This document shows positions 1 through 64,000 of a DNA stretch of 64,000 nucleotides, in pieces. Made by a program: the position numbers and the translations under genes. How positions within the stretch are numbered: the first letter of the stretch is position 1; each line of letters starts with the position of its first letter. This stretch comes from Kaistia geumhonensis (GTDB lineage Bacteria > Pseudomonadota > Alphaproteobacteria > Rhizobiales > Kaistiaceae): NCBI RefSeq assembly GCF_030815145.1, contig NZ_JAUSWJ010000001.1:1612001-1676000 (forward strand), given 5' to 3'. Below the pieces are notes generated by a model that did no database searches, was not told where the DNA came from, and was given only the letters and a program-made list of their open reading frames with translations.

Positions 1-510
1 CTCGCGCAGCTTGGCGTCGAGCGCGCCGATCGGCTCGTCCATCAGGATCGCCTTCGGCCGGCGCACGAGCGCGCGGCCGATGGCAACGCGCTGCATGTCG
101 CCGCCCGAAAGGGCCGACGGACGCTTCTGCAACAGATGCGTGATGTCGAGCGCCGAGGCGACGACACGCACCTGGCGGTCGACATCCGCCTTGCTCTCGC
201 CCGCCGCCCGAAGCGGAAAGGCGATGTTCTCGAACACCGTCAGATGCGGATAGAGCGCATAGAGTTGGAAGACGAAGGCGATATCGCGCTCGGAAGCCTC
301 GAGATCCTGTACCGGCTTGCCGTCGATGCGGATCTCGCCGGACGAGATGTCCTCGAGGCCGGCGATGGCCCGAAGCGTCGTCGTCTTGCCGCAGCCCGAC
401 GGCCCCAGCAGCACGACGAATTCGCGGTCGGCGATGGTGAGGTTCAGGTCGCGGATGACCTGAACCGCGCCGAAGAATTTCTGCACGTTGGAAAGGACGA
501 TCTCGGCCAT
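1..510 (-). CDS. Sugar ABC transporter ATP-binding protein (UgpC/MalK type), 3' end outside window
   Basis: ATPase of a CUT1 carbohydrate importer, energising the two permeases encoded just upstream. The first 170 codons are visible and open to the window edge. Walker A (GPSGCGKTTT) is at about residues 46-55, the Q-loop (FQLYALYPH) near 92-100, the ABC signature near 143-150 and Walker B (ILMDEP) near 156-161. The signature reads LSGGD rather than the usual LSGGQ, a variant seen in some members. The ATG at 510 has an AAGGA ribosome site created by a short duplication at the end of the preceding gene. The C-terminal regulatory domain lies outside the window. The family is certain; the substrate is not. 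Confidence 0.93.
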   Translation of the reverse strand, partial: MAEIVLSNVQKFFGAVQVIRDLNLTIADREFVVLLGPSGCGKTTTLRAIAGLEDISSGEIRIDGKPVQDLEASERDIAFVFQLYALYPHLTVFENIAFPLRAAGESKADVDRQVRVVASALDITHLLQKRPSALSGGDMQRVAIGRALVRRPKAILMDEPIGALDAKLRE

Positions 511-527
511 GGGTCAGTGGTCCTTCC

Positions 528-728
528 TCAGTGGTCCTTGGCGGCGGCGGGCGCCGGCTTCGGCACATGCGCGGCGATGTTGAAGCCGACGAGGCCGACG
601 AGGATGATGGTGACGCCCCAGCTGTGCAGCCCGAGATGCCAGGGCTGGCAGAGCGCGACGATGCCGCCGATCATGAAGGCGATCGAGGCCGGCTCCAGAT
701 AGCGGGCGCTGATCTCGCGAAAGGTCAT
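528..728 (-). CDS. Small two-helix membrane protein in sugar ABC operon
   Basis: A 66-residue protein with two hydrophobic stretches, about residues 15-27 (IAFMIGGIVALCQ) and 34-53 (HSWGVTIILVGLVGFNIAAH), and a short soluble tail rich in Pro, Ala and Lys. It sits between the second permease and the ATPase with gaps of 13 and 17 nt, so it is co-transcribed. I recognise no named family. Similar tiny membrane proteins are found in rhizobial CUT1 operons, and an accessory role in the transporter is a guess from position. The last codons (AAGGACCACTGA) are duplicated immediately downstream and supply the Shine-Dalgarno of the ATPase gene. Confidence 0.75.
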   Translation of the reverse strand: MTFREISARYLEPASIAFMIGGIVALCQPWHLGLHSWGVTIILVGLVGFNIAAHVPKPAPAAAKDH

Positions 729-741
729 GAGGGTCCTCCCA

Positions 742-1698
742 TCACTTCCGGATGGCGCCGAAGGTGACGCCGCGCAGCAGATGGCCGCGAAGGGCGAAGG
801 TGAAGATCGCGACCGGCACCAGGAACAGGAAGGTTCCCGCGGCGATCACGGTCCAGTCGATGACGCCGGAGCCGAGCTGCGAGGGAATGAACGGCGGCGC
901 CGTCTGGGCGCGCCGGTTGGTCATGATCAGCGCGAAGGCATATTCGTTCCAGGCGGTGATGAAGCAGAACACCGCGGTCGCCGCGATGCCCGTCGCCGCC
1001 TCCGGCAGCACGATCTTGAAGAAGGCCTGCATGCGTGTGTAGCCGTCGACCAGAGCCGCCTCCTCATATTCCTTCGGAATCTCGTCCATGAAGCCTTTCA
1101 TGAGCCAGACCGAGAAGGAGAGGTTGAAGGCGGTGTAGAGGATGATGAGGCCGATATGCGTGTCGGTCATTCCGACCGCCCGGTACATCAGGAACATGGG
1201 GATCGCGACCACGACCGGCGGCAGCATGCGCGTCGAGAGGATGAAGAAGAGCAGGTCCTGCTCGCCCTTCACGCGGAAGCGCGAGAAGCCATAGGCCGTG
1301 AACGTCCCCATGCCGACGGCGAGCACCGTCGAGGTCACGGCGATGATCAGCGAGTTCATGAAGCGGCTCGGATAGGCCGAGAGCTGCACGTTCTCCCCGG
1401 TTCTCAGCACGCGCTCGCCATTGTCGATGATGCGCTGCTCCCACCAGGGCGCGGCGTCGCGCGTCTCCTGGTCGACCGGCTTGGTGAGCTGGACGCGCTT
1501 GGTGAACAGCTTGATGAAGGGCGTGATCTCAGGCGTGAAGAACACGGTCGGCGGCACGGTGGTCGCCAGCGCGCGCGGCTTGAAGGCCGTCGAGCCGATC
1601 CAGTAGATCGGGGCGAGGAAGACCAGCGTGATGACGAGGACGGCGGCGATGGCCGCGCGGTTGGCGACCAGCTGGCCGCGGGAACGGACGGCGGCCAT
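742..1698 (-). CDS. Carbohydrate ABC transporter permease, MalG type
   Basis: Inner-membrane permease of the CUT1 importer, 318 aa, a little longer than the usual 270-300. It has an N-terminal membrane helix (about 12-36), a periplasmic loop and a block of five further helices. The cytoplasmic EAA loop that contacts the ATPase is clear near residue 213 (EYEEAALVDGYTRMQAFFKI, then VLPEA). It starts one base after the stop of the MalF-type permease, so the two are translationally coupled. Function follows from the family; substrate specificity cannot be read. Confidence 0.93.
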   Translation of the reverse strand: MAAVRSRGQLVANRAAIAAVLVITLVFLAPIYWIGSTAFKPRALATTVPPTVFFTPEITPFIKLFTKRVQLTKPVDQETRDAAPWWEQRIIDNGERVLRTGENVQLSAYPSRFMNSLIIAVTSTVLAVGMGTFTAYGFSRFRVKGEQDLLFFILSTRMLPPVVVAIPMFLMYRAVGMTDTHIGLIILYTAFNLSFSVWLMKGFMDEIPKEYEEAALVDGYTRMQAFFKIVLPEAATGIAATAVFCFITAWNEYAFALIMTNRRAQTAPPFIPSQLGSGVIDWTVIAAGTFLFLVPVAIFTFALRGHLLRGVTFGAIRK

Positions 1699-1699
1699 C

Positions 1700-2599
1700 C
1701 TAGCGCTCCTTCACCCGGTTGAGATACTTGACGTAGATGTTGGTGATGGCGAGCACCATGATCAGCACGATGTAGGCGAGCGCGCTCGATCGGCCGGTCT
1801 GCCACTCCTGGAAGGCCATCTTGTAGAGGCGGATCGAGATCAGCTCGGTCGTGTCCTGGCTGGACATGACATAGGCGAGGTCGAAGGTCTTGAAGGCCTC
1901 CATGGTGCGGAAGATGATCGCGATGAGAAGGATCGGCGCCACCAGCGGCAGCGTGATGCGGCGGAAGGTGTAGAACTTGCCGGCGCGGTCGATCGCCGCC
2001 GCCTCGTAGAGGTGCTTCGGCACCGCCGAGAGCCCGGCGAGCGACAGGAGCATCACGAAGGGCGACCACATCCAGATATCGGTGATGGCGACGGCATAGA
2101 GCGCCGCGTCGCGGTTCGAGAGCCAGGCGAAGTCGCCGAGGTGGAACACGTAGTTGATGACGCCCCAGGACGGGTCGTAGAGCAGCTTCCAGAAGAGGCC
2201 CACCACCGCCATCGACATCATCATCGGCAGCAGAAGCAGCGTCGTGATGAGCCCCTTGAACGGGATGGCGCGGTTGAGCAGAAGCGCGATGCCGAAGCCG
2301 ACGACCACCTGGCCCGTCACCGAGACGATGACGTATTTCGCGGTCACGACGAAATTGTTCCAGATGAACTCGTCGCCGAGCAGCTCCCGATAGTTCTGAA
2401 GGCCGACGAAATTCGCCGCCTGGTTCGTCGAGGCCCGGTAGTCGGTGAAGGAATAGCCGAGCGAATAGATCAGCGGAAAGATGTTGAAGACGATCAGGAA
2501 GGCGATCGTCGGAATGATGAACATGTTGCGGATCGTGAGATCGCTCCAGCCGCGCGCCGCGGCACGCGATCCCGGATCGAGTCTGGTCATTGCGGCCAT
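1700..2599 (-). CDS. Carbohydrate ABC transporter permease, MalF type
   Basis: Inner-membrane permease partner, about 299 aa with six predicted helices and an EAA loop (LYEAAAIDRAGKFYTFRRIT, then LPL) at about residues 198-220. The frame stays open upstream to 2662, but the ATG at 2599 has AAGGAG 13 nt before it and is preferred. Another in-frame ATG at 2590 is possible. It is separated from the binding-protein gene by about 240 bp of GC-rich DNA with hairpins, which suggests the permeases are expressed less than the binding protein from one transcript. Confidence 0.92.
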   Translation of the reverse strand: MAAMTRLDPGSRAAARGWSDLTIRNMFIIPTIAFLIVFNIFPLIYSLGYSFTDYRASTNQAANFVGLQNYRELLGDEFIWNNFVVTAKYVIVSVTGQVVVGFGIALLLNRAIPFKGLITTLLLLPMMMSMAVVGLFWKLLYDPSWGVINYVFHLGDFAWLSNRDAALYAVAITDIWMWSPFVMLLSLAGLSAVPKHLYEAAAIDRAGKFYTFRRITLPLVAPILLIAIIFRTMEAFKTFDLAYVMSSQDTTELISIRLYKMAFQEWQTGRSSALAYIVLIMVLAITNIYVKYLNRVKER

Positions 2600-2771
2600 G
2601 GCCACGGGCAGGCTCCTTGACGAATGGGGGACCGGCCGTTCCGCCAGTCGCGGCTTGCGCATCGATGGCGCCGCCGGGCTCGGGCGGCGGCTGCGGATCG
2701 GGGTCGTCCGCGTTCGGCCCCGCCGTCGCCGGCGGGCCGGCGGCGCGCGCCCCGGCTTCAGGAAAAACGGG

Positions 2772-2835
2772 CCCGCCGGCGGATTGCGGCCGGCGGGGAT
2801 CGTGTGTCCGGCCCCGCGCTCGCCGCGCGGGGCCG
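2772..2835 (-). terminator. Two GC-rich stem-loops after the binding-protein gene (attenuator or mRNA stabiliser)
   Basis: Two perfect inverted repeats lie just downstream of the binding-protein stop codon. One is an 11-bp stem (2809-2819 with 2825-2835, 5-nt loop). The other is a 9-bp stem (2772-2780 with 2789-2797, 8-nt loop). Neither is followed by a T-run, so they look more like a processing or stabilising structure, or a leaky terminator, than a full Rho-independent terminator. Further short GC stems occur at 2670-2688 and 2727-2742. The 2600-2841 spacer holds no convincing gene. Confidence 0.6.
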
Positions 2836-2841
2836 TTCCGC

Positions 2842-4158
2842 TCAGTTCGAGTAGCGGCCGTATTTCGTGAAGGTCTCGGTCCAGTCCTTGGCGAGGCCGT
2901 CCAGCGCTTCCTTGGCCGTGCCCTTGTCGCCGACGACATAGGGGCCGAGGCGGTTGTTGAGCTGCGAGAGCAGCTCGGCATATTCCGGCACCGCCCAGAA
3001 GTCCTTCACCTTGAACATGGTCTCGTAGAAGGCCTTGTTATAAGGCGTGGCATTCTGGAATTCGGCCGACTTCAGCACCGCCTGCGAGCAGGTATAGCCG
3101 CCGAGTTCGGCCCACTTCTTCTGCACGTCGTCGCGGATGAACCATTCCAGGAAGCGCATCGCCGCTTCCTGCTTCTTGGAATAGGAGACGATCGAGATGC
3201 CCTGGCCGCCGAGCGCGGCGGACTGCACGCCCGTCGGGCCCGCCGGGTTGGCGAAGAAGCCGGTGACCTTGGCGTGCGGGTTGGTCGCCTCGTTGAGCAG
3301 CGAGGGGAAGAAGGCGAAGTAGTTCATGCTCATCGCCGCCAGACCTTCGGTGATGGCCTGGTTGTCCTCCTGGAAGAAGGTGTTGCCCCAGTTGGGCGGC
3401 GTGAACTTGTAGAGCTCCTTGTACATCTCCAGCGCCTCGACGGCGACCGGGGCGTTGACGATGCCCTCGACCTTGTAGGTCGAATAGTCGCCGAGATCGC
3501 CGCCATAGGAGAACAGCGCATTCTCGAAGCCCATGGCGAGCGCGTCATAGGTCGTCTGCGTATAGATGGCGATGCCGTAGCGCTTCTCGTCCGGGCGATA
3601 GAAGAACTCGGCGATGTCGCGCAGCTCCTTGAAGGTCTTCGGGACGTCGAGGTCGTAGCCGTATTTGGCCTTGAACGCCTCCTTCTCCTTCGGATCCTCG
3701 AACCAGTCCTTGCGATAAGCCCAGCCGACGGCGTCGCCCTCGAGCGGGATGGCCCAGTATTTGCCGCTGTTGGACGGGTACTCGGCGTAGTATTTCACCG
3801 TCGCCGGCGCCATGACTTCGCTGAGCTTGTGCTTGTTGAAGAATTCGGTCAGGTCGACATAGTGACCGCCGGTCGCGCCGGCACCGAGCCACTGGCTGTC
3901 GCCGACGACGAGGTCGTAGGCGTCGCCCTTGGCGTTGAACTCGGTGAAGGCCTTGGTCTGGAAATCCGACCACGGCGTCGTCTCGACCGTGACCGTGTCG
4001 CCGGATTCCTTGGAATATTCGTTGACGAGTTCCTGCAGATAGTTCGCCGGATCCCATTCGGCCCAGAAGATCGTCAGATCTTCCGCTGCCGCGCTCGCGA
4101 CACCGACCAGCGTGAAGCCGACGCCGGCAAGCAAGCCCGTAAAGGTCTTCCTCAGCAT
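2842..4158 (-). CDS. Extracellular solute-binding protein of sugar ABC transporter
   Basis: Periplasmic binding protein (SBP family 1, CUT1 type), 438 aa, a normal length. A Sec signal peptide ends near residue 25 (hydrophobic core, then GVASAAAED). The mature start (LTIFWAEWDPANYLQELVNE) and Trp/Tyr-rich ligand-facing stretches are typical of oligosaccharide or glycoside binders. GGGAGGG lies 9 nt before the ATG. It is the first transporter gene, 69 bp downstream of the TetR gene on the same strand. The ligand is unknown. Confidence 0.94.
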   Translation of the reverse strand: MLRKTFTGLLAGVGFTLVGVASAAAEDLTIFWAEWDPANYLQELVNEYSKESGDTVTVETTPWSDFQTKAFTEFNAKGDAYDLVVGDSQWLGAGATGGHYVDLTEFFNKHKLSEVMAPATVKYYAEYPSNSGKYWAIPLEGDAVGWAYRKDWFEDPKEKEAFKAKYGYDLDVPKTFKELRDIAEFFYRPDEKRYGIAIYTQTTYDALAMGFENALFSYGGDLGDYSTYKVEGIVNAPVAVEALEMYKELYKFTPPNWGNTFFQEDNQAITEGLAAMSMNYFAFFPSLLNEATNPHAKVTGFFANPAGPTGVQSAALGGQGISIVSYSKKQEAAMRFLEWFIRDDVQKKWAELGGYTCSQAVLKSAEFQNATPYNKAFYETMFKVKDFWAVPEYAELLSQLNNRLGPYVVGDKGTAKEALDGLAKDWTETFTKYGRYSN

Positions 4159-4227
4159 TGCAGCATTCCCTCCCTTTTGCGCTGTCGCATTGCCGCAGGG
4201 GCGACAGCCCGCCTTCCCGTGGTCCGG

Positions 4228-4929
4228 TCAGGCCCCCTTCTTGCGCGGTCTCCCTGTCTCTCCCTCGGCCGGCGCCGGTCCGGTGGCCGCGGTCTCTCCC
4301 TCCGCTGCCTCCGCCTTCGCCGTCCGGATCAATGCCCTCGCCGCCCAGCTGGCCACGTCCTCGGCCGCGTCGACGTCCAAACCCCACAGATCCTTGAGGA
4401 TCACGATCGCCTCGATGCCGAACAGCAGCGACAGCGCCTGTGTGACCCTCTCCGTCCTCTCGCGGCCGATCTCGGCCGCCAGCGGCTCGACCGCCGCCTT
4501 CAGCAGGCCGCGGCGGTTGCCGCGCACGACCCGCGCCTCGGTGCCGAGCGTCCCGGCCCGCCGACGCTGCCACTGGTCGAGCGCCAGCAGCAGAGCCGCC
4601 CGATGCGTCGCCTCGAACGCCTCCATCCGGTGGAAGGCGAAGCCGAACAGCGCCGCGACATTGGCCTCGGCATCCTCCGTCTCGGCCCTCCAGCCCAACA
4701 CCGGACCGAGCGCCTCGTCCACGGCGGCCTGAATCATCGCCGCCTGGCTGGGGAAATAGCGATAGGCCGTCGCGCGCGACACGCCCGCCGCCTCCGCCAC
4801 GTCCGAGACCGACGGACTGCCGCCATCCTGCATGAGCCGGATGGCGGTATCCAGCATCAGCCGCTTCATGCGGCCGCGCGGTCCCTTCTCGACCTCCCCC
4901 CGGAGCTGGCCTTGACCTGAGACTGACAT
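4228..4929 (-). CDS. TetR/AcrR family transcriptional regulator
   Basis: One-component repressor of about 233 aa. The helix-turn-helix is at about residues 38-60 (SVSDVAEAAGVSRATAYRYF), the standard TetR pattern, and the C-terminal ligand domain shows no recognisable ligand motif. The open frame reaches 5124, but the ATG at 4929 puts the HTH at its usual distance from the N-terminus and avoids the divergent gene's leader. The C-terminus is Glu-, Ala- and Pro-rich and ends in basic residues. It lies between the transporter and a divergent catabolic operon, so it probably represses one or both. Confidence 0.9.
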   Translation of the reverse strand: MSVSGQGQLRGEVEKGPRGRMKRLMLDTAIRLMQDGGSPSVSDVAEAAGVSRATAYRYFPSQAAMIQAAVDEALGPVLGWRAETEDAEANVAALFGFAFHRMEAFEATHRAALLLALDQWQRRRAGTLGTEARVVRGNRRGLLKAAVEPLAAEIGRERTERVTQALSLLFGIEAIVILKDLWGLDVDAAEDVASWAARALIRTAKAEAAEGETAATGPAPAEGETGRPRKKGA

Positions 4930-4952
4930 GCCAATACGATACGCGTGTCTCA
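4918..4952. promoter_or_regulatory. Putative TetR operator at the divergent promoter
   Basis: A long inverted repeat, TGAGAC (4918-4923) and GTCTCA (4947-4952), brackets an inner near-palindrome GATACGCGTGTC (4938-4949) that matches its reverse complement at 10 of 12 positions. Near-palindromes of this type are usual TetR-family operators. The site covers the start of the tetR gene and lies about 160 bp before the Tm-1-like gene. Binding is inferred. Confidence 0.5.
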
Positions 4953-5113
4953 GAATAAAAGCAATCGATCTGTTCGCGCCCCGATCATCGGGGAGGATGA
5001 CGCAGGACGCGAAAGACCAGCAATTCCAGGGCGTTACAACGCGGACTCGCCCGAGTCCGCGACGCCTGTCGCTTGCCTCGGGAAACCCGGGAGCGGCGAT
5101 CCCGGGGGCAGGA

Positions 5114-6313
5114 ATGTCGCGCATCTACATCGTCGGCACGGCCGACACGAAGGGCGAGGAACTCATCTTCCTCAAGGGCGTCATCGACGCCGCCGGCATG
5201 GAGACCGTCCTCGTCGACGTTTCGACCCGCCCCGCCTCGATCGCCGCCGAAATCCCCCCCGAGGCGGTGGCGGCGCTTCATCCGGAGGGTGCGCGGGCCG
5301 TGCTCGGCCTTTCCGATCGCGGCACCGCCGTCTCGGCCATGGGCGAGGCCTTCGCGCGCTTCATCGCCGGCCGCGACGACATCGGAGGCGTGATCGGTAT
5401 CGGCGGCGGCGGCGGCACGTCGATCGTGACCGCGGGCATGCGGCGGCTTCCCATCGGCCTTCCCAAGCTGATGGTCTCGACGCTCGCCGCCGGCGATGTC
5501 GGCGCCTATGTCGGCGTCTCGGACATCGTGATGATGCCGTCCGTCACCGATCTCGCGGGCCTCAACCGCATCAGCCGCACGGTGCTGCAGAACGCCGCCC
5601 ATGCCATCGTCGGCATGGTGCGCTATCCGGTCGTCGAGACCTCCGGCCTGCCGCCGATCGGCCTCACCATGTTCGGCGTCACCACGCCTTGCGTCACGCG
5701 GGTGGCCGAACTCCTGCGCGGCGAGCACGACTGCATGGTGTTCCACGCGACGGGCACCGGCGGGCGCAGCATGGAGAAGCTCGTCGACAGCGGCCTGCTG
5801 GTCGGTCTTGTCGACGTCACGACGACGGAGATCGCGGATCATCTGGTCGGCGGCGTGCTCTCGGCCGGGGCCGACCGCCTCGGCGCGGTGGCGCGCAGCG
5901 GCATCCCCTATGTCGGCTCGCTCGGCGCGCTCGACATGGTCAATTTCTGGGCCATGGACACTGTGCCGGTAGAGTTCCGCGACCGGACTCTCTACCGCCA
6001 CAATCCGAACATCACGCTGATGCGCACCACGGTGGAGGAGAACCGCGCCATCGCCGCCTTCATCGCGGAAAAGCTCAATGCCTGCGAGGGCGAGGTGCGG
6101 CTGCTGATCCCGGAAAAGGGCGTCTCGGCGCTCGACGTCGAGGGCGGCCCCTTCTTCGATCCCGAGGCCGACGCCGCGCTGTTCGACACCATCGAGGCGC
6201 TTCTCGTCCAGACCGGGCGGCGACGCATCCTGCGCCTGCCGCTTCACATCAATGACCCGGCCTTCGCCGATGCGCTGGCCCGGGAGTTCCGCGCGATCAG
6301 CGCACAAGCATGA
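5114..6313 (+). CDS. Tm-1-like ATP-binding domain protein (UPF0261)
   Basis: A 399-aa protein that starts [20 protein letters not shown] and carries a Gly-rich loop ([13 protein letters not shown]) near residues 96-108, both hallmarks of the UPF0261/Tm-1 N-terminal family. In plants this domain forms the N-terminal half of the tomato mosaic virus resistance protein Tm-1; in bacteria the biochemical role is unproven. The ATG at 5114 follows GGGGGCAGGA and gives the usual family length; the frame open from 4928 would run through the operator. It is paired with the next gene, which corresponds to the C-terminal half of Tm-1. Confidence 0.9.
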
Positions 6314-6324
6314 AAGGAAGGCGG

Positions 6325-7155
6325 ATGCCGTTCATTCCGCGCCGACAGATCCTCGAAAAGTTCAACGACATGGTGGCGCGCCGCGTGCCGATCATCGGCG
6401 GCGGCGCCGGCACGGGCCTGTCGGCCAAATGCGAGGAGGCGGGCGGGATCGACCTGATCATCATCTACAATTCCGGACGCTACCGCATGGCCGGTCGCGG
6501 CTCGGCGGCGGGCCTGCTCGCCTATGGCAACGCCAACGAGATCGTGAAGGACATGGCGCACGAGGTGCTGCCGGTCGTCCGCCACACGCCGGTTCTGGCC
6601 GGCGTCAACGGCACCGACCCCTTCCTGCTGATGCCGCATTTCCTGGCGGAGCTGAAGGCGATGGGCTTTTCCGGCGTCCAGAACTTCCCGACCATCGGCC
6701 TCTTCGACGGCGTGATGCGCGCGAGCTTCGAGGAGACCGGCATGGGCTTCGGCCTCGAGGTCGACATGATCCGCGCGGCGCACGAGATCGACCTCCTGAC
6801 GACGCCCTATGTCTTCAATGCCGAGGAATCGCGCGCGATGGCGGAGGCCGGCGCCGACATCATCGTCGCCCATATGGGCGTCACCGTCGGCGGAGCGATC
6901 GGCGCGACATCGGCAAAGACGCTGGCGGACTGCGTCGGCGAGATCGACGCCATCGCCGAGGCGGCGATGGCGGTCAGGAAGGACGTCATCATCCTCTGCC
7001 ATGGCGGCCCGATCGCCCAGCCCGAGGATGCCGGCTGGATCCTGCAGCGCACGGCCAACTGCCACGGTTTCTACGGCGCCTCCAGCATGGAGCGGCTGCC
7101 GGTCGAGGTCGCGCTCACCGACCAGACGCGGCGTTTCAAGGCGCTGACCTTCTAG
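6325..7155 (+). CDS. Phosphoenolpyruvate hydrolase-like TIM-barrel protein (Tm-1 C-terminal-like)
   Basis: About 276 aa, beginning [20 protein letters not shown], with a TIM-barrel pattern and conserved runs ([19 protein letters not shown] and AGVNGTDPF). It belongs to the PEP hydrolase-like/TIM-barrel signal transduction family that pairs with UPF0261 proteins. The start at 6325 follows AAAGGAAGG. An upstream in-frame ATG at 6310 overlaps the previous stop by 4 nt and is an alternative. The reaction is unknown; its place among sugar genes suggests a retro-aldol or C-C cleavage role, which is inference. Confidence 0.88.
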
Positions 7156-7180
7156 AACGACAAAGACGAGGGAGGATGCC

Positions 7181-7582
7181 ATGTCCGAGGGACAGTTCGT
7201 CATCGCCGCCGAGACCGAGCCCGAGGTGCTCGACTGGGGCCGCCTCAGATGGATGAGCCACCCGCCGAAGACCGGCGCCGACCAGTTGACCGTCATCGAC
7301 GTGACGCTCTCGCCCGGCAAGGGCCACAACTTCCACAAGCATCCCGACCAGGAAGAGGTGATCTATGTCACCGGCGGCCGGGTGGAGCAGTGGCTGGGGA
7401 TGGAGAAGCGGATCCTGACGGTCGGCGACTCGGCCTTCATCCCCGCCGGCCTCGTCCATGCCTCGTTCAATGCCGGAGCCGAGGATGCGCATGTCGTCGC
7501 CATTCTCGGCCCCTGCATCGGCCAGAACGGCTATGTTTCGGTCGAGGTCGGCAGCGAGGCGCCCTGGAAGGACCTTCGCTGA
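7181..7582 (+). CDS. Cupin-domain protein
   Basis: A small single-domain cupin of 133 aa. Cupin motif 1 is seen as HKHPDQEEVIYVTGG (about residues 49-63) and motif 2 as PAGLVHASFN (about 88-97). The two early His, a Glu and the later His are candidate metal ligands. It lies 25 bp after the PEP-hydrolase-like gene in the same operon. Such cupins in sugar clusters may isomerise or bind sugars or uronates, but no substrate can be assigned here. Confidence 0.88.
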   Translation: MSEGQFVIAAETEPEVLDWGRLRWMSHPPKTGADQLTVIDVTLSPGKGHNFHKHPDQEEVIYVTGGRVEQWLGMEKRILTVGDSAFIPAGLVHASFNAGAEDAHVVAILGPCIGQNGYVSVEVGSEAPWKDLR

Positions 7583-7657
7583 CACGCCCGATCTGCGCCG
7601 GCGGGGCAGCAAGATCCCGCGGCGCTTCCAGTTGAACCGCGATCTCGGGAGGATCCG

Positions 7658-8701
7658 ATGCCCAACACCTATCCGAAGCTGCACAACGCCGCCTGGCCGG
7701 GCGTCGTCGGCAAGGGCGGCGACAGCGAGCCGATCATTCCGCTCGATACGCTGCTGCGCCTCACGGCCAATGCCGAGGTCGACGGCGTCAGGTTCGACGG
7801 CATCGACCTCTTCATCACCGCGCCACATTTCGACATCGACAGCGACAAGGACGCGGTCAAACGGATGACCGACCACATCGCCTCCTACGGGCTGAAGGTC
7901 GGTTCCTTCGTGGCGCCGATCTGGGGCGGCGCAGGCGGTGGTTCGGCGATGGGCACGGCCGACGAGCGCAAGCGGTTCCTCGAGCAGGTCCGCAAGGCCT
8001 GCGCCATCGGCCAGCAGATGCGCGAGCTCGGCATCCGGCCGACCGGCGGCATCCGCATCGATTCCTCCGTCGGCGTCGAGGCCTGGGACAAGGACCCGGA
8101 GGCCAACACCAGGCTGATCGCCCGCACCTTCTCCGAGGCCGCCGACATCGCCGAGGACTATGATGAGTTCCTCGTCGCCGAAGGCGAGATCTGCTGGGGC
8201 GGCATGCATTCCTGGCGCGAGATGGTGAAGCTCCTGGAGATGGTCGACCGGCCCGGCGTCGTCGGCTACCAGGCCGACATGGCGCATTCGATGCTCTACA
8301 CGCTCGGCTACAATGCCGAGCAGGATCGCATCCTGCCGAAGGACTATGACTGGTCGGACAAGGCGACGCTCGATGCCGCCTATCGCAAGGTCGCCGATGC
8401 GCTCCGGCCCTGGACGATGGATTTCCACGTCGCGCAGAACGACGGCACCGTCTTCGGCTCCGGCGATCACGAGAAGACCGGCCGCCACTGCCGCGTCGAC
8501 GATCCGAACGGCCGCCTCGATATCGTGAAGCATGCCGGCTACTGGCTGCGCGACCGCGAGGGCAACCTCACCAAGCGCATGCGCCACATCTGCTGGGACG
8601 GATGCATGTTCCCGAACAGCGTCATGGAGAGCCAGGACACCTGGAACAAGGTGCTCGGCGCCATGATCAAGGTGCGCGAGGCGCATGGCTGGTCTGAGTA
8701 G
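7658..8701 (+). CDS. Sugar phosphate isomerase/epimerase-like TIM-barrel protein
   Basis: A 347-aa protein of the xylose-isomerase-like TIM-barrel superfamily (AP endonuclease family 2 fold). Candidate metal-site segments are the acid-rich EDYDEFLVAEGEICWGG near residue 165, GYQADMAHS near 204 and DFHVAQNDGTVFGSGDHEKTG near 255. A GGGAGG ribosome site precedes the ATG by 5 nt. It probably isomerises or epimerises the imported sugar or an oxidised derivative made by the neighbouring oxidoreductase. The exact reaction is unknown. Confidence 0.83.
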   Translation: MPNTYPKLHNAAWPGVVGKGGDSEPIIPLDTLLRLTANAEVDGVRFDGIDLFITAPHFDIDSDKDAVKRMTDHIASYGLKVGSFVAPIWGGAGGGSAMGTADERKRFLEQVRKACAIGQQMRELGIRPTGGIRIDSSVGVEAWDKDPEANTRLIARTFSEAADIAEDYDEFLVAEGEICWGGMHSWREMVKLLEMVDRPGVVGYQADMAHSMLYTLGYNAEQDRILPKDYDWSDKATLDAAYRKVADALRPWTMDFHVAQNDGTVFGSGDHEKTGRHCRVDDPNGRLDIVKHAGYWLRDREGNLTKRMRHICWDGCMFPNSVMESQDTWNKVLGAMIKVREAHGWSE

Positions 8702-8721
8702 CGCTCCCCTTTTCTTTCCTG

Positions 8722-8815
8722 CCCTCTCCAGCCTTGCCGGGGAGAGTCGGAGAGGGGGGCGCCGGGCGTCGGAGGGGACATCCGCGAAGAGAACCCTCCC
8801 CCTGGCCCTCGCCCG
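8722..8815. repeat. Intergenic GC-rich repeat with inverted motifs
   Basis: This gene gap (8702-8902) contains a CCCTCTCC...GGGGAGAG hairpin followed by GGAGAGGGGGG and, further on, GAACCCTCCCCCTGGCCCTCG. The same word order recurs inside the phnJ coding sequence (17070-17217) and, decayed, at 40825-40870. It looks like a dispersed palindromic repeat of the kind common between genes in Hyphomicrobiales. No gene is seen in the gap. Confidence 0.6.
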
Positions 8816-8902
8816 CCTTGCGGAAGAGGAAATCATCGCTGCCTGCCTGTGTCCTGCTGCACGATGTGGCGGCCGGGCACTCTTCACGATCGGGAGGATT
8901 TC

Positions 8903-10048
<1,146 letters not shown>

Positions 10049-10052
10049 CGCC

Positions 10053-10901
10053 ATGCGCTTCGGCTTCAACCTCCTTCTGTGGACCGCGCATGTCGAGGAG
10101 GAGCACCGCCCGATCCTCGATGCGCTGAAGGCCGCCGGCTATGACGGCGCCGAGATCCCGATCTTCGGCGGCGATCCGGCGCATTTCGAGAAGGTGCGCC
10201 GCTGGCTGGGCGAGGCCGGCCTCGCGGCGACCGGCGTCGGTGTCATGCCCGGCAACGGCAAGGACGCCATCTCGCCCGATCCGGCCGAGCGCGCCGGTGC
10301 GCTCGACCATCTGAAATGGCTGGCCGACTGCACGGCGGCGCTCGGCGCCGATCTCGTCTGCGGCCCGCTGCACCAGACGCTGGGTCGCTTCTCGGGGCGC
10401 GGCCCGACCGCCGACGAGCAGAAATGGTGCGTCGAGGTGCATCGCGAGGCGGCCGCCTATGCCGAGAAGGCCGGCGTCGCCTATTCGATCGAGCCGCTCA
10501 ACCGCTTCGAGTGCTATTTCCTCAACACGGCCGCGGCGGCGAAGGCGCTGGTCGACGCGGTCGGCGCGCCGAACCACGGCTATCTCTACGACACTTTCCA
10601 CTTCCACATCGAGGAGAAGAGCCAGGTAGCCGCCATCGCCGCGACGGCCGGGACGTTCAATCACGTCCATATCTCGGAGAACGATCGCGGCACGCCCGGT
10701 TCCGGCCAGATCGACTTCGCCACCATCATACGGGCGCTGAGGGCGTCCGGCTATGACGGCTGGATGACCGTCGAGGCCTTCGGCTCGGCCCTCCCCGACA
10801 TCGCCGCCGCCACCCGCGTCTGGCGCCCGCTCTTCGATAAGCCCGAGGACGTCTATCTCGGCGCGATCCGCGTGATGAAGGAGAGCTGGGAGAGGGCGTG
10901 A
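10053..10901 (+). CDS. Sugar isomerase/3-epimerase-like TIM-barrel protein
   Basis: A 282-aa protein of the hydroxypyruvate isomerase/D-tagatose 3-epimerase type. Candidate metal and acid/base residues appear in SIEPLNRFECYFLNT (about residues 147-161, Glu), YDTFHFHIEE (about 177-186, Asp and His), HVHISENDRGTPGSG (about 207-221, His and Glu) and TVEAFG (Glu, about 239). This spacing fits ketose 3-epimerases. It starts 4 bp after the oxidoreductase stop, so the two are coupled. A role in converting the oxidised sugar is inferred. Confidence 0.87.
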   Translation: MRFGFNLLLWTAHVEEEHRPILDALKAAGYDGAEIPIFGGDPAHFEKVRRWLGEAGLAATGVGVMPGNGKDAISPDPAERAGALDHLKWLADCTAALGADLVCGPLHQTLGRFSGRGPTADEQKWCVEVHREAAAYAEKAGVAYSIEPLNRFECYFLNTAAAAKALVDAVGAPNHGYLYDTFHFHIEEKSQVAAIAATAGTFNHVHISENDRGTPGSGQIDFATIIRALRASGYDGWMTVEAFGSALPDIAAATRVWRPLFDKPEDVYLGAIRVMKESWERA

Positions 10902-10977
10902 GGGGTCCTGCTCTCGGGAGGCGAGACAAGCCGTCGGCATTGTGCTTCGCTGGTGAAAACAGCAGGAGGAACGCGCC

Positions 10978-11727
10978 ATGGCCGCCACCAACGGAACCGC
11001 TCTCGTCACCGGAGCCTCGCGCGGGCTCGGCGCCGCAATCGCCAAGGGCCTCGGCGCCGCGGGCTTTGCCGTTGCCGTGAACTATGCCCATGACGATGCC
11101 GGGGCGGGGGAAACGGTCGCCGCCATCGAGGCGGCCGGCGGCAGGGCCAAGGCCTTCCGCTTCGACGTCACCGACAAGGCGAGCGTCCGCCACGGCATGG
11201 CCGAGATCGCGCACGAGCTCGGCCCGGTCACGGTCATCGTCAACAACGCCACCGGCCCGCAGCCGACCTTGCCGATCGAGGAGCAGAACTGGGATACCCA
11301 TCTCGACCAGCTCCGCTTCTTCGTGAAGGCGCCGCTGCTCATCCTCCAGGAGGTCATCGCCGACTGGAAGGCGAACCGCGCCGGCCGAGTCATCAATATC
11401 GGCAGCGAGGTGGTCGACATGGGCAATCCCGACTTCGGCCACTATGTCGCCGCCAAGGCGGCGATGGTCGGCCTCACCCGCTCCTGGGCCAACGAGCTCG
11501 GCAGCTACGGGATCTGCGTCAACCTCGTCGCGCCGGGCTTCATCCCCGTCGAGCGCCATTCCGACACGACCGCCGAGACGCTGGAGGCCTATCGCCGACT
11601 CGTCCCGCTCGGCCGCCAGGGCACGCCCGACGACATCGCGGCGATGGTGGTCTTCCTCGCCTCGCCCGGCGCCGGCTTCATCACGGGCCAGACCTTCGCG
11701 GTGAATGGCGGGCGCACCCTCGCCTGA
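10978..11727 (+). CDS. SDR family oxidoreductase
   Basis: Short-chain dehydrogenase of 249 aa, FabG-like. The cofactor motif (VTGASRGLG) is near residues 9-17, the NNATG stretch near 88-92 and the catalytic YVAAK near 157-161. The Ser motif is represented by NIGSEV. AGCAGGAGG precedes the ATG. It is the seventh gene of the plus-strand catabolic series after a 76-bp gap, so it could have its own expression signals. It is likely a sugar or sugar-acid dehydrogenase; a fatty acid role is less likely here. Confidence 0.88.
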
Positions 11728-11795
11728 AAGGGTTGACCGCGGCGGCGGGCGGAGGCGAGAAGGGGTCCGTTCCCCTTCCGCCATGGAGCGCTCCG

Positions 11796-12434
11796 ATGCC
11801 CGCCTTCGGCCGCGACGATTTCACGATGCGCCAGGCCGATCTCGCCGACCTGCCGGCCTGCTACCGCATCTGCATGCTGACCGGCGATCTCGGCAACGAC
11901 GCCACGCCGCAGAACGACGATCCCGACATTCTCGGCCATCTCTATATCGGCAACTACATCGTGCTGGAGCCCGAGTTCGCTTTCGTGATCGACGGGCCGA
12001 ACGGCGTCGCGGGCTATGTCTGCGGCGCGCGCGACAGCCGACGGTTCTATGAGCGGATGGAAAAGGAGTGGCTGCCGCAGCTGCGCGCGCGCATTCCCGA
12101 TCCCGGCCCCGACGCGAGCACATGGCGGATGAGCGATTCGAAGCGCCGGCTCGTTCACGACTATCGCAACTATTATCCGCCGGCGCTTGAGGCCGACTAT
12201 CCCTCGCATGGCCATATCGACCTGCTGCCGGAGGCGCAGGGGCATGGCTGGGGGCGGCGGCTCCTGGAAACGCTGATGGAGAAGCTCGCCGCGGACGGAT
12301 CGCCCGGCCTTCATCTCGGCGTGGCGCGCGACAATCTTCCGGCGCTCGCCTTCTATCGCAAGCTCGGCATGGTCCAGCTCGAGACGCCGGACATGGACCC
12401 GCGCGGCGTGATCATGGCGAAGCGGCTGCGCTGA
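11796..12434 (+). CDS. GNAT family N-acetyltransferase
   Basis: About 212 aa. A GNAT fold is indicated by MRQADLADLPACYRIC at the start, an acetyl-CoA binding region EAQGHGWGRRLLETLM (Q-x-x-G-x-G/R-type) near residues 147-162 and a C-terminal AFYRKLGM motif. The ATG at 11796 follows GGAGCG; the upstream frame from 11733 is open but has no better start. Its 3' end overlaps the convergent phnN by 23 bp. Acceptor unknown. Confidence 0.85.
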   Translation: MPAFGRDDFTMRQADLADLPACYRICMLTGDLGNDATPQNDDPDILGHLYIGNYIVLEPEFAFVIDGPNGVAGYVCGARDSRRFYERMEKEWLPQLRARIPDPGPDASTWRMSDSKRRLVHDYRNYYPPALEADYPSHGHIDLLPEAQGHGWGRRLLETLMEKLAADGSPGLHLGVARDNLPALAFYRKLGMVQLETPDMDPRGVIMAKRLR

Positions 12435-12990
12435 GCGCCGCCTCCCTCGCCACGCCTTCGAGATGGGCAACGAGCGCGGCGCCGGTCTCTGCGACCGGCC
12501 GGTCGTTGACGATCACGCAGTCGGCCATCAGGCGGCCGGCAAAGGCGCTCTCGCGCTCGAGCCGCTCGGCGATCGACTGCGGCGTCTCGCGTCCGCGCGC
12601 GGCGAGCCGCGCCGCGAGAACCGCCGGCGGCGCCGTGATCTCGACGACGCTCATCCGCGCGAAGCGGGCGCGCGCCTCCGGCAGGGCGCCGCGCGAGAGA
12701 TTGCAGACGACGACACGCCCGGCCCGGATCGCGCTAGAGACGTCGCCGCCGAGCGCATAGCCGAGCCCGTGCGCCCGCCAGCAGAGCGCATAGGCGCCCG
12801 CGGCCGCGGCGGCATCGAAGGCGGCGGCGTCGATGGTGTCGTGATCCTCGAAGGCGTTGGCGGCCCGCGTGACGAGGCGGCGCGCGAAATGGAACTCCGC
12901 GCGCGCCGCGAGCGCCGCCTTCGCATGCGCGATCAGCGTATCCTTGCCGGCGCCGCTCGGGCCGACGATGGCGACGAGGGCACCGGTCAT
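12412..12990 (-). CDS. phnN: Ribose 1,5-bisphosphate phosphokinase PhnN
   Basis: Cytoplasmic kinase of the C-P lyase pathway, converting ribose 1,5-bisphosphate to PRPP. The 192-aa length is close to E. coli PhnN. The P-loop IVGPSGAGKDTL is at about residues 8-19, and the guanylate-kinase-like fold shows R-rich lid segments (LAARLAARGRET). The ATG at 12990 is the only start that places the P-loop at the N-terminus. It is the last gene of the phnGHIJ-GNAT-KLMN unit, 7 bp after phnM. Confidence 0.93.
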   Translation of the reverse strand: MTGALVAIVGPSGAGKDTLIAHAKAALAARAEFHFARRLVTRAANAFEDHDTIDAAAFDAAAAAGAYALCWRAHGLGYALGGDVSSAIRAGRVVVCNLSRGALPEARARFARMSVVEITAPPAVLAARLAARGRETPQSIAERLERESAFAGRLMADCVIVNDRPVAETGAALVAHLEGVAREAALSAAASP

Positions 12991-12997
12991 GGTCGCC

Positions 12998-14149
12998 TCA
13001 CGACACCCGCGTGCCTTCGCGCCAGACCTGGCGCACGATCGGCGTCGTCTCGACCAGATGCACGCGTACGAGGTCCGCGCGCTTGCCGGGCTCCAGCGCC
13101 CCGCGATCATGGAGCCCCGTCGCCTCGGCCGGCGCCCTGGTGACGGCCCGGATGGCGGTGGCGAGGTCGATATTCGCCGCCCGGCGCGGCAGCTCGAAGG
13201 CCGACATCAGCAGGCTCGCCGGAACATAGTCCGAGGAGAGGATGTCGAGCAGCCCGGCGCGGGCGAGTTCCTCGGCGGCGACATTGCCGGAATGCGAGCC
13301 GCCGCGGACGATGTTCGGCCCGCCCATCATCACGACGATGCCGGCGTCGTGCAGCGCCTCGGCGGCCTCGACCGTCGTCGGGAATTCGGCGACGGCGACG
13401 CCCTCGCGCGCAGCCTCGGCGGCGTGCTCGGCGGTGGCGTCGTCATGGCTCGCCAGAACGGCACCGGCCCGCTCGGCGATCTCGATCAGCTTCGCCCGGT
13501 TCTCCTTGGCATAAAGCGCGTGCAGCTCCAGCCGCTGGCCGACCAACTGGTCGACATGCGCCTCCGACACGTCCTTGCGGCGGATATAGAAGCGGCGCCA
13601 GGTCTCGAGGTCGCGGAACTGGCGCTGGCCGGGCGTGTGGTCCATCAGCGACATGAGATGCACCGGATGGCGGGCCATCAGCGTCTCGAGATGCTCGATG
13701 ACGTCCGGCGTCGCGATCTCGCAGCGGATATGCGTGCGATGATCGGCCCGCAGATGCCCCGTCCGCCGCGCCTGGTCGACCGCGTCGGCCAGCGTCTGCA
13801 GGTCGGCGCCGATCGACTTGATGTCGATGTCGGAACCGGCCCTCAGCGAATCGAACACCGTGGTGATGCCGGCGGCGGCGATCTGCGCGTCATAAGCCAT
13901 CACCGAGGCGAGCGCATGCCAGCGCACATGCGGGCGCGGCGAAAAATGGCTCTCGAGATGATCGGTGTGGAGTTCCACGAGGCCGGGGATGAGGTGGTCG
14001 CCGGCAAGGTCCATGCCCCGCTCGGGTGCCTTGCCCTCGCCGATCTCGGCGATCCGCCCATCGTCTACCGCCAGCCAGCCTTCCTCCACGACACGGTCGG
14101 GGAGCACCAGCCGGGCATTCTCGATCACATAGCTCTTCGGGTCGGTCAT
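12998..14149 (-). CDS. phnM: Alpha-D-ribose 1-methylphosphonate 5-triphosphate diphosphatase PhnM
   Basis: Metal-dependent hydrolase (amidohydrolase superfamily) that removes pyrophosphate from the PhnI/G/H/L product. At 383 aa it matches the usual length. The metal motif GLVELHTDHLESHF is near residues 52-65; later HTR, SLMDHTPGQ and SHDDAT carry further ligands. The ATG at 14149 is preferred. The frame extends to a TTG at 14227 that overlaps the phnL stop, which would add 26 residues not seen in the family. Confidence 0.94.
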   Translation of the reverse strand: MTDPKSYVIENARLVLPDRVVEEGWLAVDDGRIAEIGEGKAPERGMDLAGDHLIPGLVELHTDHLESHFSPRPHVRWHALASVMAYDAQIAAAGITTVFDSLRAGSDIDIKSIGADLQTLADAVDQARRTGHLRADHRTHIRCEIATPDVIEHLETLMARHPVHLMSLMDHTPGQRQFRDLETWRRFYIRRKDVSEAHVDQLVGQRLELHALYAKENRAKLIEIAERAGAVLASHDDATAEHAAEAAREGVAVAEFPTTVEAAEALHDAGIVVMMGGPNIVRGGSHSGNVAAEELARAGLLDILSSDYVPASLLMSAFELPRRAANIDLATAIRAVTRAPAEATGLHDRGALEPGKRADLVRVHLVETTPIVRQVWREGTRVS

Positions 14150-14223
14150 CGCGGCGCTCTTGGGTCCGATGCTGGCAGCCGCGCCGGGGGGAATCGTGGC
14201 GCGACGGGTCTCACTCAATGTGT

Positions 14224-14931
14224 TCAAGCCGCCTTTTCGGTGGCGAAGGCGGCCATGTCGACGACGCGGTCGGCGACCTTGTCGCGCACATCCTCGTCAT
14301 GGAAGATGCCGACGATCGCGACGCCCGCCTTCTTCTTTTCCTCGATCAGGCGGACGACGACGGCCCGATTCGCGGCGTCGAGCGAGGCCGTCGGCTCGTC
14401 GAGCAGCAATAGCGGCCGATCGGGCGCAAGGCCACGGGCAATGTTCACGCGCTGCTGCTCGCCACCGGAAAAGGTGCCGGGCGGCAGGCTCCACAGCCGC
14501 TCGGGAACGTTGAGCAGCGTCAGCAGCCGCTCGGCGCGGCACCAGGCCTCCTGCCGGCCGAGGCCGCCCTCCGCCGCCGAAGCGGCGACGATGTCGAGCG
14601 CCGAGACGCGCGGGATGACGCGCAGGAACTGGCTGACATAGCCCATGACATGGGCGCGCAGCGCGAGGATGCGGCGCGGCTCCGCCGTCGCGACGTCGAC
14701 CATGCCCTCGCCGTCACGCACCAGGATCGAGCCGGTGTCGCAGCGGTAGTTTCCGTAGATCATCTTGAGGATCGACGACTTGCCGGCCCCGGACGGGCCG
14801 CCGAGCACGACGCATTCGCCCGGCCGCGCCGCGAAGGAGACGTTGTCGACGACGCGGATGCGCAGCCCGTCGCGCAAATGCAGTGTGAAGGACTTGGCGA
14901 CCCCGGAGAGGCGGACGAGAGGTTCGGTCAT
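14224..14931 (-). CDS. phnL: C-P lyase ABC-type subunit PhnL
   Basis: ABC-type ATPase of the C-P lyase system, required in vivo and linked with PhnI in forming the ribose 1-phosphonate triphosphate. Walker A (GGPSGAGKSSIL) is near residues 40-51, the signature FSGGEQQR near 147-154 and Walker B (LLLLDEP) near 168-174. At 235 aa it is a normal length. It overlaps phnK by 4 nt (ATGA). Confidence 0.95.
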   Translation of the reverse strand: MTEPLVRLSGVAKSFTLHLRDGLRIRVVDNVSFAARPGECVVLGGPSGAGKSSILKMIYGNYRCDTGSILVRDGEGMVDVATAEPRRILALRAHVMGYVSQFLRVIPRVSALDIVAASAAEGGLGRQEAWCRAERLLTLLNVPERLWSLPPGTFSGGEQQRVNIARGLAPDRPLLLLDEPTASLDAANRAVVVRLIEEKKKAGVAIVGIFHDEDVRDKVADRVVDMAAFATEKAA

Positions 14932-15704
14932 GCTGCGAGCACCGATGAAACGAGAAGCTGGGTATAGGCTTCGCTGGGATCGTCGAGCACCTGGTCGGTG
15001 AGCCCCGTCTCGATGACGCGGCCATGGCGCATGACCATGATCCGGTGCGAGAGCAGCCGCGCGACGGCGAGGTCATGCGTGACGATGACGACCGCGAGGC
15101 CGAGTTCGGCGACGAGCCCGCGTAGCAGATCGAGCAGCCGCGCCTGCACCGAGACGTCGAGGCCCGAGGTCGGCTCGTCCATGAAGACGAGACGGGGATG
15201 CGTGACAAGGTTGCGCGCGATCTGCAGGCGCTGGCGCATGCCGCCGGAGAAATCGCGCGGCAGGTCGTCGATGCGGTCGCCGTCGATCTCGACGCGGCCG
15301 AGCCAGTCGAGCGCGGTGCCGCGGATGCGGCCGTAATGCCGCTCGCCGACCGCCATCAGCCGTTCGCCGACATTGCCGCCGGCCGAGACGCTCATGCGGA
15401 GCCCCTCGCGGGCGTCCTGACGCACGAAGCCCCAGTCGGTCCGTAGCAGGAAGCGCCGCTCGGCCTCGGTGAGCGCGAAGAGATCGCGAACGGCGCCGTC
15501 GCGCATGCGGTAGTGGACGCTGCCGGCGGTGGGCGGCGTCTCGGTCGCCAGCAGCTTCAGCAGCGTCGACTTACCGGAACCGGATTCGCCGACGACGGCC
15601 AGCACCTCGCCTTCGTAGAGATCGAAGGACACGGCCTCGCAGCCGATGCGCGGGCCGTAATGCTTGGACAGACCACGGGCTGTGAGCAGCGGGGCGTCGT
15701 TCAT
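14928..15704 (-). CDS. phnK: C-P lyase ABC-type subunit PhnK
   Basis: ABC-type subunit that docks on the PhnGHIJ core near PhnJ. Walker A (GESGSGKSTLL) is near residues 38-48, the signature FSGGMRQRLQIARN near 154-167 and Walker B (LVFMDEP) near 175-181. The 258 aa agree with the family. It overlaps both the upstream GNAT gene and phnL by 4 nt, so translation is coupled along the operon. Confidence 0.95.
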   Translation of the reverse strand: MNDAPLLTARGLSKHYGPRIGCEAVSFDLYEGEVLAVVGESGSGKSTLLKLLATETPPTAGSVHYRMRDGAVRDLFALTEAERRFLLRTDWGFVRQDAREGLRMSVSAGGNVGERLMAVGERHYGRIRGTALDWLGRVEIDGDRIDDLPRDFSGGMRQRLQIARNLVTHPRLVFMDEPTSGLDVSVQARLLDLLRGLVAELGLAVVIVTHDLAVARLLSHRIMVMRHGRVIETGLTDQVLDDPSEAYTQLLVSSVLAA

Positions 15705-16183
15705 GCCGCGTCCTCCTCGTCCTCGCCCGGATCCGGCAGCGGATCGAGGCGGAAGCTGTAGCCATATTTCTCGAAGCCGAGGCTCTCGTAGAAGCGATGC
15801 GCCTTTTCGGAGCGGATGTTCGAGGAGAGCGCCACCTTGTAGGCCCCCTTCGCCGCCGCGATCGCGAAGGCACGCCGCATCATCCAGCGGCCGATGCCGC
15901 CGCCCTGCTCGCCTTCCGCGACGACGACATTCTCCACCAGCGCCGTCGGTGTGCCCCAGTGGGCGATGTTGTCGATGACCATCAGCGCGAAGGTCCCGAC
16001 GATGCGCCCGTCGCGCTCGGCGAGATGGATCGCGTAATCCGGATAGGCCGCGAAACGCGCGAAAATCGCCCGCGCCTCATCGAGCGGGATCACGCGGCCA
16101 TTGTTGAAGCTCGGCTGGCCGTAGAGATCCAGCAGCGCCGGCAGGTCGGCCTCTTCCGCCTTTCTGAGCGACAACCCGGTCAT
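15701..16183 (-). CDS. GNAT acetyltransferase inserted between phnJ and phnK
   Basis: A 160-aa GNAT with LVENVVVAEGEQGGGIGRWMM (acetyl-CoA loop, about residues 77-97) and AHRFYESLGFEKYGYSF at the C-terminus. It overlaps phnJ and phnK by 4 nt each, so it is a true operon member. By analogy with E. coli PhnO, an aminoalkylphosphonate N-acetyltransferase, it may acetylate aminophosphonates before C-P lyase acts. It is not clearly a PhnO orthologue, so the symbol is withheld. The ATG at 16183 (MTGLSLRK) is chosen over the longer frame to 16267. Confidence 0.85.
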   Translation of the reverse strand: MTGLSLRKAEEADLPALLDLYGQPSFNNGRVIPLDEARAIFARFAAYPDYAIHLAERDGRIVGTFALMVIDNIAHWGTPTALVENVVVAEGEQGGGIGRWMMRRAFAIAAAKGAYKVALSSNIRSEKAHRFYESLGFEKYGYSFRLDPLPDPGEDEEDAA

Positions 16184-17259
16184 GGGCGTTGCCCCGCGGG
16201 ATCGGCCGCCATGCTTCCGCGATGGCCTGCCTCGCGGCGCGAGGTGCAGAAATCGCTGTCCGAGCACACGAACATGCGCCCGCCGCGATCGTCGAGCACG
16301 ACCTCGTCGAGATAGACGTTTGCCGCGCCGCAGAGCGCGCAGGGCTTGTCGAAGCGCTGCACCTCGAAGGGATGATCCTCGAAATCGAGGCTCACCACAT
16401 CGGTATGCGGAGGCACGGCATAGATCCGCTTCTCGCGACCGGCGCCGAAGAGCTGCAGGGCTGGCGAGCGATTCATCTTCGGATTGTCGAATTTCGGCGT
16501 CGGCGAGGGGTTCATCACATAGCGCCCCGCCACCTCGACCGGATAGTCATAGGTCGTGGCGATATGGCCGTGCCGCGCGATGTCCTCGTAGAGCTTCACA
16601 TGCATCAGCCCGTAATCGGCGAGCGCATGCAGCCGCCGCGTCTCCGTCTCGCGCGGTTCGAGGAAGCGGAGCGGCTCGGGGATCGGCACCTGGAAGACGA
16701 TCACCTGCCCTTCGGCGAGCGGCGTCTCCGGAATGCGGTGACGGGTCTGGATGATCGAGGCCTCGGCGGTTTTCGTCGTCGTCGCGACGCCGGCCGTCTT
16801 GGCGAAGAACTTGCGGATCGAGACGGCGTTGGTGGTGTCATCCGAGCCCTGGTCGATGACCTTCAGCACGTCCTCCGGTCCGATCACCGCCGCCGTCACC
16901 TGCACGCCGCCCGTGCCCCAGCCGTAGGGCATCGGCATTTCGCGGCTCGCAAACGGCACCTGATAGCCGGGAATGGCGATCGCCTTCAGGATCGCGCGGC
17001 GGATCATCCGCTTCGTCTGCTCGTCGAGATAGGCGAAGTTGTAGCCGGTGGCGGTGGCGGCGTTGGAGAGAGCCCCCTCCCTGCCCTCCCCCCTTCGGGG
17101 AGAGGGTTCTCCGGCCGTACCGGTTGTCACCGCCTGCCCCTCAGAGCGAACAACGACATCCATGCCGGCCGCAGCGGCGGCCTCTCCTCCCTTGTGGGAG
17201 AGAGCTGGAGAGGGGGGTGCCGCCACAGCCGCGTCGATGGAAACGGGATTGGCGCTCAT
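16180..17259 (-). CDS. phnJ: Alpha-D-ribose 1-methylphosphonate 5-phosphate C-P lyase PhnJ, with N-terminal extension
   Basis: Radical SAM enzyme that cleaves the C-P bond. The core from YNFAYLDEQTKRM (residue 73) onward is highly conserved. The atypical cluster motif CX2CX21C is at Cys307, Cys310 and Cys332, followed by Cys338, which corresponds to the E. coli catalytic Cys272. All four lie exactly 66 residues later than in the 281-aa E. coli protein. The extra 66 residues at the N-terminus are Ala-, Pro- and Gly-rich and contain two intergenic-type repeats. The ATG at 17259 overlaps the phnI stop by 4 nt, so the extension is expected to be translated unless an internal start is used. Confidence 0.95.
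   Translation of the reverse strand: MSANPVSIDAAVAAPPSPALSHKGGEAAAAAGMDVVVRSEGQAVTTGTAGEPSPRRGEGREGALSNAATATGYNFAYLDEQTKRMIRRAILKAIAIPGYQVPFASREMPMPYGWGTGGVQVTAAVIGPEDVLKVIDQGSDDTTNAVSIRKFFAKTAGVATTTKTAEASIIQTRHRIPETPLAEGQVIVFQVPIPEPLRFLEPRETETRRLHALADYGLMHVKLYEDIARHGHIATTYDYPVEVAGRYVMNPSPTPKFDNPKMNRSPALQLFGAGREKRIYAVPPHTDVVSLDFEDHPFEVQRFDKPCALCGAANVYLDEVVLDDRGGRMFVCSDSDFCTSRREAGHRGSMAADPAGQRP
17070..17115. repeat. Palindromic repeat inside phnJ (copy B)
   Basis: A CCCTCCCC...GGGGAGAGGG hairpin flanked by GAGAGCCCCCTCCC on one side and GGTTCTCCGGCC on the other, within codons about 49-64 of phnJ. It encodes EPSPRRGEGREGAL, a peptide typical of translated intergenic repeats. It resembles the second half of the element at 8722-8815. 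The reading frame is kept. Confidence 0.6.
17181..17217. repeat. Palindromic repeat inside phnJ (copy A)
   Basis: CCTCTCCTCCC, a 4-nt loop, GGGAGAGAG, then CTGGAGAGGGGGG. The sequence encodes PPSPALSHKGGE (phnJ residues about 15-26). GGAGAG-GGAGAGGGGGG-GCCG is shared with the intergenic element at 8737-8763. It is in frame with phnJ. Confidence 0.6.
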
Positions 17260-18350
17260 TCCGCCGCCTCCTTCATCTCTGCCCGCGCGGCCGCATGCTC
17301 GGCGCGCATCATCCTGACGAGGCCGAGTTCGGCCTGGAAATCCACGTAGTGCGGCAGCTTCAGATGCTCGACGAAGCCGGTCGCCTGAACGTTGTCGCAG
17401 TGCGAGAGCACGAATTCCTCGTCCTGCGCCGGGGCGACGACGTCCTCGCCGAATTCCCGCGTCCGGAGCGCGCGGTCGACCAGCGACATCGACATCGCCT
17501 TGCGCTCGCTCTGCCCGAAGACGAGACCATAGCCGCGCGTGAACTGCGGCGGACGCTCGGCCGAGCCGTGGAACTGGTTGACCATCTGGCATTCGGTGAG
17601 CGCGACCGGGCCGAGCGGAACGGCAAAGCCGAGTTCCTCGGGGACGAATTCCGCCGTCACCTCGCCGAAGCGGATCTCGCCGACAAAGGGATGCGTGCGG
17701 CCGAAGCCGCGCTGCGTCGAATAGCCGAGCGCGAGCAGGAAGCCCTCGTCGCCGCGCGCCAGCGCCTGGAGCCTGAGATCGCGGTCGGCCGGGAAATCGA
17801 GCGGCTCGCGCGTCAGGTCGCCGACCGCGCCGTCCGTCTCGCCCGCCTCGCGCTCGATGAGATCCTCGCCGCCGAGAAGATCGGTGACGCGCGGCACGGC
17901 GGCGGTCTCAGCGGCCGCCTCGGCCGGCGCCGGCGGGGTGACGCCGGCGGCGAGCATGAAATCGATCAGGCGGTGCGTGTAGTCGAAGGTCGGGCCGAGC
18001 ACCTGCCCGCCGGGCAGATCCTTGAAGGTCGCCGAGATGCGACGCTCGATCGCCATCGCCGCCGTGTCGAGCGGCTTGGAGGCGCCGAAGCGCGGCAGCG
18101 TGGTGCGGAAGGCGCGGACGAGGAAGATCGCCTCGATCAGATCGCCGCGCGCCTGCTTGATGGCAAGCGCCGCCAGCGCCGGATCGTGGAGCGAGCCCTC
18201 GGCCATCACGCGGTCGACGGCGAGCGAGAGCTGGTGCTCGATCTGCGCCGGGTCGATCTCGGCGATCTCGGCGGGCCCGCGCCGCTCATGCGCGAGCAGC
18301 GCATGGGCATTGTCGATGGCGGCCTCGCCGCCCTTCACCGCGACATACAT
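17256..18350 (-). CDS. phnI: C-P lyase core subunit PhnI
   Basis: Core subunit of the PhnGHIJ complex, a nucleosidase that attaches the phosphonate to the ribose of ATP together with PhnG, H and L. It has 364 aa, close to the usual 354-370. It begins MYVAVKGGEAAIDNAH and contains the conserved FDYTHRLIDFMLAAG and THPFVGEIRFG segments and LSHCDNVQATGF near the C-terminus. Its ATG overlaps the phnH stop (TGATG). The frame is open far upstream, but the motif start fixes it at 18350. Confidence 0.95.
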   Translation of the reverse strand: MYVAVKGGEAAIDNAHALLAHERRGPAEIAEIDPAQIEHQLSLAVDRVMAEGSLHDPALAALAIKQARGDLIEAIFLVRAFRTTLPRFGASKPLDTAAMAIERRISATFKDLPGGQVLGPTFDYTHRLIDFMLAAGVTPPAPAEAAAETAAVPRVTDLLGGEDLIEREAGETDGAVGDLTREPLDFPADRDLRLQALARGDEGFLLALGYSTQRGFGRTHPFVGEIRFGEVTAEFVPEELGFAVPLGPVALTECQMVNQFHGSAERPPQFTRGYGLVFGQSERKAMSMSLVDRALRTREFGEDVVAPAQDEEFVLSHCDNVQATGFVEHLKLPHYVDFQAELGLVRMMRAEHAAARAEMKEAAE

Positions 18351-18949
18351 CAGCCGGCCTCCACGATGCGTGTTGTGCGGGGCAGCGCCGCCACCGCCTC
18401 GGGCGCGACCAGGACGAGATCGACGCCGCGCGGGAACAGCGCGCGGTTCTCCGCGAGCTCGGCCGTGAGGCGGGCGGGCCATGGCGCGACGCCGAGCCGC
18501 CGCTCGCCGTCGATGCCCGGCCCTGCGAGGCGGAGTGCGCCGCTCGCGGAGAGCGCCGAGACGCATGCGACGATCGTCGTCGAGCGGTCGGGATAGGCGT
18601 CGTCGCCGACGGAGAAGCTGCCGAGCGGCGGCAGCGCATCGAGGTCGGAGACGAGCGCGAAGGCGGCTTCCTTCGGATCGGCCGTGAGCCGCGCCCCGGT
18701 GTGGAAGGTGAGATAGGCGGCGACCGATCGATCGGCGGCGAGCGGCGGATCGAGCCAGACCGCCGTCTCGTGGTCGGTGAGCGCCAGCGCGGCGGCGGCG
18801 AGGCCGGCGGCAAGCCCGGCAGGCGGAACGAGGCGTGCCCCGAGGCGCTGCACCCGGCCCGGCCGTGCGAAGGCGTCCATCAGCGTTCGGAATGTCGACT
18901 GGGCATCGAGCACGGGATCGGCGAAGCCGGTGCTGTCGGCTGCGAGCAT
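18350..18949 (-). CDS. phnH: C-P lyase core subunit PhnH
   Basis: Core subunit of the C-P lyase complex, 199 aa. It starts MLAADSTGFADPVLDAQSTF and continues FRTLMDAFARPGRVQRL, the conserved PhnH N-terminus. A short 2-bp gap follows phnG and its stop overlaps the phnI start. PhnH has no known separate catalysis; it is structural or PLP-transferase-fold-like within the core. Confidence 0.94.
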   Translation of the reverse strand: MLAADSTGFADPVLDAQSTFRTLMDAFARPGRVQRLGARLVPPAGLAAGLAAAALALTDHETAVWLDPPLAADRSVAAYLTFHTGARLTADPKEAAFALVSDLDALPPLGSFSVGDDAYPDRSTTIVACVSALSASGALRLAGPGIDGERRLGVAPWPARLTAELAENRALFPRGVDLVLVAPEAVAALPRTTRIVEAG

Positions 18950-18951
18950 CG

Positions 18952-19494
18952 TCAGTCCTCCCCGCGGACCATGGTGAAGAAGTCGACGCGCGTCGCGGCG
19001 ACGCGGCGCGCCTTCGTCTCGGCCTCGGCTGCGATGCGCGCCCGGACGGGCTCCAGCGCCGCCTCGACCGCGTCGCGCTCCACGCCCTGCCAGAGCCCGT
19101 CGAGAATGGCGGCGAGCCGCGCCTTCGCCGCGTCGCGGCCGAGCTGATAGGCAAAGCCGGTGCGGCCGTCCTCGAGGCGGATCGCCGCCCGCGTGACCGT
19201 CGCCTCGCCGAGATTGAACGGCCTTCCGTCGCCGCCGGCCCGGCCGCGCAGCATCACGAGCCCGCTCTCCGGCACGCGGATATCGCTCGCCGCCGGCACG
19301 GGGCCGAGCGCGGCCAGCGCCGCTTCGAGTTCCTCGCGGTGCGCCACGGCCGTCGCGGCCATCAGCGCCTGCCGCGCGGCGATCCCGCCGGCCGCCGATC
19401 CGGACTGGACTTCCGCATGAGGCGGCGACCCGCCCCCGCCCTGTCCCTGCCCGCCCGTCGCTCCGACGGACCGGATGCCGCCCTGCTCGGTCAT
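18952..19494 (-). CDS. phnG: C-P lyase core subunit PhnG
   Basis: First gene of the core operon, 180 aa from the ATG at 19494. The conserved part begins near residue 40 (ARQALMAATAVAHREELEAA) and includes FNLGEATVTRAAIRLEDGRT. The first 38 residues are Gly/Gln-rich and not part of the usual roughly 150-aa family, so the true start could be internal. The promoter must lie in the short phnG-phnF gap that holds the PhnF operator. Confidence 0.92.
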   Translation of the reverse strand: MTEQGGIRSVGATGGQGQGGGGSPPHAEVQSGSAAGGIAARQALMAATAVAHREELEAALAALGPVPAASDIRVPESGLVMLRGRAGGDGRPFNLGEATVTRAAIRLEDGRTGFAYQLGRDAAKARLAAILDGLWQGVERDAVEAALEPVRARIAAEAETKARRVAATRVDFFTMVRGED

Positions 19495-19521
19495 GATCTC
19501 ACTCGCCGCTTCCGCTTCGAT

Positions 19522-19541
19522 TTGTCTAATGGTATAGACAA
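19522..19541. promoter_or_regulatory. PhnF operator (inverted repeat) between phnG and phnF
   Basis: TTGTCTA (19522-19528) and TAGACAA (19535-19541) form a perfect 7-bp inverted repeat with a 6-nt spacer. The right half reads GGTATAGACAA and agrees with the TGGTATAGACCA type of site known for PhnF regulators. It sits 28 bp before phnG and 4 bp before the first phnF ATG, so PhnF probably represses both directions. Confidence 0.75.
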
Positions 19542-19545
19542 CTCC

Positions 19546-20361
19546 ATGAGCCAGTCCAGTGACGATTTCATGACGGAAGCCGCCAGCGAGGCCGACCATC
19601 GCGCCGGCGAGACCGACACCTCGCCCTCCGTCGCGCCCGCCGGTCTTTCCCGCGGCGGCGGCATCGCCGCCTGGCGGCAGATCGCCGACGAACTCGCCGC
19701 CGAGATCGGCGCCGGCCGCCTTGCCTCGGGCACGCAACTGCCGACCGAGAGCCAGCTGGCGCTGCGCTTCGGGGTCAACCGCCACACGGTGCGGCGCGGC
19801 CTCGCCGAGCTCGCGCAGCGCGGGCTGGTGCGGGCGACGCAGGGACGCGGCACATTCGTCGAGGCGCAGCCGATCCGCTATCCGATCGGCCCGCGCACCC
19901 GCTTCTCCGAGATCGTCTCGCAAGCCGGCCGCGAGGCCGGGGGCAGGCTGCTCGCCGCCGCGACCCTCGCCGCCGATGCCCGCATCGCCTCGAGCCTCGG
20001 CCTTGCCGAGGGCGCGCCCGTCATCCGCCTCGATACGCTGCGCTTTGCCGACGGCACGCCGATCTCGTTCGGCAGCGGCTATTTCCCGCTGCCCCGATTC
20101 GCGCATCTCGCCGATGCCTACCGCGCCGAGGGCGCCATCACGCCGGCGCTCGCCGCCTGCGGCGTCGCCGATTACCGCCGCCTCGAGACACGCATTTCCG
20201 CCCGCCCCGCCGCCGCCGAGGAAGCCGCGCTGCTCGATCTCGCGCCCGGCCGGCTGCTGCTCGTGGTCGACAGCGTCAATGTCGACGAGAGCGGCCGGCG
20301 CATCCAGTACACGCACGCGCAGTTCTCCGCCGACCGGACGGAGCTCGTCGTCGAAAGCTGA
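19546..20361 (+). CDS. phnF: Phosphonate operon GntR/HutC regulator PhnF
   Basis: About 271 aa. A GntR-type winged helix is seen at about residues 40-105 (AAWRQIADELAAEIGAGRLA, LPTESQLALRFGVNRHTVRR, RATQGRGTFV), followed by a UTRA ligand domain. The first ATG (19546) is used; a second at 19570 is possible because the first sits only 4 bp from the operator. It is divergent from phnG and convergent with phnE2. Confidence 0.93.
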   Translation: MSQSSDDFMTEAASEADHRAGETDTSPSVAPAGLSRGGGIAAWRQIADELAAEIGAGRLASGTQLPTESQLALRFGVNRHTVRRGLAELAQRGLVRATQGRGTFVEAQPIRYPIGPRTRFSEIVSQAGREAGGRLLAAATLAADARIASSLGLAEGAPVIRLDTLRFADGTPISFGSGYFPLPRFAHLADAYRAEGAITPALAACGVADYRRLETRISARPAAAEEAALLDLAPGRLLLVVDSVNVDESGRRIQYTHAQFSADRTELVVES

Positions 20362-20393
20362 CGGCCGGAGAGCTGGCGGCCCGACCGTCAGCT
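20356..20393. terminator. Putative bidirectional terminator between phnF and phnE2
   Basis: A perfect 9-bp inverted repeat, AGCTGACGG (20356-20364) and CCGTCAGCT (20385-20393), covers the stop codons of both convergent genes. The loop is 20 nt and GC-rich. No long T-run follows, so efficiency is uncertain. Confidence 0.5.
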
Positions 20394-21266
20394 GATCTTC
20401 TGCTTGCCGATGATCGCCATGCGCAGGCGCGTCGAGATGAAGTCGATGATCGCGACCGTGACGAGGATCATCAGGATCAGGAAGGCGACCTGCTTCAGTT
20501 CGAGCACGCGGATGAGCTCGGTCAGGTAGATGCCGACGCCGCCGGCCCCGACGATGCCGATGATGGTCGCCGAGCGGGTGTTGGATTCGAAATAGTAGAG
20601 CACCTGGCTGGCGATGACCGGCAGCACCCCCGGCACGAGGCCGAAGCGCACCTGATGCAGCTTCGAGCCGCCTGCGGCCGAGACGCCCTCCGAGGCCTTG
20701 CCGTCGGTCGCCTCGATCGCCTCGGAGAACAGCTTGCCGAACGAGCCGAAATCGGAGCAGGCGATGGCGAGCACGCCCGCGAAGGGTCCGAGGCCGACGA
20801 CGTTGATCCACATCAGCGCCCAGATGAGCGTGTCCACAGAGCGGATGACGTCGAAGGTTCGCCGCGTGCCGAAATGCACGAAGATGTTCGGGATGACGTT
20901 GCGGGCGGCGAGGAAGGCGACCGGGAAGGCCAGGATCGCGGCGGTCAGCGTGCCGAGAAAGGCGATGCCGAGCGTCTCGCCGAGCGCGATGGTGAAGGCC
21001 CAGGCGCGGCCTTCGGGGTCGGGCGGGATCATCAGCACGGCGAAGCGGCCGAGCCGCGACAGGCCGTTCAGGATGCGGACCAGCGAGAAGTCGAGCATGA
21101 CCATCGCGACGATCGCCACCGCCAGCATGGCGAGCGGGATCAGGATGGCGAGGGCGCGGTTCTTCGGCGAGGCGCGGAAGCCCCCCGGATGGCGCTGCTT
21201 CAGCCCGTCGAGATCGGCCCTGGCGGCGTCGCCGAGGCCGCGCGGATTGGCGGTGGCGTCGGTCAT
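20388..21266 (-). CDS. phnE: Phosphonate ABC transporter permease PhnE (second copy)
   Basis: Inner-membrane permease, about 292 aa, with six likely helices and a permease loop (EGVSAAGGSKLHQVRFGLVP) near residue 189. It starts at 21266, overlapping the upstream phnE by 4 nt (ATGA). Two PhnE-type permeases in tandem are usual in rhizobial phn operons and probably act as a heterodimer. The frame extends upstream without a supported start. Confidence 0.92.
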   Translation of the reverse strand: MTDATANPRGLGDAARADLDGLKQRHPGGFRASPKNRALAILIPLAMLAVAIVAMVMLDFSLVRILNGLSRLGRFAVLMIPPDPEGRAWAFTIALGETLGIAFLGTLTAAILAFPVAFLAARNVIPNIFVHFGTRRTFDVIRSVDTLIWALMWINVVGLGPFAGVLAIACSDFGSFGKLFSEAIEATDGKASEGVSAAGGSKLHQVRFGLVPGVLPVIASQVLYYFESNTRSATIIGIVGAGGVGIYLTELIRVLELKQVAFLILMILVTVAIIDFISTRLRMAIIGKQKIS

Positions 21267-22162
21267 CGCGCGCCCTCGAAGCCGATCAGGCGGTGGCGGA
21301 GCCGCTCGGTGAGCATGTCGATGATGATCACCGTGGCGATGATCATCAGCAGGATGGCGCTGACGTCGGAATAATAGAAGTTGCGGATCGCGACCAGGAA
21401 CTCCTGGCCGATGCCGCCGGCGCCCACGAAGCCCATGACGCCGGCGCCGCGGACATTGATCTCGAAGCGCAGCAGCGCGTATGAGGCGAAGCCGGGCGCC
21501 ACCTGCGGCAGCACCGCGTAGCGCACGGTCTGGATCCACGAGGCGCCGGTGGCGCGCATGCCCTCGACCGGCTTCATGTCGATGTTCTCGACCACTTCGG
21601 CGAACAGCTTGCCGAGCGCGCCCGTGGTGTGGATCGCCAGCGCGAACACGCCCGCCATCGGGCCGAGGCCGAAGGCGATGACGAAGATCAGCGCGAAGAC
21701 GATGTCGGGGACGGTGCGGCAGAACTCGAGCAGCCGGCGCGTCACGATGCGCGAGCCGCGGCCGAGCGCGATATTGGCGGAGGCGAAGAAGCAGAGCGCG
21801 ACGGCGCCGAGCGCGCCCATCAGCGTGCCGAGATAGGCGATGAGGATGGTCTGGCCGAGCAGCGCCAGCCAGCCGGGGAAGTTCCAGTACCAGGCCCTCA
21901 GGTCGGCGACCGGATTGCCGGAGGAAAAGTCCGGAATGGTGCGGGAGATGAAGCTGCCGAAATTGCCGATATTGGCGAAGAGCGTCAGCGGCCGGACATG
22001 GGCGAGATAGCCGCTCACCAGCGCGAGGACGACGATCGCGACCAGGACGGCGAGACCGCGCAGCCGCCGCGCGGCGACGGCCGAGGCATAGGCCTCGGCG
22101 AGGGCGCGGGCCTGCGGCTCGGGAAGGACGGGAACGGCTGTCGCCAAGGGCGTCGCTCTCAA
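21263..22162 (-). CDS. phnE: Phosphonate ABC transporter permease PhnE (first copy), non-ATG start
   Basis: Inner-membrane permease of about 299 aa with a long first helix (about residues 36-54) and the permease loop EGMRATGASWIQTVRYAVLP. No in-frame ATG occurs before the first helix. The reading frame opens with TTG at 22162 or, five codons later, TTG at 22147. The sequence upstream is pyrimidine-rich and lacks a Shine-Dalgarno, being the tail of a terminator. Expression may be low or depend on readthrough. Confidence 0.88.
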   Translation of the reverse strand: MRATPLATAVPVLPEPQARALAEAYASAVAARRLRGLAVLVAIVVLALVSGYLAHVRPLTLFANIGNFGSFISRTIPDFSSGNPVADLRAWYWNFPGWLALLGQTILIAYLGTLMGALGAVALCFFASANIALGRGSRIVTRRLLEFCRTVPDIVFALIFVIAFGLGPMAGVFALAIHTTGALGKLFAEVVENIDMKPVEGMRATGASWIQTVRYAVLPQVAPGFASYALLRFEINVRGAGVMGFVGAGGIGQEFLVAIRNFYYSDVSAILLMIIATVIIIDMLTERLRHRLIGFEGAR

Positions 22163-22163
22163 C

Positions 22164-22202
22164 GGAAAAAGAGGAAGGGGCGGCCCGCTGCCGGACCGCC
22201 CC
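22164..22202 (-). terminator. Rho-independent-type terminator or attenuator between phnD and phnE
   Basis: Read on the minus strand, GGGGCGG (22202-22196) pairs with CCGCCCC (22183-22177) across a 12-nt loop, then TTCCTCTTTTT follows. This is the classic stem plus T-run and lies 19 bp after the phnD stop. It should reduce permease expression relative to the binding protein. Confidence 0.7.
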
Positions 22203-22220
22203 AGGAAGCGAAGCTCCGGA

Positions 22221-23156
22221 TCAGGAGCCCTTCTTGCGCTGCTCGTCGTTGAACTTCACCATCTCGACAACCGGCTGGTAGTCGGCGGCCGAGATCGCGG
22301 CGAACTCGATGTCCTTGCCGTCCGAGAGACCGTCGAACGCGGCCTTGTCCTTCTCCGGCATCTCGAGGAAGGCGGTCTTGATCTTTTCCTTGAGGTCGGC
22401 CGGCAGCGAGGCGAGCACCGAATACGGGCCCTCCGGCAGGAAGTCCGACTTGAAGACGATGCGGAAGTCTTCCTTCTTCATCGGATTGCCGTCGGCGTCC
22501 TTGAGCACGCCCTTGGTGATCATGCGCGTCAGGTTGGAATCGTCTTCCGAATTCCAGGAATTGGCGGCGGCGTCGACGGTACCCTGCGCCAGTGCCAGCA
22601 CGGCGTTGTCATGGCTGCCCGCGAAGACCGCCTCGCCGAAGAACGTGTCGACGTCCTTGCCGTCGCGATGCAGGAAGAAGCGCGGCGCGTTGTTGCCCGA
22701 GGTCGAATTCGGGTCGACGAGGGCGAGCTTCTTGCCCTTGAGGTCGTCGATCGACTTGTAGGGGCCGTTGGCCAGCGTGTAGATGACCGAATAATAGCCC
22801 GTCAGGCCGTTGGAATGACGCGAGACAGCGACCGGCTCGGTCTCGACGCCGGTGAGCACGGCGCGGGCATAGGACGCGGGGCCGTAGAAGGCGATCTGCG
22901 CGTTGCCGGCGCGCTGCGCCTCGATGACGGCGGCGTAGTCGGTCGCGACGGCGAGCTTCACCGGAACGCCCAGCTCCTTCGACAGATAGGCCGTCAGCGG
23001 CTGGTAGCGGTCGGTCGTCGTCGAGGCGTTCTCGGCCGGGATGACGGCGAGCGTCAGCTCGGGATACTGCGCCTTCCAGTCGTCGGCAGCGTGCGCGACG
23101 CCGGCGAGCGCGAGGCTCGCAAGGGCGGCGCCGAAAAGGGTGCGGCGGTTCAGCAT
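22221..23156 (-). CDS. phnD: Phosphonate ABC transporter substrate-binding protein PhnD
   Basis: Periplasmic binding protein, 311 aa. A signal peptide (MLNRRTLFGAALASLALAGV, then AHA) ends at about residue 23. The PhnD family segments QIAFYGPASYARA, LVDPNSTSGNNAPRFF and AGSHDNAVLALAQGTVDAA are present; the latter two line the phosphonate pocket. The ATG at 23156 is clear. It lies 53 bp downstream of phnC. Confidence 0.95.
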   Translation of the reverse strand: MLNRRTLFGAALASLALAGVAHAADDWKAQYPELTLAVIPAENASTTTDRYQPLTAYLSKELGVPVKLAVATDYAAVIEAQRAGNAQIAFYGPASYARAVLTGVETEPVAVSRHSNGLTGYYSVIYTLANGPYKSIDDLKGKKLALVDPNSTSGNNAPRFFLHRDGKDVDTFFGEAVFAGSHDNAVLALAQGTVDAAANSWNSEDDSNLTRMITKGVLKDADGNPMKKEDFRIVFKSDFLPEGPYSVLASLPADLKEKIKTAFLEMPEKDKAAFDGLSDGKDIEFAAISAADYQPVVEMVKFNDEQRKKGS

Positions 23157-23209
23157 GGGACGTCTCCGTGAGGCTGTTGGCGCGAAAGGGCGCCGGTTGG
23201 AACGGGAGT

Positions 23210-24022
23210 TCAGATCAGGGCGGCGGCAGGCGCGCCGATGAGACCCGCCCTCGGTTCGGGCGCCGGCGCATGGCCGAGCGCCTCGCCGGCTTCGAGGCCG
23301 TAGAGGTCGCGGGCGACATCTTCGGTGAGCATCTGCGGCGCCCCGTCGAAGACGACGCGGCCGGCCGACATGCCGATCAGGCGGTCGCAATAGCCGCGCG
23401 CGAGATCGAGCGAATGCAGGTTGCAGACGACCGTGATGCCGTAGTGGCGATTGATGCGCAGCAGCGCATCCATCACGACCTTGGTGTTGCGCGGATCGAG
23501 CGAGGCGATCGGCTCGTCGGCCAGGATCGCATCCGGCTCCTGGACGAGGGCGCGGGCGATGGCGACGCGCTGCTGCTGGCCGCCGGAAAGGCTGTCGGCG
23601 CGCTGGGCGGCGAGCTGCGCGATGTCGAACTGCTCGAGCGCCGCGAGCGCGATCGCGCGGTCCTCCTCGCTCCAGAGGCGGAGCAGCGAGCGGGCCGTCG
23701 GCACCTTGGAAAGGCGGCCCATCAGCACATTGGTCAGCACGTCGAGACGGCCGACGAGATTGAACTGCTGGAAGATCATGGCGCAGCGGGCGCGCCAGTC
23801 GCGCAGCGCCTTGCCGTCGAGCCGCGTCACGTCGACATCGCCGAAGCGGATCGAGCCCGAGGTCGGGTCGACGAGGCGGTTGACCATGCGCAGCAGCGTC
23901 GATTTGCCGGCGCCAGACCGGCCGATCACGCCGACGAAGGAGCCGGCCGGAATGGAGAGGCTCACTCCCGCGACGGCGGTCTTGTTGTTGAACTGACGCG
24001 AGACATCGTCCAGCACGAGCAT
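23210..24022 (-). CDS. phnC: Phosphonate ABC transporter ATP-binding protein PhnC
   Basis: ATPase of the phosphonate importer, about 270 aa. Walker A ([12 protein letters not shown]) is near residues 34-45, the signature [15 protein letters not shown] near 141-155 and Walker B (AILADEP) near 163-169. The ATG at 24022 has AGGAG 7 nt upstream and is chosen over a TTG two codons earlier. It is the first gene of phnCDE1E2, transcribed away from the hexapeptide transferase gene. Confidence 0.95.
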
Positions 24023-24060
24023 CGGCAATCTCCTGGTTCCCGGGAGAGTGCTGGATGGCT

Positions 24061-24161
24061 GCGAAACTGGTGTGACAGCCGCGCACCGCGACCTCGGTCA
24101 CGGCAAGCATCGGACCGTTCTGCATCAAGCGGCTTTGCCGGCTTCGTCATCGCTGCGTCAT
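24061..24161. promoter_or_regulatory. Candidate Pho boxes in the divergent phnC/transferase promoter
   Basis: TCGTCAT (24144-24150) and GCGTCAT (24155-24161) are direct repeats with the 11-bp period of PhoB sites, pointing toward the transferase gene. On the other strand CTGTCAC (24078-24072), followed 11 bp later by the weaker GTTTCGC, points toward phnC. The matches to CTGTCAT-N4-CTGTCAT are partial. PhoB control is expected for phn genes but is not proven here. Confidence 0.45.
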
Positions 24162-24207
24162 GGGCCGGCGGCAGCCTTGCCGCGCCCTCCAGCCGCCGGA
24201 AAACACC

Positions 24208-24819
24208 ATGCGCCTTCGCGAGACCCCGACCATCGATCCGACGGCGCGCGTCGCCAATTGCGTGCTCGGCCGCTACACCGAGGTGGGCGCCGGATGCGAC
24301 CTCGCCGAGGTCGAGCTCGGCGACTATTCCTATATCTCGCGCTCGAGCGAGGCGATCTACACGACGATCGGCAAGTTCTGCTCCATCGCCGCCGACGTCC
24401 GCATCAATCCCGGCAACCACCCGCACTGGCGCGCCTCGCAATCGCACTTCACCTACCGCGCGTCCTATTATTTCGACGGCGAAGAAGACGAGACGGCGTT
24501 CTTCGACTGGCGGCGCGGCCAGCCGGTCACGATCGGCCATGACGTCTGGATCGGCCATGGCGTCGTGATCCTGCCCGGCGTCACGATCGGCACGGGCGCG
24601 ATCGTGGGCGCCGGCGCCGTCGTGCGAAAGGATGTCGGGGCCTACGAGATCGCGGTCGGCGTTCCTTCGCGGACGGTGAAGCGACGCTTCCCGGAAGCCG
24701 TCGCCGAACGGCTGCTCGCCCTTGCCTGGTGGGACTGGCCGCATGAGCGGCTGCACGCCGCGCTTCAGGATTTCCGCGCGCTCTCCGTCGAGGCCTTCCT
24801 CGAGCGGCACGGCGGCTGA
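24208..24819 (+). CDS. Phosphonate-locus hexapeptide-repeat transferase
   Basis: About 203 aa with a left-handed beta-helix pattern: IDPTARVANCVLGRYTEVGA at the start and IGHDVWIGHGVVILPGVTIG near residue 110. It resembles the chloramphenicol-acetyltransferase-like family that accompanies phn genes (remembered as TIGR03308). A probable acyltransferase; substrate unknown. The ATG at 24208 is chosen over an open frame from 24160. It shares the Pho-box region with phnC. Confidence 0.88.
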   Translation: MRLRETPTIDPTARVANCVLGRYTEVGAGCDLAEVELGDYSYISRSSEAIYTTIGKFCSIAADVRINPGNHPHWRASQSHFTYRASYYFDGEEDETAFFDWRRGQPVTIGHDVWIGHGVVILPGVTIGTGAIVGAGAVVRKDVGAYEIAVGVPSRTVKRRFPEAVAERLLALAWWDWPHERLHAALQDFRALSVEAFLERHGG

Positions 24820-24831
24820 GACGAAAATTAT

Positions 24832-24855
24832 CTGCAAATACCCCTCGATTTGCAG
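24832..24855. promoter_or_regulatory. Inverted repeat upstream of the acyltransferase gene
   Basis: CTGCAAAT (24832-24839) and ATTTGCAG (24848-24855) form a perfect 8-bp inverted repeat with an 8-nt loop, 12 bp after the transferase stop and 67 bp before the acyltransferase ATG. It is AT-rich against a GC-rich background. It could be an operator or a weak terminator. Confidence 0.4.
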
Positions 24856-24922
24856 GTATCGGCGCAAGGTTCCGGCAACAATCGCGGCTTCACAACGGGG
24901 CATCCTCCAAGACAGGGTCCCG

Positions 24923-26101
24923 ATGATGAAGACGGTCGGCAGTGTCCTCGATGCGAACAGGGGTGTCGGCCCGGGCTTCGGCCTGTTGCGGCTGATCCTC
25001 GCCGTGTCGGTGATCTTCGTCCATTGCTCGCTCGTCGATGGCGGGGCCAATGCCGAGGCCTGGTGGCCCTATGGCGCGCGCTGGGGGCTCGCCAACATGG
25101 CCGTGCCGGCCTTCTTCGTGCTCAGCGGCTTCCTCGTCGCCGGCAGCATGGCGCGCAGTCGCGTCGATACGTTCCTGGTCAACAGGGTCCTGCGCCTCGT
25201 GCCCGCGCTCGCCGTCCTGGTGGTCGTGACGGCGCTCGTCGTCGGTCCTCTGGTCACGTCGCTGTCGCCCGCCGCCTATTTCGGCGACCGCGGCTTCCTG
25301 ACCTTCTTCTTCAACGTGCTCGGCCGCCATCAGGACACGCTGCCCGGCGTGTTCGAGCAAAACCCGGAACACATCGTCAACGGGTCGCTCTGGACGCTCT
25401 CGCACGAGATGAGCTGCTACATCCTCCTGTGCTTGCTCACCGGCGCCGGCGTGTTCCGGCGGCGGGCGCTCGTGCTCGCCTTTGCCCTCGGCCTCTACGC
25501 CGCGGCCAACATCATCTGGCTCGCCGACCGCGCCGGCATCGCGCTGCCGCATCACGAACTGCTGACCTATGTCTTCGTCACGCGCGGCGCCGCCAAGCTC
25601 GTCCCCCTCTTCCTCGTCGGCGTGCTCGCCTGGCAATACCGCGCGTCGATCCCGCTGCACTGGCTCCCCGCGGTCCTGTCCGGAGCCGGCCTCGTGGCGG
25701 TCGCCATGGCCGGCGACCAGAGCTGGGCAGAGATGCCGCCGGTCTGGGTTCTGACCGCGCCGATGTTCGCCTATGTCGCGATCTATCTCGGTCTCGCGAA
25801 CTGGTTCGTCATCCCGCTTCTCGTCGGGGTCGACTACTCCTATGGCGTCTATCTCTACGGCTTCACGGTGCAGCAGACGCTGCTGCATCTGATGCCCGGC
25901 ATCGGCAATTACTGGCTGTTCTTCGCCATCAGCATCGTGCCGACCGTCATCCTGGCGATGCTCTCGTGGCACTTCGTGGAGAAGCCGGCGCTCGGCCTGC
26001 GCCACGCGCTGCAAGACCGGGTCGTCCGCCTCGTCGACGGGATCGCGGCCCTGCTTCCCGAGCGGCTGAGCGCCCGCCTCAGCCGCGCCGAGGCACGCTG
26101 A
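24923..26101 (+). CDS. Acyltransferase family 3 membrane protein
   Basis: About 392 aa, a multi-spanning acyltransferase (ExoZ/OafA-like) that O-acetylates surface polysaccharide. The family start is visible as GLLRLILAVSVIFVHCSLVD (around residue 20) with the conserved His, followed by PAFFVLSGFLVAGS near residue 60 and many hydrophobic helices up to about 360. The start uses ATGATG at 24923 or 24926. Its 3' end overlaps the convergent polymerase-like gene by 23 bp. Confidence 0.9.
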   Translation: MMKTVGSVLDANRGVGPGFGLLRLILAVSVIFVHCSLVDGGANAEAWWPYGARWGLANMAVPAFFVLSGFLVAGSMARSRVDTFLVNRVLRLVPALAVLVVVTALVVGPLVTSLSPAAYFGDRGFLTFFFNVLGRHQDTLPGVFEQNPEHIVNGSLWTLSHEMSCYILLCLLTGAGVFRRRALVLAFALGLYAAANIIWLADRAGIALPHHELLTYVFVTRGAAKLVPLFLVGVLAWQYRASIPLHWLPAVLSGAGLVAVAMAGDQSWAEMPPVWVLTAPMFAYVAIYLGLANWFVIPLLVGVDYSYGVYLYGFTVQQTLLHLMPGIGNYWLFFAISIVPTVILAMLSWHFVEKPALGLRHALQDRVVRLVDGIAALLPERLSARLSRAEAR

Positions 26102-27338
26102 CGCCCGGCCGCGTGCCGACCTTGGGAACGAAGGCGTCGTAGGTGCCGACCATGAACCAGACCAGCGCGGCGGTTTTGATCGAATAGGGCGAGTCCGAGA
26201 TCAGCAAGAGCAGGCAGAGATAGGTCGCTACCAGCACCTTGAGCCGCCAGGCATCCGGATTGTCCTCGCGCGCGAAGATGAACAGCGTCCAGAAGCCGAC
26301 CGCGCCAATAATGCCGATCTCGCTCAGCGTCATCGCATAGCCCGAGTCCGACAGGAACGGCTTGTCCGGCGAGATGCCGAAGGCGGCGTGGACATCGAGC
26401 GAGGTCAGAAGGCGCGCCGTCCAGAGCAGCCGGCCTGAGAGGTCGTTCTGCCAGTTCACCTGCGCACTCGTGAAGCCATAGATGGCCAGCGCCAGCATGA
26501 TCGCCATCGGCAGCACATACCAGACGAGGCGCGGCGGGCGGATCGGCGAAAGGTGGATCGCCGTCGCGGCGATGCAGACATAAAGGCCGAACCGCGCATC
26601 GGCCAGGATGATCGGCATGGCGGCCAGAGCGAAGAGGAGCTTCCGCCAGCGCATGTCCTTGCGCACCAGCGCCCAGACATAGAGGATCGCCCCGAAATTG
26701 CCGGCCGAGACCGGCTCGAGGAACACCGACGACACGCGGTGCTGGCCGAGGAAGGGAAGGATCGTCCGCGCGTCCGGACGCAGCCCGCTGGCAAAGAGCC
26801 CTGACTCCCCGGTGACGTCGCTCGCCGCCACCGTTCCGCGTGCCACATAATATGCAATTATGTTGAAATACTTGATATAAATGTCGAGAAAGAAGTACTC
26901 GAACAAGCCGAAACCGAGCACGATGAAGCCGGAGATCAGGGCTGCGCGATCGGCGAGCCGGATGTCGGCATAGCGGCGGCCGAGCGCATAGAAGGTGATG
27001 GGGATCAGGAAGTCGCGCACCGACTTCAGATCGATCGCCGGCCGCATCGCCATGAGCAGCAGCATGTAGCTCATGAAGATGCCGAGGATCAGCCACAGCG
27101 AGACGCCGCGATTGACCGCCATCACGAAGGCGGCGCTGACGAGCAGCATTTCCGATCCCATGACGAGCGTGTCGGAGATGCGGAAAGCCACCGTATTCAC
27201 GAGGCAGAGCAAGAGGTTGAAGGTGAGCGCCCCGACGAGGATCGCCGTGATCACCGGCTCGTGCACCCGCTCGCGGAGCGCATCGGCATCGAAGCGGCCA
27301 TAGGCGGGATCGACGCGGCCGGTGGCGAAGGAGCGCAT
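26079..27338 (-). CDS. O-antigen polymerase/ligase-like membrane protein
   Basis: A 419-aa polytopic protein with at least ten hydrophobic segments, for example residues 33-52, 60-75 and 80-95. A periplasmic-type loop (RTILPFLGQHRVSSVFLEPV) with Arg and Glu lies mid-protein, as in Wzy/WaaL-type polysaccharide polymerases and ligases. It starts 2 bp after the Wzc-like gene, so they form an operon. The polymerase role is the best guess; no diagnostic catalytic motif can be claimed. Confidence 0.75.
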   Translation of the reverse strand: MRSFATGRVDPAYGRFDADALRERVHEPVITAILVGALTFNLLLCLVNTVAFRISDTLVMGSEMLLVSAAFVMAVNRGVSLWLILGIFMSYMLLLMAMRPAIDLKSVRDFLIPITFYALGRRYADIRLADRAALISGFIVLGFGLFEYFFLDIYIKYFNIIAYYVARGTVAASDVTGESGLFASGLRPDARTILPFLGQHRVSSVFLEPVSAGNFGAILYVWALVRKDMRWRKLLFALAAMPIILADARFGLYVCIAATAIHLSPIRPPRLVWYVLPMAIMLALAIYGFTSAQVNWQNDLSGRLLWTARLLTSLDVHAAFGISPDKPFLSDSGYAMTLSEIGIIGAVGFWTLFIFAREDNPDAWRLKVLVATYLCLLLLISDSPYSIKTAALVWFMVGTYDAFVPKVGTRPGVSVPRRG

Positions 27339-27340
27339 CG

Positions 27341-29362
27341 TCAGCGGTCGACGACGCCGACGACGCCGATCGCAACCGAGGCCAGCGGGCCGAGCGAGGC
27401 GATGAGATCGCGCACATCCTCGCTGCTGCTCACCCCTGTGGTCGCGACCACGATCACCGCGTCGACATAGCCGAAACTGGCGGCAAGCGTCCGCGTATCG
27501 CGCGAGGAACCGCCGTCGATCAGGATGAATTCCTGGCCGTCGCGGTCGGTCCGGTGGCGGCGAAGCTCGGCCAGCGCCGTGCCCTCGCCGGCAAAACGCG
27601 TTTCATGAGAGCGGGTTAGCATCGAGAGCGCCGACCGTTCGACGCGCAGCATGGTCGACATGTCGTCGGCCGAGCAGAGCAGCGTCTCCTCGCCGAGATC
27701 GGCGAGCGCTCCCGCCAATCCCCGCGCGACGCGCGGCCCGTTTGCGACCGGCCCCGCCTCGATGATGAGGATCGTCGCCGGCAGCTGGTCCGTCAGATGG
27801 ATCGCAAGTGCCTGTGCCGCCGGAAGAAGTGCCTCCCTGTCCGCGCCGTCCGGATCGGCCGGATCGACCACGGCCTGCCCCTTGCGCTTGAACCAGCGGT
27901 GGCGGCGCGAGGGCAGCAGCCCGACGAGTTCGGTGCCGAGACTGCCGCTGATACCGCGCAGCTTCGAGACGGGGTCCGAGGCGAAGAAATCGATGGCGAA
28001 GGCGACCCCGACACCGACGATGAGGCCGAACAGCGTTCCGGCCGCGAGCACGATCGACTTCGGCGGCGCCGCGGCCTTGATCGGCGGCACGGCCGGCGAA
28101 ATGACGCGGGAATTGCTGGTCTGGATCTGCTGCTGGAGGTCCAGTTCCTTGGTGCGGTTCAGGACGGCGTTGTAGACGCTCTGGATGGCGTCGGCGTCGC
28201 CCTGCAGTTCACGGGCGCGGATTTCTGCAGTGTTGCTCGAGGCTTGCGTCTGCGTCAGCGCCAGTTCCTGCGCCTTCAGGGCAGCAAGATTTTCTTTGGC
28301 GCGGGCATAGTCGGCCTCGATCGACTGCTTGATGCGCGACACCTCGGCATCGATCAGCCGAGCCAGCGCATCGCGCTCGGAATCGGCGCGCTGGAGCGCG
28401 GGATGGTTGGGACCGAGCGTCCGCGCCAGCTCGGCCTGGCGCTGGATGACGAGGCCGTATTGCGTCCTGAGCGCCGTGATGGTCGGCGAACTCACCGCTT
28501 CGGGAATGCCGCCGGCCTCGACGACTGCGAGATCGAGGCCGCGCACCTGGTTTCGCCGCGCTTCGAGCTGCGCAACCTCGGCACTCGCAGCGGTGAGGCG
28601 GCTGGTCAGATCCTGCAGGCGCTGGTTCACGACGAGACCGCCCTGGCCGGTCGCCACGAGCCCGTTTTCGGCGCGGAACGCCTCTACGCGATGCTGCGCA
28701 GCCTCGAACTGGCTGCGCAGCGACGCTGCCTGCGTCAACAGTGTGTCATTGGCCTGCCGGGCCGCGGTCAGCCGCGCTTCGCGGCTCTGCTCCAGATAGA
28801 CCACCGATATCGTATTGGCGATCTCGGCCGCCCTGTCAGGATCGTCATGCGTGACCGTCACCTGGAAGACCAGCGACGGATCGACCCGGTGCACCACGAC
28901 GCGCGCGCGCAGCATGTCGAGAACATGCACGAAGCGCGGGCTCACGGTCGCCGCGCGATCCTCGGGCCAACTGGCCATGGTGCCGGCGAAGAAGGGGTCA
29001 TGCTCGAGATCGAGCCTCCGGATGACCTCGGAAAGGACATTGGTGGAGGCGATGATCAGCGGCTGCGTATCGACATTGGCGAAATCCATCGAGGCCGAGC
29101 TGTCGGTCGGCAGGATGTCGCGCCCCACGACCTGAAGGCCTTGCGGATCGACGAGGATCTCGACCGTCGAGCGATAGACCGGGGTCTGACGGTGAATGTA
29201 GGCGGCCGCGAGCACGAGGAAGAGCAGCCCGAAGCCGAGCACGACGGGGTAGCGGCGCAGCACGACCGCGACCAGCTCCATCACGTCGATGGAGGCCAAG
29301 GGCCGACGCACCGCCGGCGCTGCCTCCTGGAGCCGGACATCGCTCCGCGCGAGCATTTCCAT
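27341..29362 (-). CDS. Polysaccharide chain-length/transport protein, Wzc/GumC-like, lacking a P-loop
   Basis: About 673 aa. A Wzz domain with a membrane helix near residues 41-58 is followed by a long Ala/Gln/Glu-rich coiled coil (about 170-420), a second helix near 455-475 (IVLAAGTLFGLIVGVGVAFA) and a C-terminal BY-kinase-like domain. That domain has no Walker A: the expected GxxxxGKS/T place reads AGPVANGPRVARG with no Lys, and it ends without a Tyr cluster. It probably regulates chain length as a structural co-polymerase. The ATG at 29362 is used; a TTG at 29371 and an ATG at 29356 are alternatives. Confidence 0.86.
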   Translation of the reverse strand: MEMLARSDVRLQEAAPAVRRPLASIDVMELVAVVLRRYPVVLGFGLLFLVLAAAYIHRQTPVYRSTVEILVDPQGLQVVGRDILPTDSSASMDFANVDTQPLIIASTNVLSEVIRRLDLEHDPFFAGTMASWPEDRAATVSPRFVHVLDMLRARVVVHRVDPSLVFQVTVTHDDPDRAAEIANTISVVYLEQSREARLTAARQANDTLLTQAASLRSQFEAAQHRVEAFRAENGLVATGQGGLVVNQRLQDLTSRLTAASAEVAQLEARRNQVRGLDLAVVEAGGIPEAVSSPTITALRTQYGLVIQRQAELARTLGPNHPALQRADSERDALARLIDAEVSRIKQSIEADYARAKENLAALKAQELALTQTQASSNTAEIRARELQGDADAIQSVYNAVLNRTKELDLQQQIQTSNSRVISPAVPPIKAAAPPKSIVLAAGTLFGLIVGVGVAFAIDFFASDPVSKLRGISGSLGTELVGLLPSRRHRWFKRKGQAVVDPADPDGADREALLPAAQALAIHLTDQLPATILIIEAGPVANGPRVARGLAGALADLGEETLLCSADDMSTMLRVERSALSMLTRSHETRFAGEGTALAELRRHRTDRDGQEFILIDGGSSRDTRTLAASFGYVDAVIVVATTGVSSSEDVRDLIASLGPLASVAIGVVGVVDR

Positions 29363-29638
29363 CCTCGTCAAGTCCCGACGCCGACCATGCCGGATGGCAT
29401 GCCAGGCTCGGCAAGATCCTCACGCACTGCGGCGAAGCGGACGCTGCATCGCATGTGAGACTGCCAAGACAGGGTTAATAAATCGCAATCAGCCCTAAAT
29501 ATTAACGATCATTAACCGCTTTTACCGCCAATCGTTACAAAGGTCTTAACGGTGAAATGAAACGTCAAATCATGATCGATGTTTTCGGGTCCGGCATGCG
29601 TTATCGGTCAGGTCACGGAAACATAAAACTCGAATCAA
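29363..29638. promoter_or_regulatory. AT-rich divergent promoter region of the polysaccharide locus
   Basis: A spacer of 276 bp between the Wzc-like gene and the GT26 gene. From about 29470 to 29635 it is much richer in A and T than its surroundings, with repeated TTAAC words (29507-29520 region and TCTTAACGG near 29545). No gene is seen. It likely holds the promoters for both directions; exact -10/-35 boxes cannot be fixed. Confidence 0.5.
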
Positions 29639-30472
29639 ATGTCCTACGACGGTCCAGATCGGCGTTGGGTGCCCCGTTTTCTCCGCGTCGGCGGAGTGCA
29701 CGTGCCCTATGCCTCCCGCGAAAAAGTGCTTCAGACGATCGACAGGTCGTTCCACGACCGCAGCCAGATCCGGATCGCGTTCTGTAACGCGAATACCATG
29801 GTCTCGGCGCTGCGTTCGCCGGCCTATGTCGAGACGCTGTCGCGCTTTCTCGTCCTCAATGACGGCGTCGGCCTCGACATCTGCTCGTCGCTCTTCATGG
29901 GCCACGGCTTCGAGGACAATCTGAACGGCACCGATCTCGTGCCGGACATCCTTGCCGCCGCCTCGAAGCCAGTCTCGATCTACCTGCTCGGCGCGAAGCC
30001 CGAGGTCGTCGCCGAGGCAGCGCGGCAGCTTGGCGAGCGCTTTCCGCGCCACCGCGTTGCCGGCTTCCATCACGGCTACCTGCGTCCCGCCGACGAGGCG
30101 GGGGTGATCGCCGAGATCAACGCCTCCGGAGCCGACCTGCTGCTCGTCGCGATGGGCAATCCGCTGCAGGAAATCTTCATCGCCCGCAACGCCGCCGCGC
30201 TGAAAGTGCCGGTGCTGGTCGGCGTCGGCGCCCTGTTCGATTTCATCAGCGGCACGGTGCCCCGCGCACCCGGCTGGATGCGTGCGGCGCGGCTCGAATG
30301 GCTGTTCCGCCTGATGCAGGAGCCGAAGCGGCTCGGCTGGCGGTACACCGGCGGGCTCGCGATCTTCCTGGCGCAGATCCTGCGCCTCCGCGTCGCCCGT
30401 CTTGCCGTGAAGCCGGCCGACCGGGCGCGTGAGATCGAGGCGCTGCCGAAGCGCCTCAGACCCGAAATCTGA
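29639..30472 (+). CDS. WecG/TagA/CpsF family glycosyltransferase (GT26)
   Basis: A 277-aa transferase that adds a sugar, often N-acetylmannosaminuronic acid or glucose, to a lipid-linked precursor. Family motifs visible are FCNANTMVSAL (about residues 48-58), LNDGVGLDI (about 73-81), LNGTDLVPDI (about 95-104) and GNPLQEIFIA (about 173-182). It is the first of a co-directional series running to 43333. Confidence 0.91.
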   Translation: MSYDGPDRRWVPRFLRVGGVHVPYASREKVLQTIDRSFHDRSQIRIAFCNANTMVSALRSPAYVETLSRFLVLNDGVGLDICSSLFMGHGFEDNLNGTDLVPDILAAASKPVSIYLLGAKPEVVAEAARQLGERFPRHRVAGFHHGYLRPADEAGVIAEINASGADLLLVAMGNPLQEIFIARNAAALKVPVLVGVGALFDFISGTVPRAPGWMRAARLEWLFRLMQEPKRLGWRYTGGLAIFLAQILRLRVARLAVKPADRAREIEALPKRLRPEI

Positions 30473-30496
30473 GATGAGCAGCAAGGGGGCGACGCG

Positions 30497-31720
30497 ATGC
30501 GGATCCTGATGGCAGCGGCCGCCTTTCCGCCCTTCATGGACGGCGGCGGACCGGTCTCGGCCATGCTGGTAGCCAAATTGCTCACCGGTGCCGGCCACGA
30601 ATTGCGCGTCCTCAATGTCGCCGACGAGGCGAAGGACGAGGTCTTCGACGGCATTCCCGTCCGCCGACTGTCGACGCTCAATCTCTACTGGAACTACCGC
30701 GTGCCGCGGCCGGCCTGGAAGAAGGCGGCCTGGCATGCGCTGGAGAACTTCAATCCGCGCGCCTATGCCGCCATGCGGCGCGAGATCCGGGATTTTTCGC
30801 CCGATCTGGTGGTGACCGACAGCATCGAGAACGTCAATGTCGCCACCTGGGCCGCGGCGCGCGGGGCCGGCATCCCTGTCTGTCACATCCTGCGCAGCAC
30901 GTTCCTTCTGTGCTGGAAGGGCAGCATGATGAAGGGCGATCGGAACTGCGCCGGGGCCTGCACCTCCTGCAAGGCGACATCGATCGGCAAGAAGGCGATG
31001 AGCCGCTTCGTCGACGGCGTCGTCGGGGAGACCGACTTCATCATCGCGCGGCACACCGACGCCGGCTATTTTCCGCATGCCGAACGGCGGCGGATCCCCG
31101 GCGTGGTGCCAAGGTTGATGGCGAGCGCGCCGCGGTCGGCGGCCGTCGGACGGCCGCTCAATGTGGGCTTCATCGGCGTCCACACGCCGATGAAGGGGCC
31201 GCATGTGCTGGCCGAGGCTGCCCGCGCCCTCGCTGGCCGCGCCGATCTCCGCTTTCTCGTCGCCGGCAGCGGCCAGGGCGACTATGCCGCCTCGCTCGGG
31301 GCCGCGTTCCCGGCTGCGACCACCCGCTTTCTCGGATGGACCGATCCGAACGACTTCTTCCCGCAGATCGATGTGCTGGTCGTCCCTTCGCTCTTCCAGG
31401 AGCCGTTCGGACGCGTGATCGTCGAGGCCTTCGCCCATGGCGTGCCCGTCATCGGCGCGCGCTCGGGCGGCATCGGAGAGACGATCGAGGACGGCGCCAA
31501 CGGCCTTTCGGTTCCGCCCGGCGATGCGTCGGCGCTCGCCGCAGCCATCGCGCGGCTGGCAGATGATCGCGAAGTGGTCGCCCGCTTCTCCGCGGGAGCG
31601 CTTTCGTCGGCGCGCCGTTATCTGCCGCCCGTCCTCGCCGCCTCCTATGGCGAATTGTTCGACCGCCTCGTCGGCAGGCGCGGCATCCCCGCCCTCGCCA
31701 CCCAGGGACTCTCCCGATGA
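30497..31720 (+). CDS. Glycosyltransferase family 4
   Basis: A 407-aa GT-B fold enzyme. The N-terminal domain begins MRILMAAAAFPPFMDGGGPV; the C-terminal domain has the nucleotide-sugar E-x7-E pattern in the region FQEPFGRVIVEAFAHGVPVI (about residues 299-318). A Cys-rich insert, NCAGACTSC (about 152-160), could bind metal or stabilise the fold. AAGGGGG precedes the ATG and the stop overlaps the flippase start. Confidence 0.91.
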   Translation: MRILMAAAAFPPFMDGGGPVSAMLVAKLLTGAGHELRVLNVADEAKDEVFDGIPVRRLSTLNLYWNYRVPRPAWKKAAWHALENFNPRAYAAMRREIRDFSPDLVVTDSIENVNVATWAAARGAGIPVCHILRSTFLLCWKGSMMKGDRNCAGACTSCKATSIGKKAMSRFVDGVVGETDFIIARHTDAGYFPHAERRRIPGVVPRLMASAPRSAAVGRPLNVGFIGVHTPMKGPHVLAEAARALAGRADLRFLVAGSGQGDYAASLGAAFPAATTRFLGWTDPNDFFPQIDVLVVPSLFQEPFGRVIVEAFAHGVPVIGARSGGIGETIEDGANGLSVPPGDASALAAAIARLADDREVVARFSAGALSSARRYLPPVLAASYGELFDRLVGRRGIPALATQGLSR

Positions 31721-33141
31721 GCCTTCGCCGGATCATTGCGGATCTGCGCGGACGGCCGGGCGCGGGCCGCTTCGCCTCGGCCTTCACCTCCAGGCTCGGC
31801 AGCGCGGTTCTCTCCTTTGTCGTGCTGCTGGCGGCGAGCCATGCCCTGCCGACCACCGAATACGGCCTCTATGTCTTCCTCTTCTCGCTCGGCAGCGCCC
31901 TTGGGCTCGTCTTCGTGCTGGGGCAGCAGATCCTCGTCGTGAAGCACTACCGCTCCGGTGTCGGCCTCGATCATCACGGCAACAACGCGCTGCTCCGCGT
32001 CAATGCCCGCTGGCTGCTGCTCGGGACCGGACTGCTCATCGCGGGCGCCGCTGCGAGCTTCCTGATCCGCGACCGCCTGCCCTCGCCCTATGACCAGCTT
32101 CATGCGGCGCTGATCTTCGCCGCGATCTTCGCGCTCAGCGAATATCTCCAGAACTATTTCCGCATCCATGGCCGCATCAACCTGTCGCTGACGCCGCGCG
32201 AGATCATCTGGCGCATCGCCTCGGCGCTGGCGCTCGGCGGACTGGCCGCGACCGGGCTTCTCCTCGGAGGTGCCGCAGCCTTCTGGGCGGTGACGGTCCT
32301 GCTCGGCGCGGTGACGCTCTACCAGCTCCTCCATTTCGTGCGCGACGAGGGACTCGACTGGCTCGGCAATTCCGGGCGCACCGATGCCGCGACCCGGCGC
32401 CAGTGGCGCAAGGAGAGCTGGTATTTCATCGCCAACAACTGCCTCAACTCGGCTTCCGCCTATCTGGAGACCATCGTTATCGGCGCGGCTTTGGGGCTCG
32501 ACCAGGCGGCGTTCTATTTCGTGGCGCTCCGGATCGCGATGTTCCTGACGCTCCCGGTCGCCGCCATCGACACGGTCGGCATCCCGATGATCGCCGCGCG
32601 CTTCCAGGCCAGCGACGTGCCGGGCGCGCAGCGGCTGGTTGGGCGCCTGTCGGCGGCGAGCTTCATCATCTCGCTGATGGGCGCGCTGTGCCTCGCGGTG
32701 ATCGGCGATCATGTGCTGGTGCTCTTCAACGCCGATTTCGCGCAGCATCATGACGTGCTGGTCGTGCTCTGCCTCTCGGCCGTATCGCTCGCCTTCTTCG
32801 GTCCGGGCTCGTGGCTGCTCATGATCGGCGGCGGCGAGCGCTATTTCCTCATCGGCCGCTCCATCCTCTTCGTGTTCTACCTCGCCCTGCTCTACGGCCT
32901 CGCACGAGTCTACGGGCTGATGGGCATCGCCGTCGCCGGCCTCTCGATGAATGTCGCCTCGAACCTGATCGCGACGGTCTGGGTCATGCGGCGCTGGACC
33001 ATCGACAACATGGCGACCGCGGTCCTCAGGCCGTTTCTCCTGTTCGACGCGCGCCGGATCCGGCGCAGCTCCGCCACCGATCATCGTCCGGCGGCAGCCA
33101 GCCGCATCGCACTCGAAGGAAACGGGGAGGCCTCGGCATGA
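31717..33141 (+). CDS. Lipopolysaccharide/oligosaccharide flippase (Wzx/MATE-like)
   Basis: A 474-aa inner-membrane protein with 12-14 hydrophobic helices, beginning with SRLGSAVLSFVVLLAASHAL (about residues 26-45), as in the polysaccharide_synt/Wzx family. It would flip the lipid-linked repeat unit to the periplasm. It overlaps its neighbours by 4 nt at both ends. The basic C-terminal tail (about 440-474) is cytoplasmic. Confidence 0.88.
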   Translation: MSLRRIIADLRGRPGAGRFASAFTSRLGSAVLSFVVLLAASHALPTTEYGLYVFLFSLGSALGLVFVLGQQILVVKHYRSGVGLDHHGNNALLRVNARWLLLGTGLLIAGAAASFLIRDRLPSPYDQLHAALIFAAIFALSEYLQNYFRIHGRINLSLTPREIIWRIASALALGGLAATGLLLGGAAAFWAVTVLLGAVTLYQLLHFVRDEGLDWLGNSGRTDAATRRQWRKESWYFIANNCLNSASAYLETIVIGAALGLDQAAFYFVALRIAMFLTLPVAAIDTVGIPMIAARFQASDVPGAQRLVGRLSAASFIISLMGALCLAVIGDHVLVLFNADFAQHHDVLVVLCLSAVSLAFFGPGSWLLMIGGGERYFLIGRSILFVFYLALLYGLARVYGLMGIAVAGLSMNVASNLIATVWVMRRWTIDNMATAVLRPFLLFDARRIRRSSATDHRPAAASRIALEGNGEASA

Positions 33142-35003
33142 CGATCCGTATCGACATCGACGACCGCAGCAGCGGCGCGGCCGGCTCGTTCCTTCGTCCG
33201 CTCGCGCTGGCGCGGGTCGATGCGGGTCTCGATCCCGGCAGGACCGCCCCGACGCTCGCCCGCACGGCAAAGTTCGGGGAGCCGGTCTCGCTCGGCAATT
33301 TCGGCGGGCTTTATCATCCGGGCCGCGCGGCGCTCGCCGTCCTCATGTTGTCGCCGATCGGCTTCGAAGAGATGTGCTTGCGCTCGACTTGGCGCAGCCT
33401 CGCGACTCTGTTCGCCGAAGCGGGACTGCCCTGCCTCCGCTTCGACTATCCCGGCACCGGCGACGCGCTCGACCCCGACCAGTCTCCCGAAGGGATCGAG
33501 GACTGGAAGGACGCCGTGCGTCGCGCCGCCGGCTGGCTCCGCGAAACGGCTGGTGCCGACGAGATCGTGCTGGTCGGCCAGGGCTTCGGCGCCACGCTCG
33601 CGCTCACCATGGCGCCCGAGATCGAGGGCGTTCGCGCCGTCGTCGCGATGGCGGCGGTCGAGAACGGTCGCCACTATCTGCGCGAGCTCGCCGCGTGGTC
33701 GCGCATCGTGACGGATTCGATCGGGATTGGCCCCGATCCGAGCGACGAGAACGGCCTCGGCGTCGCCGGGCTCTCGCTGCCGGCTGGCCGTGCCGCGGCC
33801 ATCAAGGCGATGCGCCTCGATGCGCTCGCCGCGTGCCCCGCCGCCGACGTGCTCGTCGTCGGCCGCGCCGGGACGGATCGCGACGACATCATCGCCGACA
33901 GGCTCGCCGCGCTCGGCGCCCGGGTCGCGCGACAGCCTTTCGAGGGCTACGAGACGCTGCTCACCGATCCGACCCAGGCGAGGCCGCCGATGCCGACGCT
34001 GGAACGGATCGCGACCTATGTCGCCGCGCTCGCCAATGCCCGTCCCGCGGCCGCCCTGCCTGCACCTGAGCCGCAACCGCTCGTCGGCCCGCATTTCGAA
34101 GAAATCGCCGGCCGCTTCGGACCGGGCCGCCGGCTCATGGGCGTCTTCTGCCGTCCGGCCGGCATCCCCGACGCGCCGGTGCTGGTCTTCACCAATGCCG
34201 GGCACGACTATCACATCGGCTGGGCGCGGGTGACCGTCATGCTGGCGCGCGAACTGGCGAAGGCGGGCTATGCGAGCCTCCGCTTCGACATGGACGGCAT
34301 CGGCGACAGCCCCGCCCATCCGGGGAGCCCGGGCGAGGTGCTCTATTCCGATGCCCACATCGCCGACACGATCGCGGCGGTGGATCACGCCGGCCAGCTC
34401 TCGGCAGGTCGGGTAATCCTGGTCGGCCGATGCAGCGGCGGCTATGCCGCTCTGCAAGCGGCGGGCCGGCGCGAGCGTGTCGCCGATCTCGTGATCGTCA
34501 ACACGCAGCGCTTCATCTGGGACAAGGACGAGGATGTCGCGACGGCAGTCCGCTACGGCCATCGCAGCGTCGGAAATTTCGGCGCGACCCTCCTGAAGCG
34601 CGACACGCTGCTGCGCCTCGTGCGCGGGCAGCTCAATATCGGCCAGGCAGGCCGCTACATCCTCCGCTCGATCGCGACCAAGGCGAGCCGCCGGCTCGCG
34701 CCTTTCATGGGCGGCCTCTCCAAGCATGCCCGCATGCATCGTGACGTGCATCGCCGGTTCCGCGCGCTCGAAGATCGGGGAACGCGGGTCTCGATGCTCT
34801 TCTCCGCCGACGATGCCGGGCTCAAGGAGTTCCGCGCCTATTTCGGCGAGCGCGGCCAGAGGCTCGGAAACTATCGTCTCGTGACGATGGAACTCATCGA
34901 AGAAGCCGACCACAATTTTACGCATCTGGGCGCGCGCGAGCGGCTGCTTTCCGCGCTCCGGGCCGCGATCACGCCAGCAAAAAGCCGGGAGAGCGCATCG
35001 TGA
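33138..35003 (+). CDS. Tandem alpha/beta hydrolase with altered nucleophiles
   Basis: A 621-aa protein made of two alpha/beta hydrolase domains (about 50-300 and 320-615). In domain 1 the nucleophile elbow reads G-Q-G-F-G at 147-151, with Gly149 in place of Ser, so it is probably inactive. In domain 2 the elbow is G-R-C-S-G at 430-434, with Cys432 as the likely nucleophile and a C-terminal DHNFTH for the His. Cys-elbow hydrolases of this kind are recalled from exosortase-associated clusters. It might act on an acyl or aminoacyl thioester; this is inferred from the carrier protein further downstream. The ATG overlaps the flippase stop. Confidence 0.83.
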   Translation: MTIRIDIDDRSSGAAGSFLRPLALARVDAGLDPGRTAPTLARTAKFGEPVSLGNFGGLYHPGRAALAVLMLSPIGFEEMCLRSTWRSLATLFAEAGLPCLRFDYPGTGDALDPDQSPEGIEDWKDAVRRAAGWLRETAGADEIVLVGQGFGATLALTMAPEIEGVRAVVAMAAVENGRHYLRELAAWSRIVTDSIGIGPDPSDENGLGVAGLSLPAGRAAAIKAMRLDALAACPAADVLVVGRAGTDRDDIIADRLAALGARVARQPFEGYETLLTDPTQARPPMPTLERIATYVAALANARPAAALPAPEPQPLVGPHFEEIAGRFGPGRRLMGVFCRPAGIPDAPVLVFTNAGHDYHIGWARVTVMLARELAKAGYASLRFDMDGIGDSPAHPGSPGEVLYSDAHIADTIAAVDHAGQLSAGRVILVGRCSGGYAALQAAGRRERVADLVIVNTQRFIWDKDEDVATAVRYGHRSVGNFGATLLKRDTLLRLVRGQLNIGQAGRYILRSIATKASRRLAPFMGGLSKHARMHRDVHRRFRALEDRGTRVSMLFSADDAGLKEFRAYFGERGQRLGNYRLVTMELIEEADHNFTHLGARERLLSALRAAITPAKSRESAS

Positions 35004-36052
35004 AACATGGGCTCCTGCGCAGCGGCGGCGCCGTCCTCGCGCTTCTGGCGATGCTCGGCAGCGCCGCCGCTGCGCCGTGCCTCCGCGGCTTCAACCTCGC
35101 CGGCGCAGAATTCGGCAAGCTGCCGGGAGCGCTCGACAAGGACTATACCTATCCTGCGCCGGCAACGATCGACACCTTCGTCGCGACCGGTGCATCGGTC
35201 ATCCGCCTCCCCGTTCGCTGGGAGCGCCTGCAGCCCGCGCTCGGCGAGCCGCTTTCGGAGACCGAGCTCGCGGCGCTCGACGCCACGGTCGATGCCGTCA
35301 CGGCGGCCGGGCTGACGGTGGTGATCGACGTTCACAATTATGGCTACTACGCGGAAAAGCAGATCGGCTCGGCCGACGTCCCGATCGAGTCCTTCGCCCA
35401 GTTCTGGGCCCGGCTCGCATCACATTATGCGGGCCGAGATGGCGTCGTCTTCTCGCTGATGAACGAGCCCTACGACATCGCGGCGCCCGACTGGCTCAAG
35501 ATCACCAATGCCGCCATCGCGGCGATCCGGGTCATCGGGGCCGACAATCTGATCCTCGTCTCCGGCACGGCCTATGCCGGTGCGCATAGCTGGTCGAAGT
35601 CACTCGCAACCGGCAACAATGCCGCCGTCATGGCCGGCGTCGTCGATCCGGCCAACCGCTATGCCTACGACTTCCACCAATATCTCGACGCAGACTTTTC
35701 CGGCCGCAACGCCGAATGCTCGGGAGCGGAGGCTGCGATCGAGGGCATCCGGTCGGTAACCGGCTGGCTCAAGGCGCATGGCAAGCACGGCTTCCTCGGC
35801 GAGTTCGCGGCGTCGAAGGACGCTGCGTGCGTCGCGAAGATGAAGGAACTCGTCGCGGCGGTGGACAACGCGCCCGACCAATGGATCGGCTGGACCTACT
35901 GGGCCGGCGGCGCCTGGTGGCCGGCCGACTACATCTTCACCGCCCAGCCCGATGGTGACGGCGACCGGCCGCAGGTCGCGGCGCTGAAGCCCGTCCTCGG
36001 CCACGACAATGGATCCTCCTGCACCGTTCCGGCGAAGGGGCCGACGCCATGA
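35000..36052 (+). CDS. Secreted glycoside hydrolase family 5 (cellulase-like)
   Basis: A 350-aa protein with a signal peptide (core AVLALLAMLGSAAAA, cleavage about residue 25). GH5 catalytic residues are seen as Glu156 in SLMNEPYD (acid/base) and Glu268 in GFLGEFAA (nucleophile), with conserved HNYG near 112 and YDFHQY near 223. The start is GTG at 35000, overlapping the previous stop. A periplasmic endo-glucanase that trims or releases the polysaccharide is the likely role. Confidence 0.9.
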   Translation: MKHGLLRSGGAVLALLAMLGSAAAAPCLRGFNLAGAEFGKLPGALDKDYTYPAPATIDTFVATGASVIRLPVRWERLQPALGEPLSETELAALDATVDAVTAAGLTVVIDVHNYGYYAEKQIGSADVPIESFAQFWARLASHYAGRDGVVFSLMNEPYDIAAPDWLKITNAAIAAIRVIGADNLILVSGTAYAGAHSWSKSLATGNNAAVMAGVVDPANRYAYDFHQYLDADFSGRNAECSGAEAAIEGIRSVTGWLKAHGKHGFLGEFAASKDAACVAKMKELVAAVDNAPDQWIGWTYWAGGAWWPADYIFTAQPDGDGDRPQVAALKPVLGHDNGSSCTVPAKGPTP

Positions 36053-37263
36053 CGACCTTGACCGCCGACCGGCAGTTGCGCGTCCTCCATGTGGTGCGCC
36101 AGTTCCATCCGAACTGTGGCGGGCTCGAGGACTTCGTCGCCAATCTCGCCCGCACGCAGATCGAAGCCGGCATCGATGCTCGCGTGCTGACGCTCGACCG
36201 GCAGTTCACGCGGCCGGACGTCACGCTGCCGGAGCGGGACGCCCTCGGCCCGATCCCGATCCGTCGCATCCCGTTCCGAGGCTCGAAACGATATCCGCTC
36301 GCGCCCGGATTCCTCGCAGCGCTCGGCGATGCCGATCTCGTCCATGTGCACGCGATCGATTTCTTCTTTGACGCGCTGGCCGCGACCCGGCTCATGCACG
36401 GCAAGCCGCTGGTCGCGACGACACATGGCGGCTTCTTCCATACCGGCGCGCATTCGACGCTGAAGAAGCTCTGGTTTTCAGGGCCGACACGGCTCTCCGC
36501 CCTCGCCTATCGCGCCATCGTCGCCTGCAGCGAGCAGGACGAGGCGACCTTCGCCACGATCGCCGGCGAGAAGGTCGTGCTGATCGAGAACGGCGTCGAT
36601 ATCGGCAAGCTCGCGGGCCGGGCGCGGCCCACGAAGTCGAAGCGGCTCGTCAGCATCGGCCGCCTCGCCGCCAACAAGCGGCCGGACCACCTGCTCGCGG
36701 CGTTTGCGAGGCTCGTGGCGGCGGATCGCGAGTGGCATCTCGCGATCGTCGGCGCGGAATCCGACTGGTCGGCCGAGCAGCTGCGCGCGGAAATCGAGCG
36801 GCACGGGCTCGGAACCCATGTCGATCTCCATATCGGGCTCGACGATGCGGGGCTCGCCCGCGTGGTCGCTGGCTCGTCGCTGTTCGTGTCGGCCTCGGAA
36901 TATGAGGGCTTCGGCATCGCACTGATCGAAGCGGCGAGCGCGGGGCTCGGCATCGTCGTCAATGGCAACACCGCCTTCCGTGAACTCGCGGCGCGGCACG
37001 AAGGCATCCGTCTCACCGACTTCGCCAATCCCGACGCGGCGGCCGCGGCGATCCGCGCCGCCTATGACGCCCTGCCCGAGATGCGCTGCGTGCCGGACTG
37101 GGTGGGGGCCTATGCCTGGCCCGCCGTCGCGGCCCGCTATGGCGAAGTCTATCGCCGCGCCCTCGGTCTGGAGGCCAACAGGGCCCAGTTTCAGCAACCG
37201 GTTTCAGCATCCGTTAAGTACAGATCCGAGCTTCCGGAAGCCGTTAAAATGCAAGGCAAATAG
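36049..37263 (+). CDS. Glycosyltransferase family 4
   Basis: A 404-aa GT-B enzyme. The N-terminal donor/acceptor cleft shows VVRQFHPNCGGLEDFV near residue 16, and the C-terminal domain has VSIGRLAANKRPDHLL (about 200-215) and SASEYEGFGIALIEAASAGL (about 282-301) with the E-x7-E motif. It overlaps the GH5 gene by 4 nt. It would add one sugar of the repeat unit. A 92-bp AT-richer gap follows before the carrier protein gene. Confidence 0.91.
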   Translation: MTTLTADRQLRVLHVVRQFHPNCGGLEDFVANLARTQIEAGIDARVLTLDRQFTRPDVTLPERDALGPIPIRRIPFRGSKRYPLAPGFLAALGDADLVHVHAIDFFFDALAATRLMHGKPLVATTHGGFFHTGAHSTLKKLWFSGPTRLSALAYRAIVACSEQDEATFATIAGEKVVLIENGVDIGKLAGRARPTKSKRLVSIGRLAANKRPDHLLAAFARLVAADREWHLAIVGAESDWSAEQLRAEIERHGLGTHVDLHIGLDDAGLARVVAGSSLFVSASEYEGFGIALIEAASAGLGIVVNGNTAFRELAARHEGIRLTDFANPDAAAAAIRAAYDALPEMRCVPDWVGAYAWPAVAARYGEVYRRALGLEANRAQFQQPVSASVKYRSELPEAVKMQGK

Positions 37264-37355
37264 GGCCGAGTTTATGCGATCGGATTCATAATTCGTTCGG
37301 AGACCGAGCCCTAAGGATTCGCATCAAATTTGAGATGTATTTCCGAGGGAGAATC

Positions 37356-37601
37356 ATGCGGGATCGTATTCGCAAGCTCATCGCCGATCGCAAGGTCATC
37401 GCTGTCGACGTGAACAGCCTCAGCGACAGCGCCGATCTCTACGAGGCGGGACTGAGCTCCTTCGCCTCCATACAGTTCATGCTCGCCCTCGAAGACGCCT
37501 TCGACGTCGAGTTTCCGGAGCGGATGCTGACGCGCAAGACCTTCGCCTCGATCGAGGCGATCGACCGCTCCATCTCCGAACTCCTGACCGAAAGGGTCTG
37601 A
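37356..37601 (+). CDS. Acyl carrier protein homologue of the aminoacyl-carrier type
   Basis: An 81-aa four-helix carrier protein. The phosphopantetheine site is AGLSSFASIQ, with Ser35 the likely attachment residue; Ser34 stands where most ACPs have Asp. The following segment FMLALEDAFDVEFPERMLTR is the recognition helix. This SS variant and the phrase RKTFASIEAI are what I recall for carriers charged by amino acid:[carrier protein] ligases. The start at 37356 follows AGGGAG; the frame is open from 37335. The matching ligase is two genes downstream. Confidence 0.88.
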   Translation: MRDRIRKLIADRKVIAVDVNSLSDSADLYEAGLSSFASIQFMLALEDAFDVEFPERMLTRKTFASIEAIDRSISELLTERV

Positions 37602-37606
37602 CCGTC

Positions 37607-38794
37607 ATGGCCCTGCCCTCCCGCACCATCGAAGAACTCCGCGCTCCCGCGGAGCGCATGCGCGTCGTGGCGGAGATCGCCGCGCGCCATTCCGCCGAGG
37701 TGGACCGCGAGGGCCGCTTCCCGCGGGAAGCCATCGATGCGCTCAAGGCCGAGCGGCTCATGGCCGTGATGATCCCGAAGCGCTTCGGCGGCGAGGGGCT
37801 CAGTCTTCTGGAGGTCGCCGAACTCTGCACCATCCTCGGCCAGGCCTGCGGCTCGACCGCGATGGTCTATGCCATGCACCAGATCAAGGCTTCGAGCCTC
37901 GTCTCGCATGGCGGCGAGAGCCAATGGCATGCCGGCTTCATGCGGGAGATGGTCGCCGAGCAGCATCTGCTCGCCTCGGCGACCACCGAGGGCGGCATCG
38001 GCGGTGACCTGCGCAACTCGATCTGCGCGGTCGACGTGAAGGATGGCCGCTTCACGCTGGAGAAGGACGCGACCGTCATCTCCTACGGCCTCTATGCCGA
38101 CGCGATCCTCGTCACCTGCCGCCGCGCGCCGGAGGCGCAGAGCTCCGATCAGTCGATGGTCGTCGTGAGGCGGGGCGACTACACCCTTGCCAAGACGACG
38201 GGCTGGGACACGCTCGGCATGCGCGGCACCTGCTCCGAAGGCTTCCGCCTCGTCTCGTCCGGCGACGCGGCGCAGATCTTCCCGCAGCCATTCTCCGAGA
38301 TCGCAGCGCAGTCGATGCTCTCGACCTCGCATATCCTCTGGGGCGCCGTCTGGTTCGGCATTGCGGCCGATGCCGTCGCCCGGGCACAGGCCTATGTCCG
38401 CGCCGCGGCCCGCAAGCAGCCGGGCAGCGTTCCGCCCGGCGCGCTCCGTCTCGCCGAGGTCGTCGCGATGCTGCAGGACATGAAGGCGAGCGTCGTCGCC
38501 GGCGTCGTCCGCTACGAGGCGGCGCTCGACCGTCCGGACGAACTCTCCTCGATAGGCTTCGCGGTCGAAATGAACAATCTCAAGGTCACGACCTCGCAGC
38601 GCGGCGCGCAGATCGTGACGCATGCGATGCTGATCACCGGCCTCTCCGGCTACAAGAACGACACGCCGTTCAGCGTCGGCCGGCACCTCCGCGACATCAC
38701 CTCCGCCGCCATCATGATCTCCAACGATCGCATCCTCTCCAACACCTCGAACCTGCTGCTGGTCAGCCGCTTCGACACGAGCCTGGTGAACTGA
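37607..38794 (+). CDS. Acyl-CoA dehydrogenase family flavoprotein
   Basis: A 395-aa FAD enzyme. The N-terminal helical domain contains [20 protein letters not shown] and [11 protein letters not shown]; the middle beta domain has [16 protein letters not shown] (about 125-140) and a C-terminal helical domain ends [20 protein letters not shown] (about 357-376). The usual catalytic Glu near the C-terminus is not obvious. It starts 5 bp after the carrier gene. Related flavoproteins oxidise prolyl-carrier proteins in pyrrole pathways, so a carrier-bound aminoacyl group is a plausible substrate here. Confidence 0.88.
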
Positions 38795-38795
38795 C

Positions 38796-39731
38796 ATGGA
38801 CGCCCTGCCGCAGACCGCGCCCGCCAAGAGCGGCGCCAAGCAGTTTCTCGACCAGCTTTTCGGTGCCGGCGTGCTTACCGAAACCGGCGTGGACGGCCTC
38901 TATGGTCGCTCCGGCGATTTCGAGGAGGTGATCGAAAGATTCCTCGCGTTGGTGACGCGCACGGCCGGCGCCGATGTCGTCGAGCGCATCCATTTCCCGC
39001 CCGGCATGCCGCGACCGATGCTGGAAAAGTCCGGCTATCTGAAGAGCTTCCCGCAGCTCGCCGGCTGCGTGCATTCCTTCATGGGCGGCGAAGCCGACCA
39101 CGCGCAGCTCCTGCAGATGGTCGCCAATGGCGAGGACTGGACGGAGATGCAGAAGGCGACCGATGTCGTGCTGACGCCCGCCGCCTGCTACCCGCTCTAT
39201 CCGACCGTCGCCAAGCGAGGCCCGCTACCGGCCGATGGCGTGCTGTTCGACCTCCAGTCCTACTGCTTCCGCCACGAGCCCTCGCAGGATCCGGCGCGCA
39301 TGCAGCTGTTCCGCATGCGCGAATTCGTCCGCATCGGCTCTCCCGAGCAGGTGCGCGATTTCCGCGAGACCTGGCTGGAGCGCGGCCCGGAGATGATCCG
39401 GTCGCTCGGCCTTCCCTGCGACATCGACTTGGCGAACGACCCGTTCTTCGGCCGCGCCGGCAAGATGCTCGCCAACAACCAGCGCGACCAGGGACTGAAG
39501 TTCGAGCTTCTCATTCCCGTCGCCAACGAGAAGCCGACGGCCTGCCTCTCGTTCAACTATCACCAGGACCATTTCGGCACGCTTTGGGGCATCGCCCAGG
39601 CGAATGGCGAAGCGGCGCATTCGGCCTGCGTCGGCTTCGGCCTCGAGCGCGTCGCGCTCGCGCTGTTCCGCCATCACGGCATGAAGGTCGCCAACTGGCC
39701 GAAGCCGGTCCGCGACGTTCTCTGGGGCTGA
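38796..39731 (+). CDS. Amino acid:[carrier protein] ligase (class II aaRS-like)
   Basis: A 311-aa homologue of the catalytic core of archaeal-type seryl-tRNA synthetase, without a tRNA-binding domain. Motif 2 reads FRHEPSQD then RMREFVRIG (about residues 158-181) and motif 3 [12 protein letters not shown] (280-291). Cys131, Glu176 and Cys278 match, to within one residue, the three zinc ligands I recall from the Bradyrhizobium enzyme. These ligases activate glycine or alanine with ATP and load it on a small carrier protein rather than tRNA. The gene starts 1 bp after the flavoprotein stop. Which amino acid is used cannot be read. Confidence 0.92.
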
Positions 39732-39747
39732 GCTGAAGGAAGCCGCC

Positions 39748-40746
39748 ATGCCATCGCTCGCCAGTCTCGATCCGACCGCGCACCGCCCGCATGCCCTGCA
39801 TGACGGCGCGCGCGTCTGGCCCGAAACCAACTGCTATGTCGATCTCTTCATCGAGCTCGTCGGCGCGCTCGGGCTCGAGGCCGAGGCGATGTTCGGCTTC
39901 ACGGTCACGCAGGACTTCGAGGACGACCAGTTCACCTTCTTCAAGGTGCCGGTCGACGATCTCGAAGCGCTCTACGGGCTGCGCGTTCAGGAACTGGCGA
40001 TCTTCGACGATCTCGCCGCGCATGTCGCGCGGCAGGTCGCCCGCGAGCGCGTCGTGCTCGTCGAGATGGACGGCTTCCATCTCCCCGACACCGGCGGCGT
40101 CTCTTACCGCGTCCAGCACACCAAGACGACGGTCGGCATCACGTCGATCGATCCTGCCTCGCGGCGGATGACCTACTTCCATAATGCGGGCTTCTTCCAG
40201 CTGTCCGGCGAAGACTTCGACGGTCTCTTTGCCGAGGCGGGACGAGGCCGGAGGGCGGACGCGCTGCTGCCCTATACGGAGTTCGTCAAGCTGCCGACGG
40301 CGCCGGTCAGGGTCGATACGCTCGCCATCGCCAAGCGGCTGATGGTGCGCCATCTCGCCCGCAGGCCGGAGGCCAACCCCATCGCGGCCTTCGGCTTTTC
40401 CCTCGCGGCGCATCTCGCCGATCTCGCTGGCCGGCCGCAGGATTATTTCCACGTCTACGCCTTCAACACGCTGCGCCAGCTCGGCGCGAATTTCGAGCTG
40501 CTGGCGAGCCATCTCGCCTGGTTCTCGGCAAGGGGCGAGCCCGGGCTCTCCCGTGCCGAGGCGGCCGCGCTGGAGATCGCGACGGGCGCAAAGACCATGC
40601 AGTTCAAGCTCGCGCGCGCCATGGCTCGTGGACGCTTCGACGGCCTGGACGCCTTCATCGCGCCGATGGCGGCATCATGGGACACGGTGATGGCGGAACT
40701 GGATGCCCGGTTCATGGCTGGCCGGGTGGAGCGCCGCGCCGCCTAG
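39748..40746 (+). CDS. DUF1839 family protein
   Basis: A 332-aa protein recalled as DUF1839 (PF08893), a family of unknown function. The start contains ETNCYVDLFIELV (Cys29) and later YRVQHTKTTVGITSIDPASR (His124, Asp135). This Cys...His...Asp order, with H followed by a strand and DP, resembles papain/C39-like folds, including BtrH, which moves an aminoacyl group off a carrier. A transferase or thioesterase role is therefore suggested, as an inference only. It lies 16 bp after the ligase gene. The rest is helical and Ala-rich. Confidence 0.8.
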   Translation: MPSLASLDPTAHRPHALHDGARVWPETNCYVDLFIELVGALGLEAEAMFGFTVTQDFEDDQFTFFKVPVDDLEALYGLRVQELAIFDDLAAHVARQVARERVVLVEMDGFHLPDTGGVSYRVQHTKTTVGITSIDPASRRMTYFHNAGFFQLSGEDFDGLFAEAGRGRRADALLPYTEFVKLPTAPVRVDTLAIAKRLMVRHLARRPEANPIAAFGFSLAAHLADLAGRPQDYFHVYAFNTLRQLGANFELLASHLAWFSARGEPGLSRAEAAALEIATGAKTMQFKLARAMARGRFDGLDAFIAPMAASWDTVMAELDARFMAGRVERRAA

Positions 40747-40785
40747 GCGAGGCCCCCTGCAACCTCCGCAGGACAGGGACGATTG

Positions 40786-40870
40786 CGGCGCCGAGCTCGG
40801 CGCCGATGACGCGCGCAACCCGGCCTCTCTCGCGAACCGCGGGGAGAGATGAAAAGGGCGCCCCCCCCCG
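40786..40870. repeat. Perfect palindrome and decayed repeat in the DUF1839-GH2 gap
   Basis: A 20-bp perfect palindrome spans 40786-40805 (CGGCGCCGAG and its complement). It is followed by CCTCTCTCGCGAACCGCGGGG and AGAGATGAAAAGGGCGC, then a run of nine C (40861-40869). The order resembles the element at 8722, but decayed. The palindrome could act as a terminator for the upstream genes; there is no T-run. Confidence 0.45.
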
Positions 40871-40888
40871 CAAACCGGACCATCCCGC

Positions 40889-43333
40889 ATGCATCCGCTT
40901 TCAGACAGCGCCGCCCGCGCAACCGATCTCGATGAGGGCTGGACGCTCGCGCTGACCGCGCCGGGGGCGTTCCCGGAGCCGCCGGTTCATGCCGAATGGC
41001 TGCCGGCGATCGTGCCGGGCACGGTCGCGTCGTCTCTCGCCGCAATCGGTCGCTGGTCGCTGGATCGACCCGAGCCGCTGCATGGCAAGGACGCCTGGTA
41101 TCGGTGCCGCCTTCCGGGCGAAGGACCGTGCCGGCTGGTCTTCGAGGGACTGGCGACCATCGCCGACGTGTTTCTCGACGGGGCGCTCGTCGCCTCCTCC
41201 CAGTCGATGTTCGTGCCGCTGGAGATCGCCGTGATGCGGCGGGCGGACAGCGAACTCGCGATCTGCTTCCGTTCGCTCGCGTTCGAACTCGATCGCCGCA
41301 AGGGCAAGCGCGCCCGCTGGCGGCCGACCATGATCGACGATCCGCGCCTCCGCCTCGTGCGAACCACCTTTCTCGGCCATATGCCCGGCTGGTGCCCGCC
41401 GGTCGATGTCGTCGGTCCTTTCCGCAGCATCACGCTGATCGAGGATGGCGCGCCGCCGCTGCGCGATCTTTCCAGTTCGGTGGCACTCACCGGCGGCGTC
41501 GGCAGCGTGACCGTTTCCTTCGCCGATCCCGGTGGCGACGAGCCGATCATGCTTCGGGTCGGCAGTCACGAGGCCCCCTTGTGCCGGCAGGATGGCCGCG
41601 TCAGCGGCACGCTCACGATCCAGAACCCGGCGCTCTGGTGGCCGCGCGGGTATGGCGCGCAGCCACTCTTCTCGATCTCGATTGCCATCGGCGGACGGAC
41701 CGTCACCCTCGGGCGCACGGGTTTTCGCAGCATCGCCGTCGATCGCGGCGCGGAAGGCAGAGGCTTCGCGCTCGTCGTCAACGGCGTGCCGATCTTCTGC
41801 CGCGGCGCCGTCTGGACGCCCGCCGACATCATCTCGCTCGCGGGGAGGCGCAAGGCTGTGGAGCCGCTTCTCGGCCTCGCCGCCGAAGCCGGCTTCACGA
41901 TGCTGCGCGTCGGCGGGACGATGGTCTATGAGGACCGCGCTTTCCATGAACTCTGCGACGAGCTCGGCATCCTCGTCTGGCAGGACTTCATGTTCGCCAA
42001 TTGCGACTATCCGGCCGACGACGGCTTCGCCGCCGATATCGCGGCGGAGGCGGAGGCTGTGCTCGGTCGCCTTTCGTTGTCGCCATCTCTGGCCGTCCTC
42101 TGCGGCGGCAGCGAGGTGGCTCAGCAGGCGGCGATGATGGGGCTGCCGCCCGAAAGCTGGTCGAGCCGGATCTTCGAGAGCGTGCTGCCGGCGACGGCCT
42201 CACGGCTCCGGCCCGATATCCCGTTCGTGCCCTCCTCGCCCTTCGGCGGGGAACTCCCCTTCGTCGCCGACACTGGCGTGACGCATTACTATGGCGTCGG
42301 CGCCTATCGGCGGCCGCTCGAGGATGCGCGGCGCGCGAATGTCCGCTTCGCCTCGGAATGCCTCGCCTTCGCCAATGTGCCGGATGCGGCGACGCTGGCC
42401 GAGGCCCTGCCGGTCGCGTCCGTTCACCATCCGCGCTGGAAGGCCGCCGTGCCGCGCGATCTCGGCGCAGCCTGGGATTTCGAGGATGTGCGGGAGCACT
42501 ATACCGAAGTGCTGTACGGCGTCGATCCGATGCGGCTGAGGACCGAGGATCCGGCGCGACATCTCGGTCTTGCCCGCGCGACCAGTGCCGATGTCGCCGC
42601 AGCAACCTTTGCCGAATGGCGGCGGCCAGGCTCTCCGACCGCAGGCGGCCTCGTCTGGTTCTTCCGCGATCTCGTGCCGGGCGCCGGCTGGGGCGTCATC
42701 GATGCGCTCGACCGGCCGAAGGCGATCTTCCATGCGCTGAAGCGGGCCTTCGCGCCGCTCGCTCTCACGATCACCGACGAGGGCGTGAACGGTCTCCACC
42801 TTCATGTTGCGAATGATGGCCCCGAGCCGGTCGAGGCCGCTCTTTCGCTCGCCTGTCTCAGGGACGGGCGGCTGCCGGTGGCGCAGGGCAGTCGCGATCT
42901 GATGATCCCCGCGCGGAGCGCCGTGAGCGTGACCGCCACGGCCCTGCTCGGCGCCTTTTTCGACACGACCTATGCCTATCGCTTCGGCCCGGCGGGCCAC
43001 GATGTCAGCCTCGCCGAACTGCGGTCGGCGGATGGGGCGCTGCTCGCGGAAGCCACGCACTGGCTGCCCGGTCGCCGCGCCGAGCGCCAATCGCTCGGGC
43101 TTCGCGCCGTCCTGGAGCGTGACGCCGAAGGCTGGTTCCTGAGGCTCTCCGCCGAGCGCATGGCAGCACATGTGTTGATCGAGGATCCGCATTATCGCAG
43201 CAGCGACAATGGCTTCGACCTCGCGCCCGGCCGCGAGCGCATTGTCCGCCTCATTCCGTTCCATGATGGCCGCGCGCCCGAAGGCGAAGTTCGGTCGATC
43301 AATGGCCGAGAGGTCGCGCGCTACGGCGCTTGA
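40889..43333 (+). CDS. Glycoside hydrolase family 2 protein (beta-mannosidase-like)
   Basis: An 814-aa enzyme with the GH2 order: a sugar-binding beta domain (about 1-170), an immunoglobulin-like domain, a TIM barrel (about 285-620) and C-terminal beta domains. The acid/base Glu is in VLCGGSEVAQQ near residue 405 and the nucleophile candidate in RFASECLAFANVP near 485. There is no signal peptide, so it is probably cytoplasmic. The ATG at 40889 has a poor ribosome site. It follows the aminoacyl-carrier genes after 142 bp and may recycle glycan intermediates. Confidence 0.86.
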   Translation: MHPLSDSAARATDLDEGWTLALTAPGAFPEPPVHAEWLPAIVPGTVASSLAAIGRWSLDRPEPLHGKDAWYRCRLPGEGPCRLVFEGLATIADVFLDGALVASSQSMFVPLEIAVMRRADSELAICFRSLAFELDRRKGKRARWRPTMIDDPRLRLVRTTFLGHMPGWCPPVDVVGPFRSITLIEDGAPPLRDLSSSVALTGGVGSVTVSFADPGGDEPIMLRVGSHEAPLCRQDGRVSGTLTIQNPALWWPRGYGAQPLFSISIAIGGRTVTLGRTGFRSIAVDRGAEGRGFALVVNGVPIFCRGAVWTPADIISLAGRRKAVEPLLGLAAEAGFTMLRVGGTMVYEDRAFHELCDELGILVWQDFMFANCDYPADDGFAADIAAEAEAVLGRLSLSPSLAVLCGGSEVAQQAAMMGLPPESWSSRIFESVLPATASRLRPDIPFVPSSPFGGELPFVADTGVTHYYGVGAYRRPLEDARRANVRFASECLAFANVPDAATLAEALPVASVHHPRWKAAVPRDLGAAWDFEDVREHYTEVLYGVDPMRLRTEDPARHLGLARATSADVAAATFAEWRRPGSPTAGGLVWFFRDLVPGAGWGVIDALDRPKAIFHALKRAFAPLALTITDEGVNGLHLHVANDGPEPVEAALSLACLRDGRLPVAQGSRDLMIPARSAVSVTATALLGAFFDTTYAYRFGPAGHDVSLAELRSADGALLAEATHWLPGRRAERQSLGLRAVLERDAEGWFLRLSAERMAAHVLIEDPHYRSSDNGFDLAPGRERIVRLIPFHDGRAPEGEVRSINGREVARYGA

Positions 43334-43445
43334 GCGACAGCGCCGAACCTTGCCTCTGAAGTCGGCAGAGATTATATAGCCGGCCAGACGAGGACGGCCT
43401 CTCCCCCATCGGGGATCAACCGCGACCGGGACGACCCGGCATCCG

Positions 43446-43889
43446 ATGGGTGACATGATGCGCACGACGCGCGACCGGATCCGCCACACGATCAGCTTCG
43501 AGATCATCGGCCTTATCATCGCGACGCCGCTTGCCGCGGCGCTGTTCCACCTGCCGCTTTTCGATATCGGCGTGGTCGGGATCGCGACCAGCCTCGTCGC
43601 GACGGCCTGGAACTACGTATACAATCTCGGCTTCGACCACGCGCTTGTCCGCCTGACCGGAAGCACGAGCCGGGGCATCCCGGTGCGTGTCCTGCATGCG
43701 GTCCTGTTCGAGGGCGGGCTCATGCTGATGCTGCTGCCGGGCATCGCTTGGTATCTCGGCATCAGCCTGTTCGAGGCGTTGACGATGGACATCGCCTTTA
43801 CACTTTTCTACATGGGCTACACATTTTTCTTCAATCTCGCCTATGACCGCGTCTTCCCCATTGAGGGCGAGCGCGCGACGGCGGTCTAG
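43446..43889 (+). CDS. PACE family efflux protein
   Basis: A 147-aa membrane protein with two bacterial transmembrane pair domains. Motif R-x-x-H-x-x-x-F-E appears as RIRHTISFEIIGL (residues about 11-23) and, in the second half, RVLHAVLFEGGLM. Four helices are predicted. PACE proteins such as AceI export chlorhexidine and short diamines. The start could also be the ATG at 43458. It overlaps the convergent glgX by 4 nt. Confidence 0.9.
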   Translation: MGDMMRTTRDRIRHTISFEIIGLIIATPLAAALFHLPLFDIGVVGIATSLVATAWNYVYNLGFDHALVRLTGSTSRGIPVRVLHAVLFEGGLMLMLLPGIAWYLGISLFEALTMDIAFTLFYMGYTFFFNLAYDRVFPIEGERATAV

Positions 43890-45961
43890 CCGACCGTATC
43901 GGCGAGGAGCAGCGTCGCGCGGCCCTTGACGAGCAACGGGCCGTCGACGAGGAGCGGATCGCTCGGGTCGTTGGCCGGCGTCAGACCCGCGATGCTGTCC
44001 ACGAGAAGACGCCATCCGCCTCCGGCGCTCCTCGGCAGCGAGACCATGCGGTCACCTTCGCCGCCGGACAGGATGAGCGCGGTCCGCTCCATGCGGCCGT
44101 TCTTGGCCAGGCCGGTGAAGACCGCGGTGAGCACACGCGTGGCGCCGTCGTTCCAGGCGGCGCCCTCCAGCGGGCGGCCGTCGGCACCGAACCAGGCGAC
44201 ATCGGGAAGGGCGACGCCGTCGCGTGGTGCACCCGTCAGCGGCCGGGGATCGCGCAGCGTCGAACGGGCAGCGCGCAGCGCGATGACGGCGCTGGTAAAG
44301 GCGAGAAGCTCCGTGTCGGCCTTCTCCCAGTTCATCCAGGCGATGGGATTGTCCTGCGCATAGGCGTTGTTGTTGCCGCCCTGGCTGCGGGCGATTTCGT
44401 CGCCCATCGCCAGCATCGGCGTGCCATGGGAGAAGACGAGCGCGGCGAGCAATGCGCGCATGTCAGCGGCGCGGCGGCGCAGGATGGCGGGATCGGAGGT
44501 CTCGCCCTCGACGCCGTTGTTCCAGGAATGGTTGCTGTCGTTGCCGTCGCGATTGTCCTCGCCATTGGCGTGGTTGCGCTTGTGCTCATAGGAGACGAGA
44601 TCGGCGAGCGTGAAGCCGTCATGGGCGGTGACGAAATTGACGCTCTCGGCCAATTGGCGGTGGCGCCACGCGAAGGTGTCGGCTGAGCCGGCGATGCGGG
44701 TCGCGAGTTCCCCGGCGAGACCGCCCTCGCCTTTCATGAAACGGCGGAGCGTGTCGCGGTAGCGGTCGTTCCACTCGCCCCAGCCGGGCGGAAAGGCGCC
44801 GACCTGATAGCCGCCATAGCCGATATCCCAGGGCTCGGCGATGAGGACGAGGCTGGAGAGCAGCGGGTCCTGGACGATGGCGGAGAGGATCGGCGCCGCC
44901 GGATCGAAGCCGCTGTCGCGGCGCGCCAGCGTCGTGGCGAGATCGAAGCGGAAGCCGTCAACGCCCGCCTCGGTCACCCAGTGGCGCATCGCATCCATGG
45001 CGAGGCGGACGCCCTGCGGCCGCTCCAGCGCCAGCACGTTGCCGCAGCCGGCATCGTTGACATAGAGGCGCTTGTCCCCGGGGAGCAGGCGGTAATAGCC
45101 GGCATTGTCGAGGCCGCGCATCGAGAGCGTGGGCCCCAGATGATCGCTCTCGCCGGAATGGTTGTAGACGACGTCGAGAATGACGGCGATGCCGGCCTCG
45201 TGCAGCGCGGCGACGGCGGCGCGCACCTCCTCCATGCCGCCGGGCGCCAGCCGGGGATCGGGCACGAACCAGGCAACCGGATTGTAACCCCAGTAATTCG
45301 AGAGCCCGAGCGGCGGCAGATGGCGCTCGTCGAGCCAGGCTGCGACGGGCAGCAGCTCGACCATGGTGACGCCGAGTCCAGTCAGGTAGCGGATCGAGGC
45401 GGGATGGCCGAGGCCGGCGAAGGTGCCGCGCAGCGCCTCGGGGACGTCGGCGTTGAGCTTCGAGAAGCCGCGAACATGCAGCTCGTAGATGACCTGTTCG
45501 GCCAGCACCGGCGCGGGGGTGAGTCGGTGCGCGGGCGCGAGAGGTCGGCGGACGATGCCCTTGGGCACGACCGCGGCGCTGTCGCTCTCGTCCGTCGCAG
45601 CGCCGAGGCGGCGCGCGTCATAGATGAGCGGATCCTCGCGGAAGGGACGGTCGATGGACCTGGCGTAGGGATCGACGAGCAGCTTGGCGGGGTTGAAGCG
45701 CAGCCCCTCCTCCGGCCGGAACGGACCATGGGCGCGCAATCCATACCGCGCCCCTTGCCCGATCCCGGCGATGTGGCCGAAATGAACATCGCCGCTGCGC
45801 GAGGGCAGCGCGATGCGCTCGAGTTCCTGAGCGCCGTCGTCCGAAAACAGGCAGAGCTCGACGTGGTCGGCGGCCGAATGGACGGCGACATTGACGCCGG
45901 ACTTCTCCGGCGTAACGCCCAGCGGAAAGGGCGAGCCCTCGCTGACGATGCGCTTCTGCAT
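43886..45961 (-). CDS. glgX: Glycogen debranching enzyme GlgX (copy 1)
   Basis: A 691-aa GH13 enzyme that hydrolyses alpha-1,6 branches of phosphorylase-trimmed glycogen. It has an N-terminal CBM48 domain (about 10-120) and a catalytic barrel with DVVYNHSGE near 260, the nucleophile region GFRFDLATTLAR near 337 and LIAEPWDIG near 374, then VTAHDGFTLADLV near 440. It is the last gene of the glgPBCAX unit, 5 bp after glgA. Confidence 0.94.
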   Translation of the reverse strand: MQKRIVSEGSPFPLGVTPEKSGVNVAVHSAADHVELCLFSDDGAQELERIALPSRSGDVHFGHIAGIGQGARYGLRAHGPFRPEEGLRFNPAKLLVDPYARSIDRPFREDPLIYDARRLGAATDESDSAAVVPKGIVRRPLAPAHRLTPAPVLAEQVIYELHVRGFSKLNADVPEALRGTFAGLGHPASIRYLTGLGVTMVELLPVAAWLDERHLPPLGLSNYWGYNPVAWFVPDPRLAPGGMEEVRAAVAALHEAGIAVILDVVYNHSGESDHLGPTLSMRGLDNAGYYRLLPGDKRLYVNDAGCGNVLALERPQGVRLAMDAMRHWVTEAGVDGFRFDLATTLARRDSGFDPAAPILSAIVQDPLLSSLVLIAEPWDIGYGGYQVGAFPPGWGEWNDRYRDTLRRFMKGEGGLAGELATRIAGSADTFAWRHRQLAESVNFVTAHDGFTLADLVSYEHKRNHANGEDNRDGNDSNHSWNNGVEGETSDPAILRRRAADMRALLAALVFSHGTPMLAMGDEIARSQGGNNNAYAQDNPIAWMNWEKADTELLAFTSAVIALRAARSTLRDPRPLTGAPRDGVALPDVAWFGADGRPLEGAAWNDGATRVLTAVFTGLAKNGRMERTALILSGGEGDRMVSLPRSAGGGWRLLVDSIAGLTPANDPSDPLLVDGPLLVKGRATLLLADTVG

Positions 45962-45966
45962 CGGCT

Positions 45967-47418
45967 TCAGGCGGCGGCGGCGAGGGCGCGGAACAGCCGC
46001 GCATAGGCGGCGGCCGGGCGGCGCCAGGAGACGTCGGTGGTCATCGCGTTCCGCTGCATCTGCCGCCAGTAATCTCGGTCGTGCCAGAGCTCGGCTGCAC
46101 GCAGGATCGCCGCCTCCAGGTGATCCCCGGAGACCGGGCCGAACTGGATGCCGGTACCGATGCCGGCGGCACGCGCCACCTCGTTGGCGTCGATGATGGT
46201 ATCCGCCAGCCCGCCGACGCGGGCGACCAGCGGGATCGCGCCATAGCGCAGCGCACAGAGCTGGGTGAGCCCGCAGGGCTCGAAGCGCGAGGGCACCAGG
46301 ATGACGTCGCTGCCGGCCTGGATCAGATGCGCGAGCTTCTCGTCATAGCCGTTGAACATGCCGACCTGTCCGGCATGAACGCGCGCGGCATGCTCCAGGC
46401 CGCCGGCGATGCCCGCCTCGCCGGAGCCGAGGATCGCCAGCTGGGCGCCGGTGCCGAGCAGCGTGCCGAGGCGCTCCAGAAGAAGGTCGAGGCCCTTCTG
46501 CCATGTGAGGCGGCTGATGACGCCGAAGATGAGCCGATCCGGATCGGGCTCGAGGCCGAGCCGCGCCTGCAGCGCGGCCTTGTTCGCAGCGCGGGCCGCG
46601 AGGTTGTCGGCGCTGAACGGCTCGGCGATGTTCCTGTCCGTCGCCGGGTCCCATACGGTGGTATCGATGCCGTTGAGAATGCCCGAGACGGCGCCGGCGC
46701 GGGCGCGCAGCAGCCCGTCGAGGCCCATTCCGCCTTCGGGCGTGCGGATTTCGACGGCATAGGTCGGCGACACCGTCGTCACGCGATCGGCGATCTGCAA
46801 CCCGGCCTTGAGGAAGCCGATGGTGCCGTAATATTCGACGCCGTCGACCGAGAAGGCATGCGGCGGCAGGCCGAGCACCTGCATCAGGTCGCGTCCATAC
46901 TGGCCCTGGAAGGCCATGTTGTGAACGGTCATCACCGACGCCGCATGCGGGCGGCCGGAATAGCGCATATAGGCTGGCGCGAGACCTGTCTGCCAGTCAT
47001 GGGCATGGACGATGTCGGGACGCAGCTCTGGCAGGAAGCCGACACCGAGATCGGCCGCGACTCGGGCGAGCGCCGCGAAGCGCAGCGCATTGTCGTGCCA
47101 GTCGCGCCCGTCGCCACCGACATAAGGATTCCCCGGCCTGTCATAGAGCCAGGGCGCCTCGATCACCAGGACATCGAGCCCTCCCGCGCGACCGCGCAGC
47201 AGCCGCGCATCGCCGCCGAAGAGGCCATGGAAGATGTGGACCATCTCCCCGCCTTCCAGCGCCGCCATGACGGCCGGATAGCCCGGCACCAGCGTCGTGA
47301 CATGGATGTCTTCCGCCGCGAGCGCGGCCGGCAGGGCGCCGACCACGTCGGCGAGACCGCCGGTCTTGACGAGCGGATAGACCTCCGACGCGACGGAGAG
47401 GACTTCGAGCCTGGCCAT
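45967..47418 (-). CDS. glgA: Glycogen synthase GlgA (copy 1)
   Basis: A 483-aa GT5 enzyme that elongates alpha-1,4 glucan from ADP-glucose. ADP-glucose binding motif [14 protein letters not shown] is at about residues 17-30 and the C-terminal [20 protein letters not shown] near 375-394. The ATG at 47418 overlaps the glgC stop (TGATG); a GTG one codon earlier is less likely. It pairs with the adjacent glgC, which makes its substrate. Confidence 0.95.
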
Positions 47419-48677
47419 CACTTCAGCGCGTCGATCATCGGCTGCGTGATCAGGCAGATGCCGTTCGCCGTGCGGCGGAAGCGCTTGGCGTCCAACTCCG
47501 GATCCTCACCGACCACGAGCCCTTCCGGGATCTGGACGCGCGAATCCACCACGACATTGCGCAGTCGCGCCGAGCGGCCGATGTCGACGTAAGGCAGGAT
47601 GACGCTCGACTCGACATGCGAGAACGAGTTGCAGCGCACCCCCGTGAACAGCAGCGCGCGGTTCAACGAGGCGCCCGAGACGATGCACCCGCCCGAGACG
47701 AGCGAGGACAGCGCATAGCCACGACGGTTCTCCTCGTTGTGGACGAACTTCGCCGGCGGCGTCACCTCGCTATAGGTCCAGATCGGCCAGTCGCGATCAT
47801 AGAGATCGAGGTCGGGGACCACGCTCGTGAGGTCGATGTTGGCTTCCCAGTAAGCGTCGACCGTTCCGACATCGCGCCAGTAGGAGATGGACTCCGAGCG
47901 CGAGCGGACGCAGGAATTCTCGAAGTGATGGGCGACCGCCTTCCCGTGCTTGACGATGTGCGGGATGATGTCCTTGCCGAAGTCGTGGCTGGAATTCGGG
48001 TCCTCGGCATCGCGGCGGAGTTCGTCCATCAGGAAGCGCGTCGAGAACACATAGATGCCCATCGAGGCCAGCGCGCGGTCCGGCTTGCCGGGCATGGCCG
48101 GCGGGTCCTTGGGCTTCTCGATGAAGGAGATGACCCGGTCCTCGGTGTCGACATGCATGACGCCGAAACCGGAGGCCTCCTCGCGCGGCACTTCGAGGCA
48201 GCCGATCGTCACGTCGGCATTCGACTCGACGTGCTGCTTCAGCATCTCCTCGTAGTCCATCTTGTAGATATGGTCGCCGGCGAGCACGACGAAATACTCG
48301 CTGTCATAGTCCTTCAGAATGTCGAGGTTCTGATAGACAGCATCGGCGGTGCCGAGATACCAGAGCTCTTCAGACACGCGCTGGCTTGCGGGGAAGATAT
48401 CGAAGATCTCGTTGCGCTCGGGACGGAAGAAGTTCCATCCGCGCGCCAGATGGCGGATCAGAGAATGCGCCTTGTACTGCGTCGCGACGCCGATGCGCCG
48501 GATGCCGGAATTCATGGCGTTGGACAGCGCGAAATCGATGATGCGCGACTTGCCGCCGAAATAGACCGCCGGCTTGGCGCGCCGGTCGGTGAGTTCCATG
48601 AGCCGGCTGCCGCGGCCGCCGGCCAGGACGAAAGCCATGGTCTGGCGTGCCAAGGGTGCACTCGCCGTCTTCTGCAT
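47418..48677 (-). CDS. glgC: Glucose-1-phosphate adenylyltransferase GlgC
   Basis: A 419-aa nucleotidyltransferase that makes ADP-glucose and is the usual control point of glycogen synthesis. The N-terminal motif [16 protein letters not shown] (about 15-30), [11 protein letters not shown] (about 33-43) and [12 protein letters not shown] near 190 are present; the C-terminus has a left-handed beta-helix with hexapeptide character. GGGGGAG precedes the ATG. Confidence 0.96.
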
Positions 48678-48721
48678 GTCTCGCTTCTCCCCCTCGATGG
48701 CTTCTTGGTTCGCCTGTTCCG

Positions 48722-50929
<2,208 letters not shown>

Positions 50930-50951
50930 CACGCCTCCCGCACTGCGAGCC

Positions 50952-53438
<2,487 letters not shown>

Positions 53439-53713
53439 GTCGTCTCCCATCCCCCGCATGGGCCGGGACGGAGCCGATCGCCCGCCCGTCCTGCGTCATG
53501 CTGCGCTGCGACTATGCCATGCAACACGAGTGCCGCTCCAGCCGGCAATAAGGTCGCATGGCGCGAATTGAGGCAGGGACTGTAGCAACCAAGCGCCGTC
53601 CTCACCGTTGTAGTCGGGCAGTTCATCTCCGCCTGTCCGGGTCTCGCCGCCCGATCGGTCCGGGATCGCTGCCTTCCATCATTGTCCCGAGGGCAGAAGG
53701 GTCGACCGGAGCC

Positions 53714-55225
53714 ATGAAGATCCTGTTCGTCACCAGCGAGTTTGCGGATTTCGCCAAAGCTGGCGGCCTCGCCGATGTCTCGGCCGCGCTGCCGCGCGCG
53801 CTGAAGCGTCGCGGAACGGATGTGCGCGTCCTGATGCCGGCCTACCAGAACGTTCTCGACCGCATCTCGCAGCTCAAGGTCGTCGCGTCGCTGCCCGGCC
53901 ATGCGTCGATCGAGCCCTGCCTCATCGGCGAGACCCAGACGCCGGACGGCATCCCGGTCTATCTCATCCTGGCGCCCTCGCTCTACCAGCGTTCCGGCAC
54001 GCCATACACCACCGCCGAGGGCTATGACTGGGGCGACAACGACCTGCGTTTCGCGCGGCTCGGGCTCGCAGCCGCCGAGATCGCGCGCGGGCTCTCCGGC
54101 GTCGACTGGACGCCGGATCTTGTCCATGCGCATGACTGGCCGGCCGCCATGGCGCCGGCCTACATGGTGTGGTCGGGCGTGACGACGCCGTCGGTCTTCA
54201 CGATTCACAACCTTGCCCATCAGGGCCTTTTCGGGGCCGACCGCCTCGACGCGCTCGGCATCCCGCACGAGGCGTTCCGTACCGACGGGGTCGAGTTCCA
54301 CGGCTACATCTCCTTCATGAAGGCGGGTCTTGTCTACGCCACTCATGTGACGACCGTGAGCGCCACCTATGCTGCGGAAATCACGGAGGAACCCCTCGGA
54401 TCCGGCCTGCATGGCCTGACGCGCGGCCTCACCCATGAGGGGCGGCTCTCCGGGATCGTGAATGGCCTCGACGCCGAATGGGACCCCGCCTCCGATGCGC
54501 ATCTCCTCAGCGGCTTCCATGCGGGCGATCTCTCGGGCAAGGCGGTCAACACCGACTTCATCCGCATGTCGCTGTGCATGGCGCCGTCCGACGGACCGCT
54601 GTTCGGCATCGTCTCGCGGCTCGTGCATCAGAAGGGGCTCGACCTGATCGCGGAGGCGGCGGGAGCCATCGTCGAGCGTGGCGGCCAGATCGCCATTCTC
54701 GGTACGGGCGATCCGGGCGTCGAGCGCATGTTGCTCGACATGTCGCGCCGCCATCGCGGATCGATCGGTCTCGTTGCCGGCTTCAGCGAAACCATGGCGC
54801 ACCGCCTCGTGGCGGCGAGCGACTTCTTCCTGATGCCTTCGCGCTTCGAGCCCTGCGGGCTCACTCAGATGCAGGCACAGCGCTATGGCGCGCTCCCGGT
54901 CGCCCATGCCACGGGCGGTCTCGCCGATACGATCGAGGACAACCAGACCGGCTTCCTCTTCCACGACTTCTGGGTCGGCGGCCTGCTCGAGGCCACCAAC
55001 CGCGCCTTCGATGCCTATACGCAGCCGGAGCTCCTGGCCGACATGCGCCGCCGCGCCATGGCCAAGACGTTCGACTGGGACGGCCCGGCGCAGTCCTATG
55101 AGGAACTCTTCTCGCGCGTCACCGGCCTGCCGATGGAGCGGCCGCCGGACCGCGGCTTTTCCGGAGTGACGCGCCTGCCGAAACTGATCAGCACCGACTC
55201 GGACCGTAGAGCCGCCGCCAGATGA
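53714..55225 (+). CDS. glgA: Glycogen synthase GlgA (copy 2)
   Basis: A second GT5 synthase, 503 aa, clearly diverged from the copy at 45967. It has AKAGGLADVSAALPRALKRR near residues 14-33 and [20 protein letters not shown] near 376-395, so the catalytic features are intact. It begins MKILFVTSEFADF at 53714; the upstream open frame from 53558 lacks a ribosome site. It forms a pair with the second glgX, overlapping it by 4 nt, and is divergent from glgP. It may serve a different glucan or condition. Confidence 0.93.
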   Translation: MKILFVTSEFADFAKAGGLADVSAALPRALKRRGTDVRVLMPAYQNVLDRISQLKVVASLPGHASIEPCLIGETQTPDGIPVYLILAPSLYQRSGTPYTTAEGYDWGDNDLRFARLGLAAAEIARGLSGVDWTPDLVHAHDWPAAMAPAYMVWSGVTTPSVFTIHNLAHQGLFGADRLDALGIPHEAFRTDGVEFHGYISFMKAGLVYATHVTTVSATYAAEITEEPLGSGLHGLTRGLTHEGRLSGIVNGLDAEWDPASDAHLLSGFHAGDLSGKAVNTDFIRMSLCMAPSDGPLFGIVSRLVHQKGLDLIAEAAGAIVERGGQIAILGTGDPGVERMLLDMSRRHRGSIGLVAGFSETMAHRLVAASDFFLMPSRFEPCGLTQMQAQRYGALPVAHATGGLADTIEDNQTGFLFHDFWVGGLLEATNRAFDAYTQPELLADMRRRAMAKTFDWDGPAQSYEELFSRVTGLPMERPPDRGFSGVTRLPKLISTDSDRRAAAR

Positions 55226-57282
55226 CCAAGCTTTCCTCGGGGAATCCCTATGCCCTCGGCGCCACGCCGGACGCCAAGGGCACCAATTTTGCGTTGTTTT
55301 CAGATCATGCCGATGGCGTCACCCTCTGCCTCTTCTCGGAAGACGGAAGCAAGGAGACCGAGCGCATCGCGCTGCCGGAATGCACCAACGGCGTCTGGCA
55401 TGGCCATGTCGGGGGCGTGAAGGCCGGCCAGCTCTATGGCTATCGCGTCAGCGGTCCCTTCGACCCCGTCAACGGCCACCGCTTCAACGACACCAAGCTG
55501 CTGCTCGACCCCTACGCACGCGAACTCGTCGGCCCGCTCACCTGGGACGACGCGCTCTACGGCTATCCGGTCGGCGACGGCGACGACGCGGATCTTCGGA
55601 AGGATGAGCGCGACAGCGCCCCCTTCATGCCGAAGGCGCGCGTGATCGGGCCGGACATCCTGACGAAATCGAAGCGTCCGATGACCCCCTGGCCACAGAC
55701 GGTGATCTACGAGTCGCATGTCCGCGGCTGGACGATGCGCCATCCGGTTCTGCCCGACGACATCCGCGGCACCTTCGCCGCGCTCGGACATCCGAAGGCT
55801 ATCGAGCATCTGCACCGCATCGGTGTGTCGGCGATCGAGCTGATGCCGATCCACGCCTTCGTGCAGGATCGTCACCTCGAGGAGCGTGGACTCAGGAATT
55901 TCTGGGGCTACAACACCATCGGCTTCTTCGCGCCCGAGGCGCGCTATATCGACGGCGGCGGGCTCGCCGAGATCGCCGAAGCGGTCGACCGGCTGCACGA
56001 GGCCGGCATCGAGGTCATCCTCGACGTCGTCTACAACCACACGGCCGAGGGTAACCATCTCGGGCCGACGCTCTCGTTCAAGGGCATCGACAATTTCTCC
56101 TATTACCGGCTGATGCCGGACGACAAGCGCTACTACGACGACCTGACCGGCACCGGAAACGCCATCGACACCAATCACCCGCGCGTGCTGCAGATGGTCA
56201 TGGACAGCCTCAGGCTCTGGGCCAGCGTCTATGGCGTCGACGGCTTCCGCTTCGACCTCGCGCTGACGCTCGGCCGCGAGCCGACCGGCTTCAACCCGCG
56301 CCACGCCTTCTTCAACGCGATCCTGCAGGACCCGCTGCTCGGCAAGCTGAAACTGATCGCCGAGCCCTGGGATGTTGGCCCGGGCGGCTACCAGCTCGGC
56401 AACTTCCCCGCCGGTTTCTCCGAATGGAACGGCGACTATCGCGACGTCGTGCGCGAGTTCTGGATGGGCGCCGAGGGCCTGCTGCCGAGCTTCGCCGCAC
56501 GCTTCGCCGCGTCGAGTGATCTCTTCAACGAAGGACGCCGGCGGCCCTGGTCGAGCGTCAACTTCATAACCGCGCATGACGGCTTCACGCTGGAGGACCT
56601 CGTCTCCTACAACGACAAGCACAACGAGGCGAACGGCGAGGACAATCGCGACGGCCACAGCGACAACCGCTCCTGGAACTGCGGCGCCGAAGGCCCGACC
56701 GAGGACGAGGGCATCCTAGCGCTGCGCAAGCAGCAGAAGCGAAACCTCATCGCGACGCTGATGCTCTCCCAGGGTGTTCCGATGCTGCTCGCCGGCGACG
56801 AGATCGGCAATTCGCAGGGCGGCAACAACAACGCCTATGCGCAGGACAACGAGATCGGCTGGGTCGACTGGAGCAATACCGATCCCGAGCTGATGGACTT
56901 CACGGCGAAGGTGATCGCGCTCCGGCGCAGCAGGAGCGCCTTCTCTCGGGCCGAGTTCCTCACCGGGGCGCGGACCTCGCTCGGCCAGCGCGACGTCGCC
57001 TGGTACAGCGCCGGCGGCGAGCGCATGTCCGACGGCGAGTGGCAGGACCCGTTCGTCAAATGCCTCACGGTGCGGCTCGCGCCGATGCGGGGCGACGAGC
57101 CGACCATGATGGTCATGATGAACGCGTCGCATGTCGACGTCGACTTCGTCGTCCCCGGCAAGGAAGGTTCCGGCTGGAAGGTCGTGCTCGACACCGCCTC
57201 CGACAACGAGGGCGAAGTCATGCCCGGCGATACGCGCAAGGTCCCGGCGCGCTCGCTGCTCGTGCTCGAAGGCAACGGCTGA
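55222..57282 (+). CDS. glgX: Glycogen debranching enzyme GlgX (copy 2)
   Basis: A 686-aa GH13 debranching enzyme. CBM48 domain at the N-terminus (NPYALGATPDAKGTNFALFS), barrel motifs DVVYNHTAEGNHLG near 269, GFRFDLALTLGRE near 345 and LIAEPWDVGPGGYQ near 381, and NFITAHDGFTLEDLV near 448. The active-site residues are intact. Together with glgA copy 2 it forms a separate transcription unit. Confidence 0.94.
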   Translation: MTKLSSGNPYALGATPDAKGTNFALFSDHADGVTLCLFSEDGSKETERIALPECTNGVWHGHVGGVKAGQLYGYRVSGPFDPVNGHRFNDTKLLLDPYARELVGPLTWDDALYGYPVGDGDDADLRKDERDSAPFMPKARVIGPDILTKSKRPMTPWPQTVIYESHVRGWTMRHPVLPDDIRGTFAALGHPKAIEHLHRIGVSAIELMPIHAFVQDRHLEERGLRNFWGYNTIGFFAPEARYIDGGGLAEIAEAVDRLHEAGIEVILDVVYNHTAEGNHLGPTLSFKGIDNFSYYRLMPDDKRYYDDLTGTGNAIDTNHPRVLQMVMDSLRLWASVYGVDGFRFDLALTLGREPTGFNPRHAFFNAILQDPLLGKLKLIAEPWDVGPGGYQLGNFPAGFSEWNGDYRDVVREFWMGAEGLLPSFAARFAASSDLFNEGRRRPWSSVNFITAHDGFTLEDLVSYNDKHNEANGEDNRDGHSDNRSWNCGAEGPTEDEGILALRKQQKRNLIATLMLSQGVPMLLAGDEIGNSQGGNNNAYAQDNEIGWVDWSNTDPELMDFTAKVIALRRSRSAFSRAEFLTGARTSLGQRDVAWYSAGGERMSDGEWQDPFVKCLTVRLAPMRGDEPTMMVMMNASHVDVDFVVPGKEGSGWKVVLDTASDNEGEVMPGDTRKVPARSLLVLEGNG

Positions 57283-57300
57283 GACGCTTGAGGCAGCCGG

Positions 57301-57331
57301 GCCTGAGGCGGAAAAGGAGACCGCCTCAGGC
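57301..57331. terminator. Bidirectional stem-loop between glgX and the EAL gene
   Basis: A perfect 11-bp inverted repeat (57301-57311 with 57321-57331, loop AAAAGGAGA) lies between the convergent genes and covers the EAL gene stop codon. It is GC-rich and has no T-run. A termination role fits the convergent layout. Confidence 0.6.
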
Positions 57332-58882
57332 GAAGGCGAGGGTCAGCGCCTCGTGCGCCGGCATGGGTCGACCGAACAACCAACCCTGGCCGACCGCTCC
57401 CGGTGTCAGCTCCTCCAGCGCCTGCGCCTGTTCCTCGGTCTCGACGCCTTCGAACACGATCTTCAACCCCAGCGTCGCGACCATGTGGGAGACTTGGCGC
57501 AGCACCAGCGCCGGGACGAAGGCACTGTCCGCGGAGCGGGTAAAGAGCTTGTCCAGCTTGATCGTGTCGATCGGCAGCGTGGCCAGATAGGCGAGGCTGG
57601 AATAGCCGGTGCCGAAATCGTCGAGGAAGACGCGGTATCCGGCCTCGCGGAGCGAGCGGATGGCCTCGCCGATGCGCTCGATGTCGCCGGTGTCGCGTTC
57701 GGTGATCTCGAGCGCGATCCGGCTGCGGTCCACGCCGTAACGCAGGCGGTGATAGTCGAGCAGTTCCGGCAGTTCCGGATCGAACAGCGAGCCGACACCG
57801 ATATTGATGCTGAGATAGACCTCCGCGCTGCCGGCGAGAAGCGGCGCGAGGCCGGAGATGGCCCGGCTCACCACCCGTTCGGTGAGGGCCGGCAGCAGGC
57901 CGTCGCGCTCGGCCACAGGGATGAAATCGTCGGGCGGGATCGCGCCGCCCGATGGCGGATGCCAGCGCGCCAGCGCCTCGAAGCCGACCAGCCGCCTATC
58001 GGAGAGACGGACGATGGGCTGGTAGTGGACGTTGATCTGATCCTTGCGGATGGCGCGTGCCAGGCGCCTCGACAGCGACCGCCGGCTTGCATTGCGCGAC
58101 CAGACGAGGGACAGGCCCCCGAACCCCAGCGCCGAACCTGCGGTGAGCAGGACCGCGCCTGTCGTGGTGCTCATGCGTGTCAGCGCCGCCGGCGCCGGCT
58201 CGGCGATCTCGACGCAGAAATCGCTGGCGCTCGCGCAGCTGCGGATGCCGTGATCGTTCCAGAAGCCGGCATAGTTCGCCCGGGCATGTTCGGCGCCGAC
58301 GAGCCTTCCGGGTGTCCCGTTCCTGCGGAAGATCAGGTCGCCCGCCCTGGTCCAGCCGGCGACCTCGGCCCGATCGAGGTCGTCGAGAAGCTCGCCCGCC
58401 GCCCGCGGCCTGGAAAAGACGATGACGCCGTCGCGGGCCAGCGCCGACACATGGATGCGCGGATCGCCGAAAATCTGGACCTGGGGCCAGAAGGCGGCCC
58501 CGTCGGCGCGGAGGATCGTCGTCGCCGGCAGGACGGTGCCGCGCGCCATGCCGCGGGCGCCGTCGCACAGGACCTTTCCGTCATGCATACGCCCGATATC
58601 GAGGACTTGCGTCGTCCGCGCGGCGATGATCCTCAGTTCGGCAAGGTCCTCCGGCGAGCAGGGCACCGTCTTCAGCCGGGCGATGGCACGCAGGGCGATG
58701 CGCGAGTCGGTGGCGATCTGCTCGGCGCGCGCGATGACGAGCCGCGCCCGGTCCTGAAGCTCGGAGTGCCGGTCCTGCCAGGCGTAGAATTCGTAGCCGA
58801 GGGCCACCACGAGGGTGCCAAGGGCGACGGACGCAGCGACCCAGAGGCCGGCGAGCAGGATGGCGACAGGGCGGGGGACCAT
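57326..58882 (-). CDS. EAL-domain cyclic-di-GMP phosphodiesterase with periplasmic sensor
   Basis: About 518 aa. An N-terminal membrane helix (about 6-28) is followed by a periplasmic domain with Cys residues of the CSS type (VPCSPEDLAEL, KVLCDG, IRSCASASDFC), a second helix near 240-260, and a cytoplasmic EAL domain. The EAL motif (GFEALARWHPPSGG), LDDFGTGYSSL and FEGVETEEQ are intact, so it should hydrolyse c-di-GMP. Redox control of such CSS domains is known in E. coli PdeB and PdeC; here it is inferred. The start at 58882 precedes the first helix. Confidence 0.91.
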   Translation of the reverse strand: MVPRPVAILLAGLWVAASVALGTLVVALGYEFYAWQDRHSELQDRARLVIARAEQIATDSRIALRAIARLKTVPCSPEDLAELRIIAARTTQVLDIGRMHDGKVLCDGARGMARGTVLPATTILRADGAAFWPQVQIFGDPRIHVSALARDGVIVFSRPRAAGELLDDLDRAEVAGWTRAGDLIFRRNGTPGRLVGAEHARANYAGFWNDHGIRSCASASDFCVEIAEPAPAALTRMSTTTGAVLLTAGSALGFGGLSLVWSRNASRRSLSRRLARAIRKDQINVHYQPIVRLSDRRLVGFEALARWHPPSGGAIPPDDFIPVAERDGLLPALTERVVSRAISGLAPLLAGSAEVYLSINIGVGSLFDPELPELLDYHRLRYGVDRSRIALEITERDTGDIERIGEAIRSLREAGYRVFLDDFGTGYSSLAYLATLPIDTIKLDKLFTRSADSAFVPALVLRQVSHMVATLGLKIVFEGVETEEQAQALEELTPGAVGQGWLFGRPMPAHEALTLAFA

Positions 58883-59125
58883 GACTATCCGACTGCAGCG
58901 GCGATTTCCTCCGCTCGCCGCCTTGCCGCCGGGCAAGGCCCTCCACAACGGCCCCGCCTGCCATGGACTGGCGGCGGGGAATGCCACGGAACTGCCCTAC
59001 CCCGGTTGCAGGAATCGGCTCCCGGACGCTCCAGCTTGCACATCGCAATCAGTGCACCGCAAGACCCGTACGAACGCAATTTCGGCGTCGTTAACGGGCC
59101 CTCACCTCAACCAACGAGAGAACGC
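58883..59125. other. Gap between the EAL gene and the mutarotase gene, no gene seen
   Basis: A spacer of 243 bp with no supported reading frame, no clear terminator and no tRNA-like fold. A short AT-richer stretch near 59060-59095 may belong to a promoter for the EAL gene. Nothing further can be stated. Confidence 0.4.
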
Positions 59126-59455
59126 TCAATCGACATGGAAGACCTCTTCCATCGGCGCCCACCATTCGCCCTCGGCGCGGCTTTCGAGCGGCAGCTGCAT
59201 CGGCCCGCAGATCGACCACCAGCGCTGCGTCTCGGGATCGGCGGCCATGATCGCGCTGTCGGCGGCGAAGTCCTCGCCGTGATACTCGAACGAGGCGAAG
59301 AGCAGATTTTCCGGCTCGCGCAGATAGATCGAGTAGTTTCGGATGTTGCAGCGGGCGATCATCGCCAGGACGCTCGGCCAGACGTCGGCATGCAGCCGCT
59401 TGTATTCGGCAATGGCCTCGGGGCGGATGCCGAGGACGAAACCCATGCGCTTCAT
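59126..59455 (-). CDS. L-rhamnose/L-fucose mutarotase family protein
   Basis: A 109-aa protein of the RhaM family, which interconverts alpha and beta pyranose anomers. Typical features are MKRMGFVLGIRPEAIAEYKR at the start with the catalytic His in RLHADVWP, IRNYSIYL mid-protein and DPETQRWWSICGPMQ near the C-terminus. GGGAGG precedes the ATG. It lies 35 bp downstream of the IclR gene in the same direction, so the two may be co-transcribed. The preferred sugar is not certain. Confidence 0.92.
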   Translation of the reverse strand: MKRMGFVLGIRPEAIAEYKRLHADVWPSVLAMIARCNIRNYSIYLREPENLLFASFEYHGEDFAADSAIMAADPETQRWWSICGPMQLPLESRAEGEWWAPMEEVFHVD

Positions 59456-59490
59456 CGCGTGTGCCTCCCATTCTTGGTCTTGAGTGCCGG

Positions 59491-60273
59491 TCAGGATTCC
59501 TCGCCGCCCTTGCCGAGGACGATGGACAGGTCTCGGGTGGCGTCGAGAAGAATGGCGAGCGCCTCGTCGCGACCGGGAACGTCGGCGCGATCGACGCGCG
59601 GCAGGAACGGACAGGTCAGCACCGCGATGGCGGACTCGCCGGGACCGAGCACCGGAGCGGAGAGATTGAACACCGATTCCGACTGGAAGCTCGACATCGC
59701 CTCGTAGCCGCGGGCGCGAACCGCTTCGAGCCGCTCGTCGAGATCGTCCGGACGGCCGCGGTCGTCGGCGCCGATCTCGCGCTCCGCCTCCATCAGCGAG
59801 CGCTCCTCGGCGCTCGCGAAGGCGAGCAGAACGTGGCCGGAACCGGTATTGTAGAGACTGACCCGCGCGCCGACCCGGATCGAATAGCTCCAGTAGGACG
59901 GCGCATCCATCTGTGCCACGACGATCACCCGGCCGCGGTCATAGATCGCGAGGTGGCAGGCCTGTTCGGCCCGGCGCGAGAACTGGCGCAGCACCGGCAG
60001 AGCCTGGCTGACGAGCCGCCTGACGGGCGCGTGCTGGTGGGCAAGCGCGAAGAGGCGCAGCGTCAGCTCGTAGCGGTCGCCGAGGATGCGGGCCACATAG
60101 CCGCGCCGCACCAGGCGATCGAGCATGCGATAGATCTCGTTGGGCGAGCGGCCGAGCGCCTTGGCGATCTCGGCCTGCGTCATGCTCTCGTCGGTTGCGG
60201 CGAGCAGCTCCAGAATGTCGAGCCCCTTGTCGAGGGCGGGGGCGCGATAGCGGTCGGCGGCGTCTTCGAACAT
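59491..60273 (-). CDS. IclR family transcriptional regulator
   Basis: About 260 aa. The N-terminal winged helix is at about 12-75 (ALDKGLDILELLAATDESMT, QAEIAKALGRSPNEIYRMLD), followed by an IclR effector domain with LAIYDRGRVIVVAQMDAPSY. The start at 60273 follows GAGGGGA. It is divergent from the dehydratase gene and likely controls that promoter in response to a deoxysugar or its acid. Confidence 0.92.
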   Translation of the reverse strand: MFEDAADRYRAPALDKGLDILELLAATDESMTQAEIAKALGRSPNEIYRMLDRLVRRGYVARILGDRYELTLRLFALAHQHAPVRRLVSQALPVLRQFSRRAEQACHLAIYDRGRVIVVAQMDAPSYWSYSIRVGARVSLYNTGSGHVLLAFASAEERSLMEAEREIGADDRGRPDDLDERLEAVRARGYEAMSSFQSESVFNLSAPVLGPGESAIAVLTCPFLPRVDRADVPGRDEALAILLDATRDLSIVLGKGGEES

Positions 60274-60335
60274 TCCCCTCGCCTCTTCCGGCGGCCGTCC
60301 CGCCCTCTCGCGTCGCTGAGGGCAACGGGAAGCGA

Positions 60336-60391
60336 TTGACTTCCCTCCACCCGGATCGCTTATATGCGAATACACCATTCAAGGGTGGATA
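60336..60391 (+). promoter_or_regulatory. Promoter and possible IclR operator upstream of the dehydratase gene
   Basis: TTGACT (60336-60341) and TTATAT (60360-60365) are spaced by 18 bp and form a sigma-70-like promoter toward the dehydratase gene. Immediately after it, CACC (60375-60378) and GGTG (60386-60389) form a short imperfect dyad around ATTCAAG, overlapping the likely transcription start. This dyad is a candidate operator for the divergent IclR regulator. Confidence 0.5.
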
Positions 60392-60461
60392 ATCGAGGCC
60401 TTCTTGAAGGCCTCTTTGCCTGCGCGGCACCGGCCGGATCGCCGGCCTTGGGGAGGGAAGC

Positions 60462-61571
60462 ATGGCCCGCATCACGCGTGTCGAAGGGCTGATGGTGGAC
60501 CTGAAGCCGAAGGTGAAGCGCGTCGACGCCATCCAGTCCTTCGTCAGCCAGGAAACGCCGATCATCCGCATCACCGATGCCGACGGCGCTGTCGGCACCG
60601 GATACACCTACACGATCGGCACCGGCGGTCCGGCGATCCTCTCGCTGATCGAGCGCACGCTGGCGCCGGCGCTGATCGGACGCGAGGCAGGAGAGATCGA
60701 ACGCATCTGGCGCGATCTCCTCTTCATGACGCATGCCACCGCCGTCGGCGCGATCACCTCGCTGGCTCTGGCCGCCATCGACACCGCGCTCTGGGACCTG
60801 AAGGCCCGCCGCGCGTCGCTGCCGCTGCACATCCTCGCCGGCGGCGCGCAGGAGCGCATCCGCCTCTACACGACCGAGGGCGGCTGGCTGCATCTCGACA
60901 CCGCGGCCATCGTCGACGACACGATCCGCGCGAAGGAATCCGGCTTCTCCGGCGCCAAGGTCAAGGTGGGGCGGCCGCTGCACGAGGATGTCGCGCGGCT
61001 TTCCGCGGTGCGCGAGGCGGTCGGCGCGGGCTTCGAGATCTTTACCGATGCCAACCAGGCCTTCTCGGTCGACGAGGCGATCCGCCGGGCGCGGGCCTAT
61101 GAGGCGGTCGATATCGGCTGGCTGGAGGAACCGCTGCCGGCCGACGACGTGGACGGGCATGTGCGCCTCGCCGCCTCGACCTCGGTCCCGGTCGCGGTCG
61201 GCGAAAGCCTCTATTCCGCGCCGCAGTTCCGCGACTATCTCCAGCGCCGGGCCTGCTCGATCGTGCAGGTCGACGTCGCCCGCATCGGCGGAATCACGCC
61301 CTGGCTCAAGGTCGCGCATCTGGCCGAGACCTTCAACGTCGCCGTCTGCCCGCATTTCCTGATGGAGCTGCATGTCGCGCTCTGCGCCGCCGTCCCGAAC
61401 GCGCGCTGGGTGGAGTATATCCCGCAGCTCGACAGCCTCACGACGGCCGGCATGCGTATCGAGGACGGCCATGCCATCCCGAGCGCCGAGGCCGGCCTCG
61501 GCATCGCCTGGGATTTTGCCGCGATCGACCGCATGACGGTCGATGGGTCGCGCTTCCTCATCCAAAGCTGA
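60462..61571 (+). CDS. Mandelate racemase/muconate lactonizing family sugar-acid dehydratase
   Basis: A 369-aa enolase-superfamily enzyme. The catalytic Lys motif is GAKVKVG (about 165-171); metal ligands are in TDANQAF (Asp, about 195), WLEEPLP (Glu, about 222) and VGESLYS (Glu, about 247); the general-base His is in CPHFLMEL near 297. It likely dehydrates a sugar acid such as L-fuconate, given the neighbouring mutarotase and SDR. GGGAGGGAAGC precedes the ATG. Confidence 0.88.
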   Translation: MARITRVEGLMVDLKPKVKRVDAIQSFVSQETPIIRITDADGAVGTGYTYTIGTGGPAILSLIERTLAPALIGREAGEIERIWRDLLFMTHATAVGAITSLALAAIDTALWDLKARRASLPLHILAGGAQERIRLYTTEGGWLHLDTAAIVDDTIRAKESGFSGAKVKVGRPLHEDVARLSAVREAVGAGFEIFTDANQAFSVDEAIRRARAYEAVDIGWLEEPLPADDVDGHVRLAASTSVPVAVGESLYSAPQFRDYLQRRACSIVQVDVARIGGITPWLKVAHLAETFNVAVCPHFLMELHVALCAAVPNARWVEYIPQLDSLTTAGMRIEDGHAIPSAEAGLGIAWDFAAIDRMTVDGSRFLIQS

Positions 61572-61582
61572 AAGGACGTTTC

Positions 61583-62317
61583 ATGAGCGGAAAGCTCGCA
61601 GGCAAGGTCGCGCTGGTCACGGCGGCGGCGCAGGGGATCGGCCGCGCCATCGCCGAAAGCGCGGCGCACGAGGGCGCCACCGTGTTCGCGACCGACATCA
61701 ACGAGGCGAAGCTCGCCGAACTCGGCGGCCTGTCGCAGGTGACGACGCGCGTGCTCAACGTGCTGAAGGACGCCGAAGTCGGCGCGCTTACTGCCGAAAT
61801 CGGCACTGTCGACGTGCTGTTCAACTGTGCCGGCATCGTCCATGCCGGGACGATCGAAGAGGCGACCGAGGCCGATCTCGACTTCGCCTATGACCTCAAC
61901 GTCAAGTCGATGTGGCGCACGATCAAGGCGACGCTGCCCGGCATGCTCGCCAAGGGCGACGGCGCGATCGTCAATATCTGCTCGGTCGCCGGATCCGTGA
62001 AGGGCGTGCCGAACCGCTTCGCCTATGGCGTCACCAAGGCGGCAACGGTGGGGCTGACCAAGTCGGTCGCCGCCGATTTCGTGACGCGAGGCATCCGCTG
62101 CAACGGCATCTGCCCCGGCACCGTCGAGAGCCCGTCTCTGCAGGACCGCCTCCGCGCGCAGGGCGACTACGAGGCGGCGCGCGCCGCCTTCATCGCCCGC
62201 CAGCCAATCGGCCGCATCGGCACGCCGCAGGAGATCGCCGACCTCGCGATCTATCTCGCGACCGCGACCTATACGACCGGCCAGATGCACATCATCGACG
62301 GCGGCTGGACCAACTGA
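61583..62317 (+). CDS. SDR dehydrogenase, 2-keto-3-deoxy-L-fuconate dehydrogenase-like
   Basis: A 244-aa SDR. The cofactor loop reads VTAAAQGIGRAI (about 12-23), with Ala replacing the usual Gly after T, as in the BDH2/2-keto-3-deoxy-L-fuconate dehydrogenase branch. LFNCAGIVHAG, SVAGSVKGVPNRFAYGVTK (catalytic Tyr and Lys) and GIRCNGICPGTVESPSL are strongly reminiscent of that enzyme. It lies 11 bp after the dehydratase gene and would act next in the pathway. The assignment is from memory of the family. Confidence 0.85.
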   Translation: MSGKLAGKVALVTAAAQGIGRAIAESAAHEGATVFATDINEAKLAELGGLSQVTTRVLNVLKDAEVGALTAEIGTVDVLFNCAGIVHAGTIEEATEADLDFAYDLNVKSMWRTIKATLPGMLAKGDGAIVNICSVAGSVKGVPNRFAYGVTKAATVGLTKSVAADFVTRGIRCNGICPGTVESPSLQDRLRAQGDYEAARAAFIARQPIGRIGTPQEIADLAIYLATATYTTGQMHIIDGGWTN

Positions 62318-62329
62318 CATCAGAAGGCA

Positions 62330-62346
62330 GTCCGCCGGAGGCGGAC
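62330..62346 (+). terminator. Stem-loop after the SDR gene
   Basis: GTCCGCC and GGCGGAC (62330-62336 and 62340-62346) form a 7-bp stem with a 3-nt loop, 13 bp after the stop of the SDR gene. There is no T-run. It may end the deoxysugar operon. Confidence 0.45.
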
Positions 62347-62381
62347 GGCCCGATATCGTCCCATGCGCGAGAGAAACGTGG

Positions 62382-62404
62382 ATGGCCGGGACGAGCCCGG
62401 CCAT
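62382..62404. repeat. Rhizobiales-type palindromic (REP) element
   Basis: ATGGCCGGG (62382-62390), loop ACGAG, CCCGGCCAT (62396-62404): a perfect 9-bp stem. In one frame of the minus strand it encodes MAGLVPAIHV, the peptide typical of REP copies found by the hundred in Bradyrhizobium and relatives. It lies between two convergent genes. Confidence 0.75.
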
Positions 62405-62438
62405 GACGCGTGAAGAGCTGTGATCGCGCGAGCGGAGC

Positions 62439-63137
62439 TCAGTACTGATCCCGCCGCCGCACCCAGGATTGCGGGAATTCGAGCCCTTCCTCGTTGCGGC
62501 CCTTGGGGACAAGGTCGAGATAGTGATAGGCGCCGTTCAGCATCTCCACGCCCCGGCTGTAGCAGGAATAGGTGTGGTAGACGGCGCCCGCCTCGTCCTT
62601 GGCGAAGACGCTGATGCCGACGATGTCCGAGGCGCCGACGCGGCGCATCTCGTAATTGTAGTAGGCGCGCCCCGCCGCGAGTTCCTCCGGCGTGAATGCC
62701 GCCTGATGATCGAAATTGAACTCGCTGCCCTCGGCCTGCACCCAGGGGAACGACCATCCGAAGCGCGCCTTGTAGGCCTCGATCCGCTCCAGCGGAGCCC
62801 GCGAGACGGCCGTGAAGGCGACGTCGCGATGCGCGAGATGGATCGGGATACGGTCGAAATTGTCGGCCCAGAAGGAGCAGGACTTGCAACCCTCCTGCCA
62901 GTCCGGCCCGAACATGAAGTGGTAGACGATGAGCTGAGAATGGCCGTCGAACAGATCGGAAAGGGACATCCGCCCGTTCGGACCAAGGAAGCGATAGTCC
63001 TTCGTCACCGGCTCCCAGGGCATCGCCATGCGCTTGCGGGTCAGCACCTCGCGCTGGCGGGTGAACTCCTTCTCGGCGGCCAGAAGCTCCAGCCGAGCCG
63101 TCAGCCAGTCGTCATGCGCGACGATCGTGTTGAGCAT
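62439..63137 (-). CDS. DUF899 family thioredoxin-like protein
   Basis: A 232-aa protein of the DUF899 family (thioredoxin-like fold). Family features are LTRKRMAMPWEPVTKDYRF near residue 33, FMFGPDWQEGCKSCSFWADN near 74 with a CxxC-type pair (Cys84, Cys87) and FNFDHQAAFTPEE near 141. Its function is unknown. GGAGAAGAAAG precedes the ATG. A small membrane protein gene lies immediately upstream in the same direction. Confidence 0.88.
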   Translation of the reverse strand: MLNTIVAHDDWLTARLELLAAEKEFTRQREVLTRKRMAMPWEPVTKDYRFLGPNGRMSLSDLFDGHSQLIVYHFMFGPDWQEGCKSCSFWADNFDRIPIHLAHRDVAFTAVSRAPLERIEAYKARFGWSFPWVQAEGSEFNFDHQAAFTPEELAAGRAYYNYEMRRVGASDIVGISVFAKDEAGAVYHTYSCYSRGVEMLNGAYHYLDLVPKGRNEEGLEFPQSWVRRRDQY

Positions 63138-63164
63138 CTTTCTTCTCCTTGATCAATTGAGGAT

Positions 63165-63416
63165 TCAGACCCGGGCGAGACGGCGGAGCCAGGCCCCGGC
63201 ATGGACGACGCTCATGAGCGCGTACATGAGGCCCATGCCTCCGGGCAGGATCGTTCCCGGCATGGGCCCGCAGAGCACGGTGCCGCTCTCCTCCGCGAAG
63301 CTCGCCACCGCCATCGCCGCGAAGAGCGGCGTCGCGGCGAGCGCGATGCCCCCGGCGATCCGCTCCGACCACGACGGGGACGCCGCCGAAGACGCCTTCC
63401 AGGCGCTGCTGGTCAT
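63165..63416 (-). CDS. Small membrane protein upstream of DUF899 gene
   Basis: An 83-aa protein with two hydrophobic segments, about residues 22-37 (GGIALAATPLFAAMAV) and 53-71 (PGTILPGGMGLMYALMSVV), and a basic C-terminus (LRRLARV). I recognise no named family. It lies 27 bp before the DUF899 gene and is probably co-transcribed. The ATG at 63416 follows GGATGG; the frame is open further upstream, overlapping the divergent gene, which makes a longer protein unlikely. Confidence 0.65.
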   Translation of the reverse strand: MTSSAWKASSAASPSWSERIAGGIALAATPLFAAMAVASFAEESGTVLCGPMPGTILPGGMGLMYALMSVVHAGAWLRRLARV

Positions 63417-63521
63417 TTGCTGCCATCCATCCCATGCTGCGAACGCGGCCCGGCTGGACCGCGAACCGATCCTCGCCGCGGGAAGAGCGGGAGCGGGAGT
63501 GACAATTCTGGCGCGATCGAA

Positions 63522-64000
63522 ATGGACTCGCTGATCAACGCCGCGGCGCTGGCGCTCGCCCATGGCGATCCGCTCGGTGCGCTCAACCGCGTGGCGCTGC
63601 GTGATGATGCGCCGGCGCTGGCGCTGCGCGGCATCGCGATGGCGCAGCTCGGCGATTTCCCGCGCGCAAGGGCGCTGCTGCAACGGGCGCGGCGCGGGTT
63701 CGGCCCGCGCGAAACCGTGGCGCGGGCGCGCTGCGTCGTCGCCGAGGCCGAGATCGCGCTCGTCTCGCGCGACCTCGGATTCCCCGGCAGGCCGCTCGAC
63801 GAGGCCCGCGCCACTCTGGAGGCGCGCGGCGATCATGCGAATGCCCGTCATGCCCGCATCCTGGCTGCGCGGCGGGCGATCCTGCTCGGGCGCCTCGCCG
63901 AGGCCGCCACCCTGCTCGACGCCGAAGCGCCGTCCGATGCCCTGCCGCCGGCCACGCTGGCATCGGAAGCTCTGGCAAAGGCCGGCCTCGCGATCCGCCG
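63522..64000 (+). CDS. TPR-like helical-repeat protein, 3' end outside window
   Basis: The first 159 codons of a plus-strand gene starting MDSLINAAALALAHGDPLGA. The sequence is a series of Ala/Leu/Arg-rich helix pairs (ALALRGIAMAQLGDFPRARA, ARCVVAEAEIALVSRDLG) typical of tetratricopeptide-like repeats. I recall similar rhizobial proteins with a C-terminal winged-helix DNA-binding domain, which would lie outside the window. The function is unknown. It is divergent from the small membrane protein with a 105-bp gap. Confidence 0.7.
   Translation, partial: MDSLINAAALALAHGDPLGALNRVALRDDAPALALRGIAMAQLGDFPRARALLQRARRGFGPRETVARARCVVAEAEIALVSRDLGFPGRPLDEARATLEARGDHANARHARILAARRAILLGRLAEAATLLDAEAPSDALPPATLASEALAKAGLAIR

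Follow-up and report, generated by a model that had tools for sequence, protein, structure and literature searches.

A conserved carrier-protein module with an aaRS-like ligase, DUF1839 and a GH2 glycosidase at a surface polysaccharide locus of Kaistia geumhonensis, and its possible role in exopolysaccharide decoration

Class II aminoacyl-tRNA synthetase (aaRS)-like ligases are known from homologues that aminoacylate carrier proteins instead of tRNA, with Gly or Ala as the substrate. As recently as 2022 the physiological role of these ligases was still called unknown (PMC9437257). One of them is encoded in the window studied here, a stretch of 64,000 nucleotides of the Kaistia geumhonensis genome, and the question that this locus raises is what an aminoacyl-carrier-protein module does among polysaccharide genes. 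We put at about an even chance the answer developed below, that the module, together with a tandem hydrolase (HYD2), constitutes a carrier-protein pathway decorating an exopolysaccharide (EPS).

Analyses of the ORFs and family profiles showed that the four genes named in an earlier sequence-only reading, those for a carrier protein (CP), a flavoprotein, the ligase and DUF1839, were real, correctly placed and correctly named, and that these plus-strand ORFs are close-packed, with gaps of 5, 1 and 16 bp (Table 1). The CP start given in that reading was the second in-frame ATG, and the gene, itself real, was called from further upstream. The polysaccharide locus in which the reading had set these genes was also real, and wider than described, as it also contains the acyltransferase_3, probable Wzy, Wzc/EpsF and GT26 genes. 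The product of the probable Wzy gene was 60% identical to that of a Bosea gene positioned between Wzc and the module. Promoter and terminator scans returned counts at chance level.

Table 1. Features of the polysaccharide locus and carrier-protein module in the window.
Feature	Coordinates	Strand	Evidence or remark
Acyltransferase_3 membrane protein	24923..26101	+	PF01757
Polytopic membrane protein, probably Wzy-type polymerase	26079..27338	-	No Pfam match
Wzc/EpsF-type polysaccharide chain-length protein	27341..29362	-	PF02706, PF13807, TIGR01005-like
GT26 WecG/TagA/CpsF glycosyltransferase	29669..30472	+	PF03808
GT4 glycosyltransferase	30497..31720	+	Pfam
Wzx-type flippase	31717..33141	+	PF01943
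HYD2, tandem alpha/beta-hydrolase, 621 aa	33138..35003	+	TIGR03100/TIGR03101-like; co-occurrence with module
GH5 glycoside hydrolase, apparent signal sequence (N-terminus read by eye)	35000..36052	+	PF00150
GT4 glycosyltransferase, end 71 bp upstream of CP	36049..37263	+	Pfam
Carrier protein (CP), 88 aa (81 aa from second ATG, 37356)	37335..37601	+	PF00550; NF005480, 102 bits
Acyl-CoA dehydrogenase-fold flavoprotein, 395 aa	37607..38794	+	Three Acyl-CoA_dh Pfam domains; PDB profile alignments
Class II aaRS-like amino acid:[carrier protein] ligase, 311 aa	38796..39731	+	NF005479; PDB match
DUF1839, 332 aa, predicted papain-like carrier-protein acyl/amide transferase	39748..40746	+	PF08893; AF2 fold
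GH2 glycoside hydrolase, 814 aa, fifth module gene	40889..43333	+	PDB beta-mannosidase alignments; place after DUF1839

To compare loci, a codon model was used to call the genes of each locus separately. The fixed order of CP, flavoprotein, aaRS-like ligase, DUF1839 and GH2 was found in 92 of 99 loci, and of the seven without the full order, six were on contigs ending near the module and one was a real exception. This order spans the Hyphomicrobiales, Azospirillum, Burkholderiaceae-like genomes and one Myxococcaceae MAG. The genes of the four-gene unit originally proposed are thereby retained, but the conserved core comprises five genes, with GH2 added, and HYD2 is a sixth partner. A related ligase-flavoprotein pair was also found without DUF1839, GH2 and HYD2, and the aminoacyl half of the module therefore has at least one other use. 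The association of the most distant ligases (~30% identity) with a polysaccharide deacetylase was seen in one locus only and was set aside.

Recurrence of glycan genes beside the module had been set beforehand as the refuting test of the proposed link, and the link was not refuted: at least one EPS gene family was near the module in 54 of the 99 loci, versus 2 of 20 random windows, and at least two families in 38 of 99, versus none of the 20. In the other 45 loci none of the listed EPS families was present within ~10 kb.

The distribution of HYD2 provided a second line of evidence. Genome-wide, HYD2 was present in 9/9 DUF1839-positive genomes versus 0/72 negative relatives, and in a phylum sample in 16/16 positive versus 1/382 negative genomes, the genomes in both comparisons not being phylogenetically independent. 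Away from the module, HYD2 occurred with Wzc, GT26, GT4, flippases, GH5, GH10 or ManC in six of eight loci examined. In one genome lacking DUF1839 (G394), HYD2 and a carrier protein were accompanied, beside Wzc, by an adenylation domain in place of the aaRS-like ligase. The first half of HYD2 has its nucleophile replaced by Gly or Arg, and the second half has a GxCxG motif with Cys432, Asp559 and His592, the GxCxG nucleophile being present in 68/68 proteins.

The same odd active sites are found in exosortase-A EPS loci, which have a ligase, an acyl carrier, hydr2 and hydr1; the carriers and hydrolases of these loci were identified by reading the ORFs, a motif scan having returned none. Against the hydrolase 1 and 2 profiles HYD2 scored 109.7 bits (curated cut-off 168) and 58.7 bits (curated cut-off 203), and on this sequence comparison it is related to, and not a member of, the exosortase-A hydrolases 1/2. 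The XrtA/PEP-CTERM loci, with AMP-ligase TIGR03098, an acyl carrier and the two hydrolases, resemble the present locus in having a carrier and hydrolase pair in an EPS setting. They differ in their ligase type and in having separate hydrolases 2 and 1, which are fused here as HYD2, and their described gene set is without DUF1839 and GH2. Among nine HYD2/module genomes, XrtA had no match in G000, G001, G049, G107, G181, G394, G396 and G400, and a match below the cut-off in G067.

The ligase scored 497 bits against NF005479 (amino acid--[ACP] ligase; curated cut-off 357) and aligned to Bradyrhizobium ligase 1 (PDB 4h2w/3mey) with an E value of 6e-103. The residues first picked out as zinc ligands, Cys131, Glu176 and Cys278, were present in 99/99 ligases, and the SS phosphopantetheine site noted on the carrier was likewise upheld, as Ser35 of its GLSS site was invariant in 97/97 carriers. 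The gene for this phosphopantetheine-Ser carrier is vicinal to that of the ligase, as expected of NF005479 ligases. Bradyrhizobium Bll0957 (PDB 3mey, 4h2w-y) and the Agrobacterium ligases belong to the same family above the curated cut-off, have the same zinc ligands, and have an adjacent carrier protein gene, as in the Kaistia module. In B. diazoefficiens, bll0957 by its numbering adjoins bll0958 (acyl-CoA dehydrogenase), and both are up in a phaR mutant (PMC10888616). Here the family is tied to DUF1839, GH2 and HYD2.

The AF2 model of the flavoprotein (pLDDT 87.8) had its best structural match, at Z ~40, to acyl-CoA dehydrogenases. In PDB profile alignments the canonical Glu base was absent, with I371 and S241 at the MCAD/IVD positions, and across the module flavoproteins neither of the known catalytic-base positions was occupied by an acid, position 371 being Ile or Val and position 241 Ser, Ala, Thr, Cys or Gly. 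An oxidation of the prolyl-carrier type, as had been suggested for this protein, is consequently unsupported as stated. Since dehydrogenases and monooxygenases were matched alike in the structure comparison (Z 37.6-40 for both), we assigned the flavoprotein to no reaction class.

DUF1839 scored 401 bits against PF08893 (cut-off 22.5). Its AF2 model (pLDDT 93.9) matched CcbD (Z 19.9), AziU2/U3 (18.3) and the amide synthase CtaG (16.8), the next rows being at 7.5, and these matches spanned 272-292 residues, almost the full length. Cys29, at the N-terminus of helix 29-40, was present in 96/98 DUF1839 proteins, and His124 and His145 in 98/98. A C(T/S)H triad has been proposed for papain-like enzymes of the CcbD/CtaG/AziU type (PMC10318531), and CcbD joins carrier-bound proline to an amino sugar via Cys-His-Glu (PMC12945683). 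The predicted fold supports the earlier suggestion that DUF1839 would take the aminoacyl group from the carrier. Single and profile sequence searches of the PDB with DUF1839 gave no CcbD, CtaG or AziU match, and identity to CcbD within the shared predicted fold was ~11%; DUF1839 is therefore considered to work like these enzymes and not to be a member of their family. In CcbD/LmbD (lincosamide), AziU2/U3 (azinomycin) and CtaG (closthioamide), as in DUF1839, a Cys opens the first long helix and the partner is a carrier protein, but those enzymes act in natural-product pathways with adenylation domains, not in polysaccharide loci. Where Burkholderiaceae-like genomes have two copies of DUF1839, the one in the module has lost Cys29 and the one that retains the Cys lies next to ManC, Wzc and HYD2.

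That the structural relatives of DUF1839 all come from small natural-product pathways would be consistent with another product, a small, soluble aminoacyl amino-sugar metabolite (lincosamide- or butirosin-like), as would the five genes staying together while their EPS neighbors vary, those neighbors then reflecting shared regulation or shared sugars. We consider this unlikely, as HYD2 tracks DUF1839 genome-wide and when unlinked is mostly in EPS loci, and the recurring neighbor clusters of the module contained no conserved gene for export, resistance or tailoring.

The GH2 protein had no obvious signal peptide. Its acid/base Glu409 (in an SE motif) and nucleophile Glu490 were conserved in 91/91 proteins and Ser408 in 90/91, and the position of the mannosidase Trp, Gly342 here, was Gly/Pro/Ala/Ser across the family and never Trp. 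The CAZy GH2_14 enzymes BmGH2_14 and SdGH2_14 similarly have SE for NE, have a small residue for Trp, with Gly as the mark of the subfamily, and are kin of GH2 mannosidases. The module GH2 thus appears GH2_14-like by its diagnostic residues. Members of GH2_14 are mostly without signal peptides; their SE motif is thought to make room for an amino group at C2 that would otherwise clash, substituted sugars are the proposed substrates, and the enzymes tested showed no more than slow activity on pNP-beta-galactoside, with no natural substrate found (PMC12243196). That study reports neither genome context nor natural substrate, and the module gives this GH2 a context.

Decoration of the EPS might also take a different chemical form, with the aminoacyl group carried as an O-linked ester on a lipid or on the hydroxyl of a sugar, or with HYD2, not DUF1839, as the final transferase. 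CcbD and CtaG, however, are amide synthases. The invariant HYD2 nucleophile, the occurrence of HYD2 with a carrier and adenylation domain without DUF1839, and the Dlt and Alm precedents (PMC3783018) are in keeping with such a transfer, but the GH2 SE motif suggests a sugar substituted with an amino group at C2 or in some other way (PMC12243196), and we regard this form as quite improbable. DltABCD (teichoic acid) and AlmEFG (lipid A) follow the same logic as the module, in that a ligase, a carrier and a transferase attach an amino acid to a polymer of the envelope with no tRNA involved. Those systems use an adenylation-domain ligase and membrane acyltransferases, whereas the module has a class II aaRS-like ligase, apparently soluble transferases and a glycosidase; neither the five-gene core nor HYD2 includes a membrane acyltransferase, and acyltransferase_3 is present in some loci only. 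A recycling arm, in which GH2 and HYD2 strip an imported aminoacylated oligosaccharide and the ligase-carrier part re-uses the amino acid, is very improbable, for although GH2 and GH5 are glycosidases and tested GH2_14 enzymes slowly hydrolyze pNP-beta-galactoside (PMC12243196), the window is biosynthetic (GT4, GT26, Wzx, Wzc, probable Wzy), the ATP spent by the ligase on amino acid activation fits synthesis, and there was no recurring transporter among the module neighbor clusters.

Our preferred reading is accordingly a cytosolic aminoacylation of the EPS repeat unit, with the amino acid probably amide-linked to an amino sugar. A small amino acid would be activated with ATP by the aaRS-like ligase and loaded on CP, as in the homologues, and the flavoprotein would then act on the CP-bound aminoacyl group, most likely by oxidizing the carbon that bears the amino group or one close to it. 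Judging by its fold and conserved residues, DUF1839 would accept the acyl group at Cys29 and then join it to an amino sugar through the amine of that sugar, giving an amide as CcbD does. The GH2_14-like enzyme, in the cytosol, may trim or transfer a glycoside with the substituted sugar, and HYD2, with its Cys nucleophile, may serve as the EPS-side partner in acyl transfer or release for the decorated repeat unit, which would be exported and polymerized by the Wzx/Wzy-type genes. More tentatively, these systems may define a class of EPS in which an amino acid, modified by the flavoprotein, is amide-linked to an amino sugar of the repeat unit. Its cytosolic synthesis would use an aaRS-derived ligase, CP, an amide synthase of the CcbD kind and a GH2_14 glycosidase, with the ligase and adenylation domains interchangeable around a HYD2 core common to exosortase-A EPS systems. 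What survives of the sequence-only interpretation is the recurring glycan link and, by fold, the role of DUF1839; the four-gene unit is corrected, and the prolyl-type oxidation is unsupported as stated.

These findings are important as the aaRS-like carrier-protein ligases have been of unknown purpose since about 2010, and the six-gene unit and the phylogenetic profile give them a candidate place, at surface polysaccharide. They also offer a possible function for DUF1839, supply the orphan GH2_14 glycosidases with a setting, and point to a logic shared with the carrier and hydrolase genes of the exosortase-A EPS loci. Many carriers of the module are plant- or soil-associated relatives of Rhizobium, Bradyrhizobium, Mesorhizobium and Agrobacterium, in which surface polysaccharide governs attachment and symbiosis.

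Gene content, order, conservation, co-occurrence and fold similarity were computed directly, and the four ORFs named in the sequence-only reading were present where it had placed them, all on the same strand and separated by 5, 1 and 16 bp. Profile and family matches identified a carrier protein (PF00550, NF005480), an acyl-CoA-dehydrogenase-like flavoprotein as the second gene, an amino acid--[ACP] ligase (497 bits against a cut-off of 357) and DUF1839 (401 bits against a cut-off of 22.5). The solved Bradyrhizobium enzyme aligned with the window ligase (E 6e-103), the three zinc-ligand residues were kept in 99/99 ligases examined, and the carrier serine was kept in 97/97 carriers. Ligase activity is established for homologues, outside this analysis. 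The source genome is one contig of 4.59 Mb; in Kaistia soli the ligase is 89% identical to that of the window and the gene order is the same.

The locus set comprised 80 named loci and further regions, in which codon-model gene calls were clustered and drawn. Of the 99 loci, 92 showed the order carrier, flavoprotein, ligase, DUF1839, GH2 glycosidase, the median gaps being -1, 4, 4 and 34 bp, indicating that the module consists of five genes rather than four. Six of the seven incomplete loci were on contigs ending near the module. The only true exception among the 99, L044, carried a carrier and a ligase (71% identical) without the flavoprotein, DUF1839 or GH2. The pairwise distances of ligase, DUF1839, flavoprotein, GH2 and HYD2, a tandem alpha/beta-hydrolase, correlated across loci (r 0.54-0.80, with 0/500 permutations reaching any of these values), as expected for a common gene history, although species ancestry alone would also give such correlations.

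The recurrence of glycan genes near the module in other genomes was confirmed. At least one exopolysaccharide (EPS) marker (GT4, Wzc, flippase, GT26, undecaprenyl-phosphate sugar transferase or ManC) was near the module in 54/99 loci versus 2/20 random windows from the same kind of genomes, and at least two in 38/99 versus 0/20, a comparison that leans somewhat toward the module as the marker clusters were defined on module loci. A seemingly full Wzx/Wzy-type set is present in the window, with GT26, two GT4, Wzx and an acyltransferase in addition to Wzc and the probable Wzy. Overlaps of 4 bp between each consecutive pair of GT4 (30497), Wzx, HYD2, GH5 and GT4 (36049) suggest a single operon with translational coupling.

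Features of the window and of compared loci (L-numbers)
Feature	Location	Strand
Phosphonate (C-P lyase) cluster with PhnI, PhnJ and phosphonate ABC transporter	window 12998-24022	
Probable Wzy	window 26079-27338	
Wzc	window 27341-29362	
HYD2	window 33138-35003	+
Chlorhexidine-efflux-type (BTP/PACE) transporter	window 43446-43889	
Glycogen genes glgX, glgA, glgC, glgB, phosphorylase	window 43886-57282	-
Second starch-synthase-type and isoamylase-type pair	window 43886-57282	+
CSS-motif EAL-domain protein (cyclic-di-GMP turnover)	window 57326-58882	
Carrier and ligase	L044:9712-10930	
DUF1839 copy lacking Cys29	L111:7424-8380	
Adenylation domain, carrier and HYD2	L135:7513-11308	

HYD2, which lies inside the EPS operon in the window, neighbours the module in 67/99 loci. 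In whole-genome profile searches, full-length HYD2 was found in 9/9 DUF1839-positive versus 0/72 negative relatives, and in a phylum sample, overlapping the first by a few genomes, in 16/16 positive versus 1/382 negative genomes (Fisher P 4e-12 and 1e-27, respectively, uncorrected for kinship). In DUF1839-positive genomes, eight HYD2 loci at a distance from the module were read; six (L125, L126, L131-L134) contained EPS genes (Wzc, GT26, GT4, flippases, GH5 or GH10, ManC), and no clear EPS locus was seen in the other two (L127, L130). The first half of HYD2 has no nucleophile, and the second half has a Cys nucleophile (68/68). In the two exosortase-A EPS loci that were read, from genomes with XrtA, hydrolases 2 and 1 share this active-site pattern and adjoin an acyl carrier and AMP-ligase, but are separate proteins rather than a tandem.

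Neither DUF1839 nor HYD2 was found in eight genomes with a second type of ligase (about 50% identical); HYD2 thus tracks DUF1839, not the ligase. In five of the six such loci read (L185-L190), all without DUF1839, GH2 and HYD2, this ligase adjoins a flavoprotein, which speaks for the flavoprotein being part of the aminoacyl-carrier step and for DUF1839, GH2 and HYD2 forming the glycan side. In L185 and L187 a divergent carrier could be read near the ligase. Among the HYD2 genomes of the phylum sample, G394 alone lacks DUF1839; it has a same-family carrier and an adenylation domain for amino acids (346 bits against a cut-off of 317), followed by HYD2, with Wzc nearby, indicating that carrier and HYD2 can be retained when the type of ligase differs. 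At L135 these three genes form one operon near Wzc without DUF1839, an apparent swap of the ligase type.

Distant ligase relatives (about 30% identity; L191-L195) had a small carrier-like ORF in some loci, and in one, L195, adjoined a polysaccharide deacetylase. EF-P, an EpmA-like lysine ligase and a lysine 2,3-aminomutase-like protein recurred immediately upstream of the module; the 13 loci concerned include Rhizobium-related ones (L066, L088, L094, L096, L098-L100, L102, L103, L105, L113, L115, L117). The EpmA-like protein is another aaRS-like ligase beside that of the module, and the connection is perhaps no more than shared synteny.

The flavoprotein has the acyl-CoA dehydrogenase fold. 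The base position of the MCAD type is occupied by Ile or Val, and that of the IVD type by a small residue, in most cases Ser or Ala; with such residues at both, ordinary alpha,beta-desaturation is doubtful. For glycine this reaction is impossible. The structural matches included ColB1, which oxidises carrier-bound cysteine (PDB 7xp7 title), making a carrier-bound amino acid a reasonable candidate substrate. The module would load an amino acid and may then oxidise it at the amino-bearing carbon or oxygenate it. In a B. diazoefficiens phaR mutant, Bll0957 and Bll0958 transcripts rose together, 3.0-fold each (PMC10888616), which supports joint expression only.

The DUF1839 model, built from 54 sequences (pLDDT 93.9), matched best the carrier-dependent enzymes CcbD (Z 19.9), AziU2/U3 (18.3) and CtaG (16.8), with the next rows at 7.5. 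CcbD works by a ping-pong mechanism in which carrier-bound proline is moved to a catalytic Cys and from there to a sugar amine (PMC12945683). In DUF1839, Cys29, at the start of the first long helix, was present in 96/98 sequences; the two exceptions, Burkholderiaceae-like module copies in L111 and L123, have Gln or Arg, and their genomes carry another DUF1839 copy, which has the Cys and lies next to ManC, Wzc and HYD2. DUF1839 had previously been assigned to the papain-like superfamily in a survey of 2023, which also made a context-based guess at a glycan role (PMC10318531). The product would be an amide on an amino sugar, probably destined for EPS.

Both catalytic glutamates of GH2 were kept (91/91). 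Ser replaces the usual Asn before the acid/base (90/91) and a small residue is at the mannosidase Trp position, residues that would be marks of GH2_14. The two tested GH2_14 members are slow on pNP-beta-galactoside and thought to accept substituted sugars, and a C2 amino group accounts for the Ser in related glucosaminidases (PMC12243196).

The transporter directly 3' of GH2 has this placement only in Kaistia relatives. Glycogen genes and the EAL-domain protein, the latter at a distance of about 14 kb from the EPS operon, are also in the window, as is the phosphonate cluster.

The central idea of the sequence-only reading, carrier aminoacylation serving a glycan, stands in a changed and better bounded form. 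The site would be cytosolic, based on the absence, by eye, of a signal peptide. The general logic of the module, with ligase, carrier, transferase and envelope polymer, is the same as that of Dlt and Alm.
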